Source: an uncultured Roseibium sp. (lineage in GTDB: Bacteria > Pseudomonadota > Alphaproteobacteria > Rhizobiales > Stappiaceae). Taken from it: a DNA stretch of 64,000 nucleotides. Both the position numbers and the translations under genes were made by a program. The stretch lies in the NCBI RefSeq assembly GCF_947496995.1, contig NZ_CANMFD010000001.1, positions 926,692 to 990,691 on the forward strand. The letters are read 5' to 3'. The notes beneath the pieces were generated by a model, which was given only the letters and a program-made list of their open reading frames with translations, was not told the origin of the DNA and searched no databases. The number at the start of each line of letters is the position of its first letter. Position 1 is the stretch's first letter. Shown piece after piece: positions 1 to 64,000 of the stretch.

Positions 1-249
1 AAGTTGCTGAGCGGTCTAAAGCGTATGGAAAAGAACCGATCTGTTTATGATCAAGTCAGGTTCCTTGCATCATGGCTTGAGGAAATTGATCGCGAAGACC
101 TTTTTTCTACGGAAGAAAGTTCTGCCTCAAAACTTAGCTTTGGCGAACTTCTCGTCGTTGAAGGTGGGCGGCATCTAAATGAGTCACTCTGGGCACCGCT
201 TAGCTCACCTGACGACGATCATATCCAGGAAAGGTTTGGTGAAGTTTGA
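1..249 (+). CDS. C-terminal end of an unidentified protein, candidate partner of the short Argonaute (5' partial)
   Basis: The reading frame is open at the left window edge, so only about the last 82 residues are visible. They are acidic and mostly helical in character and show no motif I recognise. The stop codon overlaps the TTG start of the following Argonaute gene, so the two are probably translated together. In described short-Argonaute systems the gene before the Argonaute usually encodes a TIR-APAZ or SIR2-APAZ effector subunit, and this could be the end of an APAZ domain. That identity rests on gene position only. The effector domain, if there is one, lies outside the window. Confidence 0.55.
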   Translation, partial: KLLSGLKRMEKNRSVYDQVRFLASWLEEIDREDLFSTEESSASKLSFGELLVVEGGRHLNESLWAPLSSPDDDHIQERFGEV

Positions 250-1664
250 AGCTTGATTTTCTAAATGAGCCGAGGCTTATTTTTGCGAATGGAAATCATA
301 TCTGTCCTCGTCGCGGCATTACTGCATATGGCGTGTTTGATCAAACGCAAGAATCGCGGCGTTCGGAAATCCATATAGGCGGAATCGGTACAGCCGAAGG
401 TATTGAAACACTTGGGCGGTGGCTTGAGAGATGCAAAGAAGGCATTGCAGCGCCCGCTGATGCGCGGCAACAAAACTTACGTTTGGATTTTTGCGGCTTC
501 AATAAATCTCACGGCTTTCATGCTGAAATGCACTTTGGAAGTGACCTTGGCAGGTCTATAAAAAACTCAGACATCGGGCGAGTCGTAAATATCACGTCTC
601 GAACCGAGAGAATCGACGCCGCTCTTGAATTGTACTATGAAGAGATCAAGTTCCTCGCTCAAAATCGACATGTAGACGTAATCGTCTGCGTATTACCCGA
701 AAACTTATATGATGCTATTTCCTCAGAAGAAAATCCTGGCCAGGATACTCTTGAAGACGATTTGCCATCGGAGGAGCTGAATTTCCGCAGAGCTTTAAAG
801 GCGAAAGCAATGCCTTTGGGTAAGCCCTTGCAGCTCGTGCGCCAGGTTAGTTTAGATGGAACTAAAGTACGTGAGCAGCAAGACGACGCCACGAAAGCTT
901 GGAATTTTTGCACAGCACTATACTACAAATCCGGTCCGACAATTCCCTGGAAACTGGAGAACGAACAGTCTCGTGGAACATCATGCGCAATTGGCATCGC
1001 ATTTTATCGAAGTCGAGATCGCGCGACGCTTCGAACCAGTCTTGCGCAAATTTTCGATGAATTAGGAAATGGATTGATCTTACGAGGCACCCCGGTGCAG
1101 CTCGATAAAGATGACCGCATACCACGTCTATCAGCCGAGCAAGCTCATAATCTTTTCTCCGCAGCCTTGAAGGAATATCGTATTGCTATGCGGAACTTTC
1201 CGGCGCGTGTAGTCGTTCATAAATCATCGAATTTCACGCCTGAAGAGATTGCTGGAATAGAAGATGCCGCACAAGAACTAAGAATTGATGCTGTCGATTT
1301 TGTAACAATAATGGATTCTAGATTTCGACTGTTTAGAGATGGTCAATATCCACCATTTAGAGGGACATTGGCTCGTGTCGAAAGTGATCGACATCTCCTC
1401 TATAGTAGAGGCTCGGTTTGGTATTATCAAACTTATCCGGGCCTCTATGTGCCTCAGCCAATTGAATTGCGGATTGTAAAATCAGAAGAATCTCCAAGGC
1501 TTATTGCGAATGAGATACTTGGCCTGACCAAAATGAATTGGAATAATACTCAGTTCGATGGGAAATACCCAGTGACATTGGGTTGCGCAAGAAAGGTCGG
1601 TGAGGTGATGAAATACCTGAGTGAGACTGATACACCTCAAGTTCGCTATGGCTACTACATGTGA
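246..1664 (+). CDS. Short prokaryotic Argonaute (MID-PIWI), catalytically inactive
   Basis: The product has 472 residues, the usual size of short pAgos that keep only MID and PIWI domains. A MID-like part spans roughly residues 120-235, including the segment around 191-200 (LGKPLQLVRQ). The PIWI core follows: LYYKSGPTIPW at about 225-235 resembles the family's 'KxGGxPW' strand, and VVVHKSSNF at 322-330 is a typical PIWI strand. At 249-253 the sequence reads IGIAF where active Argonautes have a catalytic Asp (G-x-D), so nucleic-acid cleavage is unlikely. Known short pAgos use a guide to sense invading DNA and activate an NAD-depleting partner. The gene overlaps the upstream partial gene, which is the natural partner candidate. 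The TTG start is the one producing that overlap. Confidence 0.85.
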   Translation: MKLDFLNEPRLIFANGNHICPRRGITAYGVFDQTQESRRSEIHIGGIGTAEGIETLGRWLERCKEGIAAPADARQQNLRLDFCGFNKSHGFHAEMHFGSDLGRSIKNSDIGRVVNITSRTERIDAALELYYEEIKFLAQNRHVDVIVCVLPENLYDAISSEENPGQDTLEDDLPSEELNFRRALKAKAMPLGKPLQLVRQVSLDGTKVREQQDDATKAWNFCTALYYKSGPTIPWKLENEQSRGTSCAIGIAFYRSRDRATLRTSLAQIFDELGNGLILRGTPVQLDKDDRIPRLSAEQAHNLFSAALKEYRIAMRNFPARVVVHKSSNFTPEEIAGIEDAAQELRIDAVDFVTIMDSRFRLFRDGQYPPFRGTLARVESDRHLLYSRGSVWYYQTYPGLYVPQPIELRIVKSEESPRLIANEILGLTKMNWNNTQFDGKYPVTLGCARKVGEVMKYLSETDTPQVRYGYYM

Positions 1665-1700
1665 AACCGAGTCATATCCAACGCGCAACTCAGTGTTGAA

Positions 1701-2564
1701 TTACTCTTTAAAAAGATGGCCGAGGCCTTTGCCAACAAGCGCAGCAATTTCACTTGGTCGGTAGGAGGCGGCTAGCAGCTTGTTGTCGTCATCACTCAAT
1801 GCATTTTCATACCCATCCCATTTTTGCGTTTCAGCCATTGTTTTTAGGGCATCAAGGCCATCAATCAAACGCTGGTCGCGCTGATCTTTGTCTGCTTCAG
1901 CCGTCGGAAGCCACTCAGCGTAACTCGGGCGAAGTGCTCGAACGATATCAATTGTTGCTCCCCCAAAACCGCCTGCAAGATAAAGCGGTTGACGATGTTT
2001 TAGAGAAAGTAAGACCTCCTCTACAATGCCGGGCATTGCGCCTTCGAAACCGGCTCGTTTGCCACCAAGAACAATGCGGGCATCAGTATTGTTAGTCATG
2101 TAGTTTCTTAAACCAGAAAGCGACTTGGCTCGCTCATCAGCCGTAAATTCTTGTTGGGGCGGATCGTTGTGCGGCCCGTCCAGACGATCCCCATCTTCCG
2201 ATAAAAAAACAATATCTCCAAAAAGACCCAGAAAGTCTTTTTGCTCTGCTATCTGCTCTGCGGTCAGAGAGCGATGTATCGTCCAGGCAAGGCATACTTT
2301 TAGAGGGCGATCTCGACGGCCATAGCGATGCAGTTCCTCTATCAAAAAACTTGTGATGCCGTCCGATTGAAGGTGCCCTCCGTAGAACAGGGAGCCGCCG
2401 CCAATTATAACAGTACGCGTTAGTTCACCTAACGTCATACGAAAATGCGTATCTAGCAAACCCAACCTATGCAGGTCGGGGCTGTCTGAGACTGAAATTC
2501 CAAGACGTTTTTCACGAAGCGCGTCGGCAGGGAGCAACTCCGCACGGTGTAGGTCAGTGCTCAT
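1701..2564 (-). CDS. SLOG-family nucleotide-sensor-like protein
   Basis: This 287-residue soluble protein has a Rossmann-like N-terminal half typical of the SLOG superfamily. It shows GISVSDSPDLHRLGL at 22-36, the glycine-rich loop IIGGGSLFYGGHL at 53-65, and VLGGKRAGFEGAMPGIVEEV near the middle. SLOG domains bind nucleotide-derived ligands; in Thoeris the SLOG domain of ThsA binds the cyclic-ADP-ribose isomer made by the TIR protein. The gene starts two bases after the stop of the tandem-TIR gene upstream on the same strand, so the two form an operon. No SIR2 or other effector domain is visible, unlike ThsA. The C-terminal 80 residues are not recognised. It could be a regulator, or an effector of a new kind. 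Confidence 0.75.
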   Translation of the reverse strand: MSTDLHRAELLPADALREKRLGISVSDSPDLHRLGLLDTHFRMTLGELTRTVIIGGGSLFYGGHLQSDGITSFLIEELHRYGRRDRPLKVCLAWTIHRSLTAEQIAEQKDFLGLFGDIVFLSEDGDRLDGPHNDPPQQEFTADERAKSLSGLRNYMTNNTDARIVLGGKRAGFEGAMPGIVEEVLLSLKHRQPLYLAGGFGGATIDIVRALRPSYAEWLPTAEADKDQRDQRLIDGLDALKTMAETQKWDGYENALSDDDNKLLAASYRPSEIAALVGKGLGHLFKE

Positions 2565-2566
2565 AA

Positions 2567-3814
2567 CTACCCGCCTCTGGTCGCCAGTTGACGTGGCGTC
2601 ATAATATCAACTCCCCGTCCAAGGCGAGTTCCACTAACATATTTTTGCAAAACACTCCTTTCTTCCGGTCCCAATGGCGGATCGGGATGGAGTATTCGAA
2701 TATCGCCTTCACCGTCCGCCGCGTTTTCAAGATTGTTTTCAATCCAGTGAGATAGTGTGAGGAACTCAGGCGCATGGGGAGCCCACCAAGCGACATCGAG
2801 CTCCGGACGGTTCTGAGCGAGCTCTTTTTGGCGTAGCCAAAGTGCCCGCTTTAGACATTCATCAACGAGGAGATTCAAAGCACGATACACGTCTCTTTTT
2901 TGCCATCGTCCATCGATTTTGCGGACGGCAATCCGTGGAACGTGATCCATTAAGAATGATCCTCGCTCTTCACCATAGCCTATTGCGTCCATCATGATCA
3001 CAGGCATGCCTTCGGTTTTTGCAATCACGACCTCGCGTTGGCACCATTCTCGGCTGGAATAAAGGTCTGTTCGGATCGCAAGCATGGCGCTTGTACCGGC
3101 TTTGCCTCTCAGCTCCGCGTCCCAATCCGTGCCTGGTTGAATGTCGTTGGCATCAAAGAAGTCATTCAGGCGTGTGCTGCCGATTACGTGTCTGACAAGA
3201 TCAACCAACTCATCTACGTCTTCGCCCTCAGTTTGGCTGTGCCGTTTTGTATGGCTGATGAAGGTTGTCAATCTATCCATTTCATCTGGCGAAACCAGTT
3301 GCGCGATGCCTTGGGTTAGATCTCGACAAAGCATGCTTTTGACATCTTCCCCTTCCTTATCAGGCTGGCCTGCTGCTGAAAATTGATAGCCGCCAAGCAA
3401 TCGACCAAGTTCTGTACCGTCCGTTGCTCCTCTCGAAAGCAGGAACGGGAACACACCGAATTTGTCCGGCTGATTTTCTTGTGCACCTGCTACAGAAGCA
3501 ATGAAGTGATGCCATGAGGAGTTCGTGTCTTCGACACTAGCTGCCAGTTCAGTTCCTAATAGTGGCACCGCTGCAACAAAATTAGCCGGTGGTATCCCGT
3601 TGGGAGCTGGAGCCCCCTCCCAATAGACTGGCCGCGGAGCGCCGTTATCACTTTCCCAAGTGGCGCTTCGCATCGATACTTGGATGCCCCCGCCGATTAC
3701 GCCTGAAAACGTAGGCCCGTGCATAAAGTGCTTGAAGATGGCTTCGGCTAGAGCTGCTCCCGCCTCATCCTGAGGATGCCAAATCAGAAATATCTCTAGG
3801 ACAGGAGGAAGCAT
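2567..3814 (-). CDS. Tandem TIR-domain protein paired with the SLOG protein
   Basis: The product has 415 residues. A clear TIR domain occupies about 180-330: FISHTKR at 185-191, and SSREWCQREV at 253-262 with Glu261 in the position of the catalytic glutamate of NAD-cleaving TIR domains. The first 110 residues (EIFLIWHPQDEAG near 7-19, then AAVPLLGTEL at 81-90) resemble a second, degenerate TIR-like fold. TIR enzymes cleave NAD and may release cyclic signals. The gene is first in a two-gene operon with the SLOG protein and divergent from the ThsB-like TIR operon. By analogy with Thoeris, the TIR would make a ligand that the SLOG protein senses; this is inference. Confidence 0.85.
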   Translation of the reverse strand: MLPPVLEIFLIWHPQDEAGAALAEAIFKHFMHGPTFSGVIGGGIQVSMRSATWESDNGAPRPVYWEGAPAPNGIPPANFVAAVPLLGTELAASVEDTNSSWHHFIASVAGAQENQPDKFGVFPFLLSRGATDGTELGRLLGGYQFSAAGQPDKEGEDVKSMLCRDLTQGIAQLVSPDEMDRLTTFISHTKRHSQTEGEDVDELVDLVRHVIGSTRLNDFFDANDIQPGTDWDAELRGKAGTSAMLAIRTDLYSSREWCQREVVIAKTEGMPVIMMDAIGYGEERGSFLMDHVPRIAVRKIDGRWQKRDVYRALNLLVDECLKRALWLRQKELAQNRPELDVAWWAPHAPEFLTLSHWIENNLENAADGEGDIRILHPDPPLGPEERSVLQKYVSGTRLGRGVDIMTPRQLATRGG

Positions 3815-3906
3815 CTAACCTCTTTCATTCATTGAGTTCTTTGCTCGCATTACGATTATGTGTAGTGTATCATAATGAAATAGAACACCAAGGGTTGTCT
3901 TCAGCT
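3815..3906. promoter_or_regulatory. Divergent promoter region between the two TIR operons
   Basis: Ninety-two AT-rich bases separate the start codons of the minus-strand TIR/SLOG operon and the plus-strand TIR-Nmad2-MazG-UDG operon. On the plus strand TTGAGT at 3832-3837, sixteen bases, then GATTAT gives a loose -35/-10 match. Both operons must be controlled from here, which may allow joint regulation. No convincing operator palindrome was seen. Confidence 0.4.
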
Positions 3907-4383
3907 ATGACAAAAGAAACAAAAAATGTTTTTATTAGTCACGTCCATAAAGACGACGCGGGTCTTGCTGACCTGAAGAATCTCTTGAAAAACAAAGGCA
4001 TGGATGTTCGGGACAGCTCGATTAATTCGGACCGTCCGAACAACGCAACATCGCCCGAATATATCAAATCACAGATATTGGCTCCCCGAATCGATTGGGC
4101 CAGCACAATGATTGTTTACATTTCACCGGAAACCAAAAATAGCGATTGGGTCAACTGGGAGATCGAGCGCGCTCATAAGCAAGACAAGACAATCATTGGA
4201 GTGTGGGAACGCGGTGCCAATGGCTGCGAAGTTCCAGAAGCGCTGGACGAATACGGTCACGCTCTTGTCGGTTGGAATGCAGACAAAATTATTGACGCGA
4301 TTAATGGTGATTATGAGCAATTTGAAAACCCTGACGGCACGCCCTGTGGACCTCGGCCTATTCGCCGACATCCCTGCGGGTGA
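3907..4383 (+). CDS. ThsB-like TIR domain protein
   Basis: From ATG 3907 the product is 158 residues, almost entirely one TIR-like domain of the MTH538/DUF1863 type that includes Thoeris ThsB. FISHVHKDD at 9-17 opens the first strand, DSSIN at 37-41 follows, then EYIKSQIL at 51-58 and WVNWEIERA at 81-89 with Glu85 as the likely catalytic glutamate. A longer in-frame TTG start at 3832 would add 25 residues unlike the family and run through the promoter region, so ATG 3907 is preferred. AAGGG lies about twelve bases upstream. Family members sense phage and make an NAD-derived signal. The downstream partners here are nucleotide and DNA enzymes, not a SIR2-SLOG effector. Confidence 0.85.
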   Translation: MTKETKNVFISHVHKDDAGLADLKNLLKNKGMDVRDSSINSDRPNNATSPEYIKSQILAPRIDWASTMIVYISPETKNSDWVNWEIERAHKQDKTIIGVWERGANGCEVPEALDEYGHALVGWNADKIIDAINGDYEQFENPDGTPCGPRPIRRHPCG

Positions 4384-4384
4384 G

Positions 4385-5017
4385 GTGACTAATGTGCCGA
4401 CACTTCACAGCTATATTGTAGCCTATGACAGCGGGTTTGCTCCTAACCCATTTAATGGTTTTTGCACACTTGCTACCTGCAAGCCTGACATCAGGCAGCG
4501 AGCGGCTATAGGTGATTGGATCGTCGGCACCGGTAGCAACAGAGCGGGGGTGCGTCGCGGAGGGTTTCTCGTCTATGCCATGCGTGTCTGCGAGGCGCTC
4601 ACATTTGGTGAATACTGGCACGACCCCCGCTTTTCGAAAAAGAAGCCAAATCTATACGGTAGCTATCGCATGGCTTGTGGCGACAATATTTACTATCCCG
4701 TTGAAGGTGGTGGATGGGGGCAGTTAAATTCCTACCATAGCCAAGAAGACGGCACATGTTTTCAAAAGCATATCAACAGAGACACGTCAGTAGACCGTAT
4801 TTTGATCAGCAATGATTTTGTCTATTTTGGCGCTGAAGGGCCAGAAATACCCGACGATCTTAAAGACGCAGGCCTTGTTCTTTCTGGGCGAGGTCGAAAA
4901 AAAATCGAAGACGAAGCGACCATTCAGGCCTTTGTTCAGTGGCTGGAAGGACTCGGTGTCAAAGGTTACCAAGGGCGGCCTTTCGATATGCTTGAAGCGG
5001 CGAGGAAACGCACATGA
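4385..5017 (+). CDS. Nucleotide modification associated domain 2 (Nmad2) protein
   Basis: This 210-residue product matches the Nmad2 family pattern along its length. HSYIVAYDSGFAPNPFNGFC starts at about residue 8, followed by TLATCKPDIRQ, then GDWIVGTGSNRAG. Nmad domains were described computationally in phage and bacterial operons linked to modified or hypermodified DNA bases; their biochemistry is largely unproven. The GTG at 4385 begins one base after the TIR stop; GTG 4394 is an alternative. The reading frame is open far upstream, but that part merely shadows the TIR gene. The end overlaps the next start as ATGA, so translation is coupled. Its role is probably recognition or processing of a modified base or nucleotide. 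Confidence 0.75.
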   Translation: MTNVPTLHSYIVAYDSGFAPNPFNGFCTLATCKPDIRQRAAIGDWIVGTGSNRAGVRRGGFLVYAMRVCEALTFGEYWHDPRFSKKKPNLYGSYRMACGDNIYYPVEGGGWGQLNSYHSQEDGTCFQKHINRDTSVDRILISNDFVYFGAEGPEIPDDLKDAGLVLSGRGRKKIEDEATIQAFVQWLEGLGVKGYQGRPFDMLEAARKRT

Positions 5018-6168
5018 CCGAAGCGGGGGCCAGTTCAAACGTATTGCTTTCTGAATATGAGCGATTAGTCGCTCCGACAGACCGTTTCTCCAAGGCCGAT
5101 GTCATCCCGATCCTGCTTGGACTTTTTGGTGAGGTCGGCAGCGTAATGAGCACGTCCAAGAAATTACACCGAGAGAAAAGCGCTTTTGCCGCTGGTTATA
5201 TGCGCGATGTTGAGGAAGAGCTTGGAGATACGCTGTGGTATGTAGCAGCTCTTTGCAGGAGATTTGATATAAATCTATCGGATCTGTTCTCGGAGGCTCT
5301 TGAGGGGCAAGGTTTTTCGATGAGCATAGTCGCAAACGGAAATCCTAGCCTCCCGTTTGCGAAAGCCATTAGCTCCGTTGATTTAGCTCCTTTGGATTCA
5401 ATATTACTGCGCCTTGGTGAGCAGGCCGCTAGGTTACTAAATCTGGAAACGGATGCAGCAAACGCCAAGACAGAATTGGTTGAATTTATTCGAACTTACA
5501 TCGAGGCAGTGCAAGCATCCAAGGTGTCTTTTGCATCAGTCTTAAACGGCAATATCTCAAAAACCTGTGGCCGATTTATTACGCCGCCTGCTGACACTCT
5601 TCCTGATTTTGATGCCGAATTTCCTGAAGACGAACAAATTCCAAGAGATTTCGAGATTGAAATTACCCAAAAAGCAGACGGTAGGAGTTATCTGCGGTGG
5701 CAGGGCGTATTTATCGGGGATCCGTTGTCTGACAACATCGGCGATCCTGACGGCTACCGCTTCCACGACGTGTTCCATTTTGCCAATGCAGCCATACTTC
5801 ATTGGTCGCCTACTTTCCGTGCTCTAATTAAGCATAAGCGTAAGAGCATGAAAGACGTTGACGAAGCCCAGGATAGCGGTCGCGCAATAGTCATTGATGA
5901 AGGGCTTTCCGCCTACATTTTCTCTCATGCTAAGTCACTGAACTTTTTCGAAAATCAAGACACCGTCTCCTTTGACCTTCTCAAAGCAGTTCAAAATTTT
6001 GTACGGGGCTATGAAGTGGAGCGCTGCCCCTTAAAACTATGGGAAGACGCAATCCTTCAAGGTTATGAAGTCTTTCGGCAAATGCGAAAAAACGAAGGTG
6101 GTATTGTCATCGGCAACAGAAAAGATAGAACGCTGCGCTACAAGCCGCTCAAAAGGAAGGTTTTATGA
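5014..6168 (+). CDS. MazG-like nucleotide pyrophosphohydrolase with C-terminal MazG-associated domain
   Basis: The product has 384 residues. Residues 30-85 form an all-alpha NTP pyrophosphohydrolase core: GEVGS at 39-43, then EEELGDTLWYVAAL at 67-80, supplying the metal-binding Glu/Glu/Asp pattern. The second half contains YRFHDVFHFANAAILHWSP near 247-265, typical of the MazG C-terminal domain. MazG enzymes hydrolyse (d)NTPs to monophosphates, cleaning or depleting nucleotide pools. The gene overlaps both neighbours by ATGA, making it the third gene of a coupled four-gene operon. In a defence setting it could remove a toxic or modified nucleotide, or starve phage replication; neither can be shown from sequence. 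Confidence 0.8.
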   Translation: MTEAGASSNVLLSEYERLVAPTDRFSKADVIPILLGLFGEVGSVMSTSKKLHREKSAFAAGYMRDVEEELGDTLWYVAALCRRFDINLSDLFSEALEGQGFSMSIVANGNPSLPFAKAISSVDLAPLDSILLRLGEQAARLLNLETDAANAKTELVEFIRTYIEAVQASKVSFASVLNGNISKTCGRFITPPADTLPDFDAEFPEDEQIPRDFEIEITQKADGRSYLRWQGVFIGDPLSDNIGDPDGYRFHDVFHFANAAILHWSPTFRALIKHKRKSMKDVDEAQDSGRAIVIDEGLSAYIFSHAKSLNFFENQDTVSFDLLKAVQNFVRGYEVERCPLKLWEDAILQGYEVFRQMRKNEGGIVIGNRKDRTLRYKPLKRKVL

Positions 6169-6842
6169 GTTCGAAGGAAATTCTGAACGCCATTAAACAG
6201 ATGGATTTCGAAGATACCTTCAATCCGTATTTTGAACGTTGTTCAGTCTACGACTCGGAAGACGCTGCAGAATTGCGCTGCCACTACCTTGTAGAAATGC
6301 TGGAACGGGCGGCAGCAAGTGATCTTGACGCTATATGGGTAGGGCGTGATCTCGGTTACCGTGGAGGACGGAGAACCGGACTCGCGTTGACGGACGATGT
6401 GCACTTTTCAGATCATCTCGTTCGTTGGGGGCTTGATCCTAAGCGTCCGACCTATGGTGATCCGGTTGCTGAAAGAACTGCAGCGGTTATCTGGGATATT
6501 CTGCTTCGTGTGAATGAACCCATTTTCCTATGGAATGTCTTTCCATTACATCCATTTGAGAAGGGAGATCCATTCTCAAATCGTGCTCACAATGCTCGGG
6601 AGAGAAAAGCAGGCACGGAAATCCTAGTGAAAATTGTCGAATATATTAAGCCGCGCCGTATTATTGCGATCGGAAATGACGCGTTCAAAGTTCTGAGTGC
6701 AGCCTGCGGCGAAGATCGGGTTAGCAAAGTTAGACACCCGAGCTACGGCGGGCAGACCGAATTTTTATCTACGATGAGAAATCTCTATGAAGGAGAAATT
6801 ATCGAACGCGAGGTTGATCTATTTTCTCATGCCAAGTCTTGA
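6165..6842 (+). CDS. Uracil-DNA-glycosylase superfamily protein
   Basis: The 225-residue product follows the UDG motif order. AIWVGRDLGYRGGRRTGLAL begins at about residue 56 and aligns with the UNG water-activating loop (GQDPYHGPGQAHGLAF), keeping the Asp (Asp62) but replacing PYH by LGY. FLWNVFPLHPFEKG at 121-134 follows, then IIAIGNDAF near 166-174 and HPSYGG at 191-196, the DNA-intercalation loop motif HPS. UDG family enzymes flip out and excise damaged or altered bases. Linkage to Nmad2 and MazG suggests a base other than ordinary uracil may be the target. It is the last gene of the operon and ends 16 bp from the convergent HEPN gene. Confidence 0.8.
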   Translation: MSSKEILNAIKQMDFEDTFNPYFERCSVYDSEDAAELRCHYLVEMLERAAASDLDAIWVGRDLGYRGGRRTGLALTDDVHFSDHLVRWGLDPKRPTYGDPVAERTAAVIWDILLRVNEPIFLWNVFPLHPFEKGDPFSNRAHNARERKAGTEILVKIVEYIKPRRIIAIGNDAFKVLSAACGEDRVSKVRHPSYGGQTEFLSTMRNLYEGEIIEREVDLFSHAKS

Positions 6843-6857
6843 TTGCATAGATGGATG

Positions 6858-8354
6858 CTAAACTTTCCATTCGTCATCCCACCTGCTGAGCGGCATGCTC
6901 GCAACCAATCCATCTTTGTCTGCATGGCGCATCTGTTCTTCGCGATACACGGCCAGAGACAGATAGATCAACGCCGAGCGGGCCAGTTTAAGTACGCGTA
7001 ATGTCTTAGCCTCGAATTCGTTTCGAGAAATGTGATAACCGGGACTGCCTCCGAGATGATCTTGGAAACCTCCGCCAAGAGCCCAGGATTCGTGAACCTG
7101 AAAGTATTTGTGTTCGAGAAAATTCCTGATCTCGGCCAGGGACTCAGCCTCGGGCTCCATCACTTTCTTGAACTCGGGCTCAAAGATGTCCTTTGAGAGC
7201 CAGAACAAGCCGCGCAGCGCTAAGTTTTCCCGCCGCTGGAAGATCGGCCGCAATTCTTTCGTCCGGTCTTTCTTGAACCGGTACCAAACATTCCTGAAAT
7301 TCACCTTGTCGTCAGCCCAACCGACTTGCATGTAGTGATTGATGAAGAAAGCGATTTTGTCGAACAGCGAATATCCCATTCGGTAGGCAAGTCGGACTTT
7401 CTCAACAGCCAGGGCATATGACGGATAGTCTAGTGTGTTGTAGAGCGCGACATCCTTGTCGGAAAAATGCGCGGTGTCGAAGCCTGAACCCAATTCCGCG
7501 CCCTCATAGAAAATATATCGTGCTGAAACGAATTCTTGCTTGAGCTGGTTATAAAATCCGATCACAGGCGGTGGGTTCGGCCCTTCGTATTCGTCGAATG
7601 CAAACGTCATTGACGGGAGGGTCAGGATATCCTGAGCTGCGATGTTTTTTGCGCCGATATCATTGAGCGGGTTTAGGAACAGACGGTTCCGCAGAACCCA
7701 TTTTCGGTATGCGCATTCTTTTGGGCTATCTCCGAGAGAGAACTCCGTTGAATTTAGATTCTCACGCGCGCTATCCAGATCAAGTTGGGCTGCAATCTGT
7801 TCATGGGACTTTTTGAACTGATCGCTAAATGCTGCGTTGTGAACGGATTCAAAAACGGCTTCCGGTGACGACGCCTCTGCATATGAATCTGCTGCGGCCA
7901 GTTGGAGCATATATGCGTGCCCCTGATCGTAGACGCTTCTTGCATAGTAGGAAAATCCTAGCCCACGGTTTGCAAGTGCCACCGCAAATCGCTTTTCTAG
8001 GCAAAGAACACGATCCCATAGTTCGATAGCTTCGATCACGCGGCCCACGGAATTGAGTGTGTTGGCAAGATTCGTCAGTATTGCGCAGCGCCAAACTTCC
8101 TCAAGTTCTTCAAAGCCCTCGTGCCTTGCCGCTAAGCGTAGGTGCAGAATCTGGTTTTGAATCTCCTCAATGTCCCAATCCCAGCTTTGCTTTTTGGCGT
8201 TCTCGCGAAGTCTGTTTTCCCAGGCATTAGAGCGGAAATAATGGAGCAATACGCTCTGCTTGGGTGTCAGGTCGCGCTTTTCAATGGCGTCCATCAACGT
8301 AAAAGCGCGCCTGGTTAGTGCTGCATCGCCGTTGTCTCCGGCCATGTCGATCAA
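6858..8354 (-). CDS. TPR/HEPN protein of the LA2681 type
   Basis: The product has 498 residues from TTG 8354; ATG 8345, with GGGAG ten bases before it, would remove three residues and may be the true start. The N-terminal part (about 60-200) looks like helical TPR-type repeats (NLANTLNSVGRVIEAIELWD near 96-115). The C-terminal part carries the HEPN ribonuclease motif R-x4-H as RNFLEH at 410-415, inside a region resembling the LA2681-type HEPN domain. HEPN proteins are commonly metal-independent RNases that act as toxins or abortive-infection effectors. It stands alone, convergent with the UDG gene, at the edge of the defence cluster. No antitoxin partner is visible. Confidence 0.75.
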   Translation of the reverse strand: MIDMAGDNGDAALTRRAFTLMDAIEKRDLTPKQSVLLHYFRSNAWENRLRENAKKQSWDWDIEEIQNQILHLRLAARHEGFEELEEVWRCAILTNLANTLNSVGRVIEAIELWDRVLCLEKRFAVALANRGLGFSYYARSVYDQGHAYMLQLAAADSYAEASSPEAVFESVHNAAFSDQFKKSHEQIAAQLDLDSARENLNSTEFSLGDSPKECAYRKWVLRNRLFLNPLNDIGAKNIAAQDILTLPSMTFAFDEYEGPNPPPVIGFYNQLKQEFVSARYIFYEGAELGSGFDTAHFSDKDVALYNTLDYPSYALAVEKVRLAYRMGYSLFDKIAFFINHYMQVGWADDKVNFRNVWYRFKKDRTKELRPIFQRRENLALRGLFWLSKDIFEPEFKKVMEPEAESLAEIRNFLEHKYFQVHESWALGGGFQDHLGGSPGYHISRNEFEAKTLRVLKLARSALIYLSLAVYREEQMRHADKDGLVASMPLSRWDDEWKV

Positions 8355-9020
8355 GCTCCCGATGAGATCGAGTGCTTCTTCGTTACTTTTTGCGTCAATG
8401 TCGGCTGCCTTTGTGATCGTCGTAATGCCTTTTGTTATGTCGCACCCCGGTTATCGAAAGCGTGTGATTGCAATTAAATGTCTAAAATACTGAAATATTC
8501 TAATGTAGATTGCAGAGTGACTTCAACGTTAAACACTGCCGATAATGAGGGATTCCTTGAGTGGTAGGCGCATCCCACTTAGTGGGACCGGGCTGTCGTG
8601 AACCGAGCCTGTAGTCTCGGCCATGGGGGCGTCCATCCCTTGCGCGTTTCGGGCATGGCGGCGCGGGGCGCCGGCTTTATTGCGCGTGTGTCACACGCTC
8701 TTGGAACCTAAGCTTCCAGCTTAAACCGTCCCATCCCGCCTGATCCAATAGCCCTGATCTGCGTCTGCCCGCTCCATTCGATACGGCCCTGGGCCGCATC
8801 TCCCGTGTTGCCGAGATCGCCTTTGGCGTCGCAAGCGACAGGACTTTGGGGCGCTCTGTTTGACGGTACTCCCGTCCTCTTGATCGTCGCCGTCCGCTGG
8901 TGCGGATCGGCGGCTTTGTCTCTTTGATTGGTATCGGACGCTCGCCGCTGGGCAAGGGTTCAAGCGCGGGGTGAAAGGTTTCTCGCGCTGCTTGAAACCC
9001 TAAAACCAAGTGAGGCAGCA
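8355..9020. promoter_or_regulatory. Long non-coding leader upstream of ardA with several palindromes
   Basis: No convincing gene lies in these 666 bases. Several perfect or near-perfect inverted repeats are present: TCCCACT/AGTGGGA at about 8571-8585, CCGAG/CTCGG around 8600-8617, GCGTGTG-T-CACACGC at 8684-8698, and TAAGCT-TCC-AGCTTA just after. ardA genes in mobile elements can be driven from structured single-strand promoters active early after transfer, so this could be such a leader. That is inference; no promoter was pinned down. Confidence 0.4.
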
Positions 9021-9527
9021 ATGATCCTACTCCATGCACAACCCTACGATATCTCGGCAGTTGGCTTTTATTTTGAAGACGCAGAAAGCTACGAGGCCAA
9101 GGCAAAAAACAACAAGAACGATTACGGCCAGCCCGTCGAGGAATACGAAATCCAGTTCATCGATGGCGATGACATCGATTGCGCATTGGCAAAGGCGTGG
9201 GGGATCAATCAAGCCAATTTTGCGGCGTATCTAGAGGCAGCAGAAGATTGGGATGAAGACGACAAGCACCGCTACATCATCGCCGTGGGCGAGTGCGGTT
9301 ATTCCCATGAGCAGGTGGCAAGCGATCCGAGCAGCGTAGATATGAGCATCTACGAGCTGTCATCCATGCGTGATCTGGCAGAGCAGTTTGTAGAGGAAGG
9401 CCTTTACGGAGCAATCCCCGAAAGCCTGCAATTTTACATCGACTATGAGGCCATCGCCCGTGACCTCGCGGTGGACTATTCCGAAACCACGATAGCGGGA
9501 ACCAATTTCATTTTTCAATGCGCGTGA
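9021..9527 (+). CDS. ardA: Antirestriction protein ArdA
   Basis: From ATG 9021, preceded by GAGG, the product is 168 residues. It is a strongly acidic DNA-mimic type protein. Its C-terminal half reads IYELSSMRDLAEQFVEEGLY, then IPESLQFYIDYEAIARDLAV and YSETTIAGTNFIF, all characteristic of ArdA. ArdA mimics B-form DNA and blocks type I restriction-modification enzymes during transfer of mobile elements. An in-frame start at 8928 would add a basic extension unlike the family and is not used. A strong hairpin follows the gene. Its presence supports the view that this island moves between cells. Confidence 0.88.
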   Translation: MILLHAQPYDISAVGFYFEDAESYEAKAKNNKNDYGQPVEEYEIQFIDGDDIDCALAKAWGINQANFAAYLEAAEDWDEDDKHRYIIAVGECGYSHEQVASDPSSVDMSIYELSSMRDLAEQFVEEGLYGAIPESLQFYIDYEAIARDLAVDYSETTIAGTNFIFQCA

Positions 9528-9572
9528 TCGGCATCAGCACATGAAGACGGCTTCACATCTGACTGAAGAGTA

Positions 9573-9598
9573 GGGGTTCAGCAAGGCTGAACCCCTTT
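9573..9598. terminator. Hairpin terminator between ardA and the convergent gene
   Basis: GGGGTTCAGC at 9573-9582 and GCTGAACCCC at 9586-9595 form a perfect ten-base-pair stem with an AAG loop, followed by TTT. It lies between the ends of ardA (+) and the glyoxalase-related gene (-) and could serve both. Confidence 0.75.
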
Positions 9599-9620
9599 CC
9601 CAATTCAGCATGGCAAGCTG

Positions 9621-10298
9621 TTAGGACGCTTCTTTCCAAAACGGCGATGAGAAGATGTCTATCGGCGTTGCACTGCATTCCGGGCAATGCCACATGTTTT
9701 CTGCCAATTGCTTGCCACTGATCGCAGCATCGCAGTGAAGGCAAAACCACTGGCTAGCCAGCTCTTTGTTTTCCCATAGCGGATGAACGACGCGCCCTTG
9801 GGCATCAGGCTTGGTGGAACGTCGAGGCCAGTCCGATGAAATACGCGCCCGAACCCGATCTGCCGCTTCTTTTGCGATGCTCAAAGCGCGCCCCAAAATC
9901 GCAGGGTCATCAATCGGGCAAGCCTTGTATTTTTCGATTGTCGGAGGTTCGGACGGTGCATGTCCTAAATGGATGCACCAGCCATTTTCCCCAAGCAGCA
10001 CATAGTCAAAGCCAAGGGTGAGTTCATAGGGATGCCCATCAATTTCACCCCGATGGGTTTCCTCGGAATCCAGCGGTATCTGGCCCTCAGCTCCACCTTC
10101 TAAGAGAGCACGCACGGCAGTCTCATTCTCTTTTGAAGGTCGCCACCCGTTCTCAAAGGCGGATGTCAGGCTATTCCAGTGCGATTGCCCGCATGCAACT
10201 GCAATTGCATCCAGTGCCTCGTGATGGGCAATACGAGAGCCTCTAGCCAGTTGTTTTGCGGATTTCTTTAGGTCGGTTAGTTTGTTTTGATCTGTCAT
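9621..10298 (-). CDS. Glyoxalase-related N-terminal domain protein with C-terminal zinc ribbon
   Basis: The product has 225 residues. The N-terminus (LTDLKKSAKQLARG, then HHEALDAIAVACGQSHWNSL at about 25-44) fits the small 'glyoxalase-related, N-terminal' domain found in plasmid and integrative-element proteins. The C-terminus contains two CxxC pairs, FCLHCD and HCPEC near 184-210, which should bind one zinc. The middle is not recognised. AAAGGA lies before the ATG. No enzymatic role can be assigned; this type of gene recurs as mobile-element cargo. It converges on ardA. Confidence 0.55.
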   Translation of the reverse strand: MTDQNKLTDLKKSAKQLARGSRIAHHEALDAIAVACGQSHWNSLTSAFENGWRPSKENETAVRALLEGGAEGQIPLDSEETHRGEIDGHPYELTLGFDYVLLGENGWCIHLGHAPSEPPTIEKYKACPIDDPAILGRALSIAKEAADRVRARISSDWPRRSTKPDAQGRVVHPLWENKELASQWFCLHCDAAISGKQLAENMWHCPECSATPIDIFSSPFWKEAS

Positions 10299-10505
10299 GA
10301 TCCATTCCTTTCGGATTCACGGACCTGACTAGGTGCCCACTGCCAATCAAGCCCGCCCAATCGGGAACGGTCGTGAAAGATTTAATTGAGAGCACTGCGT
10401 TGCTTCGCGAGCGGTGGGCACACCGGCCTGTGCTTAAGGCCAGATAAAATGATGCCAATATTTAATAGCTCAGTCAAGTTATTGAGTGTTTTCCTGTTTT
10501 CCTAG
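10299..10505. other. Intergenic stretch, nothing recognised
   Basis: These 207 bases upstream of the glyoxalase-related gene hold no ORF with family resemblance. They should contain that gene's promoter, but no confident -35/-10 pair was identified. Confidence 0.4.
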
Positions 10506-11087
10506 CTAGCGCAGGATGCTGATAGGGGATGATTGCTCGAATTCTTGCCGTGCGGCTTGCATACGCGCTTCCATCTCAGCCTTCAGAGGCGCGTATGCCT
10601 CGATCTTGTAGCGAAGTTTTCGAACCGCGCCCTCGCATTTCCAAATCTCGCGACCGAGCTGCGCTTGAACCAGTGCCTTTGTTTCGGCGAGCGGATCAGC
10701 GGCTGACCTGGCTGATGCAATCAACTGCGCGGTGTAATCGACGTTCGCCTTCCGCGAGGAATCGGCAACCTCAGTGAATGCAACGGAAGTCGCTTTGTTG
10801 CCGTCGATCCGGTTGTTCTCGTATCGATGGAGTAGGAGCCCGAAACTGGCTTCAAACCGATACTTTTCAAGCGTATCTGCAATCTTAACAGGCTCGTACC
10901 CCCAAAGCCGCGAGGCATACTCGCTGTATTCCTCGACTTCGCTCATCATGCTTTGCGCTTTTGCAACCAAGGACAAGCAGGCAAGGAAATCGTCCTCGCT
11001 CGGGCTTGCGGCATTTGCATTTGATGCCATGACCAATACCGCAGCTGCAGCGATAGGCTTGAGAAGTTTTGCTTTAAATCCCGTCAT
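10506..11087 (-). CDS. Secreted or periplasmic protein of unknown function
   Basis: From ATG 11087, preceded by AAGGGG, the product is 193 residues. A classical Sec signal peptide is visible: a basic start (MTGFKAKLLK), a hydrophobic stretch (PIAAAAVLVMASN) and a likely cleavage after ANA at about residue 26. The mature protein is helical and charged, with two widely spaced cysteines that could form one disulfide. I do not recognise the family. A longer start at 11117 would precede the signal peptide and is disfavoured. It lies alone on its strand inside the mobile region. Confidence 0.6.
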   Translation of the reverse strand: MTGFKAKLLKPIAAAAVLVMASNANAASPSEDDFLACLSLVAKAQSMMSEVEEYSEYASRLWGYEPVKIADTLEKYRFEASFGLLLHRYENNRIDGNKATSVAFTEVADSSRKANVDYTAQLIASARSAADPLAETKALVQAQLGREIWKCEGAVRKLRYKIEAYAPLKAEMEARMQAARQEFEQSSPISILR

Positions 11088-11282
11088 CCCGTTCCCCTTG
11101 AAAATACTGATTTGCAATCAGCCTGATCGTCCACGCTCAGCGAATCCGCGTCAAGGTTGAACGAGCCTACTTATTCTTGGGAGGTTGCCAGGAATTCTTG
11201 TGTGTGTTCACTCCAAACCAATAGGTTGCCATTCGATTGCCGCGAGAGGTAAAGTGATTGAAATAATTACTGCATTTCAGTT

Positions 11283-12191
11283 ATGGGGGCTGACTTGAAA
11301 ACTCTCGAAGACATTTTGAGGAAACGCTCTTCACCGGCGCTGCTCATCGGCAACGGAATAAACCGCTATCAGAACACCAATGGGTCATCCTCTTGGGAGA
11401 GCCTGTTGCAACAAATAGCCCGGGCCCAAAACCTTGCCTTCAGCCAAAACCAACTCAAAGAGATGTCGAATACGGAGTTTTTCGATATCCTTGATCTTGC
11501 CAGACCCGGTGATGACCGAAGTGATCTGCAACGAAAGTTCTGCGCGCTGATGGATAGCTGGCAGCCCAAGAGCCACCATTCGAAAATAGTGGGCTGGGCG
11601 CGAAGCCGTTCAGCGCCGGTCATAACTGTCAATTTTGACGAGAACCTTTCCCAAGCGGTCAGGGCAAAATATCACGCGCCAAAAGCCAGAAAAGGTTTCA
11701 CTGACTACTATCCCTGGACTTCATATTTTGCGGAATCGGAAATCGCCACTCCAAGGACCAGCTTTGCGATCTGGCACGCGCATGGAATGAAAAGATATTC
11801 GCGCAGCATTCGCCTCGGTCTTACGCATTACATGGGATCGGTGCAGCGGGCGCGAAGCTGGGTTTACGGCAAAAAGGGCATTCGTATGAATGCCAAGGAA
11901 AGCCTCTCGAATTGGCCTGGCGCGAACACATGGCTCGACCCACTGTTTTTCTCACCGCTGCTTATTCTCGGGTTCGGGTTTGGAAAGGACGAAACCTTCC
12001 TCAGATGGTTGTTTTTGGAGCGAGCAAGGCTTCACAAAATCCGCCCCGAATGGAAACAGCAGGCTTGGTATGTGACGAACAAATCAAGCGGGAACAGGGA
12101 CCGGAGTCCCTTTTTCAAGGCATTGGGTCTTCAGATGATCGAGGCCGAAAGCTACGAAGAGATTTACGACAATCCGGCTTGGTTACCCTGA
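11283..12191 (+). CDS. SIR2-like NAD-binding protein, stand-alone
   Basis: The product has 302 residues with the layout of the SIR2_2-like group. ALLIGNGINRY at 19-29 is the nucleotide-binding loop, VITVNFDENL at 113-122 corresponds to the conserved TxNxD segment, and IWHAHGM at 163-169 holds the His region. LLILGFGFGKDETFLRWLF near 220-240 is a strongly conserved C-terminal motif of such proteins. Several SIR2-like proteins of this size deplete NAD during phage infection, so a defence role is plausible. No obvious partner gene is adjacent. Weak ribosome-binding context before the ATG makes the exact start uncertain by a few codons. Confidence 0.75.
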   Translation: MGADLKTLEDILRKRSSPALLIGNGINRYQNTNGSSSWESLLQQIARAQNLAFSQNQLKEMSNTEFFDILDLARPGDDRSDLQRKFCALMDSWQPKSHHSKIVGWARSRSAPVITVNFDENLSQAVRAKYHAPKARKGFTDYYPWTSYFAESEIATPRTSFAIWHAHGMKRYSRSIRLGLTHYMGSVQRARSWVYGKKGIRMNAKESLSNWPGANTWLDPLFFSPLLILGFGFGKDETFLRWLFLERARLHKIRPEWKQQAWYVTNKSSGNRDRSPFFKALGLQMIEAESYEEIYDNPAWLP

Positions 12192-12272
12192 TGCAAGCCC
12201 CATTGGATAAAGATATCCCCTCTGAAGGCGGCAATGGAAACGGCAGGCCAGGGATCGCCTGCCGCGTGGCGG

Positions 12273-12452
12273 TTAGCCGAAGGGCGGACGAAGCACGAGT
12301 TCAGCCTCAATGTTTTCAAGTGAAGCCAAAGCATTTCTGCGATCTTCCGATCCGCGCGGTGCGGATGCGAATGCGTTGAATGCCTCACGGTAAAGAGCGT
12401 TAAGTTCGGCTGTGTTACGGGACGCAGCTTCAAAGCGGGAGATGAGTTTCAT
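12273..12452 (-). CDS. Small hypothetical protein of the mobile region
   Basis: A 59-residue product starting MKLISRFEAASRNTAEL. The start at 12452 is set by a strong AGGAGG four bases before ATG; the longer frame upstream lacks such a site. It is predicted to be mostly helical, with no domain recognised. Small genes like this often travel next to toxin-antitoxin and mobilisation genes. Confidence 0.6.
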   Translation of the reverse strand: MKLISRFEAASRNTAELNALYREAFNAFASAPRGSEDRRNALASLENIEAELVLRPPFG

Positions 12453-12618
12453 CGTTTCCTCCTTTGTTTCAAGGAGGCCCCGAACCATTCAGGGCCTTTC
12501 GGCCCGTTCCCAGCATCATTGGCTCAGAGAAGGCCTGATGGTTCGCGGGGGGTGACGCCGGATCAACAAGAAGGAGGAACGCTGTAAACGCACGGATGCG
12601 CGCTAAATGCGCGTTTAG

Positions 12619-12648
12619 TTGACGTTGCACGCGCAAATGTGAGAAAAT
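12619..12648 (+). promoter_or_regulatory. Putative parDE promoter with nearby operator-like palindrome
   Basis: TTGACG at 12619-12624 and GAAAAT at 12643-12648 are spaced 18 bases apart and lie 27 bases before the parD ATG. Just upstream, TAAATGCGCGTTTA at about 12604-12617 is a near-palindrome and could be the ParD autoregulatory operator. The assignment is by position and pattern only. Confidence 0.4.
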
Positions 12649-12674
12649 AAGACGTGAATGATAGGAGAAACGCC

Positions 12675-12950
12675 ATGGCGGATACGCACGACACGAAAAT
12701 GATCAAACGGCTGAATACCACGCTGCCCGACCCACTGGCGCTGTACGTTGGTGAAATCACCGGCAAGGGCTCGCTATACGAGACACCGAGCGAGTTCATC
12801 CGCGATCTGGTGCGCAGGCACATGGAAAAATCGCTAGAACAGGAACGCGGCGATATCCGCACATTGCTTGCCCAATCCTTGCGCGAGAACGATTATTCCG
12901 ATCTGACAGACGACGACTTTGCCGACGCCCGCAAAGCAGCGACTGAATAG
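12675..12950 (+). CDS. parD: Antitoxin, ParD-like ribbon-helix-helix family
   Basis: From ATG 12675, preceded by GGAG, the product is 91 residues. The N-terminal half (IKRLNTTLPDPLALYVGEI, then ETPSEFIRDLVRRHME) is a ribbon-helix-helix DNA-binding domain of the CopG/ParD type. The acidic C-terminal tail (SDLTDDDFADARKAATE) would wrap the toxin. Antitoxins of this kind neutralise ParE and repress their own operon. The toxin gene begins seven bases after its end. An upstream in-frame ATG at 12654 is less well placed. Confidence 0.85.
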   Translation: MADTHDTKMIKRLNTTLPDPLALYVGEITGKGSLYETPSEFIRDLVRRHMEKSLEQERGDIRTLLAQSLRENDYSDLTDDDFADARKAATE

Positions 12951-12956
12951 GCGCTT

Positions 12957-13274
12957 ATGTCCAGGATTATCCGCAGCGCACTTTTCAAACGCCAGCTTAT
13001 TGAAATCACTACCGGTTACCGCAGCCGCGCGGGATCGGAAATTGCTCTTAAATTTGTCGACCAGCTTGAGGTGAGCGTTCGCTTTATTGCCGCGAAGCCC
13101 TTGGCTTGCGCGGTCTACACGCGGCTGGAAGGCAAGGAATTCCGCAAATGGGGCGTGCAGGATTTCCCTGTTTCGATCTTCTTCCGGATTGAGGATGAGG
13201 ATACGATTATTCTCGACGCGCTCTACGCTCACCGTATGAACATTGCCGCGCGCTTACCCAAAGACATTGAGTAA
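12957..13274 (+). CDS. parE: Toxin of the RelE/ParE superfamily
   Basis: The product has 105 residues and the compact ParE layout: a helical start (SRIIRSALFKRQLIEITTGY), then a beta-rich half with RLEGKEFRKWGVQDFPVSIF and IEDEDTIILDALYAHRMN. The final R-D-A-L-x-x-x-R-type segment is typical of plasmid stabilisation toxins. ParE toxins poison DNA gyrase; RelE relatives cut mRNA. Sequence alone cannot fully separate the two, but the ParD partner favours ParE. The operon likely stabilises the mobile element. Confidence 0.85.
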   Translation: MSRIIRSALFKRQLIEITTGYRSRAGSEIALKFVDQLEVSVRFIAAKPLACAVYTRLEGKEFRKWGVQDFPVSIFFRIEDEDTIILDALYAHRMNIAARLPKDIE

Positions 13275-13287
13275 CAGCGCATCTGCC

Positions 13288-14715
13288 TTAAGGCTCCAGT
13301 TCCGGCCCACGATCCCGCTGCTGCTCTCGCCGTTCGCGCAGGCGTTTGAGCCGCTCGTCGGGCGATAGCGGTTGCCGCTTCGGCTTTGGTTTTATTTGAG
13401 TGGCAGGCTTCGATTGGCGCTGAGATTCCGGCTGACGGGATTTCTCCCTCAAGGCTTCCAGCCGCTCGAAAGACGTTTTTGCTCTCGGCTTCGGCGCTTC
13501 GCCGCGCTGCATCAAACGGTAGTTGGCAGTATCGGAATGTAGGTCGAGCAAGGCTTGCGCGTGCCTGCTGCGAGTGGCCGTGATTTCAGCTTGCAGGTTT
13601 TGTCTTTCTTGCATCTGGGAGGCAATGACCGCATGCCGCTGCTCACGATCACGCTGCAAAGCCCATAGCGCTTCCATCTCGTTCTGTTTTTCAAGCTTGG
13701 CGCGCTTGCCCGTCAGTTTATCCCATAATCCCAGCACGCCTTTTCGCAGGCGATCAGCACGGTTCCGTGATTCATCTTCAAAGCGCTGTTTCTGTCCGGC
13801 ATCAAGCTTGGCACGCTCTTCAGCGTGCGTTTCCGTCATCACACTGCGCCGAGAGTTCAAAGCGCCTGTTTCAAGGCGAGCTTTGCCCCGAGCTTCATCG
13901 AGGTGGGATTTCATGCGTGGCAGAATGCCTTCCGCAATCCGCTGCCTGGTTTCTTCGATGCTGCGCAACTCCTCAGCTTTGCCGAGACGTTCTCGAACAT
14001 CCTTTGTCTTTTTCCCGATAGCGCGGGGAATGGCGATAACTTCGCCCTCGAAGGTTACGGCTGCATATGCTCGCCGATCACCACGAGCGAGATAGAAACC
14101 ACGCTCTTCCAATGCGTGAGAGAAGGATTGCCGCGTATCGGATATCGCCCAGGCTTCCTGTATCAGACCCTTGATCTCGCCCGCATGGCGTCCGCTTCGC
14201 TTGGCTTGTTGCCATTCGGCGAGCGTGAAATTGCGCGGATCGCGGTTTTGTTTGTCGATCAACCCGCGCGGCATCTGCCAGCCGTTTTCGAGATAGAGCT
14301 GCTTTGAGACTTCCTGAAGCTTGTTCTTGAAGAAGGGGAGCGGTTTCGCCGTCATCGTCTCGGCGTCAATACGGCTCCATACAGCATGGCAATGCCGACG
14401 CCCTTCCTTTTCATGAAAAACGACGACACGCGGCTGACCACTCAGACCGTTCTTTTCCTCGATAGCCTCAATGGCCTTTTCGAATGTCTGAATCCGCACA
14501 TTTTCATTCGGCGGAGGATTGAGCGAGACAGAAAAAAGGCTCTGTCTGCATTTCGTGCCTTTGGCTATGGCATCCACTTCGGAAAGCGCACCTGCAACAT
14601 CATCGGACACAAAGCCCCGGACTTCATGAACTTCGATATGCTCGTTTTCTCCCATGGTGAGGAGGTATCGACCGAGTTGACGTCCATCGCCGCGAGGTTT
14701 GGCCTTGAGGATCAT
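13288..14715 (-). CDS. Relaxase / mobilization nuclease
   Basis: From ATG 14715 the product is 475 residues. The N-terminal relaxase domain carries RVVVFHEKEGRRHCHAVWSR around residues 108-128, supplying the histidine cluster that binds the catalytic metal. The C-terminal half is rich in Arg, Lys, Glu and Gln and is probably coiled-coil and DNA-binding. Relaxases nick oriT and pilot the strand through a conjugation channel. The ATG overlaps the TGA of the MobC-like gene by four bases, a usual arrangement in MobCA-type cassettes. No type IV secretion genes are present, so the element would need a helper. A start at 14787 would add an unlike extension. Confidence 0.82.
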   Translation of the reverse strand: MILKAKPRGDGRQLGRYLLTMGENEHIEVHEVRGFVSDDVAGALSEVDAIAKGTKCRQSLFSVSLNPPPNENVRIQTFEKAIEAIEEKNGLSGQPRVVVFHEKEGRRHCHAVWSRIDAETMTAKPLPFFKNKLQEVSKQLYLENGWQMPRGLIDKQNRDPRNFTLAEWQQAKRSGRHAGEIKGLIQEAWAISDTRQSFSHALEERGFYLARGDRRAYAAVTFEGEVIAIPRAIGKKTKDVRERLGKAEELRSIEETRQRIAEGILPRMKSHLDEARGKARLETGALNSRRSVMTETHAEERAKLDAGQKQRFEDESRNRADRLRKGVLGLWDKLTGKRAKLEKQNEMEALWALQRDREQRHAVIASQMQERQNLQAEITATRSRHAQALLDLHSDTANYRLMQRGEAPKPRAKTSFERLEALREKSRQPESQRQSKPATQIKPKPKRQPLSPDERLKRLRERREQQRDRGPELEP

Positions 14716-15095
14716 GACGGCTCCGAAACCGTGCGGTGACCGAGCGCCCGCAGCAATTCCAGCCGCATTAAGGCGATATCCGCGCACGCACGGCGAATGT
14801 CGCGCTCTGTATCGGGCATGACAGGCAATGTGCCCATATGTGCGGATTTGGCGAGTTGATTGAGATTATTTGCTAAGCGCGACTGACCGAGCTGCGCCAG
14901 CACGTAAGCAAGCTTCTTCTCGTCTTCAATAGGACGCCGGACACGAGAGCGTGCCCGTTTTCTGCCGGTTCCCTTGCCATCGAAGACTTTACGCTTGATA
15001 TAGGAGCCGAGCGGCTCATCTCCGGCAAGTTCTTCAAGCCTTGCGCGTTCTTCAAAGGTCAGTCGGAGTGAGAAGGGTGGGTCTTTCTTTTTCAT
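14712..15095 (-). CDS. MobC-like mobilization accessory protein
   Basis: From ATG 15095 the product is 127 residues, basic, with an N-terminal segment (PFSLRLTFEERARLEELAGD) typical of the ribbon-helix-helix-like MobC family. A helical C-terminal part includes RLANNLNQLAKSAHMGTLP, the recognisable MobC signature. MobC proteins bind oriT and help the relaxase open the DNA. The gene directly precedes and overlaps the relaxase gene. Its upstream region is where oriT would be expected. Confidence 0.8.
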   Translation of the reverse strand: MKKKDPPFSLRLTFEERARLEELAGDEPLGSYIKRKVFDGKGTGRKRARSRVRRPIEDEKKLAYVLAQLGQSRLANNLNQLAKSAHMGTLPVMPDTERDIRRACADIALMRLELLRALGHRTVSEPS

Positions 15096-15702
15096 CCGAC
15101 CACCCCGCAAATGTCCCGCTCAGGGTCATTTGCAGGGTTTTCGAGCGACTTAAGCACCTCATTCCATTTGGCGAGAATGTCGAACAAAGTGTTCGAACTT
15201 ACTCCTCCAAGGTGCGCCATTTCTCATCGGTCCATTCTCGTCACATGGTTTACATTTGATACCGGAGAGACAGGACCCCTTTATTCGGTGTGAGTGGCTT
15301 TCTGCCGGTACTGCACGACTCTCTTTTCTCGAAAAATTCCAGCTCCTGATCGCATCGTCGACTTCCGTGATTCCGTGTCTCTGACCGGCGAGAACGGTGG
15401 ATGTTTTTCTTGTTCCGGTACATGCAGATCGATGGTCTCAATGGATTGCGGGGCCGGTTCGGCAAGGTGAAGGGCATCTTGCTGTCAGCCAATATGGCTG
15501 AAGGGCGACAGCGTCGAGGACACCTTTCAGGCAAGGGTGCATTCCACTTTTTCAAGGCAAGCCCAAAACCCCTATGCTACGAATTTCTTTGAACGCATCC
15601 GGTCGCCCGCTTTTCTGATGTTGGAGAAAGTCGGGGACCTTCTGGTTTTCCATGTCGCGTTGCGCGACCCTGGCCGTCAGCTGAATTGAATGGAGCTGTG
15701 AA
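15096..15702. other. Non-coding region before mobC and poxB; candidate oriT and island edge
   Basis: No convincing gene lies in these roughly 600 bases; short minus-strand frames lack family resemblance. A perfect inverted repeat, TCGAACA-AAG-TGTTCGA, sits at 15180-15196, 85 bases upstream of the mobC start, and could be part of oriT or a MobC binding site. The base composition changes toward the high-GC style of poxB near 15.6 kb, so the right edge of the mobile island is probably here. No att direct repeat could be paired within the window. Confidence 0.45.
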
Positions 15703-17442
15703 TTGACCACGACAAGCTGTGCAGATTACATCGCCGAACTTCTTGCTGAAATCGGTGTAACGAGGATTTGGGGTGTAACCGGCGACAGCCTTAACGGCAT
15801 CAATGACAGTCTCCTCCGGCAGGGCAAGATAGAATTCATGCATGTCCGCCATGAAGAAACGGGCGCATTCGCGGCCGGCGCCGAGGCGGCGGTGACCGGC
15901 AGGCTTGCCGTCTGCGCGGGAAGTTGCGGACCGGGAAATCTGCATCTGATCAACGGGCTCTACGATTGCCAGCGCAATCAGGTCCCGGTCCTGGCGATCG
16001 CTTCGCACATTCCCTCGTCCGAAATCGGCACGCAATACTTTCAGGAAACGCATCCTCAGGAGCTCTTCCGCGAGTGCAGCCACTATGTTGAATTGATCAC
16101 AGATCCGGCCCAATTGCCGCGCGTCATGGAAACGGCCATTCGAACCGCCGTGGAACGTCGCGGCGTTTCCGTGATCGTGCTTCCGGGCAACACTTCGCTT
16201 GAACCGGCTCCGGCAAAACCCGCCCCGATCACCTTTGCTCAGCCACCGCAAATCACTCCGGCTTCTGCCGATATCGATCGGCTCGCCGACCTTTTGAACG
16301 GCTCGGAAGCGATTACCCTGCTGTGCGGAAGCGGCACGGCCGGCGCACATGACGAAGTCGTCGCGCTGGCGGATGCGCTCGGCGCTCCCGTCGTTCATGC
16401 GCTTCGCGGCAAGGAGCACATCGAATGGGACAATCCCTTCGATGTCGGCATGACCGGGCTGATCGGATTTTCCTCCGGCTACCATGCCATGGAGAACTGC
16501 GACACGCTGCTCATGCTCGGTACGGATTTTCCCTATCGCCCGTTTTATCCCGAAAAGGCGAAAGTGGCCCAGATCGATATCCGCCCCGAAGCAATCGGGC
16601 GCCGCCGGGCGGTCGATATCGGGCTGGTCGGTGATCTTCGCTCAACAATTACCGCGCTCCTGCCGCGCCTGAAGCGTAAGGAAGACAGGCATTTTCTCCA
16701 GAGCGCCAGGGAACACTATGCCTCAGCCCGCAAGGGGCTGGATGACCTGGCATTCCCCGGGAAATCCGATCGCTTCATTCATCCGCAGCACCTGACACGC
16801 CTCCTGAGCGAACACGCTGAAGACGATGCGATCTTCACGGCAGATGTCGGTACGCCCACGGTCTGGGCGGCGCGTTATCTGAAGATGAATGGCAAACGGC
16901 GTCTGCTGGGGTCCTTCAACCACGGCTCGATGGCAAATGCCATGCCGCAGGCCATCGGCGCGCAGGCGGCCTTCCCCGGCCGCCAGGTGGTGTCACTGTG
17001 CGGCGACGGCGGCTTTTCCATGTTGATGGGGGACATTCTTTCGCTGCGGCAGCTCAAGCTCCCGGTGAAACTGGTCGTCTTCAACAATGGCTCGCTCGGC
17101 TTTGTTGCCATGGAAATGAAGGCCTCGGGTTATCTCGATGCCAATACGGATCTCGACAATCCGAATTTTGCGGCCATGGCTGAAGCGATCGGCATCAAGG
17201 GTATCCGGGTTGAAGATCCGGACAAGCTTGAAGACGGCGTGTCAGATGCACTGGCGCACGACGGACCTGTGTTGCTGGACGTCAAGGTCGCCAAGCAGGA
17301 GCTTGCCATGCCGCCGTCGATCAAGCTCGAACAGGCCAAGGGGTTCAGCCTGTTCATGATAAAGGCGATCATGAGCGGGCGTGGTGATGAACTCGTGGAA
17401 CTCGCCCGCACCAATTTGAGGCCGCGCGGGAAGCGGCCCTGA
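15703..17442 (+). CDS. poxB: Pyruvate dehydrogenase (quinone) / pyruvate oxidase PoxB
   Basis: The product has 579 residues, close to E. coli PoxB. It is a thiamine-diphosphate enzyme with three domains. The N-terminal TPP-Pyr domain has the catalytic Glu51 in VRHEETG. The middle FAD/TPP central domain spans about 190-330. The C-terminal TPP-PP domain has the metal-binding [14 protein letters not shown]...FNNGSLG around 430-465. PoxB oxidises pyruvate to acetate and CO2 and passes electrons to ubiquinone at the membrane. The start is TTG with GGAG before it. It is the first core gene after the mobile island. Acetolactate synthase-like relatives are the main alternative. Confidence 0.85.
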
Positions 17443-17524
17443 CCCGCAGGGAGCAGGGAAATGCCATGTGCACCTCCTTGCCCCGGCATCGACGCTGCCA
17501 TGCGTGCCGACCTGCCACTGTCCT

Positions 17525-17875
17525 TCATCGATTCAGGATTTGAAGGAAAGAGCACCCGAACGTCATTGCGTGCTTTTCCAGTTCGCTCTGGTGGTGCCCG
17601 TCCAGAGCCATCGCCATGATCCTGAATTCCTGAGCCCGGTGTTTCAGAGCGGCCGTCCGCTCGCCCGGAAAGGCATCCGCGATCACGTGATGATGCTCAT
17701 TCACCAGGTTTGTAAGCCGAAGGGCGCCGCCGATCAGAAAGGCGCGATATTGCAACCGCTTCACTTGCGAAATCCCGAGGGTGTCGGCGTCCTCCAGAAG
17801 TTGCCCGAAACCGATGACAGTGGTACAGGCCAATCGCAGTTCACGGGCGCAATCTTCTTCGAAGGAGCGGGGCAT
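17525..17875 (-). CDS. Small hypothetical protein, possibly kinase-dimerisation-like
   Basis: A 116-residue product with GAGGT eight bases before its ATG. It is helical. The segment ARELRLACTTVIGFGQLLED near 10-30 faintly resembles the dimerisation helix of histidine kinases, but with no His phospho-acceptor in place. It lies between poxB and the giant autotransporter, on the same strand as the latter. The amino-acid usage is more protein-like than the frame on the other strand. Function unknown. Confidence 0.4.
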   Translation of the reverse strand: MPRSFEEDCARELRLACTTVIGFGQLLEDADTLGISQVKRLQYRAFLIGGALRLTNLVNEHHHVIADAFPGERTAALKHRAQEFRIMAMALDGHHQSELEKHAMTFGCSFLQILNR

Positions 17876-17971
17876 TCGGGACCTCGAAAGCTTGTTGCAA
17901 TCGCCGAGGCTAACAGGCCGTCCGGCGATTGCAATGACGCAGGAGTTGCATGCCTTCCGCCCGTGAGGGCG

Positions 17972-20900
17972 TCAGAACGGCACGCTGAGGCGCAATGAAC
18001 CGCTGTTGGTGCTGAGGCTTTCCGAGAAGCGGCCGTTGTACTCCAGTCTCAGATCAACGCCCTCGATCGAGGTCAGCTGAAGGCCGGCGCCGACGATCGC
18101 GAAGATGTCTTCATGTTCCAGCGATGTGCTGAACGTGTTTGTTCCCGGAACGCCGTTGGTGAAGCGCGCCTCGGTTTCCCAGCTGTCGTTCGACAGGAAT
18201 GAAACACCGAGCTTTCCGTAGAGGCGCAGATCCTTGCCGTCCTTGTATCGAAGACGGCTGCCGACTTCCAGGGCCGGCGTCGCGGCGAAGTTCCATTGGC
18301 CGTTGGCCGCGAACTGCAGCCCGTAAGGCCCGCTTTCCTTGTAATCGTCGACCCAGGTATAGATGGCATCGACGTCGATATACGGTTTGACGTAATAGTT
18401 GGTCGCGGCAAAGGTACGTGCAATGCGTGCCTTGACCGATCCGGCCAGAACATCAGGTGAACTGGAAATCGTCTGCGAGAGGTTGGAGATCGAGAGCTGG
18501 CGGTCGATGTCGGTCTTTCCGTAGCTGCCGGCGAGCCCGCCGGAAACGGTCCAGCCGCCAAACTCGTGCTTCAGGCTCGCCCCCAGATATCCGGCGGTGC
18601 CGCTGCCCTGAACGGTGCTGGAGGCTTGTGAAATCCAGTTCTGCTGGAAGGCCGCGGCGCCGCCGATGTACCAGTCCGGAGCAAATTCCCGTTGCCCCCC
18701 AAGCTGGTAGGTCAGGGAATTGGCATTGTAACTGGGGGAGCCGCCCAGGGGGGCACGGTGGCCGGTACCGGCGGTCGCACGCGCCCAGCCGCAGGAAGAT
18801 TCCGACAGGCCCGCAAGGTCGCCGTCGAACACGGGACAGCTCATGAGGCTGTCGCCGAAGGAAAGCATCTCGAAGCTCTGCTCCACGACAGGGGCGAATG
18901 CGGCACGCGGAAGCAATTGGTCGAGAACATCGGAATATTGGCGGGAGTCGTTGTCGACGGCATCGGCCACGGCGCCGAAAAGCGTGCCGAAGACGGTATT
19001 GCCGCCCCGGTCCCAGATCTCCTGCAGGTTTACCGCAACAGCATGCTGATCGCCATTGAGACCGGCGTGTCCGTTGGGCGTGAAGTCCGCACCGTCGACA
19101 TGAAAGTAGAAATCGTTCGCGACGGCATTCAGGCCATAGTCGAAGATCAGGGAATTCTGGGGTGTCAGAGAACCGGTTGCGGTGCCCGAGACCGTCAGGA
19201 AACGGGTCCGCCTGTTCGGAAGCAGGCTGATCGTTTCAAGTCCCAGCGTTCCCGCGAGCGTCGCATCGCCGCCGATCTTCAGAAGATCGGAATTGTAATT
19301 GTTGAGATCGATGTCGGCAACCAGCAGGCCATTTTCGCTCTGCACGAAATCACCCGTGATCTCCGTTGTTCCCGGGTCTCGTGAGCGTCCGAGAACGAAG
19401 CGGCCATTGTTGACGACATGTGCATCATAGAGATAGCCGTCGGCCATCGTGTAGAACGAATTGTTGGTCACTGTCCCCGCGCTGCCGCCACTGGCGTTGG
19501 TCAGCACCACGTCACCGTAAAGGGAGGCTTTGTCGTTGACCGTTATGTTCAGGATCGCGCCCTCTGCGGCGGTCCCCGTTCCGATAAAACGGACTGCGTG
19601 GGAACTGTCGTAATCGACACCGTTCCTGGACGCGCCCGACTGGACAACGGCGGTGTCGCTCAGGACGAGGCGGTTGTTCTTGCCGCCTGCAACCATGACC
19701 GCGGCCGCATTTTTGGTCGTGCCTCCCTGTATGGAGCCAGTGTCGGAGACGTTGACATTGATCTGACCGTTTCCGTCGGATCCCTCGCTTTGCGCGAAGA
19801 TGCCCGTTGCCTGCGAGCCTGTCGCCGCCACAGTGCTCGACACCACGATATCGACTTCTCCACCGGTCCCGGAACCATCGGAGGACATGACACCGGCCGT
19901 CCCGCCATCACCGCTTCCGGCGATGCCGCCGCCGCCGCCGATGGACTGTGCCACGATGCCGATGGCTTCGTCTCCCGATACCATGATCGGGGCATCTATT
20001 GTCAGGTCGACAACCCCGCCGTTACCGCTTGCACCATCGGAAACGAAGGTCACGGGCGTGCTCGACAGGGCGCCGCCGGTTGTGTCGCCTGCCAGTCCTC
20101 CGCCGCCACCTATGGACTGCGCCACGAGCCCGAAGGCACCGACACCTGACGTGCTGATGCCCTCTCCCTCGGTCAGCTGGAAGGTGACACTGCCCCCATT
20201 GCCCGCCGAACCGCCGGAGCCGCCGACGGCGACATCGAGACCGCCTTCGACGCTCCCGGTGACGCCGTAACCGCCGCCACCGCCGATGGACTGCAGGAGA
20301 ACCCCGTGCGAACGCTGTCCCGAGGTCGATATGCTGGCGCCGATGGTCAGGCCGATCGTCCCGCCATAACCGGCGACGCCCCCCTTGCCGCCAACCGAAA
20401 CACTCAATTCCTCACCGTCCACGCGGGTATTCTCGGAGCTGCTTCCGACCCCGCCGGTGCCGCCGCCGCCGCCGATGGACTGGGCAATGAAACCGGCGGC
20501 ATCGTTTCCGTATGTCGAGATGGTCACGTCGCTGGTGTCGTAGGTATTGACCTGGCCACCATTGCCACCGGCCGCACCGGATCCACCGCCATCACCCCCA
20601 ATGGCCAGAGTGCCCGTCTGATTGTCCGAGCCGTCGCCGCCCTGGCCACCGCCACCACCGATGGACTGCATCAGCATGCCTGCCGCGCCGTAGCCATGTG
20701 TCGTGATGAAATTGTTGCTGGCGCTTTGAAGCCAGATTGCGACCTCGCCGCCATCTCCGCCCGAGCCGCCCTTGCCACCGACCGCGACGTTGACGGAAGC
20801 GGTGACCTCGCTGCCGCTGGCCGCCGATGAGCCGCCTTGCCCGCCACCGCCACCGATGGACTGCAGAACGACACCATCCGCCCAGGCCCCCTGGGTGATG

Positions 20901-23900
20901 ATCTGGCCATTGTGGTAATACTTTACCTGGTTGCCGTCGCCTCCCGATCCGCCGCTACCGCCAACATCGACCGTGAATTCATACGAACTCCCGGCATCGG
21001 TAAAACGTTTGATCTGTCCTTTGAGCTTGCCGATCGCATCGAGGATCTTGTGAGTGGACGCATCGTTGCCAAGCGAGCCGCCAATGCCGCCACCACCGCC
21101 GATCGATTGCAGAACAACACCATCAGCGTCTCCGCCGAAGGTTTCCACACGGCCATATTGTTCGGCATAAATGGTGTTGCCATCGCCGCCGCCACCGCCG
21201 GTCGCGCCGAGGCCAAGGTCAAGAGTTCCGGATATTCCGCTGACATTGGCCGCCAGATAGATTGTGCCGCCCTGGGAGTTGCCGCCGCCGCCGCCGATGG
21301 ACTGGGCAACCATCCCCTTGGCGCCGGAGCCCTGGGTCTGAATGGTGTGACCGGCAAAATTGTGCACGGTGACCGCGTTGCCGTCGCCGCCAAAGCCTCC
21401 CTGTCCCCCCAGGGAGATCTTCGCCTTGAGCGACGCGATGCCGCCTTGCGCGTAGGCATTGCTGTTGCCGAGACCGCCATTGCCGCCGCCGCCGCCGATT
21501 GATTGGGCGAGAAGGCCGTGCGAACCGTCACCAATCGTCAGCAGCGTTCCGTCAGGAGCAAGCGTCGTCAGTTTCGTGGCGGTGGTGTTCGTGGAATTGG
21601 ATGCGGCACCATATGTCCCCAGCACGACGTTTACCTGGCCGCCGGCTCCCCCTCCGGACGTCGCATAGGCATAGTCGGGGTTGAAACTGTTCAGTATGTT
21701 GCCCGCACCGCCTCCGAGTGCCACGCTCGAGGTGGCTTCCACCGTATCCTTGTCGCCGAGCGTCGCCGAAAGCGCGGAGGCATCACCACCATTGCCGCCG
21801 CCGCCGCCGATCGACTGGGCCAGGACGCCGTGAGAGGCGTCTCCGATCGTGGTCAGGCCGGAGTCCTGATCATAGGAAACCGTAACGGTCCCGCCATTGC
21901 CGGCGTTGCCGCCATTGCCACCGACGGCAGCAACGTAATTGAAGGCGATAGGGACGCCTGTCCCTGTCGGTGCGGCGACGACCAGATCGCCCGCCGAGGT
22001 CGATCCGCCGTTTCCGCCGCCACCGCCAATCGATTGTGCAAGAACGCCAACGGAGTTGTTGGGGCCGTACTCGGAGGTGTTTGAGGCGACCAGGCCCGTC
22101 GCGATCGTGCTGTCGGACAGATCGATCGAAACCGCTCCGCCCGCGCCGCCGGTTCCGCCACTTCCTCCGACAATGAAGGCGGCGTTGAACCCGATGGTCG
22201 CGTCGAAATAGTTTGCGCTTCCGCCTGTGCCACCACCGCCGCCGATCGACTGGGCGAGGATGCCCGCCGACTGCGCGCTCGAAGTGGTTATCTGCAAATC
22301 GTTCTGGGTAAGTGCGACCTTGGCACCGTTGCCGCCTGCACCGGCGTTTCCGCCGGTCTGAAGCGCCAGGAAGGAAAGCGCGCTGAAGTTCTTGACGCTG
22401 CCACCATTGCCGCCGCCGCCGCCAATCGACTGGGCGATCAGGCCGGGAGCAAATTCGCCGGTCGTCTTCACGTTGGCATTGCCGGCACCCGTGGAGACGG
22501 CAAGTGAACCCAGGCCGGAAAAACCACAGGACGCGGTATTGTCGATACAGATTTGACCGCCGGCGCCGCCCTGGCTGGCAGAGCCGCCGATGCCAATGGA
22601 CGCGATTTCCGAGATCGTCAGCACGCCGCCGCCATTGCCGCCGCCGCCGCCGATCGACTGAAAGATGCCACCGGCGGCATAATCACCGGATGTCAGGATC
22701 GTGCCGATGTTTGCAACAGCTATCTGTCCACCTGAACCGCCCGCGGCGCCTTGCCCGCCAACGCCCGTCACACCCGCCGAATCGCCGCCCGAGCCGCCAC
22801 CGCCTCCGATCGATTGTGCCAGGATGCCGATCGACGAATCGCCTGCGCTGGAGATCGTTCCGGTGTTCGAGATACCGACAGACCCGCCGCTGGAAGATGT
22901 GGAACCCGCCGCATTGCCACCGATGCTGACCAGTCCGCTGGATGAGCCGGCCGCCCCGCCGCCACCACCGATCGACTGGGCTATGATGCCGGAAGAATTG
23001 AAGCCCTGGGTGGTTATGTCGCCGCTGGAATTGATGGTGACGACCCCGGCCAAGCCGCCACCGGCGCCATCGCCTCCGAGACCGACTACGGTGGAGGTGT
23101 CGATCCCGCCTGCGCCACCACTGCCCGCGATGGACTGTGCGACCATGCCGAATGCATGGTCGCTGGCCGTTTGAATCCCCATGTCACTGTTGACCGTCAC
23201 GGAACCCGCGTCACCGCCGTTGCCACCATTGCCGCCCTGACCGCCGAGAACGCTCACGAAGTCGCTGCCGGTGCCTCCGCCTCCGCCAACGGAATGAAGC
23301 ACGATGCCGGCGGCATAGTCTCCGGTGGTGGAGATGAATTTGTCGTCGGAGGTGCCGGACAACGTCAGCACGATATTTCCGGCATTCCCGCCGAAGCCTC
23401 CGCCGCCACCGGTTCCGGCGAGGGCCGTGGAGTCGCCGCCGGATCCACCCAACCCGCCGATGCTTTGGCCGAGTATCCCGTAAACGTAATCGCCGGTCGT
23501 CCGAATTTCGGCGGAGGTTCCGCTCATCCCGAGCGTGATGTTTCCGCCGGTTCCGCCGTTTCCACCTGATTCGTCTTTGCTGGGGCCTTGCCCGCCCGCG
23601 CCGCCCTTGCTGCGCGCGGCTATTGCGGCACTTATCGCCGGGGTTCCGTTCTGGACCTCAAGCACCACCGGCGCGTCATTTGTAATCGTGACGGCCCCTC
23701 CGTCACCGCCAAAGCCTCCCCGGTCGCTATTGTCGGTGGTCGGATAGCCGACACCGCCCTGACTGAGTGCCGAAAGCCCGAACAGGCCGGTCCCGCCGGT
23801 CCCTGACAAATACCAGTAGAGTTGAGTATTCAGGCTGCCGGTAATCGAAATCGCACCGCCGGCGCCTGCGTTGCCGTTCTGGTATCCGCCTTGGCCACCG

Positions 23901-24685
23901 ATGGATTTGGCGACGATCCCGCCGCCTGTATCCAGTCCTTCGAAAAAGGCGTTGCTTGCCCCGACATTCAGAAAGCTGCCCGCACCGGAGGTGATCGTGA
24001 TGGCGCCGCCATCTCCCCCGTCGCCGCCGAACTGATCGCCGGCGGCACCGCTGTTCTGCTCTCCGCCCATGCCACCGGATGTTTCTGCGTCGAAGACCGC
24101 AAAACCGTCCACAGCCGATTCGGAGACGTAGTATCCCGCATTGTCGGCGGTCTGGAGTGTGATGGCTCCACCAGAACCGCCATGTCCGCCGTTGGATTTA
24201 TAGTTGCTGTTGTCCTGATCCCCGTCGCCACCAACCGAGCGAAGGTACATTGTCGCCTTGTAGCCGGTGTTGGAGACCTGGGTGTCGAAGGTGCCGTTGT
24301 TGTAAATCTTGAGCCAACCGGCGCTGCCGGCGTCACCATCATCCTTCCCGGGCCCAGCAGTTGTGCCGAAATACCAGGCAACCGGGGAAGCACCGCCAAA
24401 CAGCTGATAAAGCAGATTGGTGTTGTTCGTTGCTTCCATGGCGACACTGGCGTCACCGGGATCCACCGAATTTGCGGTCTCTAAAAGAAATTCCGAGGAA
24501 TCGCCCGAATTTGTTTCGCAGACCCATGGATCGCTGGAATTATCGCAAGAGGCAAACCCTGGAGAAGCCAGACTGATGCAGGTGAGGGAAACGGACGTCA
24601 GGAGAAGCGTTCTGTTCTGCCGGCGATTGGCAGCGGTTCTGGCTTCCATCCGCACATGTCGTTTCAAGGAGGGGACAGTTTGCAT
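17972..24685 (-). CDS. Giant glycine-rich autotransporter adhesin-like protein
   Basis: The product has 2237 residues. It begins with a long, arginine-rich extended signal peptide (hydrophobic core around LLLTSVSLTCISLASPGFAS). The passenger is a glycine-rich repeat array with about twenty copies of a [A/L]QSIGGGGGxGG motif, spaced mostly 45-70 residues apart and separated by beta-helix-like stretches. The last about 280 residues form an autotransporter beta-barrel ending in the aromatic residue of LRLSVPF. Such type V proteins export their passenger to the cell surface, usually for adhesion or biofilm formation. The repeats make the DNA low in complexity. The extreme N-terminus could start slightly later, at ATG 24649. 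Confidence 0.85.
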   Translation of the reverse strand: MQTVPSLKRHVRMEARTAANRRQNRTLLLTSVSLTCISLASPGFASCDNSSDPWVCETNSGDSSEFLLETANSVDPGDASVAMEATNNTNLLYQLFGGASPVAWYFGTTAGPGKDDGDAGSAGWLKIYNNGTFDTQVSNTGYKATMYLRSVGGDGDQDNSNYKSNGGHGGSGGAITLQTADNAGYYVSESAVDGFAVFDAETSGGMGGEQNSGAAGDQFGGDGGDGGAITITSGAGSFLNVGASNAFFEGLDTGGGIVAKSIGGQGGYQNGNAGAGGAISITGSLNTQLYWYLSGTGGTGLFGLSALSQGGVGYPTTDNSDRGGFGGDGGAVTITNDAPVVLEVQNGTPAISAAIAARSKGGAGGQGPSKDESGGNGGTGGNITLGMSGTSAEIRTTGDYVYGILGQSIGGLGGSGGDSTALAGTGGGGGFGGNAGNIVLTLSGTSDDKFISTTGDYAAGIVLHSVGGGGGTGSDFVSVLGGQGGNGGNGGDAGSVTVNSDMGIQTASDHAFGMVAQSIAGSGGAGGIDTSTVVGLGGDGAGGGLAGVVTINSSGDITTQGFNSSGIIAQSIGGGGGAAGSSSGLVSIGGNAAGSTSSSGGSVGISNTGTISSAGDSSIGILAQSIGGGGGSGGDSAGVTGVGGQGAAGGSGGQIAVANIGTILTSGDYAAGGIFQSIGGGGGNGGGVLTISEIASIGIGGSASQGGAGGQICIDNTASCGFSGLGSLAVSTGAGNANVKTTGEFAPGLIAQSIGGGGGNGGSVKNFSALSFLALQTGGNAGAGGNGAKVALTQNDLQITTSSAQSAGILAQSIGGGGGTGGSANYFDATIGFNAAFIVGGSGGTGGAGGAVSIDLSDSTIATGLVASNTSEYGPNNSVGVLAQSIGGGGGNGGSTSAGDLVVAAPTGTGVPIAFNYVAAVGGNGGNAGNGGTVTVSYDQDSGLTTIGDASHGVLAQSIGGGGGNGGDASALSATLGDKDTVEATSSVALGGGAGNILNSFNPDYAYATSGGGAGGQVNVVLGTYGAASNSTNTTATKLTTLAPDGTLLTIGDGSHGLLAQSIGGGGGNGGLGNSNAYAQGGIASLKAKISLGGQGGFGGDGNAVTVHNFAGHTIQTQGSGAKGMVAQSIGGGGGNSQGGTIYLAANVSGISGTLDLGLGATGGGGGDGNTIYAEQYGRVETFGGDADGVVLQSIGGGGGIGGSLGNDASTHKILDAIGKLKGQIKRFTDAGSSYEFTVDVGGSGGSGGDGNQVKYYHNGQIITQGAWADGVVLQSIGGGGGQGGSSAASGSEVTASVNVAVGGKGGSGGDGGEVAIWLQSASNNFITTHGYGAAGMLMQSIGGGGGQGGDGSDNQTGTLAIGGDGGGSGAAGGNGGQVNTYDTSDVTISTYGNDAAGFIAQSIGGGGGTGGVGSSSENTRVDGEELSVSVGGKGGVAGYGGTIGLTIGASISTSGQRSHGVLLQSIGGGGGYGVTGSVEGGLDVAVGGSGGSAGNGGSVTFQLTEGEGISTSGVGAFGLVAQSIGGGGGLAGDTTGGALSSTPVTFVSDGASGNGGVVDLTIDAPIMVSGDEAIGIVAQSIGGGGGIAGSGDGGTAGVMSSDGSGTGGEVDIVVSSTVAATGSQATGIFAQSEGSDGNGQINVNVSDTGSIQGGTTKNAAAVMVAGGKNNRLVLSDTAVVQSGASRNGVDYDSSHAVRFIGTGTAAEGAILNITVNDKASLYGDVVLTNASGGSAGTVTNNSFYTMADGYLYDAHVVNNGRFVLGRSRDPGTTEITGDFVQSENGLLVADIDLNNYNSDLLKIGGDATLAGTLGLETISLLPNRRTRFLTVSGTATGSLTPQNSLIFDYGLNAVANDFYFHVDGADFTPNGHAGLNGDQHAVAVNLQEIWDRGGNTVFGTLFGAVADAVDNDSRQYSDVLDQLLPRAAFAPVVEQSFEMLSFGDSLMSCPVFDGDLAGLSESSCGWARATAGTGHRAPLGGSPSYNANSLTYQLGGQREFAPDWYIGGAAAFQQNWISQASSTVQGSGTAGYLGASLKHEFGGWTVSGGLAGSYGKTDIDRQLSISNLSQTISSSPDVLAGSVKARIARTFAATNYYVKPYIDVDAIYTWVDDYKESGPYGLQFAANGQWNFAATPALEVGSRLRYKDGKDLRLYGKLGVSFLSNDSWETEARFTNGVPGTNTFSTSLEHEDIFAIVGAGLQLTSIEGVDLRLEYNGRFSESLSTNSGSLRLSVPF

Positions 24686-25387
24686 TGCGTTTTATCCGAA
24701 ATAAATTCGCGAATATGGCATCGAGTGAACACGTATCCGCGGAAGGCTTTTGGTCGAAATTTGAAATTCTTGAGTCACCTGCTTTATTCGAGGGGGCAGA
24801 GGATTTCAGTTCAAAATCGATGAAGCTGCAAAAATTCTCGATGAAACGGCTTTCGAACGGCGGCCTGTGCATTTGATGAGGTGCGCATGAACCGTTTGCG
24901 AATTTCCTCTTCGGTTCCCGCGCGGCAGACTGGCGAAATTGCTTCAGCCGGAAATCCGGGCCGCAAGAGACGCCCGGCGGAAGCGCGGGCGTGTCCGACC
25001 TTTTCACAATTGATACCTGTCAATTCCGGACGGAACGGCAACGCCTATCTTGCAGCGCGTGACGAGTCTCGAATGGGACGCACGAGATGGCGGACCCGGT
25101 GACACCTGCGGAAGCGGGTGGATTCGGCCAACCATCGCAGACACGTGCCTGTCCCGTCCCGGCAGCGGAAGCGGACGGGGTGCCGAAGGGCATCTCGGTT
25201 CGTGATCCGGATGAGGATCAGGCCCCGAAGCCTGTCATCCCGGATGGCCCGTTTCGGGTGCCGCCGGACAGGGAGACTCTCACGCGATTGTGCCGGGGCC
25301 GGGTCCGCCCTGGAAATCCGCCGCATGCAGCAATGCAGTTTCATGGTCGCAACCTCCCTTGCGACGTGAACGAACAGGAGATCTGAC
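24686..25387. other. Intergenic region between divergent autotransporter and SDR genes
   Basis: These 702 bases hold the promoters of two divergent genes. An open frame at 25087-25386 has GC-rich third positions but a proline-rich, disordered product with no family resemblance; it is left uncalled. AGGAGAT just before 25388 is the ribosome-binding site of the SDR gene. Confidence 0.4.
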
Positions 25388-26158
25388 ATGACTATCAACG
25401 GTAAAGTGGCACTGGTAACCGGAGCCGGTCAGGGGATCGGACGCGGTATCGCCTTGCGGCTTGCGAAGGATGGCGCGATTGTCGACATCAAGACGGACAA
25501 GATGGAAGCCGTCGCGGCCGAGATAAGAGCCCTCGGCCGCAAGGCGACAACGTTCAAGGCCGACGTCGGCAATCGCGACGAGGTCTATGCGGCGGTCGAT
25601 CATGCCGAAAAGGAACTCGGCGGCTTCGACATCATGGTCAACAATGCCGGCATCGCACAGGTCAACCCGATCTCCGAAGTGCAGCCCGAAGAGGTGACAC
25701 AGATCCTGAAGATCAATATCGAGGGCGTGCTTTGGGGGATTCAGGCGGCTGCGGCCAGGTTCAAGGCTCGTGGCCACAAGGGAAAAATCATCAACGCCGC
25801 GTCTGTTGCCGGCCATGAGGGCTTCGCCATGCTGGGCGTCTATTCGTCCACGAAGTTCGCAATTCGCGGGCTGACCCAGGCTGCCGCCAAGGAATATGCC
25901 AGCGATGGCATCACAGTGAACGCTTATTGCCCGGGCATTGTCGGCACGGACATGTGGGTGACCATCGATGAGCGCTTCGCAGAGCTGACCGGCACGCCGA
26001 AGGGAGAGACATACAAGAAATACGTCAAGGGGATCGCCCTTGGCCGGGCCGAAACCCCGGACGATGTCGCCGCCCTGGTGTCCTATCTCGCCGGGCCGGA
26101 CTCCGACTATGTGACAGGGCAGGCCATCATCACCGATGGCGGGATGGTGTACCGCTGA
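25388..26158 (+). CDS. Acetoin/diacetyl reductase, short-chain dehydrogenase family
   Basis: The product has 256 residues, a classical [11 protein letters not shown] at about 11-18 binds NAD(P), NNAG at about 89-92 is the structural motif, and the catalytic triad is S...YSSTK around 139-156. Overall it resembles bacterial diacetyl reductases that form (S)-acetoin and 2,3-butanediol dehydrogenases, including the C-terminal [18 protein letters not shown]. These enzymes interconvert diacetyl, acetoin and 2,3-butanediol with NADH. AGGAGAT precedes the start. Its place beside the N-ATPase and near poxB suggests a low-oxygen or overflow-metabolism role. Exact substrate is inferred by similarity. 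Confidence 0.75.
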
Positions 26159-26179
26159 TCTCCTGACCGGCAACGGAAA

Positions 26180-26218
26180 CCCGGTGAAGGTCGCCCCTGA
26201 AAGCGCCCCTTCACCGGG
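26180..26218. terminator. Stem-loop between convergent SDR and atpG
   Basis: CCCGGTGAAGG at 26180-26190 pairs perfectly with CCTTCACCGGG at 26208-26218 over eleven base pairs. There is no T-run, so it may act as a bidirectional or Rho-assisted terminator for the two convergent operons. Confidence 0.55.
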
Positions 26219-26321
26219 ACACCCGGACATGATCTGGAGCTTCTCTCAGCGCTCGGAACCCGGGCGGTGAAGCGGTTTTCGGCATGGAGTCCGTCCTGCC
26301 GCGACCAGCAGTCACGAGTCC

Positions 26322-27155
26322 TTATGTCCGATCCTGTGCGGCGGCCGTCGAGAGTTCGATGATTTCGGTGGTCATCTGTTCCTGGCGCGCGCGCTGGAAC
26401 TCGCCCTTGAGGTCGGCGGCGATCCGTTTGACGTTCGATTGCGCCCGCGACATGGCTGCCGCGCGGGCGGCATTTTCGGCGGAGAACCCCAGCATCAGGG
26501 CCTCGCAGACCTCGGTGAAAACATATTCCTCGACCAGCGCGCCGATCAGGTTTTCGGCGGAAAGCGTCGTCAGCGGCGGTGTGCCGGGGGCGGCCGGAAA
26601 GCGGCTGAAGTCGAAGGGAAACAGCGGCCTGCGGATCGGCGGTTTTTCCGGCGTGACCGGGTCGCCGAAGACAATGTCGAGGGTCATGCCGGGCGTGTCC
26701 GCGAAACGTTCGAAAAGCGTGTCCACCAGACGGTTGGCCAGATGAGGAACCTCGGCGGCGTGCGGCGCCATGTCGGTCCACCAAATCGGCGCGACATCGT
26801 GCTCGTCCAGCGTTGCTTTCGTCCGGTTGCCGACGACCATCAATGCGCGGCCCTCCCTGGCCATGGCAAGACAGACCTCGGCCATCGCGTCGCCGAAAGA
26901 ACCTGAAAATCCCTGAGCCGCCCCGACGACGATTGCCAGCGCCGGGCCTTCCGCTTTGTCCGGCGCTCCCCGGTCGCCGAGGGGCAGGGCAGCGGACAGG
27001 GCTCCGGCCACGGTCGCCTCATGCGTCCGGATAGCGTCCAGATGCGTTCGCGCTTCCATTTGGTGGGCCGAGGCAAGCGCCCTGAGGGTCGAGACGACGC
27101 TGTCGATCTCATGGATATTCGCGATCCGCTCCTTGATGTCCTCGGGCCGGTTCAT
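26322..27155 (-). CDS. atpG: N-type ATPase gamma subunit
   Basis: The product has 277 residues and fits F1 gamma subunits. The N-terminal helix starts [20 protein letters not shown] and the C-terminal helix contains [20 protein letters not shown]. Gamma is the rotating shaft linking the c-ring to the alpha3beta3 head. It is the last gene of the atpDCQRBEFAG operon and overlaps the alpha gene by four bases. The central domain is more divergent than in the standard ATP synthase gamma, as is usual in N-ATPases. Confidence 0.88.
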
Positions 27156-28681
27156 GACGGCGGTTCCGGCTTGGTGCCGGACAGGCGCGCGGCAGCGGTG
27201 CGCACGCAGTCGACAAGGGCGGCGTGTACCTCATCCTCCAGCAGGTCCGCTTCGGCGCTTCCGGTCCCTGTGCCGGCCAGTTTCGGTTCCGCGGCCAGGA
27301 TGGGAAGGAGTTCCGTTTTCAGCGCTGGTATGGCGTCAGGGGAAAGACTGTCCAGCAAGCCTTCGGCCAAGGCGGCGAGCAAGGCCACCTGGGCAACTGT
27401 CGGCAGCGGTGAGAAGCGGTTCTGCGCCAGCAGTGCGCCGATCCGCTCGCCGCGTTCCAGGCGCGCTTTCATGCCGGCGTCGGCGAACCCTCCGAAGCGG
27501 GAGAACATCTTCATTTCAAGATATTGGGAATAATCCAGCCGCACCCGGCCGGCGACCGCCTTCAGCGCCGCCGATTGCGCCTTGCCGCCGACCCGGCTGA
27601 CCGACAGGCCGATGTCGACCGCCGGGCGCTGGTTGCCGGCAAACAGCGCGGCGGACGTGACGATCTGGCCGTCGGCGATGGAGATCAGGTTGGTGGGGAT
27701 ATAGGCCGACAGGTTGCCGGCCTCGATTTCGGCGATCGGCAGGGCGGTCAGTGAGCCGCCGCCCTTTTCCTGCGACAGTTTGGCGGAGCGCTCCAGCAGG
27801 CGGGCGTGCAGATAGAAGATATCGCCCGGATAGGCCTCGCGCCCCGGCGGCTGGCGGGCCAGCAGGGCGAGCTCGCGATGCACGGCGGCATGTTTGGTCA
27901 GGTCGTCGTAGACAATCAGGGCGTGGCCGCCCCGGTCACGGAACTCCTCGGCGATGGAGGTTGCCGAAAAAGGCGCCAGCCAGCGCAGACCCGGTTCCGC
28001 CGTTGCCGGGGCAACGACGAATATCGTCCGCTCGAAGGCGCCCTTGGCGCGCACCGCCTCGATGACCCGGCGCACTGCGGTGGTGCGCTGGCCGATTGCC
28101 ACATAGATGCAGACCATGTCGCTGGACTTCTGGTTCAGGATCGTATCGACCGCAATCGACGTCTTGCCGGTTCCGCGTTCGCCGATGATCAGCTCGCGCT
28201 GACCGCGTCCGATGGCAAACAGGGCATCGACCACCAGCAGCCCGGTTTCCACCGGCTCGGTGACGAAGTCACGCTCGATGATTTCAGGCGCCGGGCGTTC
28301 GGTTTCCGCAATCCCGGTGGTCTCGATCGGACCCAGATCGTCCAGCGGGCGTCCGAGCGGATCCACGACCCGGCCGAGCAACCCATCGCCGACGGGAACG
28401 GAAAGCAGGGTCCCGGTGCGGGTCACCGGACTGCCGGCCTCGATCCCTGTCATGGGGTCGAGAAACGCGGCCTGAAGGACCTCTTCGTCAAGGTTGAGGA
28501 CAAACCCCCGGGCGCCGGTCGAAAAGGCGATGATTTCATCCAGCCGGGCGCCGGGCAGCCCGGTGACATGGGCCAGTCCGTCGGCGATCTCTGTGACCGT
28601 GCCGGTTTCCTCCGCTTCCGGGCCAAGGGTGGCGGCGGCCACGCGGGCCTTCAGATCTTCAAGGCCGGGTTTCATGGTCAT
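27152..28681 (-). CDS. atpA: N-type ATPase alpha subunit
   Basis: The product has 509 residues. It carries the P-loop GERGTGKTS and the catalytic-interface region [18 protein letters not shown], and ends in a typical alpha C-terminal helical domain. Alpha alternates with beta in the F1 head and holds non-catalytic nucleotides. The start overlaps the end of the atpF gene by 23 bases, and the stop overlaps atpG, so expression is tightly coupled. Operon order and the extra atpQ/atpR genes show this belongs to the N-type ATPase, not the housekeeping F-type synthase. Confidence 0.9.
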
Positions 28682-29399
28682 CCTTCAGGGCCTCCGAAAT
28701 CCGCGTGAGATCGTGCGTGAGGGAGTTGTGAACCGTGCCGGTGGAGGACGACAGATCCAGCCCGGCGACAAGTGCCGGGTCGATTTGCACTTCGGCTGCG
28801 GCAATCCCGAATGGCTTCAGCGCCGCATCGATGATCTTCCTGTCGTTCCCGGACAGCGGGTGGGGGGAAATGACCCTGAGGTTCTTTCCGCCCAAAAGGG
28901 CGGCCCGGCGGTCCTCCGGCAGCGCGCCGATGGTTTCGGCCAGCCGGGCAGCATAGCCTTCGACGGTGGGGGGAACGGGAAGCGCCGACAATGCCCGCTC
29001 CGCAATGGCTTCGGCCAGATCCCGCGCACGCCGGAGTGTTTCGGCTTCCGCATCCCGCGCCGTCTTCTGCGCATCGGCGCGCGCCGCGGCCAGGATCGCG
29101 GCGGCCTCCTTGCGGGCGGCCTCCAGCAACTGCTTGCGCTGCTCCTCGGCGTCCGCCTGCGCCCTGGTCAGGACGTCATGGCGGGCGGCTGCGGTTTTCT
29201 CCGCTTCCTGTTGCGCCAGGGCGGTGGCCTTGAGGGCGTCGGATTTCGCCTTCTCCGCCGCATCCATGGCCGCTCTGGTCTCAGCCTGCCGGCGCGCGAT
29301 GATCCCTGCCACGGGCCGGAACAGGAAATGCCGCAGGATCGCCAGCAGCACCAGCACATTGACGATCTGAAGGCCGAAGGTGATCCAGTCGAACTGCAT
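28659..29399 (-). CDS. atpF: N-type ATPase b subunit with delta-like C-terminus
   Basis: The product has 246 residues, longer than a usual b subunit. One N-terminal membrane helix ([20 protein letters not shown]) is followed by a long alanine/glutamate coiled coil (about 40-120). The end ([20 protein letters not shown]) resembles the C-terminal signature of delta subunits. No separate delta gene exists in the operon, so this protein probably supplies the whole peripheral stalk. It lies between atpE and atpA. The C-terminal resemblance is by eye and could be convergent. Confidence 0.82.
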
Positions 29400-29402
29400 G
29401 GC

Positions 29403-29648
29403 CTATTGCACGAACGGGTTGGCGAACAGCAGCAGCAGCGCGATCACCAGGCAGTAGATCGCCATCGTTTCGATCATCGCCAGGCCGACGAACAGCGTTC
29501 GGGAAATGGTGCCGGAGGCCTCGGGCTGGCGGGCGATGGCCTCCATGGCGGCGGCAACCGCGCGGCCCTCGGCAAGGGCAGGGCCGATCGCTCCGAAGGA
29601 AACCGCAAGTGCGGCGGCCAGAATACTGACAATTTCGATGTAGCTCAT
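29403..29648 (-). CDS. atpE: N-type ATPase c subunit (rotor ring)
   Basis: The product has 81 residues in two membrane helices with the polar loop ARQPEA. Ion-binding residues are visible: Glu27 in helix one and Glu60-Thr61 with Tyr65 in helix two. Their spacing matches the Na+-binding set of the Ilyobacter c subunit (Gln32, Glu65, Ser66, Tyr70). N-ATPase c subunits with two acidic residues have been discussed as Na+- or H+-coupled. The gene overlaps the end of atpB by four bases. Helix one lacks the usual strict GxGxG run. Confidence 0.88.
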
Positions 29649-30334
29649 GCAGGTGGATCCTTTTTCGGAGGGGCGTCTGTCTCGACGGCCGAGGCGATGA
29701 AAACCAGGGCGAGGATGGCGAAGATATAGGCCTGGACGGCACCGGTCAGGAGATCGAGCGCCATCAGCGGAATGGGCACAAGCAGCCCGGCCAGCGACAG
29801 GACGATGCCGATGACGAAGACACCGCTCATGACGTTGCCGAACAGGCGGACCATCAGCGAGAAGGAGCGGGTGACCTGTTCGATCAGGTTGAGCGGGATC
29901 ATCACCCAGGTCGGGCGGGCGAAGCTCTTCAGATAGCCCCAGACGCCCTGTGCCCTAAGGCCATAGGCGATGGTCGCGACAAAGACGATCACCGCCAGCG
30001 CGGCATCAGTTTCCAGATGGGCGGTCGGCGGTTCCACACTCGGGATCAGCGACGACCAGTTGGCGGCAAGAATGAACAGCAGCAACGTGCCTATGAGCGC
30101 GCGGAACCGGCCCGGGTCGCCGGAAATTGTCGCCTTGATCTGATCGTCGATTGCGGTGACCACCAGTTCCAGCACTTCCTGAACCGGGCCCGGTTTGACC
30201 GACAGCCGCAGGGTTGCCAGGAAGGACCCAACACCCAGCACGGCGAGAATGGCCCAGGTGGTGACCACCGTCTGGCTGATGCCGATGGATCCGATGGAAA
30301 AGACCGTGGAAACGGCAAACGGAGAGTCGCTCAT
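29645..30334 (-). CDS. atpB: N-type ATPase a subunit
   Basis: From ATG 30334 the product is 229 residues, an integral membrane protein with five to six helices. It includes [22 protein letters not shown], which contains the conserved Arg of the ion channel. Subunit a forms the half-channels that load and unload the c-ring. The start overlaps the atpR stop as ATGA; the longer frame to 30508 runs through atpR and is not real. The family is shorter than the housekeeping a subunit, as here. Confidence 0.88.
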
Positions 30335-30609
30335 GCCGCCTCCTTCCGCGCCTGCCGCAGGACAAGCGAGCGGCCGACCCAAAGGCCCGCGGCGGCGGAC
30401 AGCAGCGCGGTTGCTCCCATCCTGGCGCATAGATAGAAAAACAGCCCGAGTGCGATGAAGCGGACCACTTGCAGGACCACCGCCTTCAGGTCGCCTGCGG
30501 CGAGACATTCGCTCACGCGTAGCAGACTGCGGAAATGCAGCCAGCCGGCTGCCACACCTGCGGGAGCCGCGAGCGCGGCGATTGCCAATATCGTTGGAAT
30601 TTCACTCAT
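30331..30609 (-). CDS. atpR: N-type ATPase accessory membrane protein AtpR
   Basis: From ATG 30609 the product is 92 residues with three predicted membrane helices. Arg residues lie in the second and third helices (VVRFIALGLFFYLCARMG, then [18 protein letters not shown]). AtpR is a hallmark of N-ATPase operons and is thought to help assemble or protect the rotor ring by pairing Arg with the c-ring acidic residues; this is a proposal in the literature, not proven. It overlaps atpQ upstream and atpB downstream. Confidence 0.85.
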   Translation of the reverse strand: MSEIPTILAIAALAAPAGVAAGWLHFRSLLRVSECLAAGDLKAVVLQVVRFIALGLFFYLCARMGATALLSAAAGLWVGRSLVLRQARKEAA

Positions 30610-30892
30610 TGTTCGTGCATCCAGCGCAGGGCGAGCCAAAGACCAAGGGCGGCGCCGGCCATGGTGAGCGCGGCCGTGAGTGTGATGCCGCTGCCGAGCA
30701 GATGGTCGAGCCAGTTTCCCGTCACGACACCCAACAGGGTCGGACCGACGATCACCCAGCCCAGCACGCCGATCTGGCCGAACCGGCGAGCGAGAGACGG
30801 TTCCGGGTCCTCCTTCGCCGCTTCATCGCGCTGGTGGGTTCTGCGGGCCGCATTGGCCAGATGGCCGTCTTCATCGTAGTCTTCGCGCTCAC

Positions 30893-30896
<4 letters not shown>
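30606..30896 (-). CDS. atpQ: N-type ATPase accessory protein AtpQ (AtpI-like)
   Basis: From ATG 30896 the product is 96 residues. A charged cytoplasmic N-terminus (MSEREDYDEDGHLAN) is followed by two membrane helices (GWVIVGPTLLGVVTGNWLDH and AALTMAGAALGLWLALRW), the AtpI/AtpQ layout. It probably helps assemble the c-ring. Overlaps of four bases with both neighbours place it in the coupled operon. The longer frame upstream shadows atpC. Confidence 0.85.
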
Positions 30897-32793
<1,897 letters not shown>

Positions 32794-32803
32794 TCAAGCA
32801 CGT

Positions 32804-33955
32804 TCAGCGCGCCGCCGCCGCCACCGCCGCCGGGATCTGTCCGGACGTGTTGGCCGCGATCCATTGGCAGACTCCCGGCCAGGTGTTCCTGAGTGTTTTC
32901 GTTCCCATGAACAGGCCGATATGTCCGCCCGGCACCAGTTTGCTGACGATCCGGTCCCCGGGAGTGCCGACCAGGGTTTTGGCGGCAAAGACCTGTTCCC
33001 GGGTGGTGATGTCATCGGCCTCGCCCGCCAGAAGGTAGAGCGGGCAGACAACCTGGCTGAGCGAAAGGGTCTTGCCGAGGGCGACGAATTCGCCCTTTGC
33101 GAAACGGTTTTCCTTGAAGAGGAGTTGGATCGCCTGAAGATAATACCGTCCCGGCAGGTCGATCGGGTTTTCGTACCAGCGCTCGAAATGTTCGGTGCGG
33201 GCGATGTAGCACTTGTCCTCGATATGCTCATAGAGATCGATGAACTTGCCGACATACTGTTTGCCGGGATGCATGTCCTTCCACCCGGCCAGCATATACT
33301 GGCCCAGCATGCGTCCGCCGCCGGCGGCAACCATCTGCTCGTAGAAGCTCAGCGGCAGTTCATGCGCCAGTTTCTTGATGGGGCCATTGCCGGCATCGGT
33401 GTCGATGGGCGCGCCGGCCAGCACAAGGGCGATGACCTTCTGCGGATACAGGCAGGCATACATGGTTGAAAGCCAGCCGCCCTGGCAAAGTCCGACCAGG
33501 GCGACCCGCCCCCCAAGCGCGTCTACCGCGATGTTCAGATCGGTAAGATACTTGTCGATATCGTAGTCGCGCATTTCAGGGGTGGCGGATTTCCAGTCCG
33601 TTGCTAGCACCCGCTGCAGCCCGGAATTCAACAGCGTTTCGACCAGGCTCTGCCCCTTGGCGAAATCCGCGATTGTCGAACTGTGGCCGGCATAAGGGGC
33701 ATCGACCAGGACCGGTATGGCCGCCGGATCCGCCTGCGGCGCGGAAAAATCGCGCAGCCGCATGGTGTCGAGATCTTTCACGACGCGGTTCTCGGTGGCC
33801 CACATAGGTGGTGGCGGTGCCGCTATTTCACCGGCTTCGGCGATGAAACGCATGTTGTCCTGAAAGACCTTCAATCCCTCTTGTTGCATCTCGATGGCCG
33901 CAGCCATCGGCCAAAACCAGGGGACCGAATGCTCATATTTGGGCGTTTTGTTCAT
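32804..33955 (-). CDS. PhaC-like alpha/beta hydrolase (polyhydroxyalkanoate synthase-related)
   Basis: The product has 383 residues with an alpha/beta hydrolase fold. GLCQGG near 156-161 is the lipase-like box with Cys nucleophile used by PHA synthases. AGEADDIT near 315 offers the Asp and GGHIGLFMG near 345-353 the His. PHA synthases polymerise hydroxyacyl-CoA into storage granules. The length resembles class III PhaC, but no phaE partner is visible and the N-terminus is unusual. Related proteins sit beside N-ATPase and fermentation genes in some proteobacteria, so a role in storing or using carbon under low oxygen is plausible. Depolymerase activity cannot be excluded. Confidence 0.65.
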   Translation of the reverse strand: MNKTPKYEHSVPWFWPMAAAIEMQQEGLKVFQDNMRFIAEAGEIAAPPPPMWATENRVVKDLDTMRLRDFSAPQADPAAIPVLVDAPYAGHSSTIADFAKGQSLVETLLNSGLQRVLATDWKSATPEMRDYDIDKYLTDLNIAVDALGGRVALVGLCQGGWLSTMYACLYPQKVIALVLAGAPIDTDAGNGPIKKLAHELPLSFYEQMVAAGGGRMLGQYMLAGWKDMHPGKQYVGKFIDLYEHIEDKCYIARTEHFERWYENPIDLPGRYYLQAIQLLFKENRFAKGEFVALGKTLSLSQVVCPLYLLAGEADDITTREQVFAAKTLVGTPGDRIVSKLVPGGHIGLFMGTKTLRNTWPGVCQWIAANTSGQIPAAVAAAAR

Positions 33956-34707
33956 GGTTGAGCCTTATGCGTTGTTCTCATGCGCGGCCGGAGCGGTCGT
34001 GGCGTGCAAGGTGACGGCAGGCAGGACGATCGTCCCGGTTACCATGCCGTCGGTCGTGGCAAACATCTGCTGGCGACTGCGCATACCGGTTGCGCCGGGT
34101 CTGGAGCGCCGCAGCGGATGAAGCGGCAAGTGAAGAGATTCGGCATTGCCGATCCCGGAGGCACCGCTTCACACAACTCAAGGTGCCATCGTCAAGGAGA
34201 GCTCTTCATTGACCCGGTGCGCATTGTTCCAGATCAAATTCTTCCGCAATGCGAGGGGCAAACTGCGTGGATGTGTCTGCACATCGTTTCCCACAGCGCC
34301 ATGCAGCTGGGAAAGATCGGGCAGCAAAGTTACGGGGAGGGTGCCGTCCAATGGTGGAGAGTTCCAGGGCAACAGGTCGTCGCCATCCGGAAGAAGGCAT
34401 GCAGCAAGTTACCGGTGCCGTAGATCAGCCATGCCGGCTAAGAGCCTGACCGGTTCGCAACCGCTGGCGATGGCTGTGCAGAGGCAGGCGCGGCAACATG
34501 GACGCCGGGTGCGCCTTTGGCAGTGAACAGATTGACGGCGGAATACGGCTCGTCCGCGAAGGCGTGTCGATGATGGCCTGCGGTGGCGATTTTCCGGGTA
34601 TATCGGCAAGGTATGTTTGCGCAGGACGACCTGCCTGGCCGCGTTTGCAACGCGGTCAGACGGGCCGGAACATCCCCCTCGGACGGGGGGGCTCAGAGCG
34701 TCAGGCT
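33956..34707. other. About 750-bp stretch without a recognisable gene
   Basis: Several short overlapping frames occur on both strands, none with family resemblance. Pieces on the minus strand (for example around 34180-34400 and 34440-34650) have ordinary protein-like composition but change frame, so a decayed gene is possible. The promoter of the PhaC-like/N-ATPase transcript should lie at the left end. Confidence 0.35.
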
Positions 34708-34965
34708 CTAACTGCGGGCGGCGCTGCTCGCACGGGCTGCGGCAGCCGCGGGCTTTTTCGCTTTGCGCCCCTTGGCCGGTTTGGGATCCGGCAGGTCGGC
34801 CTGAGATGCCAGGCGCGCCGCGCGCAGCCTCATTGTCTTCGCATCGCGCAGCTCGGATTCGGTCCGCAGCATTTCCTGCGAGATCCGCTTGGTTGTTTCC
34901 GCCTTTGATTCTGCGGTCTCGCGCCGGGTCTGGCTGAGCTTGCCGCTGTTGGTCTCGGTGGACAT
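34708..34965 (-). CDS. Small basic, lysine/alanine-rich protein
   Basis: From ATG 34965 the product is 85 residues or fewer. It has a charged helical N-terminal half (ETAESKAETTKRISQEML) and a basic Ala/Lys tail (KPAKGRKAKKPAAAAARA). The composition suggests nucleic-acid binding, in the style of small histone-like tails, but no family is recognised. It lies downstream of the cold-shock gene on the same strand, beyond a strong terminator, so it is probably transcribed separately or by read-through. Confidence 0.5.
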   Translation of the reverse strand: MSTETNSGKLSQTRRETAESKAETTKRISQEMLRTESELRDAKTMRLRAARLASQADLPDPKPAKGRKAKKPAAAAARASSAARS

Positions 34966-34993
34966 TGCTTCCGATCCTTTCAAAAGTGCAGAA

Positions 34994-35022
34994 CAAAAAA
35001 AAGGCCGGGAAATTTCCCGACC
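34994..35022 (-). terminator. Rho-independent terminator of the cold-shock gene
   Basis: Read on the minus strand, GGTCGGGAAA and TTTCCCGGCC at 35022-35003 form a ten-base stem (one G-T pair), followed by eight or nine Ts at 35002-34994. This is a textbook intrinsic terminator about 60 bases after the cspA stop. Confidence 0.88.
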
Positions 35023-35084
35023 TCTCATCTCATCCCGGTGGTCCGTGCCAGTACATCCGTGGTCACGGACCGGGGATGAGTTAT

Positions 35085-35294
35085 TTAGACTGCCTGCAGG
35101 TTGTCAGCAGCGGACTTGCCGGAGCGACGGTCCTGGACAACTTCAAAGCTGACTTTCTGGCCTTCGACCAGGGAGTGCATGCCAGCGCGCTCAACAGCGG
35201 AGATGTGAACGAACACGTCTGCTGCGCCGTCTTCCGGCTGGATGAAGCCAAAGCCTTTGGTGGAATTGAAGAACTTTACGGTGCCAATGGTCAT
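35085..35294 (-). CDS. Cold-shock domain protein
   Basis: The product has 69 residues, the standard CSD size. Both RNA-binding motifs are present: KGFGFIQP (RNP1) at 13-20 and DVFVHIS (RNP2) at 26-32. These proteins bind single-stranded RNA and DNA and melt mRNA structure. The upstream region to about 35.8 kb is non-coding and likely contains a long 5' leader, common for csp genes. Its own terminator follows. Confidence 0.92.
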
Positions 35295-35827
35295 AACGAT
35301 TTCCTTTCAATCGGTCATGAGAGAATGCCTGCCCCACAAGATGTGAAACGGGCGGTTTGTCGACGTTGATAGGGAAGATCGTTCAGGCCGCGGCAAGCCG
35401 CGCAGTCACAAAGTTCGTCAAACAATATCGATGAGCGTTACATAAGCCAGCTGCGTGGCCAAAACAAGGCGCGTTTCTCAAATATGATGACTTTTTTGAT
35501 AAAAATTCTCCGGGGGAATGCTGAAAAACAAGTGCACATTTGAATGGTTTATACGCTTTTCCACATTGTTGCGGTCGGTTTACGCCCCTGATTACGCCGA
35601 TAATCCAGAAAAAAGCAGCAGTCTCGGCATCATCGGGCATTGCCTCGAAGAAACAGGAAACTGCCGTATCGAGCGATTCGCACCCGGTTGCCCTCAGGTG
35701 TCCCGACCCGGTTCGACCGACGATGGTCACGAGATCGTAGCCGCGCGATTGTTTGTGAACTCTCCGTAAGAATGCTAGATTGCCCTGAATTGAGAAGACG
35801 CCTGTTTCAATATTTTTTTGGTGAATG
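35295..35827. promoter_or_regulatory. Non-coding divergent region of the cold-shock and secreted-protein genes
   Basis: No gene is supported here. The region is more AT-rich near 35.4-35.6 kb. It probably holds the csp promoter and 5' leader on the minus strand and the promoter for the gene starting at 35828 on the plus strand. Exact -35/-10 pairs were not fixed. Confidence 0.4.
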
Positions 35828-36598
35828 ATGGCTGAGCTGACGAAGCGCAAATTTTTGAATCTCATTTCTTTTTTACTGTCGCTGATCATTTTCTGGCTTA
35901 CCGGAGCAACCTCTTCCGCCAAGGGGAGCAGGTTGGAGCAGGCGGATCCTGTCGAGACCGGTGTCTGGAAATTCTCAGGCCGGAGACCGGCGTCTTCGGT
36001 TTTTCTGGCGCTTGAAGTGCCGGTTGGCGCCGGGCTGACGTCCGGCGCGCTCGAACAGGGAACCGACGGGTCAATCACGATTGCCGCTTATGGGGGCGAC
36101 TCTCCCAATGCCAAGGCCGGATCGGGAAGTGACCCGATCAGTCCCAATCTGCCTGCGCCCGGCAACAATGCCGACAACGGTTCGGGCGCCCCTCAGGAGA
36201 GGGCCATCCTTCAGCGCTTGTTGAACACCAAGGCGCGCATCGTTGCCGAATCCGAACGATGCAAAACGAAAATCCTGCGTGGACTGGAACCCTTGAGATG
36301 CTTCGCCGATGTGCTTGCGAGATATGAGGCACGCCTGGCACGCGAAGCCGGTCGTGGCAGCAGCGTGGCGAAGTCGGCCCTGCCGATTGTCAGGCAGATG
36401 GCCAGAGATATCCGCAGGGCCAACAGCAGCGCACAGGGGCTGGAGATCGTTCGAAGGGGGATCGGTAAAGTCCAGCGAATTCGCCTCGTCAGATCGCAGG
36501 ACGCCGTTGTGGCGAAGCTTCAGCAGCAGCAACGTGGCGTTCTGGTGGAAACCTTGCAGGCGGTCGAGATCAACCTTGCGAAAGCGATTGCGATTTGA
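35828..36598 (+). CDS. Exported protein of unknown function, partner of the caspase-like gene
   Basis: The product has about 256 residues. The N-terminus (RKFLNLISFLLSLIIFWLTG) is a signal peptide or membrane anchor. A low-complexity Gly/Ser/Asn/Pro linker follows at about 90-125, then a helical, Arg-rich domain with two cysteines (SERCKTKIL and LRCFADVL) that may pair. No family is recognised. Its stop overlaps the TTG start of the caspase/SEL1 gene, indicating coupled translation and a common function. Confidence 0.6.
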   Translation: MAELTKRKFLNLISFLLSLIIFWLTGATSSAKGSRLEQADPVETGVWKFSGRRPASSVFLALEVPVGAGLTSGALEQGTDGSITIAAYGGDSPNAKAGSGSDPISPNLPAPGNNADNGSGAPQERAILQRLLNTKARIVAESERCKTKILRGLEPLRCFADVLARYEARLAREAGRGSSVAKSALPIVRQMARDIRRANSSAQGLEIVRRGIGKVQRIRLVRSQDAVVAKLQQQQRGVLVETLQAVEINLAKAIAI

Positions 36599-38592
36599 GG
36601 GAAAAGCTTTTCGGGATCCTGGAAAGGTTTGCGGTACAGCGCTTGCTGGCGAGATTTTCCGGTCTCGCCTGCGGGCTTTTGATTGTCGCATTGTGGTCCG
36701 GAAGCGCGTCGGCTCAGGGTGAGCTTTCCGGCATCAGAATGGCGCTGATTATCGGCAACTCCAACTACACATCCGAAAGGCTGCCCAACGCCGGGAACGA
36801 TGCCGAGAGTATCGCCACCACCTTGCGAACGCTCGATTTCGACGTCCGGCTGGTGCTGGATGCAACGCGCGATCGCTTCCTTGGTGAAATAGAGGAATTC
36901 GCGGAAGACACGCTCCGCCGCAATGCCGGTGTCGTGCTCGTCTACTATGCCGGCCACGGGGTGCAACTGGCCGGCAAGAACTATTTCATCCCGGTGGATG
37001 CGGCCATCAGCGACGTTGACAGTCTCGTGGATCAAAGCGTCCATTTCGACAAGCTTCTGAACCTGATTGGAAGAAGCAACGCGTTCAAGATGGTCTTCCT
37101 CGACGCCTGCCAGAACAATCCGTTTCATGATCGCATCGACAGTATCGAGGCCGGCCTTGCGCCGCCCCCCGATGTCAGCGGGTTCCTTATCGGTTTCGCG
37201 ACGCAGCCCGGAAAGGTCGCCTTCGACGGCGCCGGCAAGAACAGCCCTTACACGTCCGCGCTTCTCGCCAACATGCACGCCCCGGGACAGGAGGTACTGT
37301 CCGTGCTGGCGGAGGTGAACCGCTATGTGCGCAAGGATACCGGTGGTGCTCAGGTTCCCTACGTCCAGTTTTCGGTCAAACCAGAGTTCTACTTTCTGCC
37401 GGGCGAAAAGCCTGAACTGGATGTGGAGGTCAGGCTTTGGAAACTGGCGGCCCAGCAGGCGGATCCCGAACTGATCGACTTGTACATGCAACGCTATCCG
37501 GAAGGACGTTTTGCCGGTGAAGCGCGGACCCTGCTGGAAAAGGCGGGATCGGACCCGGCCGTTTCGCTCACGCAGGGCCCGAAGAACCGCGACGCGCTGG
37601 AAGAGGAAATCTGGTCGAATGCGCTGGCGTCCCGAAACGGCTCGTTGCTCGAATATTACATCGAACGCTTTCCGAACGGGCGCAATCTGCAGCAGGCGAA
37701 GGAAATTATCACCCAGATCGCACCCGGCGATGACGCGAACATCACACCTGCCGAACTCTGCCGTCAATTCGCGACACATCCCAATGATTCCACGATTGTC
37801 TATCGGGGCGTGTCGCTCAATCGGCTGGCGAAAAATTCCGCCGCTGCGATCAGGGCCTGCGAGCGGGCCGTGGGAACATTTCCCGAAGATCCGCATTACA
37901 AGGCCCTGCTGGCCCGGGCACTTGCTGCGGGCGGTGACACCGACCGGGCGATAGATTTTTACAAGCAGGCCGCGCTGGCGGGAAATACGCGGGCGCTGGT
38001 CAGCCTGGGCCTGTTTTACGAACTTGGACAGGGCGTGCCGAAAAACCTGACTACGGCCAGAGCGCTGTTCGAGGAAGCCAACAGCCACGGCAGCACGGAC
38101 GGAGCGATCAACCTGGCCGTTTCGCTTTACTCGGGAGCCGGGGGCACGCGGGACGTTGCGCGCGCGGTCGAACTTCTGGAGTTCGCGTCTTCGGAAGGGG
38201 CCGCCAGGGCGACCTATAATCTTGGTGTGTTCGCCAAGGAAGGCATCAACAAGTCGCCTGAAAACGCCGTGGCCTATTTCGAGCTCGCTGCCCGGCAAGG
38301 CTATGCGGAAGGCGCGCTCGCTGCTGCGGCGATCTACGATGAAGGCTTTCACACCGACAAATCACCTCAAAAGGCTTCGGAGCTGCTTTTGTCGGCTCTG
38401 ACTTCTGACAATGGCGAGATACTCTCGAAACTGGCGGCTGACGCTAACAGCTGGTCGCTTGACACGATCAGGGCCGTCCAGTCGCAAATGAAGACAGCAG
38501 GGTACTATGACGGTGCCCTGGATGGTGTGCCCGGTCCGCGGTTCAATCGCGGACTCGAACTGTGGCGTCTCTACGGCGGTTCGCCGTCCTGA
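36595..38592 (+). CDS. Caspase-family (C14) protein with SEL1-like repeats
   Basis: The product has 665 residues. After a signal peptide (core LACGLLIVALWSGSASA) comes a caspase p20-like domain starting RMALIIGNSNY at 48-58. The catalytic dyad is His121 in VYYAGHG and Cys172 in FLDACQNNP. From about residue 400 on there are SEL1/TPR-type repeats (ALVSLGLFYELGQGVPKN, then AINLAVSLYSGAGGTRDV). The end resembles a peptidoglycan-binding-like region (VQSQMKTAGYYDGALDG). Bacterial metacaspase-like proteins of this architecture are exported and of uncertain role. It is coupled to the upstream exported protein. Confidence 0.82.
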   Translation: MREKLFGILERFAVQRLLARFSGLACGLLIVALWSGSASAQGELSGIRMALIIGNSNYTSERLPNAGNDAESIATTLRTLDFDVRLVLDATRDRFLGEIEEFAEDTLRRNAGVVLVYYAGHGVQLAGKNYFIPVDAAISDVDSLVDQSVHFDKLLNLIGRSNAFKMVFLDACQNNPFHDRIDSIEAGLAPPPDVSGFLIGFATQPGKVAFDGAGKNSPYTSALLANMHAPGQEVLSVLAEVNRYVRKDTGGAQVPYVQFSVKPEFYFLPGEKPELDVEVRLWKLAAQQADPELIDLYMQRYPEGRFAGEARTLLEKAGSDPAVSLTQGPKNRDALEEEIWSNALASRNGSLLEYYIERFPNGRNLQQAKEIITQIAPGDDANITPAELCRQFATHPNDSTIVYRGVSLNRLAKNSAAAIRACERAVGTFPEDPHYKALLARALAAGGDTDRAIDFYKQAALAGNTRALVSLGLFYELGQGVPKNLTTARALFEEANSHGSTDGAINLAVSLYSGAGGTRDVARAVELLEFASSEGAARATYNLGVFAKEGINKSPENAVAYFELAARQGYAEGALAAAAIYDEGFHTDKSPQKASELLLSALTSDNGEILSKLAADANSWSLDTIRAVQSQMKTAGYYDGALDGVPGPRFNRGLELWRLYGGSPS

Positions 38593-38639
38593 ACACTCGT
38601 ATGCGGATCTGAAGCTGTTTTCCTCGGCAAGGGCAGAAT

Positions 38640-40829
38640 ATGGAACTGGACGTCCTTTATCTGGCTGACCTGCGCTTTCCCGGCGGCACATCCACATCGC
38701 TCAAATACGACCTAAGAGCCTGCAAACAGGCGGGGCTGAGGGCAGGGGTCGTGCCTCTGTCGTCTCCGGTGTTTGCCAGATGCCAGGTTCCCAATTCCGC
38801 GTTGCTCGCTGAAATCGAGGCAACCGGAACGGTGATCGTGCCGCAAGACGAAACGCCGAAAGCCAGGGTCGCGCTTTTGTATCATCCTTCGCTGCTGGAC
38901 AAGACCGTGCATGTGCGCGCCGGGTTCGATGCGGATGTCTTCTACGTTGTGGTGCATCAGCCGACGCGGGACCGGCGCGGGCGCGCCTATTACCGGACCG
39001 AGCACTGGTCCGGCCTTGCCGCTGACCTGTTCTCTCATGACTTGCGGCTGCTGCCTGTCAGCGACGTCGTGCGCAAGGATTTGGAGCGGCATGGCTTTTC
39101 ACATGCGCTTCATCCCGCCAACTGGACCAACCTGATTGATCTGGAAGACTTCCCGCTGAAGCAGATCGGAGAGCTGAATTCGCCGGTCAGGATCGGACGC
39201 CATAGTCGGCCCAGTAGAGACAAGCTGCCTTCTCCAAAGGTCGCGCTGGAGTGCTATCCGCAGCATCCGGACTATGCCCACCTGATGATGGGCGTCCCCC
39301 AGGACTTTCTCGACGCGTTCGACACGCTGCCGTGGAACTGGCAGATCTATGCGTTTTCGTCGCGGCCGGTATCCGGGTTTCTGCAAAGCCTGGATATCTA
39401 TAGTTATTTCCATTCAGACACCTGGGTCGAAGCATTCGGCTACAACGTGCTCGAAGCTCTGGCGACCGGCCTGCCCTGTGTCGTGCCGCACTACATGGAA
39501 GAGACGTTCTCCGACGCCTGTTTGTATGCCGAGCCTGCAAACGCCCAGCAGACTTACGACCGCCTTCGATCCGACAGGTCGCTGAGGGAAGAGGTCTCCC
39601 TGAGAGCTCGGGCCCATGTCGAATCCCGTTTCGGGCTGGATCAGTTTGCGAACAAGTTCGAAAAAATCGTCGAGGCACCGAAAACCTCTTCACCGGGCAG
39701 GGTGAAACACCCCCGGACATCGGAGCGGCCGGTTGTTCTTTCGGTGACCTCCAACGGTGTCGGCCTTGGTCACCTTACCCGGCAGCTCGCCATAGCCGAG
39801 GCGCTCGGGCCCGCCGTGAACGTGGTTTTCTTTTCGCTTTCAGAAGCCATCGAAGTCGCCCGGTCCATGGGCTACCTGGCCGAATTCCGGCCCTTCCACC
39901 GCCGGCTGCAACTGGACGTCGATGACTGGAACAGCTTTTTCTTTCAGGAAATGCGCGAAGCCCTGAGCCATTACAAACCTTCCCTGGTTCTCTTCGACGG
40001 CAATGTGCCCTACGCCGGTTTTATCGACGCGGTGGACTCCTACGGCAAAAGCTGTTCCGCCTGGATCAGGCGGGGGATGTGGCGCACGCCGCAGCCCGAC
40101 AGCATCGCCCGGGAAGGCTTTTTCGATGCCATAATCGAACCTGGAGAACTCTGTGAAGCTCTGGACCTCGGATACTCAAGGGTAAATCCGGACAATGTGA
40201 CCAGCGTGAATCCCGTGTTGATGACACAGCCGCATCAGCTCCTCGACAAGGCCGCCGCGAGGCGCGCGCTCGACCTGCCGGAAAATGCCACACTCTGTCT
40301 TGTCCAGCTCGGGGCAGAGGCAAATTTCAACATGTCGGTTCCCAGGGAACTCCTGTTCGATTTTCTCGACAGACATCCGGATGTGATCGCCGTCGATGTC
40401 AGGTCGCCGCTGCATCTGAAGGAGCACAGCGATATTCACGAACGTTTTCTGCAGCGGCGGCTGTTTCCGCTAGGCCGCTATCTGAAGGCGTTCGACTTCG
40501 CTGTCTGCGCGGCGGGATACAACACGTTCCACGAAAACATTGCCGCCGCGCTGCCGACGCTTTTCATTCCCAACAGCAATCCGGAAACCGACGATCAGGA
40601 CTCAAGAGCCCTGCATGGCGCGCGTGCGGGCTGGAACCTGGCAAGCACCGCCGAAGACCCCTACGAAATTGAAACGCAGCTGCGAAAACTGCTTGAGCCC
40701 GATATCCGGCAAGGTCTGTCCCTGGCCTGTGCCCGGAAGACCGGCTGCTGGGATGGTGCCGGGCAAATTGCCCGTCAGCTGCAGATACAGGCCCGGCTTC
40801 CGCGATCCTCTCAGGAACCGGCACCATGA
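38640..40829 (+). CDS. Double-domain glycosyltransferase (GT4-like plus MurG/GT28-like)
   Basis: The product has 729 residues and two GT-B-type halves. The first (about 1-350) shows GYNVLEALATGLPCVVP near 278-294 and a following Glu region, typical of GT4 enzymes. The second (about 360-720) begins SVTSNGVGLGHLTRQLAIAE, like MurG and UDP-sugar transferases, and ends with AAGYNTFHENIAAALPTLFI, the donor-binding region. Fusion suggests two successive sugar transfers or one active and one regulatory half. A small unknown gene overlaps its end. The acceptor, likely a surface glycan, is unknown. Confidence 0.75.
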   Translation: MELDVLYLADLRFPGGTSTSLKYDLRACKQAGLRAGVVPLSSPVFARCQVPNSALLAEIEATGTVIVPQDETPKARVALLYHPSLLDKTVHVRAGFDADVFYVVVHQPTRDRRGRAYYRTEHWSGLAADLFSHDLRLLPVSDVVRKDLERHGFSHALHPANWTNLIDLEDFPLKQIGELNSPVRIGRHSRPSRDKLPSPKVALECYPQHPDYAHLMMGVPQDFLDAFDTLPWNWQIYAFSSRPVSGFLQSLDIYSYFHSDTWVEAFGYNVLEALATGLPCVVPHYMEETFSDACLYAEPANAQQTYDRLRSDRSLREEVSLRARAHVESRFGLDQFANKFEKIVEAPKTSSPGRVKHPRTSERPVVLSVTSNGVGLGHLTRQLAIAEALGPAVNVVFFSLSEAIEVARSMGYLAEFRPFHRRLQLDVDDWNSFFFQEMREALSHYKPSLVLFDGNVPYAGFIDAVDSYGKSCSAWIRRGMWRTPQPDSIAREGFFDAIIEPGELCEALDLGYSRVNPDNVTSVNPVLMTQPHQLLDKAAARRALDLPENATLCLVQLGAEANFNMSVPRELLFDFLDRHPDVIAVDVRSPLHLKEHSDIHERFLQRRLFPLGRYLKAFDFAVCAAGYNTFHENIAAALPTLFIPNSNPETDDQDSRALHGARAGWNLASTAEDPYEIETQLRKLLEPDIRQGLSLACARKTGCWDGAGQIARQLQIQARLPRSSQEPAP

Positions 40830-41281
40830 TGCGGCAACTGCAAAATATCGGTCTCAGGTTTGCCTTGCGCGGTCTTCGAATTCTCGGTGTCACCGACAAG
40901 GAAGATGCGCTCCTGCTGTCGCAACTGCGCAAACGCGGCAGCGTCGCGCTGATATGGGCGCTTGACGAGACGGAGGATCATCTGTCAGCGGGGCTGTCCG
41001 ACAAGCTGGCCAAGCTGAGCGGGTTCGAAACGGTGGTGGTGGTCTGCCCGCCGCGGCTGTTCTCCGTGCTTCGGAGCCAAGGGCATTTCTTTGAAACCTT
41101 GCCCGCGCCCGAAGACATCGGGCGCAGTGGGATCTCGTCGAACTGGGAGCTGTACCTTCGGCGGCGGATCGCGCGCATTCGCAAGAACTGGGGCCCTGAT
41201 TTCGAGGCGGTCGAGGGGCCGGAGCCGGAGCTTTACTTCGACGCAATCCTGAACGGGCCTGAGAACAGCGGCTTGCGGTAA
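40826..41281 (+). CDS. Hypothetical protein coupled to the glycosyltransferase
   Basis: The product has 151 residues; the first of two adjacent ATGs overlaps the TGA of the glycosyltransferase gene. A Rossmann-like rhythm is visible (VALIWALDETEDHL, then FETVVVVCPPRLFSVLR), with a basic helical segment near 105-125. No family is recognised. It may be an accessory subunit of the glycosyltransferase. Confidence 0.6.
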   Translation: MMRQLQNIGLRFALRGLRILGVTDKEDALLLSQLRKRGSVALIWALDETEDHLSAGLSDKLAKLSGFETVVVVCPPRLFSVLRSQGHFFETLPAPEDIGRSGISSNWELYLRRRIARIRKNWGPDFEAVEGPEPELYFDAILNGPENSGLR

Positions 41282-41440
41282 TACCGGTCGGAAAAAGCCG
41301 CCCGCCGGGAACGCCGGTGCAAGAAAGAAAAATCCCGATTGTCATCAGGTTTCCGCAAGGCTAGCGTGAGCGGAAACGGCGCGGCCCGCTCGCTTCGTTG
41401 ACCTGAAATTTTCCCTCCTGCCATCAAGACGAGGCGTTTC

Positions 41441-42793
41441 ATGGCGCAGCTCCCAAATTCCCTTGAAGCCCGTGACATCGCGGCCCAGCTTCACTCCTAT
41501 GCCGACGCGCGCCGTCAGGAGGAAACTGGCGCGCTGGTGATCGACCGGGGCGAAGGTATCTATGTCGAGGACATCAACGGCAAGCGCTATATCGAGGGCA
41601 TGGCGGGGCTGTGGAGCGTTGCGGTCGGCTTCGGCGAGAAGCGTCTTGTCGAGACGGCGACCCGCCAGATGGAGAAGCTGCCCTACTATCATACCTTCAC
41701 CTACAAGACCCACGGCCCGTCGATCGAGCTGGCGGAGAAGCTGATCGAGATAGCACCCGTGCCAATGTCGAAGGTCTATTTCACCAATTCCGGTTCTGAG
41801 GCCAACGACACCGCGATCAAGCTGATCTGGTACCGGTCCAACGCTCTCGGCCAGCCGCAGCGCAAGAAGATCATTTCCCGTGTCCGGGGCTACCACGGCG
41901 TCACGCTCGCCTCGGCCAGCCTGACCGGCCTTCCGAACAATCACCGCTCCTTCGACCTGCCCATACCGCAGGTTCTGCATACGACCTGCCCGCATTACCG
42001 CTCGATGAAGAAGGACGGCGAGAGCGAGGCGGCATTCGCCAAACGCTGTGCGCAGGATCTCGAAGACATGATCCTCGCCGAAGGCCCGGACACCATTGCT
42101 GCCTTCTTCGCGGAGCCGGTGATGGGCGCCGGCGGGGTGATCGTGCCGCCGGAGGGTTACTGGCAGGCGGTGCAGCCGGTCCTGAAAAAATACGGCATCC
42201 TCTTCGTCGCGGACGAGGTGATCTGCGGGTTCGGGCGCACGGGCAACATGTTCGGCACCCAGACCTATGATCTGCAGCCGGACATGATGACGCTGTCGAA
42301 GGCGCTTTCCTCCTCCTATCAGCCGATCTCGGCGCTGTTGATCAACGACGCGGTCTACCAGCCGATCGCCGATGAAAGCCACAAGATCGGCGTGCTCGGT
42401 CATGGCTACACCGGCAGCGGCCATCCGGTGGCGGCCGCGGTCGCGCTGGAGAACCTGAAGATCATCGAGGAGCGCGATCTGGTCGGCAATGTGAAGGCCG
42501 TGGCGCCGCTGTTCCAGAAGCGGCTCGCCGGACTGGCGGAAAACCCGCTGGTGGTCGAAACGCGCGGCATCGGCCTGATCGGGGCGGCAGAACTGTCCCA
42601 CCAGGCTCTTGCCGCGACACCGGGCGCGCTCGGTGCGAAAACCAATGCGGTCTTTCAGGAGAACGGCCTGATCTCCCGCAACATGGGCGACGCAATGGCC
42701 TTCTGCCCGCCGTTGATCATCACCGAGGCTCAGATCAACGAGATGTTCGACATTGCGCAGGCCGGGCTTGATGCGGTGGCGAAAAGCCTATGA
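41441..42793 (+). CDS. Class III (omega-type) PLP-dependent aminotransferase
   Basis: The product has 450 residues and fits fold-type I class III transaminases. The cofactor-binding FTNSGSEANDTAIK is near 108-121, the VADEVICGFGRTG motif with the Asp that contacts PLP is near 258-270, and the Schiff-base lysine lies in TLSKALSSS near 287-295. Related enzymes transfer amino groups from omega-amino acids, putrescine, taurine or similar amines to pyruvate. The substrate cannot be fixed by reading. It overlaps anmK by four bases. Confidence 0.85.
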   Translation: MAQLPNSLEARDIAAQLHSYADARRQEETGALVIDRGEGIYVEDINGKRYIEGMAGLWSVAVGFGEKRLVETATRQMEKLPYYHTFTYKTHGPSIELAEKLIEIAPVPMSKVYFTNSGSEANDTAIKLIWYRSNALGQPQRKKIISRVRGYHGVTLASASLTGLPNNHRSFDLPIPQVLHTTCPHYRSMKKDGESEAAFAKRCAQDLEDMILAEGPDTIAAFFAEPVMGAGGVIVPPEGYWQAVQPVLKKYGILFVADEVICGFGRTGNMFGTQTYDLQPDMMTLSKALSSSYQPISALLINDAVYQPIADESHKIGVLGHGYTGSGHPVAAAVALENLKIIEERDLVGNVKAVAPLFQKRLAGLAENPLVVETRGIGLIGAAELSHQALAATPGALGAKTNAVFQENGLISRNMGDAMAFCPPLIITEAQINEMFDIAQAGLDAVAKSL

Positions 42794-43875
42794 CCGGATG
42801 GTCCGTCGTCGGCACGATCAGCGGCACCTCCGCCGACGGCATCGATCTTGCGGAAATCGAAACGGACGGCAGGACAGTCGCCCGCATCGGCCCGGCCGAG
42901 ACATTGGCTTACCGGCCGGAGACAAAACGGCGGGTGCTGGAGGTCGCCGCGACCAAGGGAACGCGGCGCGACGCCTGGCACGATCTTGCCGAGGCCGTGA
43001 CGCACGACCACGCCACTGCACTCCGCAGCTATCTGGAAAAACACGACCTGACACCGGATGCCGTCGTCTTTCACGGCCAGACGGTCTGGCACGATCCGGC
43101 GGCGGCAGAAACCATCCAGCTCGGCGATCCGCAGGCGCTTGCTGACGCGCTGGGCTTGCCGGTGATCGGCGATGTTCGGCTGGCGGACATGGCCGCCGGC
43201 GGGCAGGGCGCTCCGTTGGTGCCCGTCTACCATCAGGCGCTGGCCAGGTCGCTGGTCGGTCAGGACAGGGAACCCCTGTGTTTTCTCAATATCGGCGGCG
43301 TTTCCAACCTGACCTATATCGACGCTGAACGCCTGCTGGCCTTCGACATAGGTCCGGGCAACGCACTGCTGGACGACTGGGTCCGCCGGCACGGGGCAGG
43401 CGACTATGATGCCGGAGGCAGGCTTTCGGCGGCAGGGCGCGTGGATGAGCAGCGTCTGGACGAGGCTCTGCGCCACCCGTTCCTTGACGCGCCCGGCCCG
43501 AAATCTCTTGACCGCTACAGTTTTTCCGGAAGCTTCGCCGAAGGGCTCTCCCTGGAAGACGGTGCGGCGACCCTGCTGGCCTTCACCGCCGGGACAATCG
43601 CCAAGGCCGAGCAGCTTCTGCCGGACAAGCCCGGGCTCTGGCTGGTCTGCGGCGGCGGGCGGCACAATCCGGTGCTGATGCGGGCGCTGGCGGACCGTCT
43701 TTCCGGAGAGGTCGTTTCGGCCGATGCCCTCAAAATCGACGGCGATACGCTTGAAGCACAGGCGATGGCGTTTCTGGGCGCGCGGCTAAAGGCCGGATTG
43801 CCGACAACTTTCCCCGAGACCACCGGCGTGAGCCGTCCGGTGGTTGGCGGCAAGCTATATACGCCGGGCAACTGA
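42790..43875 (+). CDS. anmK: Anhydro-N-acetylmuramic acid kinase
   Basis: The product has 361 residues. It shows the phosphate-binding GTISGTSADGID at 8-19, VVFHGQTVWHDP, the GDVRLADMAAGGQGAPLVP motif with its catalytic Asp, and CFLNIGGVSNLTYI. AnmK cleaves and phosphorylates 1,6-anhydro-MurNAc to MurNAc-6-phosphate during cell-wall recycling. The start overlaps the aminotransferase stop, but the two functions are unrelated, so the link may be only transcriptional. Confidence 0.92.
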   Translation: MTGWSVVGTISGTSADGIDLAEIETDGRTVARIGPAETLAYRPETKRRVLEVAATKGTRRDAWHDLAEAVTHDHATALRSYLEKHDLTPDAVVFHGQTVWHDPAAAETIQLGDPQALADALGLPVIGDVRLADMAAGGQGAPLVPVYHQALARSLVGQDREPLCFLNIGGVSNLTYIDAERLLAFDIGPGNALLDDWVRRHGAGDYDAGGRLSAAGRVDEQRLDEALRHPFLDAPGPKSLDRYSFSGSFAEGLSLEDGAATLLAFTAGTIAKAEQLLPDKPGLWLVCGGGRHNPVLMRALADRLSGEVVSADALKIDGDTLEAQAMAFLGARLKAGLPTTFPETTGVSRPVVGGKLYTPGN

Positions 43876-43908
43876 CCGGGTGATTCAGTCCAACTTTCCG
43901 GAGGAAGC

Positions 43909-45270
43909 GTGAAGAGAATTCTTGAGCCCGCGCGCGAGATCGATGTCATCCATGAAACCGACGTGCTTGTGGTCGGATCCGGGCCGGGCGGTCTGGCGGC
44001 TGCCCTTGGCGCGGCGCGGGCCGGTGTCGAGGTGACGCTGGTCGAGCGGTTCGGCTGTTTCGGTGGCAATATCACCGCAGTCGGGGTCGAAGGCTTCGCC
44101 TGGTATCGGCACGAAAAGACCATCGATACGGAAGGCGTCGGCCGCGAGTTCGAGGACCGGGCACGGGAAGCGGGCGCAGCTACGCCGGAACCACAATCCG
44201 ACAGCCACGCAATCGACGCAGAGGGCTTCAAGCTGGTCGCCGACACTCTGGTGGAAGAAGCCGGAATTCATCCCATGCTGCACCGGGCCTTCGCGGCCCC
44301 CATCATGGAAGGTAACGAAATCCGCGGCATCATTACCGAAAGCAAGGCGGGCCGCGAGGCGATCCTGGCGCGCAAGGTGATCGATGCCACCGGCGATGCC
44401 GACGTGGCCTTCCGGGCGGGTGCAAGGACGAAAAAGACCCCGGTAGAAGAGATGCAGGCGGCGTCCGTCATGTTCTCCATGACCGGTGTCGACAAGCGCA
44501 AGTTTATCGAGGCCGTCAAGGCGGACCCACAGACCTACAAGGACTGGGAAAGCGGCGAGTGGTCGGTGGAAACCACCGGCAAGGAAGACACGATGTTCTC
44601 GCCCTTCCTGCGCAAGCCGTTCGAACAGGCCATGCAGGCCGGCATGATCCCGGCGGCCCTGCAAACGATCTCCGGAACCTGGGGCGCGGTCTATGACAGC
44701 GGCGATCTCACCTATCTCAACCTGGTGCATCTGCCCGAATGCGACGGCACCGATCCCGGGTCCATGACGAAGAACGAGATCGAGGGCCGCCGTCAGGCAA
44801 TGCTGGCCGTGGAAGCTCTGAAACGCTTTCAGCCAGGCTGCGATACGGCCAAGCTCCGCAATTTCGGCATGACCATCGGCATCCGCGACACCCGCAAGAT
44901 CTTTGCTGCCTATGACATGATGGGCGAAGATGTCCGCGGCGAGGGCCGCTTCGAGGACAGTGTCGGCATCTTTCCGGAATTCATCGACGGCTACGGCATC
45001 CTGATCCTGCCGACAACAGGCCGCTACTTCCAGCTCCCCTACCGCACGATGCTGCCGAAAGGAGTCAAGAACCTGCTCGTCGCCGGCCGCGCCACCGGCG
45101 GCGACAAGGTCAGCCACGCCGCCACCCGCAACATGATGTGCTGCACGGTGACCGGCCAGGGTGCAGGGGTAGCCGCCGCGCTGTCGGTCAAACATGGACT
45201 GGATCTGGAGGCGATGGATATTCAGCTGTTGCAGGCGGAACTGAAGCGTCAGGGCGTGCGGCTGCATTAG
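43909..45270 (+). CDS. FAD-dependent oxidoreductase
   Basis: The product has 453 residues. TDVLVVGSGPGGLAAALGAA at 18-37 is an FAD-binding Rossmann motif, and VIDATGDADVAFRAGA near 158-173 is the second flavin contact seen in the 'FAD-dependent oxidoreductase' (FAD_oxidored) family. The C-terminal VAGRATGGDKVSHAA, then GQGAGVAAALS, completes the flavin site. The start is GTG with GGAGGA six bases upstream. Members oxidise diverse small molecules; the substrate is unknown. A palindromic repeat pair follows the gene. Confidence 0.8.
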   Translation: MKRILEPAREIDVIHETDVLVVGSGPGGLAAALGAARAGVEVTLVERFGCFGGNITAVGVEGFAWYRHEKTIDTEGVGREFEDRAREAGAATPEPQSDSHAIDAEGFKLVADTLVEEAGIHPMLHRAFAAPIMEGNEIRGIITESKAGREAILARKVIDATGDADVAFRAGARTKKTPVEEMQAASVMFSMTGVDKRKFIEAVKADPQTYKDWESGEWSVETTGKEDTMFSPFLRKPFEQAMQAGMIPAALQTISGTWGAVYDSGDLTYLNLVHLPECDGTDPGSMTKNEIEGRRQAMLAVEALKRFQPGCDTAKLRNFGMTIGIRDTRKIFAAYDMMGEDVRGEGRFEDSVGIFPEFIDGYGILILPTTGRYFQLPYRTMLPKGVKNLLVAGRATGGDKVSHAATRNMMCCTVTGQGAGVAAALSVKHGLDLEAMDIQLLQAELKRQGVRLH

Positions 45271-45300
45271 AGTTGGTTTGGCATTAGATACGCAGGTGCA

Positions 45301-45453
45301 CCCCCACCCCTAACCCCTCCCCACAAGGGGGAGGGGAATTCCGCTGTGCCTCCTTCACAGCCTTTGTCTTTCAAAAAAGTTCTGCCATCGAACCCATCCA
45401 AGCGCCGCTGCCAAGTCCCCCTCCCTCTTGTGGGGAGGGGTTAGGGGTGGGGG
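45301..45453. repeat. Pair of inverted C-rich/G-rich repeats
   Basis: A 38-base arm at 45301-45338 and its nearly exact reverse complement at 45416-45453 (two or so mismatches) flank a 77-base spacer. Each arm also contains a short internal palindrome (CCCCTCC...GGAGGGG). Similar C-rich palindromic units occur scattered between genes in many Hyphomicrobiales. The pair could fold into a long hairpin and end transcription of the FAD oxidoreductase gene, or be a miniature mobile repeat. Confidence 0.75.
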
Positions 45454-45581
45454 TCCACCTGCGCAGAGAAGAGTAATGGGTGGGGTTACCCGCTAAATAG
45501 ATAAACCAACAAAGATCCATACCCGGTCCAGACCTTCCCGCCACTCTTGCGCAAAACCCGTGCAGCCGCTAACCAGATCCT

Positions 45582-46199
45582 ATGAACGGATCTGAAATCT
45601 ACCGGCGGCTGATCGGGCTTATCGAGGAGCGGGTGCTGAAACCCGGTGACCGCTTGCGCGAGGCGGATCTGGCGGAGGAGTTCGGTGTTTCCAGAACGCC
45701 GATCCGCGAGGGATTGAAGCGCCTGGAAGCGCAGGGGCTTGCCGTTCACGAGCCCAATCGCGGTATGGTCATTCCGACATTGGATCACGGTCAGATCAAC
45801 GAAGTCTATTTCATGCGCGAAGTGCTGGAGGGCACCGCTGCCGGTCTTGCCGCCAAACACGCCTCCGAGCCGGAAATCGAAATTCTGCAGGATCTGGTGA
45901 CCGCGGACCGCCGGCGCATTGCCGACAAGGACAGCCTGGTGCGCTCCAACCGGGAGTTCCACCGTCGCCTCTGCCTTGCCTCGCACAACCGCTATCTTGT
46001 CGACCAGATCGACCATCTGCGCCTGTCGCTGATCCTCATGGCCGGCACGACGCTGGATACACCCGAGCGCCGCGAGACGGCGGTCGAGGAACATGCGGCG
46101 ATTGTCGATGCGATCGGCAAGGGCGACAGCGCGGCAGCCGAAACCGCCGCTCGGCGGCACATCGCCCACGCTCACAAGACGCGACTTCAGCAGATCTGA
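45582..46199 (+). CDS. GntR-family transcriptional regulator, FCD subfamily
   Basis: The product has 205 residues. The N-terminal winged helix contains LREADLAEEFGVSRTPIREG at about 26-45, the GntR recognition helix. A C-terminal helical FCD ligand domain follows, with metal-site His/Asp candidates (NREFHRRLCLASH near 125-137 and RRHIAHAH near 190-197). Such regulators respond to organic or amino acids. Likely targets are its neighbours, the FAD oxidoreductase or the convergent sdaA, but no operator was identified. Confidence 0.88.
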   Translation: MNGSEIYRRLIGLIEERVLKPGDRLREADLAEEFGVSRTPIREGLKRLEAQGLAVHEPNRGMVIPTLDHGQINEVYFMREVLEGTAAGLAAKHASEPEIEILQDLVTADRRRIADKDSLVRSNREFHRRLCLASHNRYLVDQIDHLRLSLILMAGTTLDTPERRETAVEEHAAIVDAIGKGDSAAAETAARRHIAHAHKTRLQQI

Positions 46200-46306
46200 T
46201 CTTCTTACGGGGGAGCCTTCAGGTGATCGGAGGCCCGCCCACTGCCGCCGTCAAGTCAATCGGTCTTGCCGTGCGCAAGTGGCCGGGTTACGACGCCGGA
46301 GCGTTT

Positions 46307-47701
46307 TCAGCACTCGACGACATTCACTGCCAGACCGCCCTTTGAGGTCTCCTTATACTGCTCCATCATGTCCATGCCCGTCTGGCGCATGGTCTCGATG
46401 CAACCGTCCAGCGGCACGAAATGAGAGCCGTTGCCGCGCAGCGCCAGCGAGGCGGCGGTCACGGCCTTCACCGCGCCAAGGGCGTTGCGTTCGATACAGG
46501 GCACCTGAACGAGGCCGCCGATCGGATCGCAGGTCATGCCGAGATGATGTTCCAGGGCGATCTCGGCTGCGTTTTCGATCTGCTCGTTTGTGCCGCCGAG
46601 GGCGGCGCAAAGCCCGGCCGCCGCCATGGCCGACGCTGAGCCGACCTCGCCCTGACAGCCGACTTCCGCGCCCGAGATCGATGCATTCGCCTTGATGATG
46701 CCGCCGACCGCGGCGGCGGTCAGCAGGAAGGTGCGGATGCCGGCCTGATCGGCATCTCTGCAATGGTCGAGATAATAGCGGGTCACCGCCGGGATGACCC
46801 CGGCCGCTCCGTTGGTCGGCGCGGTCACGACCCGGCCCCCTGCCGCGTTTTCCTCGTTGACGGCCATGGCGTAGACGCCAAGCCAGTCGACCACATTATG
46901 CTCGAAGCGCGGATTGCCGCGGCCTTCGTGGATGAGCTGCTGGTAGATGTCCGCAGCGCGGCGTTTGACCTTCAACCCGCCCGGCAGCTGGCCGGTCTGG
47001 GTGATGCCGCGGTTGATGCAGGCATCCATCGCCGACCAGAGCTTGTCGATGCCCGCTTCCACGTCTTCCAGGGGCTGGGTCACACATTCGTTCCGCAGTT
47101 TCATCTCGGCGATGGAAAGCTCCGATTCCTTGCCCATGGCCAGCATCTGGCTGGCGGAGGCGAAGGGAAAGGGCACGTCCTGCCGGGCAAGCTCGGTGAT
47201 CGGCTCGTTGGTGGTTTTTGTGAGCTCGGCCTCGCTGACCACGAAACCGCCGCCGATCGAATAATAGACGAAGCTGTCGATAGGAGTGCCGGACGCATCG
47301 AGCAGTTCAAAGGTCATGCCGTTGGCATGCAGGGGCAGGGAAGGACCGTAATCGAAAATCACGTCCCGCTCGGGAATGAAATCCAGTTCTGGCAGGCCGG
47401 GAATCCGCAGCCGTTTTTCCGAACTCAGGGTGTCGAGCATGGGATCGACCTGGTCGGGATCGAGACTGTCCGGCCTCGCACCCAGAAGTCCCAGGCAGAC
47501 GGCCTTGTCTGTTGCATGGCCTTTTCCGGTGAAGGCAAGCGAACCGTGCAGGGTGACGGTCAACCGCGCCGCCTTTGCTTCCGCACCTGAAAGGCCGCGG
47601 ACCCGGTCCAGATAGCGGTGCACCGCGACCATTGGCCCGACCGTATGGGAGCTTGAGGGGCCTATGCCGACCTTGAAAATATCGAAGACGCTGATGAACA
47701 T
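46307..47701 (-). CDS. sdaA: L-serine ammonia-lyase (iron-sulfur type)
   Basis: From ATG 47701 the product is 464 residues, the usual size of single-chain L-serine dehydratases. The beta-like N-terminal domain starts [20 protein letters not shown]. The alpha domain holds cysteines for the [4Fe-4S] cluster in [10 protein letters not shown] and [16 protein letters not shown]. The enzyme converts L-serine to pyruvate and ammonia. The longer frame to 47830 has no family match. It is divergent from kynU and convergent with the GntR gene. Confidence 0.92.
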
Positions 47702-47945
47702 CCGAACCGCACTGCCTGTCTGTTCCAAGCTGACCTTGCCAGCATTCTTTTCAAGGTAACAGATAGCCCTTTGTGGACAGGCGTTCAAACGGGCAATTTT
47801 GTGTTGTTTGCGACATCGCCCGAAACACATCTTTCCGAAGTTCGCCCAGGCAGGAACAAATCCTCACTGAAACTGTTGTTTGCGAAAAGGCGCTTTGATA
47901 GCTTGCCGCTCCCGTTAAGGATCGACCAAGCATCAAGAGTATCCG

Positions 47946-49166
47946 ATGACCGCGCAGCACCCATCCGACATGCAGGACGTTCTGAAGTCCAGAAAAGACG
48001 CCTTCCTGATCCCGGAGGGGATCATCTATCTGGATGGAAATTCCCTCGGTGTGTTGCCGCGTCATGTGCCGGCGCGCCTTACCGAAGTGGTGACGCAGGA
48101 GTGGGGTGAAAGCCTGATCACCGCCTGGAACACCCACGGCTGGCTGGACCTGCCGGCCCGCACCGGCGATCGCATCGGTCGGCTGATAGGTGCACCTGCC
48201 GGCACGTGCATCGCCTGCGACAGCACCTCGGTCAATGTCTTCAAGGTCCTGTCGGCGGCGTTGTCCCTGCGTCCGGACCGCAGGGTCATTCTGTCGGACA
48301 CCGGAAACTTCCCGACCGACCTTTATGTCGCCTCCGGGCTGAAGGATCTCCTGGCGAGGGGCTATGAGCTGAAGGTGGTCGCACCGGAAGAGGTCAAGGC
48401 GGCAATCACTGACGATGTGGCCGTTCTTATGCTGACCCAGGTCGATTACCGCACGGGCCGTCTTCACGACATGGAGGACCTGACCCGGACGGCGCATGCC
48501 GCCGGGGCGCTTGCCATCTGGGATCTGGCGCATTCAGCTGGGGCCTTGCCGGTCGACCTTGCAGGCGCGAAGGCGGATTTTGCCGTCGGCTGCGGCTACA
48601 AATATCTCAATGGCGGCCCCGGCGCGCCGGCGTTTCTCTATGTCTCGCCGGAGCATCTGGACAAGGTGACCTCGCCGCTGACCGGGTGGATGGGCCATGC
48701 GGCGCCCTTCGCATTCGACCTCGATTACCGGCCGGTCTCCGGCATCGGCCGGATGACGGTGGGAACACCCGCGGTCCTGTCGCTGTCCGGTCTTTATGCC
48801 GCGCTCGATGTCTTCGAGGATGTCGACATGGCCGATATCCGCCGGAAGTCGATTTCACTGAGCGAGTTGTTCATCGCGGAGGTCGAGGCCAAATGCCCGC
48901 AGCTTGATCTGGCAAGCCCCCGCAACCCGGAGGACCGGGGCAGCCAGGTATCGTTCCGCTTCGAGGAAGGCTATGCGGTGATGCAGGCGCTGATTGCAAG
49001 GGGCGTGATCGGTGATTTTCGCGCACCCGACGTGATGCGGTTCGGCTTCACACCGCTCTATCTGTCGCATCAGGACATTCTCGACGCGGTGGCGATCCTT
49101 GCCGGCATTCTCGATACGCAAAGCTGGGACCGGCCGGAATTCAAAACCAGGGCCAAGGTCACATAG
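47946..49166 (+). CDS. kynU: Kynureninase
   Basis: The product has 406 residues. It starts with IIYLDGNSLGVLPRHV, typical of kynureninases, and has IWDLAHSAGALPVDL with the PLP-contacting Asp and the Schiff-base lysine in GCGYKYLNGGPGAP near 217-230. It cleaves kynurenine to anthranilate and alanine in tryptophan degradation. The alanine/serine to pyruvate theme fits the divergent sdaA. Its end overlaps the convergent GGDEF/EAL gene by eight bases. No kynA or kynB is seen beside it. Confidence 0.92.
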   Translation: MTAQHPSDMQDVLKSRKDAFLIPEGIIYLDGNSLGVLPRHVPARLTEVVTQEWGESLITAWNTHGWLDLPARTGDRIGRLIGAPAGTCIACDSTSVNVFKVLSAALSLRPDRRVILSDTGNFPTDLYVASGLKDLLARGYELKVVAPEEVKAAITDDVAVLMLTQVDYRTGRLHDMEDLTRTAHAAGALAIWDLAHSAGALPVDLAGAKADFAVGCGYKYLNGGPGAPAFLYVSPEHLDKVTSPLTGWMGHAAPFAFDLDYRPVSGIGRMTVGTPAVLSLSGLYAALDVFEDVDMADIRRKSISLSELFIAEVEAKCPQLDLASPRNPEDRGSQVSFRFEEGYAVMQALIARGVIGDFRAPDVMRFGFTPLYLSHQDILDAVAILAGILDTQSWDRPEFKTRAKVT

Positions 49167-51261
49167 ACGCGATGTGCATCTGTGTTTCCAGCATCGACAG
49201 CAGTCGCTCCTCGGGAACGGGTTTCGAGTAGAGAAAGCCCTGGAACCGGTGGCAACCGTTTTCCAGCAGCCATGCCCGCTGTTCCACCGTCTCGACGCCT
49301 TCGGCGATGACTTCCGCACCGAGGGCATTGGCCAGGGAGAGGATCAGCTTCACGATGGCCCCGCCAGAAGCGATGTCGGTCATGAACATCCGGTCGATCT
49401 TGATCCCGTCGATCGGATAGTTATGGAGATAGGCCAGATTGGAATAGCCGGCGCCGAAATCATCGATAACGATCCGGTAGCCGGTGCTTTTCAGCTGGGA
49501 AAGGGTTTCGGACGCATTGGGAATGTCGCCAAGGAGAACGCTCTCCGTCAGTTCCAGGGATATCTTTTCGGGATTGCAGCCGGTTTCCCGTGGCAAGGCC
49601 TGCATGTGGGCCACGAAATGCGCATCGGAGAGCTGTTTCGGCGACACATTGAGTGAAAGCGGTATGTCGTAGTTCAACTGCGCGAGCCGCGCCTGCATTT
49701 GCGCAACATGGCGGCTGACCCAAAGGCCGATCTGGTTGATGAGACCGGTTTCCTCCGCGATCTTTATAAAGTCATCGGGGTAGATGAGACCCTTCTCGGG
49801 ATGATGCCAGCGGACCAGGGCCTCGGCGGAAATCACCCGGTCGTTCAGGGTGCATGCGATCGGTTGATATTCCAATATGAATTCATTCACCTGGATCGCA
49901 CGTTCAAGATCCTTCTTGATCGCCAGATGCTCGTCGCGCAGGTGCCGCATCTGCGGGTGAAACCGGACGCATTTGTCCACCGGGTCCGTCTTGGCCTGAT
50001 AGAGCGCCAGGTCGGCGTGCCGCATCAGGTCGTCGATGCTGACACCATCCTCAGGATATTGCGTATAGCCGATGCTGAGACCGACGCGCCTCGGCTTGCC
50101 GTCGATCAGCTGGGGTTTCGAGAAGGCCTGCAGAAGTTGCCGGCCAAACCAGTCCGGCCCCCTGGGGCCGGGTTTTTCGAGATGGCAGATGAGAAACTCG
50201 TCGCCGCCCAGCCGTGCCACGATGTCGTCCGGCTCCGCCAGCTGCTTCAGCTTTTCCGCAACAAGTTGCAGCAGGCTGTCCCCGGCGGCATGGCCGAGGG
50301 AATCATTGACCATCTTGAAGTCATCAAGGTCGACCAGATAAAGTGTCGCCGTCAAACCCCTGTCCGTTGCCGTCTGCAGGACCTGAGCGAGCCGTTCCTG
50401 CAAATAAGTCCGGTTGGACAGACCCGTCAGTGTGTCATGACTTGCCAGATACTGCGCCCGTTCCTTGGTTTCGTGCAGTTCGGTGACATCGATTTCACTG
50501 ACCAGATAAGCCGGCTGGCCGGACACCGCATCCTGGCAGGCACGGATCGTCACTTCGTGCCAGCGCGGGCCGGCGCTTGTCCTGACCCTGGTGACCCGTC
50601 CCGAAGTCCGGTTCCGCTCGACAAGTTCCAGGAATTCCAGCGCATCCCGGGATTCGACGAAATGACGGTGAAACGGCGTGCCGAGTGACTGGCACGCGGC
50701 TCGCGCGGCGGTGTTTCTGTAGAGAGGCGTACCGTCCGTCGAGAACAGTGAAATCATGACGGTGGTATGCATCAGGGCTTCGGCGCTTCTGAGGGTCTCC
50801 GGTTGCTGTTCGTGATGGTCGCGCGCTTCGCAAAGAAGAGCCATGCGACCGTCGATCAGCCTGATCCCGCTCATGTTCAGCTGCAGGACCTTCGGTTTGC
50901 CCCGGGGATACAGCGTCCAGATTTCGGAAAAGCTCACATCGTGCCGGCAAAAATCCTGCTGATATTGCCGCAGTCGTTCCTCGACGGCAGGAGACATGTC
51001 GGTGGCCAGATCGCGGGAACGGAGTTCTTCAAGACTGACGGCCTCGGTAATTTCCAGGGCCTTGCGGTTCGCCCAGAGAAACCGCTTCCTGTCGAAATCG
51101 AAGATCCAGACGGCAGTGTCGAGCCGGTCGTAAATCGTCGCTATGAGGTCCGGGTCGATCTTGCCTTCGGCGATACCGTTAAACAGCGCTGCGCGGTTCT
51201 CTTCCGGTTCAAGGCACGTGTCTCCGGAAAGATCAGAATTGTCCGGCAGTTTCTCCTCCAC
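49159..51261 (-). CDS. PAS-GGDEF-EAL cyclic-di-GMP signalling protein
   Basis: The product has 700 residues and no clear membrane helix. Two PAS-like domains (about 35-150 and 150-265) come first. The GGDEF domain spans about 270-430 with LGGDEF intact, so cyclase activity is possible. The EAL domain spans about 450-690 with AEALVRWHHPEKG, ELTESVLL, IDDFGAGYSNLAYL and AEGVETVEQ, the catalytic phosphodiesterase set. Such hybrid proteins make or degrade cyclic-di-GMP; PAS sets the balance. It may control surface attachment, which could involve the autotransporter, but that is speculation. Confidence 0.88.
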   Translation of the reverse strand: MEEKLPDNSDLSGDTCLEPEENRAALFNGIAEGKIDPDLIATIYDRLDTAVWIFDFDRKRFLWANRKALEITEAVSLEELRSRDLATDMSPAVEERLRQYQQDFCRHDVSFSEIWTLYPRGKPKVLQLNMSGIRLIDGRMALLCEARDHHEQQPETLRSAEALMHTTVMISLFSTDGTPLYRNTAARAACQSLGTPFHRHFVESRDALEFLELVERNRTSGRVTRVRTSAGPRWHEVTIRACQDAVSGQPAYLVSEIDVTELHETKERAQYLASHDTLTGLSNRTYLQERLAQVLQTATDRGLTATLYLVDLDDFKMVNDSLGHAAGDSLLQLVAEKLKQLAEPDDIVARLGGDEFLICHLEKPGPRGPDWFGRQLLQAFSKPQLIDGKPRRVGLSIGYTQYPEDGVSIDDLMRHADLALYQAKTDPVDKCVRFHPQMRHLRDEHLAIKKDLERAIQVNEFILEYQPIACTLNDRVISAEALVRWHHPEKGLIYPDDFIKIAEETGLINQIGLWVSRHVAQMQARLAQLNYDIPLSLNVSPKQLSDAHFVAHMQALPRETGCNPEKISLELTESVLLGDIPNASETLSQLKSTGYRIVIDDFGAGYSNLAYLHNYPIDGIKIDRMFMTDIASGGAIVKLILSLANALGAEVIAEGVETVEQRAWLLENGCHRFQGFLYSKPVPEERLLSMLETQMHIASM

Positions 51262-51908
51262 GATTTATGTGTTGCCGAAGCGATATCCGGCTGGTTTTCT
51301 GCCTGCCCCAAACGTCCTGGTTCCCTCGGGGGCAATATCGTAAAATCTCAATCCGATATCAATTGAGAAAAACCATAAGGAAAGAAAAGAGGTTACCATA
51401 ATCGGTAGTCGTTGAGAGAAAATGCTGCTTATTGTAAAAAATAACAGTATCGAACTCAGGTTTTACTTGCGCCTAAACTGCTTCCCTTTCGTCGCGAAGG
51501 CAACTGAAATAAGCGGCTGTCCACCGGAACGGCCAGGAACGGTCATTGGGTTCATTGTTGCTAAGTGAGTACATGAGACCCGCTGTATGCCTGTCAAAAC
51601 AATGTCGCGGAGGCAGATGATGCGTGCGGTGTGCCCGGGTGAAACTGACTCTATCGACCCGCATAGCTCTGCAAATCCACCTGGACACAGGATTGCCCGT
51701 TCCCGTGATTTGCCGATTCTGGAAAATCCTGCTCTTTCTGCTGTTGAACCCGGTGATTTTGAGTTGATTGCGCTGTCAATGGAGTTAGAAGGTCTTGATG
51801 CCGCGCCGGTGTGGACAAGACTGTGTCCGCTCCGCCAAGCCTGAAAACAGGCATTCGTGGCCAAAGGTTATAAGAAAGACCGCTATCGGGGGGCGGCGAG
51901 GAGACTGA
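51262..51908. other. Divergent intergenic region before the liv operon
   Basis: About 650 bases without a supported gene; the first third is AT-rich. It must hold the promoters of the GGDEF/EAL gene (-) and the liv operon (+). Short open frames on both strands have no family resemblance. AGGAGA just before 51909 is the livG ribosome-binding site. Confidence 0.4.
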
Positions 51909-52679
51909 ATGCTTGAGCTTGATCAGCTCGTAATGGATTTCGGAAAGTTCCGGGCTGTAAACGGTTGCTCGTTTCGTGTCGAAGAAGGCAGCATCACCGG
52001 GCTGATCGGGCCCAACGGGGCCGGAAAGACCACGCTGTTCAATCTGATCGCGGGTGCGTTCCACCCGAGCAGCGGCAGCATCCGGTTCATGGGTGAGGAT
52101 GTCACCGGATTGGCAAGCCACCAGCTGTTCCACAAGGGCCTGGTACGTACCTTTCAGATACCGCATGAATTTCACAAGCTCACGGCGCTGGAAAATCTGA
52201 TGATGGTTCCGCCGTCGCAGCCCGGCGAAAGCCTGTTCTCCAACTGGTTCGCCTGGCGCAAGGTCAGCTCGGCGGAGCGCGATGTCGAGCGACAGGCCTA
52301 TGAAACGCTGGAGTTTCTTGAGCTGACCCATGTCGCGCACGAACCTGCGGGCAACCTGTCGGGCGGGCAGAAGAAGCTTCTAGAACTCGGCCGCACCATG
52401 ATGACCGATGCGAAGCTGGTGCTGCTCGATGAACCGGCCGCGGGCGTCAACCGGACACTGCTGCGCAAGCTGGAAACCAAGATCGAGATCCTCAATCGGG
52501 ATCGCGGCTATACCTTCATCCTTATCGAACATGACATGGAGATGATCGAGAAGCTCTGCGCTCCGGTCATCTGCATGGCCGAGGGTCGGGTGTTGATCGA
52601 AGGCGATTTTCAGACCGTGCGCTCTAATCCGCAGGTGCTGGAAGCCTATCTGGGCGAAACTACGGGAGACGCGGCATGA
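51909..52679 (+). CDS. livG: Branched-chain amino-acid type ABC transporter ATP-binding protein LivG
   Basis: The product has 256 residues. Walker A is GPNGAGKTT at about 35-43, the ABC signature is LSGGQKKLLELGR, and Walker B is LVLLDEPAAG. The C-terminal GDFQTVRSNPQVLEAYLGE is diagnostic of LivG-type subunits. It powers uptake through LivH/LivM together with LivF. It is first in a five-gene operon, and its stop overlaps livF. Confidence 0.88.
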   Translation: MLELDQLVMDFGKFRAVNGCSFRVEEGSITGLIGPNGAGKTTLFNLIAGAFHPSSGSIRFMGEDVTGLASHQLFHKGLVRTFQIPHEFHKLTALENLMMVPPSQPGESLFSNWFAWRKVSSAERDVERQAYETLEFLELTHVAHEPAGNLSGGQKKLLELGRTMMTDAKLVLLDEPAAGVNRTLLRKLETKIEILNRDRGYTFILIEHDMEMIEKLCAPVICMAEGRVLIEGDFQTVRSNPQVLEAYLGETTGDAA

Positions 52680-53383
52680 CGGCGCTTCTCTCGATGGAAA
52701 GCCTCACCGGCGGCTACGGTGATGCGGACATCCTGATCGATGTGTCCCTGCATGTGGATGTGGATGAGATTGTCGCCATCGTCGGCCCGAACGGGGCCGG
52801 AAAGTCGACAGCCATGAAGTCGGTCTTCGGTCTGCTGACGATCCGCGGCGGCAAGATGCTGTTTGATGGCGACGATATCACCCGCTGGGCTCCGAACCGC
52901 ATCGTCCAGAGGGGCATCTGCTATGTGCCGCAGGTCGACAACATCTTCCGGGAAATGTCGATCCACGAAAATCTGGAGATGGGCGGTTTCCTGAGAAAAG
53001 GCGATCTGTCCGCTGCCTATGACCGCATCTACACGCTGTTTCCCGACCTGAAGGAGCGCCGCCGCACGCCGGCCGGCAGCCTTTCGGGTGGTCAGCGCCA
53101 GATGGTGGCCATGGGCCGCGCCCTGATGCTGGATCCCAAGCTCCTGTTGCTGGACGAGCCGACCGCCGGGCTGTCTCCCAAATACATGGAGCAGATTTTC
53201 CAGATCTGCCGGGATGTGCGCGACACGGGCGTTGCCATTCTTCTGGTGGAGCAGCATGCCAAACAGGCGCTCGCCTTTGCCGACCGTGGCTATGTTCTGG
53301 CCGCGGGCCGGAACCGGCACGAAGGCTCGGGCGCCGATCTCCTTGCCGACCGTGAGGTCGCCGAAATGTTTCTGGGGGGCTGA
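52676..53383 (+). CDS. livF: ABC transporter ATP-binding protein LivF
   Basis: The product has 235 residues. Walker A is GPNGAGKST near 36-44, the signature is LSGGQRQMVAMGRAL, and Walker B is LLLLDEPTAGLSP, all LivF-like. It pairs with LivG as the heterodimeric motor. The ATGA overlap with livG and the short gap to livH show one operon. Confidence 0.88.
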   Translation: MTALLSMESLTGGYGDADILIDVSLHVDVDEIVAIVGPNGAGKSTAMKSVFGLLTIRGGKMLFDGDDITRWAPNRIVQRGICYVPQVDNIFREMSIHENLEMGGFLRKGDLSAAYDRIYTLFPDLKERRRTPAGSLSGGQRQMVAMGRALMLDPKLLLLDEPTAGLSPKYMEQIFQICRDVRDTGVAILLVEQHAKQALAFADRGYVLAAGRNRHEGSGADLLADREVAEMFLGG

Positions 53384-53388
53384 GCGGC

Positions 53389-54261
53389 ATGGATCTCATC
53401 GAACTTCTGAATTTCTATGTCATTCCCGGCATTGTGCTCGGGTCCATCTATGCGCTCGGCGCGGTCGGCATCACGCTGATTTTTGCGATCCTGCGCTATG
53501 CGCATCTGGCCCATGGCGACCTGGCGACCTTCGGCGCCTTTGTCGCGCTGGCCTGCGTTACCGGCGTGGGAATACCGCCGCTGGCGGCCCTGCCCATCGC
53601 GATCCTGGTGACCGCTGCGGTAGCGGTCGGCATCGACAAGGTGTTTTACGAGCATCTGCGGGAGAGGCCGAAGATCGTCACCGTCATGGCGTCGCTCGGC
53701 ATCGCGCTCATGCTGCGGTCCGTCGTTCAGGTCGTATGGGGCGTGGACACCGAAACCTATTCGCGCGGCATTGTCCGCCCGGAAGACTATTTCGGTCTGC
53801 GCATTCGTGACCGTGAGCTTTATACGGTCGTCGCCCTGATCGTGCTGGTCGGCGCCCTGCAGCTCTTCCTGACAAGGTCCAAATGGGGCAAGGCGATGCG
53901 CGCCATGTCCGACAACCCCAACCTGGCGCTGCTGTCGGGCATCGACAACAAGAAGGTCGTGATGTTGACCTGGGTCATCGCCGGCGGGTTGTGCGCCGCC
54001 TCCGGTTTCTTCCTTGGCTACAACACGGAAATCAAGTCGATGATGGGCTGGCACATGCTGCTGCCGATGTTCGCCGCAGCCATTCTCGGCGGTGTCGGCC
54101 GGGTGGAAGGCGCCGTCCTGGGAGGGTTGATCGTCGGCATTGCCGAAGAGCTGTCGGTGCTGGTGATCCCGAGTGAATACAAGGCCGCCATGGCGTTCGC
54201 CATATTGCTGTTCATGCTGCTTGTGCGCCCGACCGGGCTGCTCAAGGGCAAGGTATTGTAA
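53389..54261 (+). CDS. livH: ABC transporter permease LivH
   Basis: The product has 290 residues and about eight membrane helices. It has the family start YVIPGIVLGSIYALGAVGIT and the cytoplasmic coupling segment KAMRAMSDNPNLALLSGID, which contacts the ATPases. It forms half of the membrane channel with LivM. Substrate could be branched-chain amino acids or another LIV-type ligand such as amides or aromatic compounds. Confidence 0.87.
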   Translation: MDLIELLNFYVIPGIVLGSIYALGAVGITLIFAILRYAHLAHGDLATFGAFVALACVTGVGIPPLAALPIAILVTAAVAVGIDKVFYEHLRERPKIVTVMASLGIALMLRSVVQVVWGVDTETYSRGIVRPEDYFGLRIRDRELYTVVALIVLVGALQLFLTRSKWGKAMRAMSDNPNLALLSGIDNKKVVMLTWVIAGGLCAASGFFLGYNTEIKSMMGWHMLLPMFAAAILGGVGRVEGAVLGGLIVGIAEELSVLVIPSEYKAAMAFAILLFMLLVRPTGLLKGKVL

Positions 54262-54273
54262 GGGGGCGCGGAC

Positions 54274-55251
54274 ATGGAATTCCTGGGTCTTGTAAACTAC
54301 GCCCTCTTCACGGCGATTTTCATCGCCATCTATGCGCTGCTTGCGCTTGGTCTCAACATCCAGTGGGGCTTCGCCGGGCTTTTCAATGCGGGCATCGCAG
54401 GCTTCTTCGCGGTCGGCGCCTATACCTCCGCCGTTCTGTCCACGCCGGCAGACGACGGCAGGCTCGGCGGGTTCGATCTGCATTTCGTCTTCGGCTGGAT
54501 CGGCGCGATGCTGGCGGCGGCCCTGGTCGCCTGGCCTATCGGCAAGATATGCCTGAGGTTCCGCTCCGACTATCTGGCGATTGCCTCCATCGGCGTTGCG
54601 GAGATCATTCGCCTGGTGATCAAGTCCGAGGAAGTGCTGACCAACGGCGCCCGCGGCATTAACGGCATACCGCGCCCGGCGGGCGATATCGGCTACACGG
54701 AATCGCAGATCGCCTATCTCGTCATCGTGCTGGCCGTGCTGATCGTCGCCTATGTCCTGGTGGAGCGTCAGTTCAACGCGCCCTGGGGCCGGATGATGCG
54801 CGCGATCCGTGACAACGAGGATGCCGCCAAGGCGATGGGCAAGGACGTCGAGTTCCGCCGTCTGGAGGCCTTCATCTTCGGTGCGGCGCTGATGGGTCTG
54901 GGCGGTGCGCTCTTTGCCCATTTCAACCGCTCCATAACGCCGGAAGCCATCGATCCGATGGTGGCGACCTTCCTGGTCTGGATCATGCTTATCCTGGGTG
55001 GGTCCGGAAACAACCGGGGCGCGATACTCGGTGCCGCGGTTGTCTGGATCATCTGGTCCGTTTCAGAGATTGCAACGGACCGCCTTCCGCATGAATATGC
55101 GATCCAGGCAAAATACATCCGCCTGTTCCTGATCGGCCTCATGCTGCAGCTTGTCCTGCGGTTCAGGCCGGAAGGACTGCTTCCCGAGCCCCTCAGGGGG
55201 GATCTCAGAGGAAGCCGGCGGACCCCGAAATCGGGTGCGGACCACAGTTAG
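54274..55251 (+). CDS. livM: ABC transporter permease LivM
   Basis: The product has 325 residues and multiple membrane helices. It includes NIQWGFAGLFNAGIAGFFAV, typical of LivM, and the coupling segment GRMMRAIRDNEDAAKAMGKD. It is the second permease of the system. It follows livH by 12 bases and precedes the binding protein by about 90 bases. Confidence 0.87.
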   Translation: MEFLGLVNYALFTAIFIAIYALLALGLNIQWGFAGLFNAGIAGFFAVGAYTSAVLSTPADDGRLGGFDLHFVFGWIGAMLAAALVAWPIGKICLRFRSDYLAIASIGVAEIIRLVIKSEEVLTNGARGINGIPRPAGDIGYTESQIAYLVIVLAVLIVAYVLVERQFNAPWGRMMRAIRDNEDAAKAMGKDVEFRRLEAFIFGAALMGLGGALFAHFNRSITPEAIDPMVATFLVWIMLILGGSGNNRGAILGAAVVWIIWSVSEIATDRLPHEYAIQAKYIRLFLIGLMLQLVLRFRPEGLLPEPLRGDLRGSRRTPKSGADHS

Positions 55252-55343
55252 GCCCGTTCCACAGGCCGCACATTTGACTTATGAATGTGAGGCTCGGAAA
55301 TCCAAAGTTCCGGCAAAGACCGGATTTATGAGGAGGTAGACTT

Positions 55344-56549
55344 ATGAAAACCAAGATTCTCGCGCTCGCTGCCGGTTTGATGGCCGCAACAGCCCTGGCG
55401 TCCGTTCCCGCGCAGGCCGATGTGAAGATCGGTCTTCTGGGCGGCGTTTCCGGTCCGATCGCCGCCATGGCGCCGGCCATGGTTGACGCGGCACAACTCG
55501 CTGTCCAGCAGGTCAATGAGCAGGGCGGCATCGGCGATGGCGAAAAGCTCGTCGGCGTGCTCGGCGACAGTGCCTGCAACCCGCAGAACGGCACGGATGC
55601 CGCCACCAAGGCCGTGAACATTGAAGGTGTCTCCGGCATCGTCGGCCCGCATTGCTCGGGGGCTGTTCTGGCTGCCGCCGGTTCCGTGACCATCCCGGCA
55701 GGTATCGTCATGATTACGCCGTCCGGCACGTCGCCGGAAATCACCGGACTGGACGACAACGGCACCGTGTTCCGTACTGTTCCTTCCGACGATTATCAGG
55801 GCCGTGCCCTGGCTCGCACGTTGAAGGAACAGGGTTACGGCAAGGTCGCCGTCGCCTACCTCAACAACGACTACGGCACCGGTCTCGCCAATGCCTTCAA
55901 GGCTGAATATGCCGACGCGCTGGGCGGTGAAATCACCCAGTTCGCCGCGCACGAGGAAGGCAAGGCGTCCTACCGGTCCAACCTTGCCGAACTCGCCAAG
56001 GGCGGCGCCGACACCCTGGTCATCTTCGACTATGGCGACGGCACCGGCCTGACCATCCTGCGCCAGGCTCTCGAAAACGGCTTCTTCGAAAAGTTCGTTG
56101 GCGGCGACGGCATGAAATCCGACGCGGTCATCAACGAACTCGGCGCTGAGAACCTCGCCAGCTTCGTGGCGTCTTCCCCGGTTGGCGAGAAGTCCGAGTC
56201 GCTGGACATGTTCAACGAAGCCTTCAAGGGCGTCGGCGGTGACCCGGATGCGATCTTCGCAACCACCTCCTACGATGCAGCTTTCCTGATGGCGCTGGCT
56301 CTTGAAAAAGCCGGTGGCAAGAAGGAAGGCGTTGCAGCTGCCATGCTGGAAGTTTCCAACGGCACTGGCGAAGCCATCCGTCCGGGTGAGTGGAAGAAGG
56401 CCAAGGAACTGATCGCAGCCGGTACCGCCATCGACTACAAGGGCGCGGCAGGCGACCACAACTTCGACGCCAACGGCGACGTTCCGGGCACCTACGCCCT
56501 GTGGGAAGTCGGCTCCGACGGCTACGAAGTCATCATGGAAATGAAGTAA
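55344..56549 (+). CDS. livK: Periplasmic LIV-type substrate-binding protein
   Basis: The product has 401 residues. A Sec signal peptide (MKTKILALAAGLMAATALAS, cleavage near AQA-DV) is followed by a type I periplasmic binding fold: IGLLGGVSGPIAAMAPAMVD, then GIVGPHCSGAVLAAAGSVTI. It captures the ligand for LivHM. Two cysteines in the mature part (DSACNPQ and PHCSG) could form the disulfide common in this family. AGGAGG lies close before the ATG. A strong terminator follows. Confidence 0.87.
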   Translation: MKTKILALAAGLMAATALASVPAQADVKIGLLGGVSGPIAAMAPAMVDAAQLAVQQVNEQGGIGDGEKLVGVLGDSACNPQNGTDAATKAVNIEGVSGIVGPHCSGAVLAAAGSVTIPAGIVMITPSGTSPEITGLDDNGTVFRTVPSDDYQGRALARTLKEQGYGKVAVAYLNNDYGTGLANAFKAEYADALGGEITQFAAHEEGKASYRSNLAELAKGGADTLVIFDYGDGTGLTILRQALENGFFEKFVGGDGMKSDAVINELGAENLASFVASSPVGEKSESLDMFNEAFKGVGGDPDAIFATTSYDAAFLMALALEKAGGKKEGVAAAMLEVSNGTGEAIRPGEWKKAKELIAAGTAIDYKGAAGDHNFDANGDVPGTYALWEVGSDGYEVIMEMK

Positions 56550-56579
56550 TTTCTTCAACTGAAGAATGTGCTTGTGAAG

Positions 56580-56608
56580 CCGGCGGTTCGAAAGAGCCGC
56601 CGGTTTTG
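56580..56608 (+). terminator. Rho-independent terminator of the liv operon
   Basis: CCGGCGG at 56580-56586 pairs with CCGCCGG at 56597-56603, followed by TTTTG and more Ts. It lies 30 bases after the livK stop. Confidence 0.85.
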
Positions 56609-56636
56609 TTTTTGGGAACCACCGCCCACCGCCTGA

Positions 56637-56685
56637 CGTCATCCCGGACAAGTGCAGCAATGCTGCACGCAGATCTGGGATGACG
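56637..56685. repeat. Nested palindromic REP-like element
   Basis: The outer arms CGTCATCCC (56637-56645) and GGGATGACG (56677-56685) pair perfectly over nine bases. Inside, GTGCAGCA-A-TGCTGCAC at 56652-56668 is a second perfect eight-base palindrome. Elements with the CGTCATCCCGG...GGGATGACG outline are frequent between alphaproteobacterial genes. It lies between the liv terminator and the flavoprotein gene. Confidence 0.75.
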
Positions 56686-56757
56686 GATGGGGAAGGTATT
56701 TATGCATTGCCTAAACTTCCTTTACCCACATCTCTCAACCCCGTGTATAAGCCCGCC

Positions 56758-57936
56758 ATGCGTGATCTGGATGTTCTCATTCTCGGTGGCGGCGCGGCCG
56801 GGCTGATGTGTGCCATTGAGGCGGCCAAGCGGGGCCGCAAGGTGCTGGTCATCGACCATGCCTCCAAGCCGGCGGAGAAAATCCGTATTTCCGGCGGCGG
56901 CCGATGCAATTTCACCAACCTGAACTGTTCTCCGGCGAATTTCCTGTCGCAGAACCCGCGCTTCTGCGTTTCGGCGCTGAAGCGCTACACCCAGCATGAT
57001 TTTCTGGCGTTGGTGGAAAAACACCGCATCGCCTGGCATGAGAAAACCCTCGGTCAGCTTTTCTGCGACGACAGCGCCAGGGACATCATCCGCATGCTGC
57101 TGTCCGAGCTGGAAGCCGCAGGCGGCACCCTGCAGCTGGAAACGGAAATCAAGGCGGTCGAAAAGCCTGATGAGCGGTTCTCCGTGTCAACGTCGAAGGG
57201 GCCGCTTCGGGCCTCCTCGCTGGTGGTGGCGACCGGCGGTCCGTCCATCCCGAAGATGGGCGCCACCGGCTTCGGTTATGATCTTGCAAGGCAGTTCGGC
57301 CTGAACGTGATCGCGCCGCGCGCCGCGCTTGTGCCACTGACGTTCTCCGACGCCAACAAGGATCTCTGCAGCCGTCTTGCAGGGGTGTCGCTGGACGCCA
57401 TTGTCTCTTTTCAAAAGACGCGCTTTCGCGAAGGGTTGCTCTTCACGCACCGGGGGCTCTCGGGTCCGTCGATCCTGCAGATTTCATCTTATTGGGAGGA
57501 GGGCAAACCGGTTTCGGTCAACCTGGCTCCGCAATCGGATGTCTTCGAAACGCTGCGCGCTGCCCGCCAGAGGAGCCCGAAACAGGATCTGAAAACCGCG
57601 CTTGGGACCTTGCTGCCGAACCGCCTTGTGGAAGAGCTTGCAAACGCTTTCCAGCTCAAGGGCCGGTTGGCGGATCAGTCCGACAAGGTGTTGCGCCGGA
57701 CAGCGGACCAGGTGAACAACTGGCAGCTTACGCCTGTCGGGACGGAAGGCTATCGCACGGCGGAAGTCACGCTCGGCGGCGTCGATACAAAGGAGCTGTC
57801 GTCAAAGACGATGGAGAGTTCGAAGCTGCCGGGGCTCTATTTCATCGGCGAGACCGTCGACGTCACCGGCCATCTCGGCGGCTTCAATTTCCAGTGGGCG
57901 TGGTCCTCCGGTCATGCCGCCGGACAGGTTGTATGA
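56758..57936 (+). CDS. BaiN/HI0933-type NAD(P)/FAD-dependent oxidoreductase
   Basis: From ATG 56758 the product is 392 residues. DVLILGGGAAGLMCAIEAAK near 4-23 binds FAD, KIRISGGGRCNFTNL near 42-56 is the family hallmark, and GEFVDVTGHLGGFNFQWAWS-like sequence closes the protein. Such flavoproteins are widespread; one characterised relative is a bile-acid dehydrogenase, but the usual substrate is unknown. A start at 56680 would begin inside the REP-like element and is rejected. Confidence 0.85.
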   Translation: MRDLDVLILGGGAAGLMCAIEAAKRGRKVLVIDHASKPAEKIRISGGGRCNFTNLNCSPANFLSQNPRFCVSALKRYTQHDFLALVEKHRIAWHEKTLGQLFCDDSARDIIRMLLSELEAAGGTLQLETEIKAVEKPDERFSVSTSKGPLRASSLVVATGGPSIPKMGATGFGYDLARQFGLNVIAPRAALVPLTFSDANKDLCSRLAGVSLDAIVSFQKTRFREGLLFTHRGLSGPSILQISSYWEEGKPVSVNLAPQSDVFETLRAARQRSPKQDLKTALGTLLPNRLVEELANAFQLKGRLADQSDKVLRRTADQVNNWQLTPVGTEGYRTAEVTLGGVDTKELSSKTMESSKLPGLYFIGETVDVTGHLGGFNFQWAWSSGHAAGQVV

Positions 57937-58027
57937 ACGCCTGACGGAACGGGCTGCACGCACTGCAGCATTTTTTGATGACCGCACCTCATTCATGACT
58001 ATACTCCTGCCAAAATCGGGGGACTGA

Positions 58028-59086
58028 ATGCGGCGAGTGACGATACACGATGTTGCCGAGGCGGCTGGGGTGAGCCTTGCGACGGTCGACCGGGTGCTGA
58101 ACGGGCGTCCGGGCGTGCGCAACAACACCATTGAAAAGGTGAAGCGGGCGGCCGAGACCCTGAACTACAAGCCTGACGTCTTCGCCGCGGGCCTTGCCAA
58201 GAAGCGCCTCTACCGGTTCCATTTTCTTCTTCCCAACGGTCCGAACGCCTTCATGGAGGATCTCACCCGTGAGGCGCTGTCGCATGCGGAAACCATGAGC
58301 GGCGAGCGCATGCATGTTCATGTCGAGCCGATCGATGCATTCGACGGTCACCGGGTTGCCGGGACGCTCGCTATCATCGAGCGGGCGATCTGCGACGGCG
58401 TGGCGGTGGTCGCACCGGCCTTTCCGGAAGTCCGGGCCGCCATCGACCGCCTCCAGGATCGCGGCGTGCCGGTGGTGACACTGGTTTCCGATCATCCGTC
58501 TTCCACCCGCCAGCATTTCGTCGGCATCGACAACATGGCGGCGGGGCGCACGGCGGGCCGGCTGCTGGGGCGGTTCCTTCCAAAGGAGCCGGCGAAGGTC
58601 GCTCTGATTGCCGGCTCTCTCGGGCTGCGCGATCATGCCGAGCGGTTCGCCGGCTGCAGGGAGGTGATCGAGGCGGACTTCCCGCATCTGCAATTGCTCA
58701 AGGTCCGCGAAGGCCGCGACGACAACGCCCGCAACGCGGACCTGGTGCGCGGACTGCTGCAAGATTATCCGGATCTGGCCGGCCTCTACAATATCGGTGC
58801 GGGCAACAGGGGAACGATCTCGGCTCTCCAGGAGACCGGCCGCGCGCAGGAGGTGGTGTTCGTCGGCCACGAACTGACCCCTTATACGCGCGATGCCTTG
58901 CGGGACGGGGTACTCGATGCGGTGATCGCCCAGGATCCCGGCCATGAAATCCGCAGCGCCATCCGCGTGCTCAAGGCCCTGTGCGACGGCGCGGAGATCA
59001 TCGACGGGCAGGAACGCATCGGCATCGATGTTTTTCTGAAAGACAATCTGCCCGCCATTTCCGATTCTGACGAAAACAGGCAATAG
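58028..59086 (+). CDS. LacI-family transcriptional regulator
   Basis: The product has 352 residues. The N-terminal helix-turn-helix TIHDVAEAAGVSLATVDRVL at about 5-24 is typical of LacI, followed by the hinge region. A periplasmic-binding-like domain binds the inducer, probably a sugar or polyol. No sugar transport operon is adjacent, so its regulon lies elsewhere. An intrinsic terminator follows. Confidence 0.88.
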   Translation: MRRVTIHDVAEAAGVSLATVDRVLNGRPGVRNNTIEKVKRAAETLNYKPDVFAAGLAKKRLYRFHFLLPNGPNAFMEDLTREALSHAETMSGERMHVHVEPIDAFDGHRVAGTLAIIERAICDGVAVVAPAFPEVRAAIDRLQDRGVPVVTLVSDHPSSTRQHFVGIDNMAAGRTAGRLLGRFLPKEPAKVALIAGSLGLRDHAERFAGCREVIEADFPHLQLLKVREGRDDNARNADLVRGLLQDYPDLAGLYNIGAGNRGTISALQETGRAQEVVFVGHELTPYTRDALRDGVLDAVIAQDPGHEIRSAIRVLKALCDGAEIIDGQERIGIDVFLKDNLPAISDSDENRQ

Positions 59087-59147
59087 TACGTATACTGGCC
59101 GGCAGCGTGCCGGGGACCGGATATCTTCACGAATTAGTGGTCAAGAG

Positions 59148-59169
59148 GCTGAATTAGTTCAGCTTTTTT
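59148..59169 (+). terminator. Terminator of the LacI regulator gene
   Basis: GCTGAA at 59148-59153 and TTCAGC at 59158-59163 form a perfect six-base stem with a four-base loop, followed by six Ts. Confidence 0.7.
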
Positions 59170-59234
59170 AAAGTGGTCTCCAACATTCAATTTTTAGCAT
59201 TGACCTTTCGTGCCGGGCACCTCATATCTACGAG

Positions 59235-59699
59235 ATGCGTTTGACACAACAGACCAACTATGCCGTGCGCGCACTCATGTATTGTGCGGTCAACCCGGAC
59301 AAGCCAAGCAAGGTCGCGGACATCGCGGCCAGCTTCGACATGTCGGAGACACATCTGTTCAAAATCATGAAGGTTCTGGTCGATTCCAATCTGATCAGGA
59401 CTATTCGTGGCCGTAACGGCGGCGTTATGCTGGCTCGTCCGGCTGAACAGATCACCGTCGGTGAAGTGGTGCGGGCCGCGGAGGAAAGCTTCCTCTTGGC
59501 GGAATGTTTCGATTCCGGCCGCAAGGACTGCCCGCTGATCGTTTCCTGCGGTTTCAACGGCCTGCTTCACGAAGCTCTGGAAGCCTTCATGGAAGTGCTC
59601 GACACCAAGTCGATCGCCGATCTGTCCGAAGACCGTTTCGGCATGCGTGACCTGCTCAAGATCGACGTGGCCAAACCGCCGCTTGCTGCGAACGCATAA
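59235..59699 (+). CDS. rirA: Rrf2-family iron-responsive regulator, RirA-like
   Basis: The product has 154 residues. It starts MRLTQQTNYAVRALMYCAVN, very like RirA of rhizobia. The winged helix is centred on HLFKIMKVLVDSNLIRTIRG, with the wing GRNGGVMLARP. Three cysteines in ECFDSGRKDCPLIVSCGF match the [Fe-S] cluster ligands of RirA. RirA represses iron-uptake genes when iron is sufficient. The ribosome-binding site is weak and a possible TTGACC -35 is close, so a short leader or leaderless mRNA is possible. NsrR or IscR are less likely given the wing and N-terminus. Confidence 0.85.
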   Translation: MRLTQQTNYAVRALMYCAVNPDKPSKVADIAASFDMSETHLFKIMKVLVDSNLIRTIRGRNGGVMLARPAEQITVGEVVRAAEESFLLAECFDSGRKDCPLIVSCGFNGLLHEALEAFMEVLDTKSIADLSEDRFGMRDLLKIDVAKPPLAANA

Positions 59700-59730
59700 G
59701 ACCTTCCAAAAAGGTTCACACGAATTTCAA

Positions 59731-59759
59731 AGCGCCACCACCCGGTTGGCGCTTTTTTT
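59731..59759 (+). terminator. Terminator of rirA
   Basis: AGCGCCA at 59731-59737 pairs with TGGCGCT at 59747-59753, followed by a run of Ts to 59759. It lies about 30 bases after the rirA stop. Confidence 0.88.
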
Positions 59760-59955
59760 GTGCCGTGGTCGTTTGTTTCTGTTGTCGGGGGAGAGGGGAA
59801 AGTGCCTGGCTGGCTGGCCGCTGAGGGAGAGGAGAGGGCGGTTGGCTTGCCTGGCATTTGCTGCCCCCGATCGCTCAGAGGCCCTGTCTCAATCAAAACC
59901 GGAGGACGCGATTTCCAGTTCCGTTTCGATCAGGCATTGCCTTGATAGGAAAACT

Positions 59956-59995
59956 TGAGTATGAGTGTCAAGTATAAAGTTGAGTTTTTAACTCA
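59956..59995 (+). promoter_or_regulatory. Two tandem IRO-like boxes upstream of hemP
   Basis: The rhizobial iron-responsive operator pattern TGA-N9-TCA occurs twice: at 59956-59970 and at 59981-59995. The second also contains a perfect TGAGTT-TTT-AACTCA palindrome. They lie about 95-130 bases before the hemP start, just after rirA. They are likely RirA-binding sites controlling hemP. Confidence 0.65.
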
Positions 59996-60088
59996 CCTTT
60001 AAATTTCTCTGCCGAACCGCATGCCGGATGAGCCCCGTAGAGTGGGTAAGACGGTGAGCAAAATGAAAGCCAAGGAGCGATTGCGCGC

Positions 60089-60304
60089 ATGACACCGACA
60101 GCCAACAGCCAGAAGCGCCGCCTGTCCCTCAGTATCTCAGGTCCGTCCCGGACGGTTCTCGCCGGCGCACCGTCCAGGGAAGCCAAGACGGATTTCGATT
60201 CCCGGGAATTGTTCGGCAGGGGCCGGCAGATTCACATTCATCACAATGATGAAACCTACCGGCTGTCGATCACCAAACAGGGCAAGCTGATCCTGACGAA
60301 GTGA
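60089..60304 (+). CDS. hemP: HemP/HmuP family hemin uptake protein
   Basis: The product has 71 residues. The C-terminal half follows the family: SRELFGRGRQIHIHHNDETY, then RLSITKQGKLILTK. HmuP in rhizobia is a small regulator that activates heme-uptake genes under iron limitation. GGAG lies upstream of ATG 60089. Two IRO-like boxes precede it, and rirA is the upstream neighbour, which fits iron control. No heme receptor or ABC genes are in view. Confidence 0.88.
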   Translation: MTPTANSQKRRLSLSISGPSRTVLAGAPSREAKTDFDSRELFGRGRQIHIHHNDETYRLSITKQGKLILTK

Positions 60305-60325
60305 TCACGGTGTTTGCCGTCGTCG

Positions 60326-60344
60326 CCCCGGCCAAAAGCCGGGG
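60326..60344. terminator. Hairpin between convergent hemP and betB
   Basis: CCCCGGC at 60326-60332 and GCCGGGG at 60338-60344 form a seven-base stem without a T-run. It lies between the convergent ends of hemP and betB and may stop read-through in either direction. Confidence 0.5.
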
Positions 60345-60395
60345 CCGGAAAGCGGCCGGTGCAAGTCCGGCTCAGGGCCGGGATGGCACAGAGAT

Positions 60396-61859
60396 CTAGA
60401 ACGCCGCTTCCACGCCACCCATTTCCACATAAACGCTTTTCACCTGACTGTAGTAGGCAATAGCAGCGTGGCCGTTCTCCCGGCCGATGCCGGATTTCTT
60501 GTAGCCACCGAAGGGCATCTCGATCGGGGTCAGGTTGTAGGTGTTGATCCAGCAGGTGCCCGCCTGAAGCTTGTCGACCACCCGGTGCGCACGTTGGATG
60601 TCCCTGGTGAAGACACCGGCGGCCAGACCGAATTCCGTATCGTTGGCCCGCGCGATCACATCGTCCTCATCGGTGAAGTCGAGCACGCTGAGCACCGGAC
60701 CGAAGATTTCCTCGCGGGCGATGCGCATGTCGTCCTTCACGTCGGCGAAGACGGTCGGCTGTACGAAATATCCGTCCGGGAAACTTGCCACTTCCGCCGC
60801 ACTGCCGCCGCAGACCAGCCGGGCGCCATCTTCCTGCCCGACCTGCATGTAGTGCAGAACCTTCTCCAGCTGCTGCCTGGAGACGAGCGGCCCGATATTG
60901 GTGGCCTCGTCCAGCGGATCGCCCAACACTGCCTCCTGCGTGCGCTCAGCAAGGCGGGCAACGAATTGTTCCTTGATATCCGCGTGGACGAAGACCCTGG
61001 TGCCGTTGGAACAGATCTGGCCGGTGGAATAGAAATTGGCGTTGATCGCCGCCGACACCGCGTTTTCGATGTCCGCATCCTGGAAGATGATCAGGGGTGA
61101 CTTGCCGCCCAGTTCCAGGGTCGTTTTCTTCAGGTGTTCGCCCGCGAGGGCCGCAACCTTCGCGCCTGTCGGCACGGACCCGGTCAGGGATATCTTGGCG
61201 ATATCGGGATGCGCCACCATCCTCGCCCCCACATCGCCGAACCCCTGAATAACGTTGAAGACACCGTCCGGCAGGCCGGCCTCGCTCAGGGCCTCGGCGA
61301 GCTTCAGCGCGCTGAGCGGCGTTACCTCGGAGGGTTTGAAGATCATGGCATTGCCGCAGACGAGTGCGGGCGCCGCTTTCCAGCAGGCGATCTGGATCGG
61401 ATAGTTCCAGGCGCCGATGCCGAAACAGATGCCCAGCGGCTCGCGCTTCGTATAGGCGAAGGAGTCACCGAGATCGATGTGTTCTCCCGTAAGCGTCGCG
61501 GCCAGACCGCCGTAATATTCCAGGCAGTCCGCACCCGAAGCGGCGTCGGCAATCAGCGTCTCCTGCAAGGGCTTGCCGGTGTCGAGCGTTTCCAGCACCG
61601 ACAGCTCGCGGTTCTTCTCGCGCAGGATTTCCGCGGCCCGGCGCAGGACACGGCCGCGCTCCGCAGGCGGTGTTGCCGCCCAGATCTTCTGGCCGTCCTT
61701 GGCGGTGCGGATAGCCGCTTCTATCACGCTGTCATCGGCGGTCTTGATACGGGCGATCACTTCACCGGTGGCCGGATAGAGCGAGTCGAAGGGCGTTCCA
61801 TCCTGGCTTTCCAGGTAAGAGCCGCCGATATAGTGCGAGGCTTGCGGTTGGGCGCGCAT
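60396..61859 (-). CDS. betB: Betaine aldehyde dehydrogenase
   Basis: From ATG 61859 the product is 487 residues, the standard length. The catalytic Cys is in [13 protein letters not shown] and the general-base Glu in [29 protein letters not shown] is the NAD site shared by BetB. It oxidises betaine aldehyde to glycine betaine, an osmoprotectant. It is third in the betI-betA-betB operon, 50 bases after betA. Upstream frame extension to 62105 shadows betA. Confidence 0.93.
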
Positions 61860-61909
61860 GTGTTGGCTCCTGCTTGACGGTTTGAATGGCGTTGTAACCA
61901 TAAACGGCT

Positions 61910-63568
61910 TCAGCGCTGGCTGGTTTCCCAGGCCGGGTTGATCCAGGGCTCCTGGTTGGACGCCGGCAACGGGTCCTTGCCAAGAATATGATCGGACGCC
62001 TTTTCCCCGACCATAATCGAGGGAGCGTTGAGATTGCCATTGGTGATTTGCGGAAAAATGGAACTGTCGGCAACACGCAGGGCCTCGACGCCGATCACCC
62101 GGCATTCCGGATCGACCACGGCCATCGGATCGTCCGTGGAACCCATCTTGCAGGTACCGCAGGGATGATAGGCGCTTTCCACGTGTTCGCGGATGAAGTC
62201 GTTCAGCGCATCGTCGCTCTGGACGTCATCTCCCGGCTGGATCTCCTTGCCGCGGTAAGGCGCGAAAGCCTCCTGGCCGAAAACCTCTCGCGTCAGGCGG
62301 ATGCAGCGGCGGAAATCCTCCCAGTCCTCTTCATGCGACATGTAGTTGAACAGGATGGAGGGTTTGCCGTGCGGGTCGTCTGACGTCAGCCGAACCTGTC
62401 CGCGCGATTTTGAGCGCATCGGCCCGACATGGGCCTGGAAGCCATGACCTTCCGCTGCCGCCTGTCCGTCATAGCGCACGGCGAAAGGCAGGAAATGATA
62501 CTGGATGTCCGGATATCTGACGCCCGCCCTGGAGCGGATGAAGGCGCAGCTCTCGAACTGGTTCGAGGCTCCGAGCCCCTGCTTGAAAAGCAGCCACTGC
62601 GCCCCGATCAGGGCTTTGGAAAAGAGGTTCCAGTGCTTGTAGAGCGTGATCGGCTGGGTGCAGGCCTGCTGTATGTAGAGCTCCAGGTGGTCCTGCAGAT
62701 TGGCGCCGACGCCGGGCCGGTTGGCGATCACGTCGATCCCCATGTCCTGAAGGTGATCGGCCGGGCCGATGCCGGACTGCATGAGGATCTTCGGCGAGTT
62801 GATGGACGACGCCGCCAGGATCACTTCGCGGGCGGCTCTTGCCTCGCGGACTTCCCCTCCGGTTTCGAACTCCACACCCACCGCGCGGCCGTTCTCGATC
62901 AGGACCTTGCGCACCAGGGCACCCTTGATCAGGTCAAGATTGCCGCGCTTCAGCGCCGGCTTCAGATAGGCATTGGCGGCGGACCAGCGACGGCCTTTGT
63001 AGACCGTCATTTCCATGTCCCCGAAGCCTTCCTGACATTCGCCGTTGTAGTCCGCGGTCACGCCGTATCCGGCCTGCTCCCCGGCATCCTTGAAGGCATG
63101 GAACAGCGGGTTCCACTTGGTGCCGCGTGTCACATGCAACGGACCGTCCGTGCCGCGCCAGCCGCTCTGGCCGCCATGACTTGTTTCCAGGCGCTTGTAG
63201 TAGGGCAGCACATGCCGGTAGCCCCAGCCGTTGGCACCCATCTCTTCCCAGGTGTCGAAGTCGCAGGCGTGGCCACGCACATAGACCATGCCGTTGATCG
63301 AGGACGACCCGCCGACAACCTTGCCGCGCGGCGTCGCCAGACGCCGTCCGCCGAGATGCGGTTCCGGTTCGCTTTCGAACCCCCAGTCGTAAAGCGGCAT
63401 GTTCATGGGATAGGACAGGGCGGCCGGCATCTGGATGAACGGCCCGGCATCCGTGCCGCCGAATTCCAGCACCAGGACCCTGTTGCGGGGATCTTCCGAC
63501 AGCCTGGAGGCCATGGCGCAACCGGCGGATCCTGCGCCGACGATGATGAAGTCGAACTGTAAGGTCAT
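61910..63568 (-). CDS. betA: Choline dehydrogenase
   Basis: From ATG 63568 the product is 552 residues, a GMC flavoprotein. [16 protein letters not shown] at 8-23 is the FAD site, and [20 protein letters not shown] near 80-99 is the GMC signature. The active-site His lies in [12 protein letters not shown] near 464-475. It oxidises choline to betaine aldehyde at the membrane. It follows betI by 16 bases and is upstream of betB, so the operon is I-A-B, without a choline-sulfatase gene between. Confidence 0.93.
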
Positions 63569-63584
63569 GAGCGCTCCGGGCGGT

Positions 63585-64000
63585 TCAATGGTCCGCGTCG
63601 CGGCAGGCGTGCGCCGCAATCTGGGTTTCGACATAGTCCTCGACCAGCGCAATGGCGGCCTTCCGGTCTGCCTGCGCATCGCTGAGGGCCTGGCGGATCC
63701 ACACCCCGTCGATCATCGAAGCCGTGCCTTCGGCGATGCGCCGGGCCTCCGGTTGCGGCATGAAGGCCCGCAGATTGACCGTGAGGTTGGAGGCCAGCCG
63801 GGCGGCATAGATCTTCAGCAGCCGGCTGTTGCTTTCCGTTGTCCGGGACTGGACGTAGAAGGCCAGCCATGCGGCGATCACGGCGGGCTTGAACTGGTCG
63901 ACAGCGAAATTGCCCGCGATGATCGCCGAGATCCGCTCGCGCGGCGTTTGCGCCTCGGCGAGGCTTTCGCGGATGGCGCGGCCGAGTTCGGTCAACAGGT
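63585..64000 (-). CDS. betI: TetR-family choline-responsive repressor BetI (5' end outside window)
   Basis: The C-terminal 138 or so residues are visible, and the frame is open at the right window edge. The ligand-domain features are those of Bet[21 protein letters not shown], then [14 protein letters not shown] and [13 protein letters not shown]. The DNA-binding helix-turn-helix lies beyond the edge. BetI represses the betaine operon and is relieved by choline. It is first in the betIAB operon. Confidence 0.87.

Follow-up and report, generated by a model that had tools for sequence, protein, structure and literature searches.

A candidate Thoeris-like anti-phage locus with divergent TIR-SLOG and TIR-Nmad2-MazG-UDG gene sets

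The 64,000-nucleotide stretch of DNA analysed here (the window) carries two divergently oriented gene sets which we read as the halves of a Thoeris-like abortive-infection system, a whole model to which we give a probability of roughly 0.4. It draws on gene content, order and conservation, on the swapping of partners among relatives, on mostly intact active-site motifs and on a predicted, weakly matched reader-like fold for Nmad2, and from these we infer all biochemical steps, which way the signal runs and what chemistry is targeted. Its parts differ in strength: a role of the locus in anti-phage defence appears very probable, and a messenger logic leading from TIR to SLOG reasonably likely. 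Under this model the sensing half, composed of Nmad2, MazG/MazG_C and a UDG-like protein, would deal with an unusual uracil nucleotide substituted at position 5 (dU or 5-hydroxymethyl-dU and its derivatives being the most likely), which arises during replication of a phage whose thymine is altered. MazG would act on or bind the triphosphate, the glycosylase would act on the base within DNA, and Nmad2 would bind either the modified base or the resulting product, thereby switching on its partner TIR. This ThsB-like TIR would use NAD+ to make an ADP-ribose messenger, cyclic or linear; the SLOG protein, on binding it, would activate a second TIR that drains NAD+ and stops the infection.

The first gene set is a single close-packed operon on the forward strand, made up of a ThsB-like TIR (3907-4383), Nmad2 (4385-5017), MazG/MazG_C (5014-6168) and a UDG-like gene (6165-6842); the frames (158, 210, 384 and 225 aa) are all open, with a single terminal stop each. 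An earlier sequence-only reading had proposed that these four genes are translationally coupled, and direct rereading confirms the junctions behind this proposal: the TIR stop codon TGA (4381-4383) is followed by a single spacer base (4384) and the Nmad2 start codon GTG (4385-4387), and an ATGA is common to the end of Nmad2 and the start of MazG at 5014-5017 and to the end of MazG and the start of UDG at 6165-6168. The TIR start is placed at ATG 3907, which matches relatives; the longest open reading frame begins at TTG 3832. The operon is thus real, but the unit is larger than the four genes then recognised, a divergent TIR-SLOG pair at 1701-3814 having been overlooked. The two sets lie 92 bp apart, and the gap between them (3815-3906, GC 0.37) presumably holds both promoters.

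The TIR of the operon, a putative synthase of an NAD-derived messenger, matches Pfam ThsB_TIR (PF08937; 1.8e-23, 83.3 bits against a cut-off of 21.2), the PADLOC ThsB profile of Thoeris type I across residues 3-157 (PDLC00418; 3.5e-72) and the PDB profiles 8wcf (4.2e-12), ThsB1 9b7d (4e-6) and 6lhy (4.1e-6). Its Glu85, which from TIR motifs we take to be the catalytic glutamate, is kept in 94 of 95 alignment rows. On the reverse strand, the second TIR (TIR2; 2567-3814, 415 aa), a putative NADase effector with a SLOG partner, scores 25.8 bits for TIR_2, below the Pfam cut-off of 28, and is homologous to the ThcB4-type TIR along most of its length (hhalign 95%). That partner, also on the reverse strand (1701-2564, 287 aa) and a putative messenger receptor, belongs to SLOG cluster 2 (LD_cluster2; PF18163, 4.3e-57) and is related to the ThcA-type SLOG (hhalign 64%, E 6.6e-5); its alignment gave no match at E<=1 against PDB sequences.

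The distribution of effector candidates was assessed in a locus set comprising the best 80 of 548 Nmad2 relatives, chosen by similarity to the window's Nmad2 and spanning 55 lineages. Counting as SLOG-type candidates the TIR2 and LD_cluster2 pair, the ThcB4 and ThcA pair, ThsA and patatin, one is present in the flanks (at most 8 kb per side) of 56 of these best 80 loci, including L095, and in 34 of the 55 lineages with L095 excluded. Within the same best 80, LD_cluster2 occurs in 19 loci (20 with L095), LD_cluster3 in 29, SIR2-STALD in 6 and patatin in 9, and the TIR2 family in 20; some loci hold more than one type, LD_cluster2 and LD_cluster3 never occur together (0/80), and patatin is the sole candidate in L066 only. 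The patatins may belong to another system, since that of L068, the one locus in which a SLOG part was sought, is named a CBASS phospholipase by NCBIfam (210 bits against a cut-off of 200). The remaining 24 of the best 80 have no candidate; 14 of them offer less than 5 kb of flank on one side, and 10 have at least 5 kb on both sides of Nmad2. In L094 the TIR is followed by Nmad2/TIR2 and TIR2/SLOG junctions that are each a 4-base overlap, and in L095 TIR and SLOG are fused into an 860-aa protein with the order of ThsA, TIR replacing SIR2. The suggestion that the operon's TIR is the sensor or killer arm was not borne out: given its ThsB type and the separate SLOG-type effector candidate, it is more likely a messenger synthase, with TIR2 and SLOG more likely the killer.

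Gene order is conserved among close relatives beyond what chance would give. All four operon genes stand in the same order on one strand in 63 of the best 80 loci (of 548), and TIR is immediately upstream of Nmad2 in 78. When the in-frame start closest to the preceding stop is taken for each gene, a choice that favours tight junctions, the 63 complete loci show a 4-base MazG/UDG overlap in 41 cases, a 1-base TIR/Nmad2 overlap in 39 and an Nmad2/MazG junction of +3 in 26 and of -4 in 15. In an even sample of 398 genomes from the phylum, the four-gene set occurs in one of six Nmad2 genomes, the window's own. The worry that the four genes are rarely together elsewhere therefore finds a divided answer, the set being conserved among close relatives but a minority form across the Nmad2 family as a whole.

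The modules also live apart, so that their co-location could reflect stacked independent systems. In the stretches read, MazG-UDG occurs without Nmad2 in L006, L014 and G404, TIR-Nmad2 without MazG-UDG in L009, L013 and L110, and Nmad2 with Nmad3, no TIR being seen, in L112 and L113; TIR2-SLOG is found without Nmad2 in L129-L131, the three read of five LD_cluster2 genomes without Nmad2. MazG-UDG lies on the strand opposite to TIR-Nmad2 in L011 and L081, and a quick Nmad2 tree shows at least 8 partner switches and at least 12 effector switches, with the distribution of LD_cluster2 and LD_cluster3 partly tracking the tree. Separate occurrence, opposite strands and switching would all suit a locus of two or three independent modules. 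TIR2-SLOG and TIR-Nmad2 would then form one, and MazG-UDG would be a self-sufficient restriction pair that works much as Brig1 does, the pair clearing a foreign dNTP and cutting the corresponding base out of phage DNA. Brig1, a lone UDG-superfamily enzyme, does give defence according to the part of its description available to us (PMC11078745). Many of the 63 complete loci, however, repeat the tight four-gene junctions; this argues for co-expression, which independent modules do not need, and we consider such stacking possible but doubtful.

In the Thoeris-like model the part of reader falls to Nmad2, which matches PF18753 at 6.4e-75 (251.5 bits, above the gathering cut-off of 26.1). With its AlphaFold2 model (pLDDT 95.6) as query, a fold search of the PDB placed ASCH best (E 4.9e-3, probability 0.94), with several ASCH chains at the top, weaker matches that include MJECL36, McrB-N and YTH, and none at E<=0.001; ASCH and EVE proteins are also among its weak matches within viral models. 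From this weakly predicted PUA/ASCH/EVE-like fold, the chances seem about even that Nmad2 serves as a PUA/ASCH-like reader, recognising a modified nucleotide, a modified base or a product. A family labelled c10 was tried as an Nmad2 relative and set aside, there being no similarity and its PDB profile search giving chance-like matches to designed helical proteins. Nmad2 and MazG_C are named domains for which we know of no established function.

The label "MazG-like" given in the sequence-only reading refers to the N terminus of the third protein, and left out a second, bigger domain, MazG_C (PF18722, 1.2e-81). The N-terminal domain, a candidate MazG-type all-alpha NTP pyrophosphohydrolase, scores 18.3 bits, below the Pfam cut-off of 22, and matches the profiles of iMazG (2q5z, 1.1e-6) and DCTPP1 (1.4e-4); in a fold search with the model of the whole protein (pLDDT 88.2), credible matches fell on this domain only (iMazG, DCTPP1 and dimeric dUTPase, none at E<=0.001). 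MazG_C was also compared with the 5-hmdU kinase and rejected as its relative for want of profile similarity. The UDG-like protein matches the glycosylase superfamily (PF03167; 1.3e-6, 29 bits against a cut-off of 24.3) and, weakly, the family-4 UDG 4zbx (0.006), with whose N82 its N124 aligns; it falls outside family 4 by the NCBIfam models (17.1 bits against a cut-off of 125.3, and 18.3 against 250). D62 is kept in 76 of 77 sequences, and N124 and H191-P192-S193 in all 77, in line with motif 1 and the H-P-S motif 2 of the superfamily.

In MazG, E40 and D72 are kept in 84 of 84 sequences and E69 in 83, and position 43, where we presume from the family motif an acidic residue, is mostly G or S, with E in 1 of 84. 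A non-acidic position 43 among invariant neighbours is what might be expected if, as in Kongming, MazG bound a non-canonical dNTP without hydrolysis and signalled to the TIRs, UDG and Nmad2 being accessory suppliers or readers. KomA, KomB and KomC presumably belong to other protein families than those of the window. In the part of the Kongming source available to us, dITP binds KomB and KomC depletes NAD+ (PMC12948488). The retained E40, E69 and D72 may, however, still allow catalysis by MazG, and we regard a Kongming-like mechanism as unlikely.

The company kept by MazG_C points to a chemical target. With a kinase profile grown from the L013 kinase, 43 of 51 MazG_C lineages were found to carry UDG, 6 a 5-hmdU DNA kinase, 2 neither and none both; on 34 plasmids, from coordinates read, the corresponding counts are 23, 9, 2 and 0. 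Among the kinase loci, those read in annotated plasmids contain thymidylate synthase, one of them dCTP deaminase as well, and L004 carries a thymidylate kinase (Pfam 2.2e-17) in the same BLAST cluster as the 5-hmdU kinase, a cluster label shared by L072 and L076. This company tentatively points, at a little short of even odds, to a base of the uracil or 5-hydroxymethyluracil kind as the target. A role in E. coli defence has been validated for a 5-hmU kinase and a thymidylate synthase, according to the accessible part of the report (PMC13092281). The more general claim of the sequence-only reading, that a modified base or nucleotide is the object of the defence unit, is probably right.

Among the scanned loci a thymidylate synthase profile identified five genes (L013, L078, L101, L110 and L111), none of them in a UDG locus. 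Some kinase versions (L013 and L110) carry thymidylate synthase together with methyltransferase genes, a possible route to making a modified base, as would be expected if the cell's own DNA were edited by the UDG and kinase modules and the TIR killed upon loss of the mark; no such gene adjoins the window version, and self-marking of this kind is highly improbable. A variant of the Thoeris-like model would make the excised base itself the message: an odd pyrimidine, freed by the glycosylase or by MazG plus a nucleosidase step, would be handed by Nmad2 to the TIR and swapped for nicotinamide on NAD+, giving a base-ADP-ribose read only by SLOG. This is a very long shot; if true, phage DNA modification would be copied chemically into the alarm signal. 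Precedents for base exchange or base-like adducts in Thoeris TIRs, as described in the parts of the sources available to us, are imidazole adenine dinucleotide (PMC11204291) and His-ADPR (PMC12948488).

GC content is 0.50 in positions 1-13000 of the window and 0.616 in 25000-64000. Of 87 genomes from the family, 1 carries Nmad2; of 398 from the phylum, 6 carry Nmad2 and 4 carry MazG_C; operon genes are also found on plasmids (17 and 34 records). LD_cluster2 occurs in 7 of the 398 phylum genomes and is adjacent to Nmad2 in both that carry the two (G000 and G368), and LD_cluster3 occurs in 8, none of which carries Nmad2. Genes for pAgo, HEPN, SIR2 and TIR proteins lie near the operon in the window, with a SIR2_2 gene at 11283; pAgo, HEPN and SIR2 were dropped as parts of the system, the pAgo family being found in 4 clustered loci and HEPN in 2. 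The proposal of a defence unit is upheld by the conserved operon, low GC, sporadic spread and defence-type neighbours. Enzymes of housekeeping and repair do occur in the MazG and UDG families, but the sporadic distribution, plasmid copies, low GC and defence-type surroundings speak against nucleotide housekeeping or repair genes of the host having strayed into an island, a reading which we hold very improbable and dropped on distribution.

Among 50,697 phage records, Nmad2 has no match at E<=0.01 and the UDG-like protein none at E<=0.001, and the MazG protein is matched in its N-terminal domain only, in 12 records. Seven relatives lie on viral contigs, among them L097, which has the whole operon on a 20.6-kb contig, and L101. 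In L101, a phage-like contig, thymidylate synthase, dCMP deaminase, Nmad2 and DNA polymerase A are clustered in what looks like a phage replication region.

The phage feature recognised by Thoeris-type systems is, to our knowledge, known for few of them. Here the sensing side is made up of named enzymes plus a domain that is probably a reader, all pointing to a single chemistry, thymine replacement, with glycosylase or 5-hmU DNA kinase interchangeable while the NAD-signalling half stays. If the Thoeris-like model is true, DNA-base modification, a main phage answer to restriction, would be tied to NAD-based abortive infection, Nmad2 and MazG_C would acquire a role, and phages with U-DNA and 5hmU-DNA would form a ready test panel.

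The reading we favour is Thoeris-like NAD signalling with Nmad2, MazG and UDG on the sensing side, several of these domains having already been predicted to be defensive. With Thoeris type I the window shares a ThsB-type TIR and an adjoining SLOG protein, and a SIR2-STALD gene stands in the flanks of 6 of the best 80 of 548 relatives, the one checked matching PADLOC ThsA at 2e-200. It differs in that the window's putative effector is a split TIR and LD_cluster2 SLOG with no SIR2-STALD, TIR2, SLOG and the SIR2_2 gene showing no match to PADLOC ThsA or Pfam STALD, and in that its ThsB-like TIR operon adds Nmad2, MazG/MazG_C and UDG. Thoeris type III, taken here by its NCBIfam model names only, is echoed by a TIR and SLOG pair which 28 of the best 80 of 548 relatives (29 by HMM) have beside the operon, mostly downstream on the opposite strand, and by the homology of TIR2 to ThcB4; one example per gene from the LD_cluster3 pairs passes the NCBIfam cut-offs (ThcA of L097, 223 bits against 110; ThcB4 of L067, 478 against 220). 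In contrast, the window's TIR2 reaches 16.7 bits against the ThcB4 cut-off of 220 (NF058526), and its SLOG has no match to ThcA (NF058525).

DefensePredictor (2026), in the part of the article available to us, predicts MazG, MazG-C, a nucleotide modification domain and UDG as defence domains, the same domain names as in the window, with enzymes of the sister module (TS / 5-hmU kinase) validated in E. coli (PMC13092281); the word Thoeris is absent from its main text. A blastn search of E. coli genomes with the Nmad2-Nmad3 DNA of L113 returned nothing, and the NMAD of that study was not linkable to Nmad2. Brig1, compared by its available description, is a UDG-superfamily enzyme found in defence islands and near ThsA-like genes, and differs from the window's UDG, whose N124 (77/77) aligns with N82 of the S. 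tokodaii UDG, in that Glu147 does that job (PMC11078745). Kongming, likewise compared by description of KomA, KomB and KomC in the accessible part of its source, shares the notion that NAD loss is set off by a non-canonical deoxynucleotide (PMC12948488).

The sequence-only reading described a four-gene operon, and this is borne out by the sequence and by Pfam domains: genes for a TIR protein (3907-4383), Nmad2 (4385-5017), MazG (5014-6168) and a UDG-like protein (6165-6842) follow one another on the + strand. A single base separates the TGA stop of the TIR gene from the GTG start of Nmad2 at 4385, and one ATGA is common to Nmad2 and MazG, another to MazG and UDG. Pfam identifies the four products as ThsB_TIR, Nmad2, MazG_C (preceded by a MazG domain that scores below threshold) and UDG superfamily; the TIR is ThsB by PADLOC (PDLC00418, 3.5e-72), while the other three products have no PADLOC match at E<=1. 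What that reading missed is a neighbouring half, 92 bp away and on the opposite strand, where a Pfam scan finds a second TIR protein (TIR2; 2567-3814, -) and, at 1701-2564 (-), a protein of SLOG cluster 2. Our best reading is of a Thoeris-like alarm, in which Nmad2, MazG and UDG would sense, the ThsB-like TIR would signal, and SLOG and TIR2 would kill.

Scanning a genome collection with an alignment of 13 Nmad2 proteins matched 575 stretches, 548 of which encode a relative. Locus counts rest on the best 80 of these 548, which are those nearest to the window protein and not an even sample, and which collapse to 55 lineages at 85% Nmad2 identity. The expectation that the gene order TIR-Nmad2-MazG-UDG recurs elsewhere holds among these near relatives, being complete and on one strand in 63 of the 80 loci, but this arrangement is a minority form in an even sample of the phylum, where one of six Nmad2 genomes has it. 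In nine loci TIR and MazG are present but UDG does not come next (L044 and L082 stop at a contig edge, and in L083 UDG lies ~1 kb further on); in six, MazG does not immediately follow TIR-Nmad2; L056 (at a contig edge) has Nmad2-MazG and L096 Nmad2 alone; TIR thus precedes Nmad2 in 78 of 80. If each gene is taken to begin at the in-frame start closest to the stop before it, TIR and Nmad2 overlap by 1 base in 39 of the 63 complete loci and MazG and UDG by 4 bases in 41; the Nmad2/MazG junction measures +3 in 26 loci and -4 in 15.

The phylum sample comprises 398 evenly drawn genomes, with Nmad2 in six, the SLOG families LD_cluster2 in seven and LD_cluster3 in eight (seven above cut-off), and MazG_C in four. 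Nmad2 and LD_cluster2 occur together in two, the window's genome and G368, and are adjacent in both; LD_cluster3 occurs in none of the six Nmad2 genomes. Against our reading, the only one of these six with the four-gene operon is the window's own. G368 has TIR-Nmad2 with thymidylate synthase, a methyltransferase, a 5-hmdU kinase and TIR2-SLOG, G092 and G156 have Nmad2-Nmad3, and G194 and G293 have Nmad2 in other company. The three other MazG_C genomes, all without Nmad2, pair MazG_C with UDG (G404) or the 5-hmdU kinase (G174, G374). Within the family, Nmad2 is found in 1 of 87 genomes, and GC content is 0.50 over window positions 1-13000 and 0.616 over 25000-64000. The two-gene Nmad2 + Nmad3 pair of two phylum genomes (L112:8729-10242, +; L113:7343-8778, -) has a transposase and an AbiEii gene close by, and no TIR was found adjoining it.

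Two types of TIR-SLOG pair adjoin the operon. The window type, TIR2 with an LD_cluster2 SLOG, does so in 20 of 80 loci, including L095, where the two genes are fused; the second, a ~385-aa TIR with a ~195-aa LD_cluster3 SLOG, does so in 28 (29 by HMM), mostly downstream and on the other strand. The two never share one of the 80 loci. Examples of the second type match the NCBIfam Thoeris type III models, one TIR scoring 478 bits with ThcB4 (cut-off 220) and one SLOG 223 bits with ThcA (cut-off 110). Homology between window TIR2 and the ThcB4-type TIR extends along most of both proteins (hhalign 95%), and the two SLOG families are related (hhalign 64%, E 6.6e-5). The pair is co-directional with the operon in L003, L046, L055, L057, L059 and L077, and in L094, downstream of TIR, 4-base overlaps join Nmad2 to TIR2 and TIR2 to SLOG. 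A SIR2-STALD protein is present in six loci (that of L073 is PADLOC ThsA, 2e-200) and a patatin phospholipase in nine, as sole effector candidate in L066 alone. The one patatin checked, from L068, has an LD_cluster2-like N-terminus (2.3e-8); since NCBIfam names it a CBASS phospholipase, the patatins may belong to another system. Overall, 55 of 80 loci have an effector candidate in the flanks examined (56 with L095), and 14 of the 24 without one have <5 kb of flanking sequence on one side; by lineage, leaving out L095, the figure is 34 of 55, or 33 excluding patatins.

The partner of MazG_C alternates between UDG and a 5-hmdU DNA kinase (HMUDK). Across the 80 loci MazG_C is partnered by UDG in 66, HMUDK in seven, both in none and neither in three, with four loci lacking all three; by lineage the counts are 43, 6, 0, 2 and 4 (Fisher p 1.6e-6 over 51 MazG lineages, which are not fully independent). 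Among the matches listed (40 of 45 UDG records), 34 plasmid MazG records, read by coordinates, have UDG adjacent in 23 (one spanning the record origin), a kinase within ~3 kb in nine, neither in two and both in none. A quick tree built from 109 Nmad2 rows has several long branches, and a partner was scored only if it lay within 2.8 kb; along this tree the UDG/kinase partner switches at least 8 times, and at least 12 switches of effector are seen.

Both annotated kinase loci examined carry thymidylate synthase, and one a dCTP deaminase; thymidylate synthase is also present in L013, L078 and L110, and thymidylate kinase in L004. In phages this kinase phosphorylates 5hmdU in DNA (PMC6449724). From this gene company we infer that what the sensing genes have in common is a base that replaces thymine, for example U or 5hmU. 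Two rhizobial plasmids (L141:4733-9032; L142:1741-6058) carry consecutive genes for an HTH protein, an ImmA/IrrE peptidase, thymidylate synthase, the 5-hmdU kinase and MazG, probably a regulated sister system. A Parabacteroides plasmid (L009:7499-12141, +) has TIR-Nmad2-HMUDK-radical SAM followed by a 521-aa gene of no assigned family, and a near-identical set is found in a viral contig, L099. In another viral contig (L101:5552-10391, +), thymidylate synthase and dCMP deaminase are followed, after two small genes, by Nmad2 and then DNA polymerase A, perhaps a phage base-modification region that uses Nmad2.

In alignment rows that include redundant sequences, TIR E85 is kept in 94/95; MazG E40, E69 and D72 in 84/84, 83/84 and 84/84; and UDG D62, N124 and H191 in 76/77, 77/77 and 77/77. 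MazG position 43 is mostly G or S, with E in 1/84. The predicted Nmad2 model (pLDDT 95.6) has no PDB match at E<=0.001; ASCH domains head its matches, all of them weak (E 4.9e-3 and probability 0.94 for the best), ahead of MJECL36, the N-terminal domain of McrB, YTH domains and unrelated folds. ASCH and EVE proteins also recur among weak matches to viral models, none at E<=0.001. With moderate confidence, the model suggests that Nmad2 is a PUA-like reader. In the MazG model the MazG domain is all-alpha, and the MazG_C domain beside it has no credible match to a solved structure.

Three loci (L004, L072, L076) have two TIR-Nmad2 pairs back to back, one preceding a c10-cluster protein of ~860 aa and the other MazG-UDG, with TIR2-SLOG beyond. 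The c10 family (L070:6784-7470, +, and 13 further members) occurs in 12 of 80 loci by HMM, lies immediately upstream of TIR on the same strand in five, and forms the N-terminus of six ~860-aa proteins; the single one scanned, from L004, is a patatin by Pfam. Two short c10 members scanned gave no Pfam match, and the family has no credible PDB relative; it is maybe another receptor or sensor domain.

Other genes surround the operon in the window, which occupies 926692-990691 of contig C1 in genome G000. A class I prokaryotic Argonaute (window 4-1664 and L140:8793-10241, +; PADLOC pAgo 1.6e-181) follows a 482-aa SMEK-domain protein that ends at window 249, and its family recurs near the TIR/Nmad2 locus in L002, L092 and L110. 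A gene for a TPR + HEPN_LA2681 protein (6858-8354, -; 2e-75) is convergent with UDG, with 15 bp between its end and the UDG stop, and this family is also downstream of the operon in L027. Further on are a 302-aa SIR2_2-domain protein (11283-12191, +; Pfam, no SLOG match), still within the low-GC part of the window, and a 2237-aa open reading frame (17972-24685, -) with no Pfam match at 1e-3.

Among the matches listed, subscription papers and figures aside, no title or abstract opening reports that this gene set was tested or is tied to Thoeris effectors. The DefensePredictor paper (PMC13092281) places MazG, MazG-C and a nucleotide modification associated domain among highlighted, untested predictions, with UDG in the legend, and states that several highlighted domains were predicted earlier, in the study cited there as Burroughs 2015. 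It also reports the validation of a 5-hydroxymethyluracil kinase and a thymidylate synthase in E. coli defence, in a figure whose legend additionally names NMAD and dNMP kinase. A predicted defence role of the parts is therefore already in print, whereas the link between operon and Thoeris effectors, and the UDG/kinase alternation, were not found among the matches listed. TIR-SLOG antiviral systems are mentioned in PMC9503650. In Thoeris itself, according to PMC12948488 and PMC11204291, the type II product is His-ADPR, and type I produces a cyclic ADPR isomer that is bound by the SLOG of ThsA.
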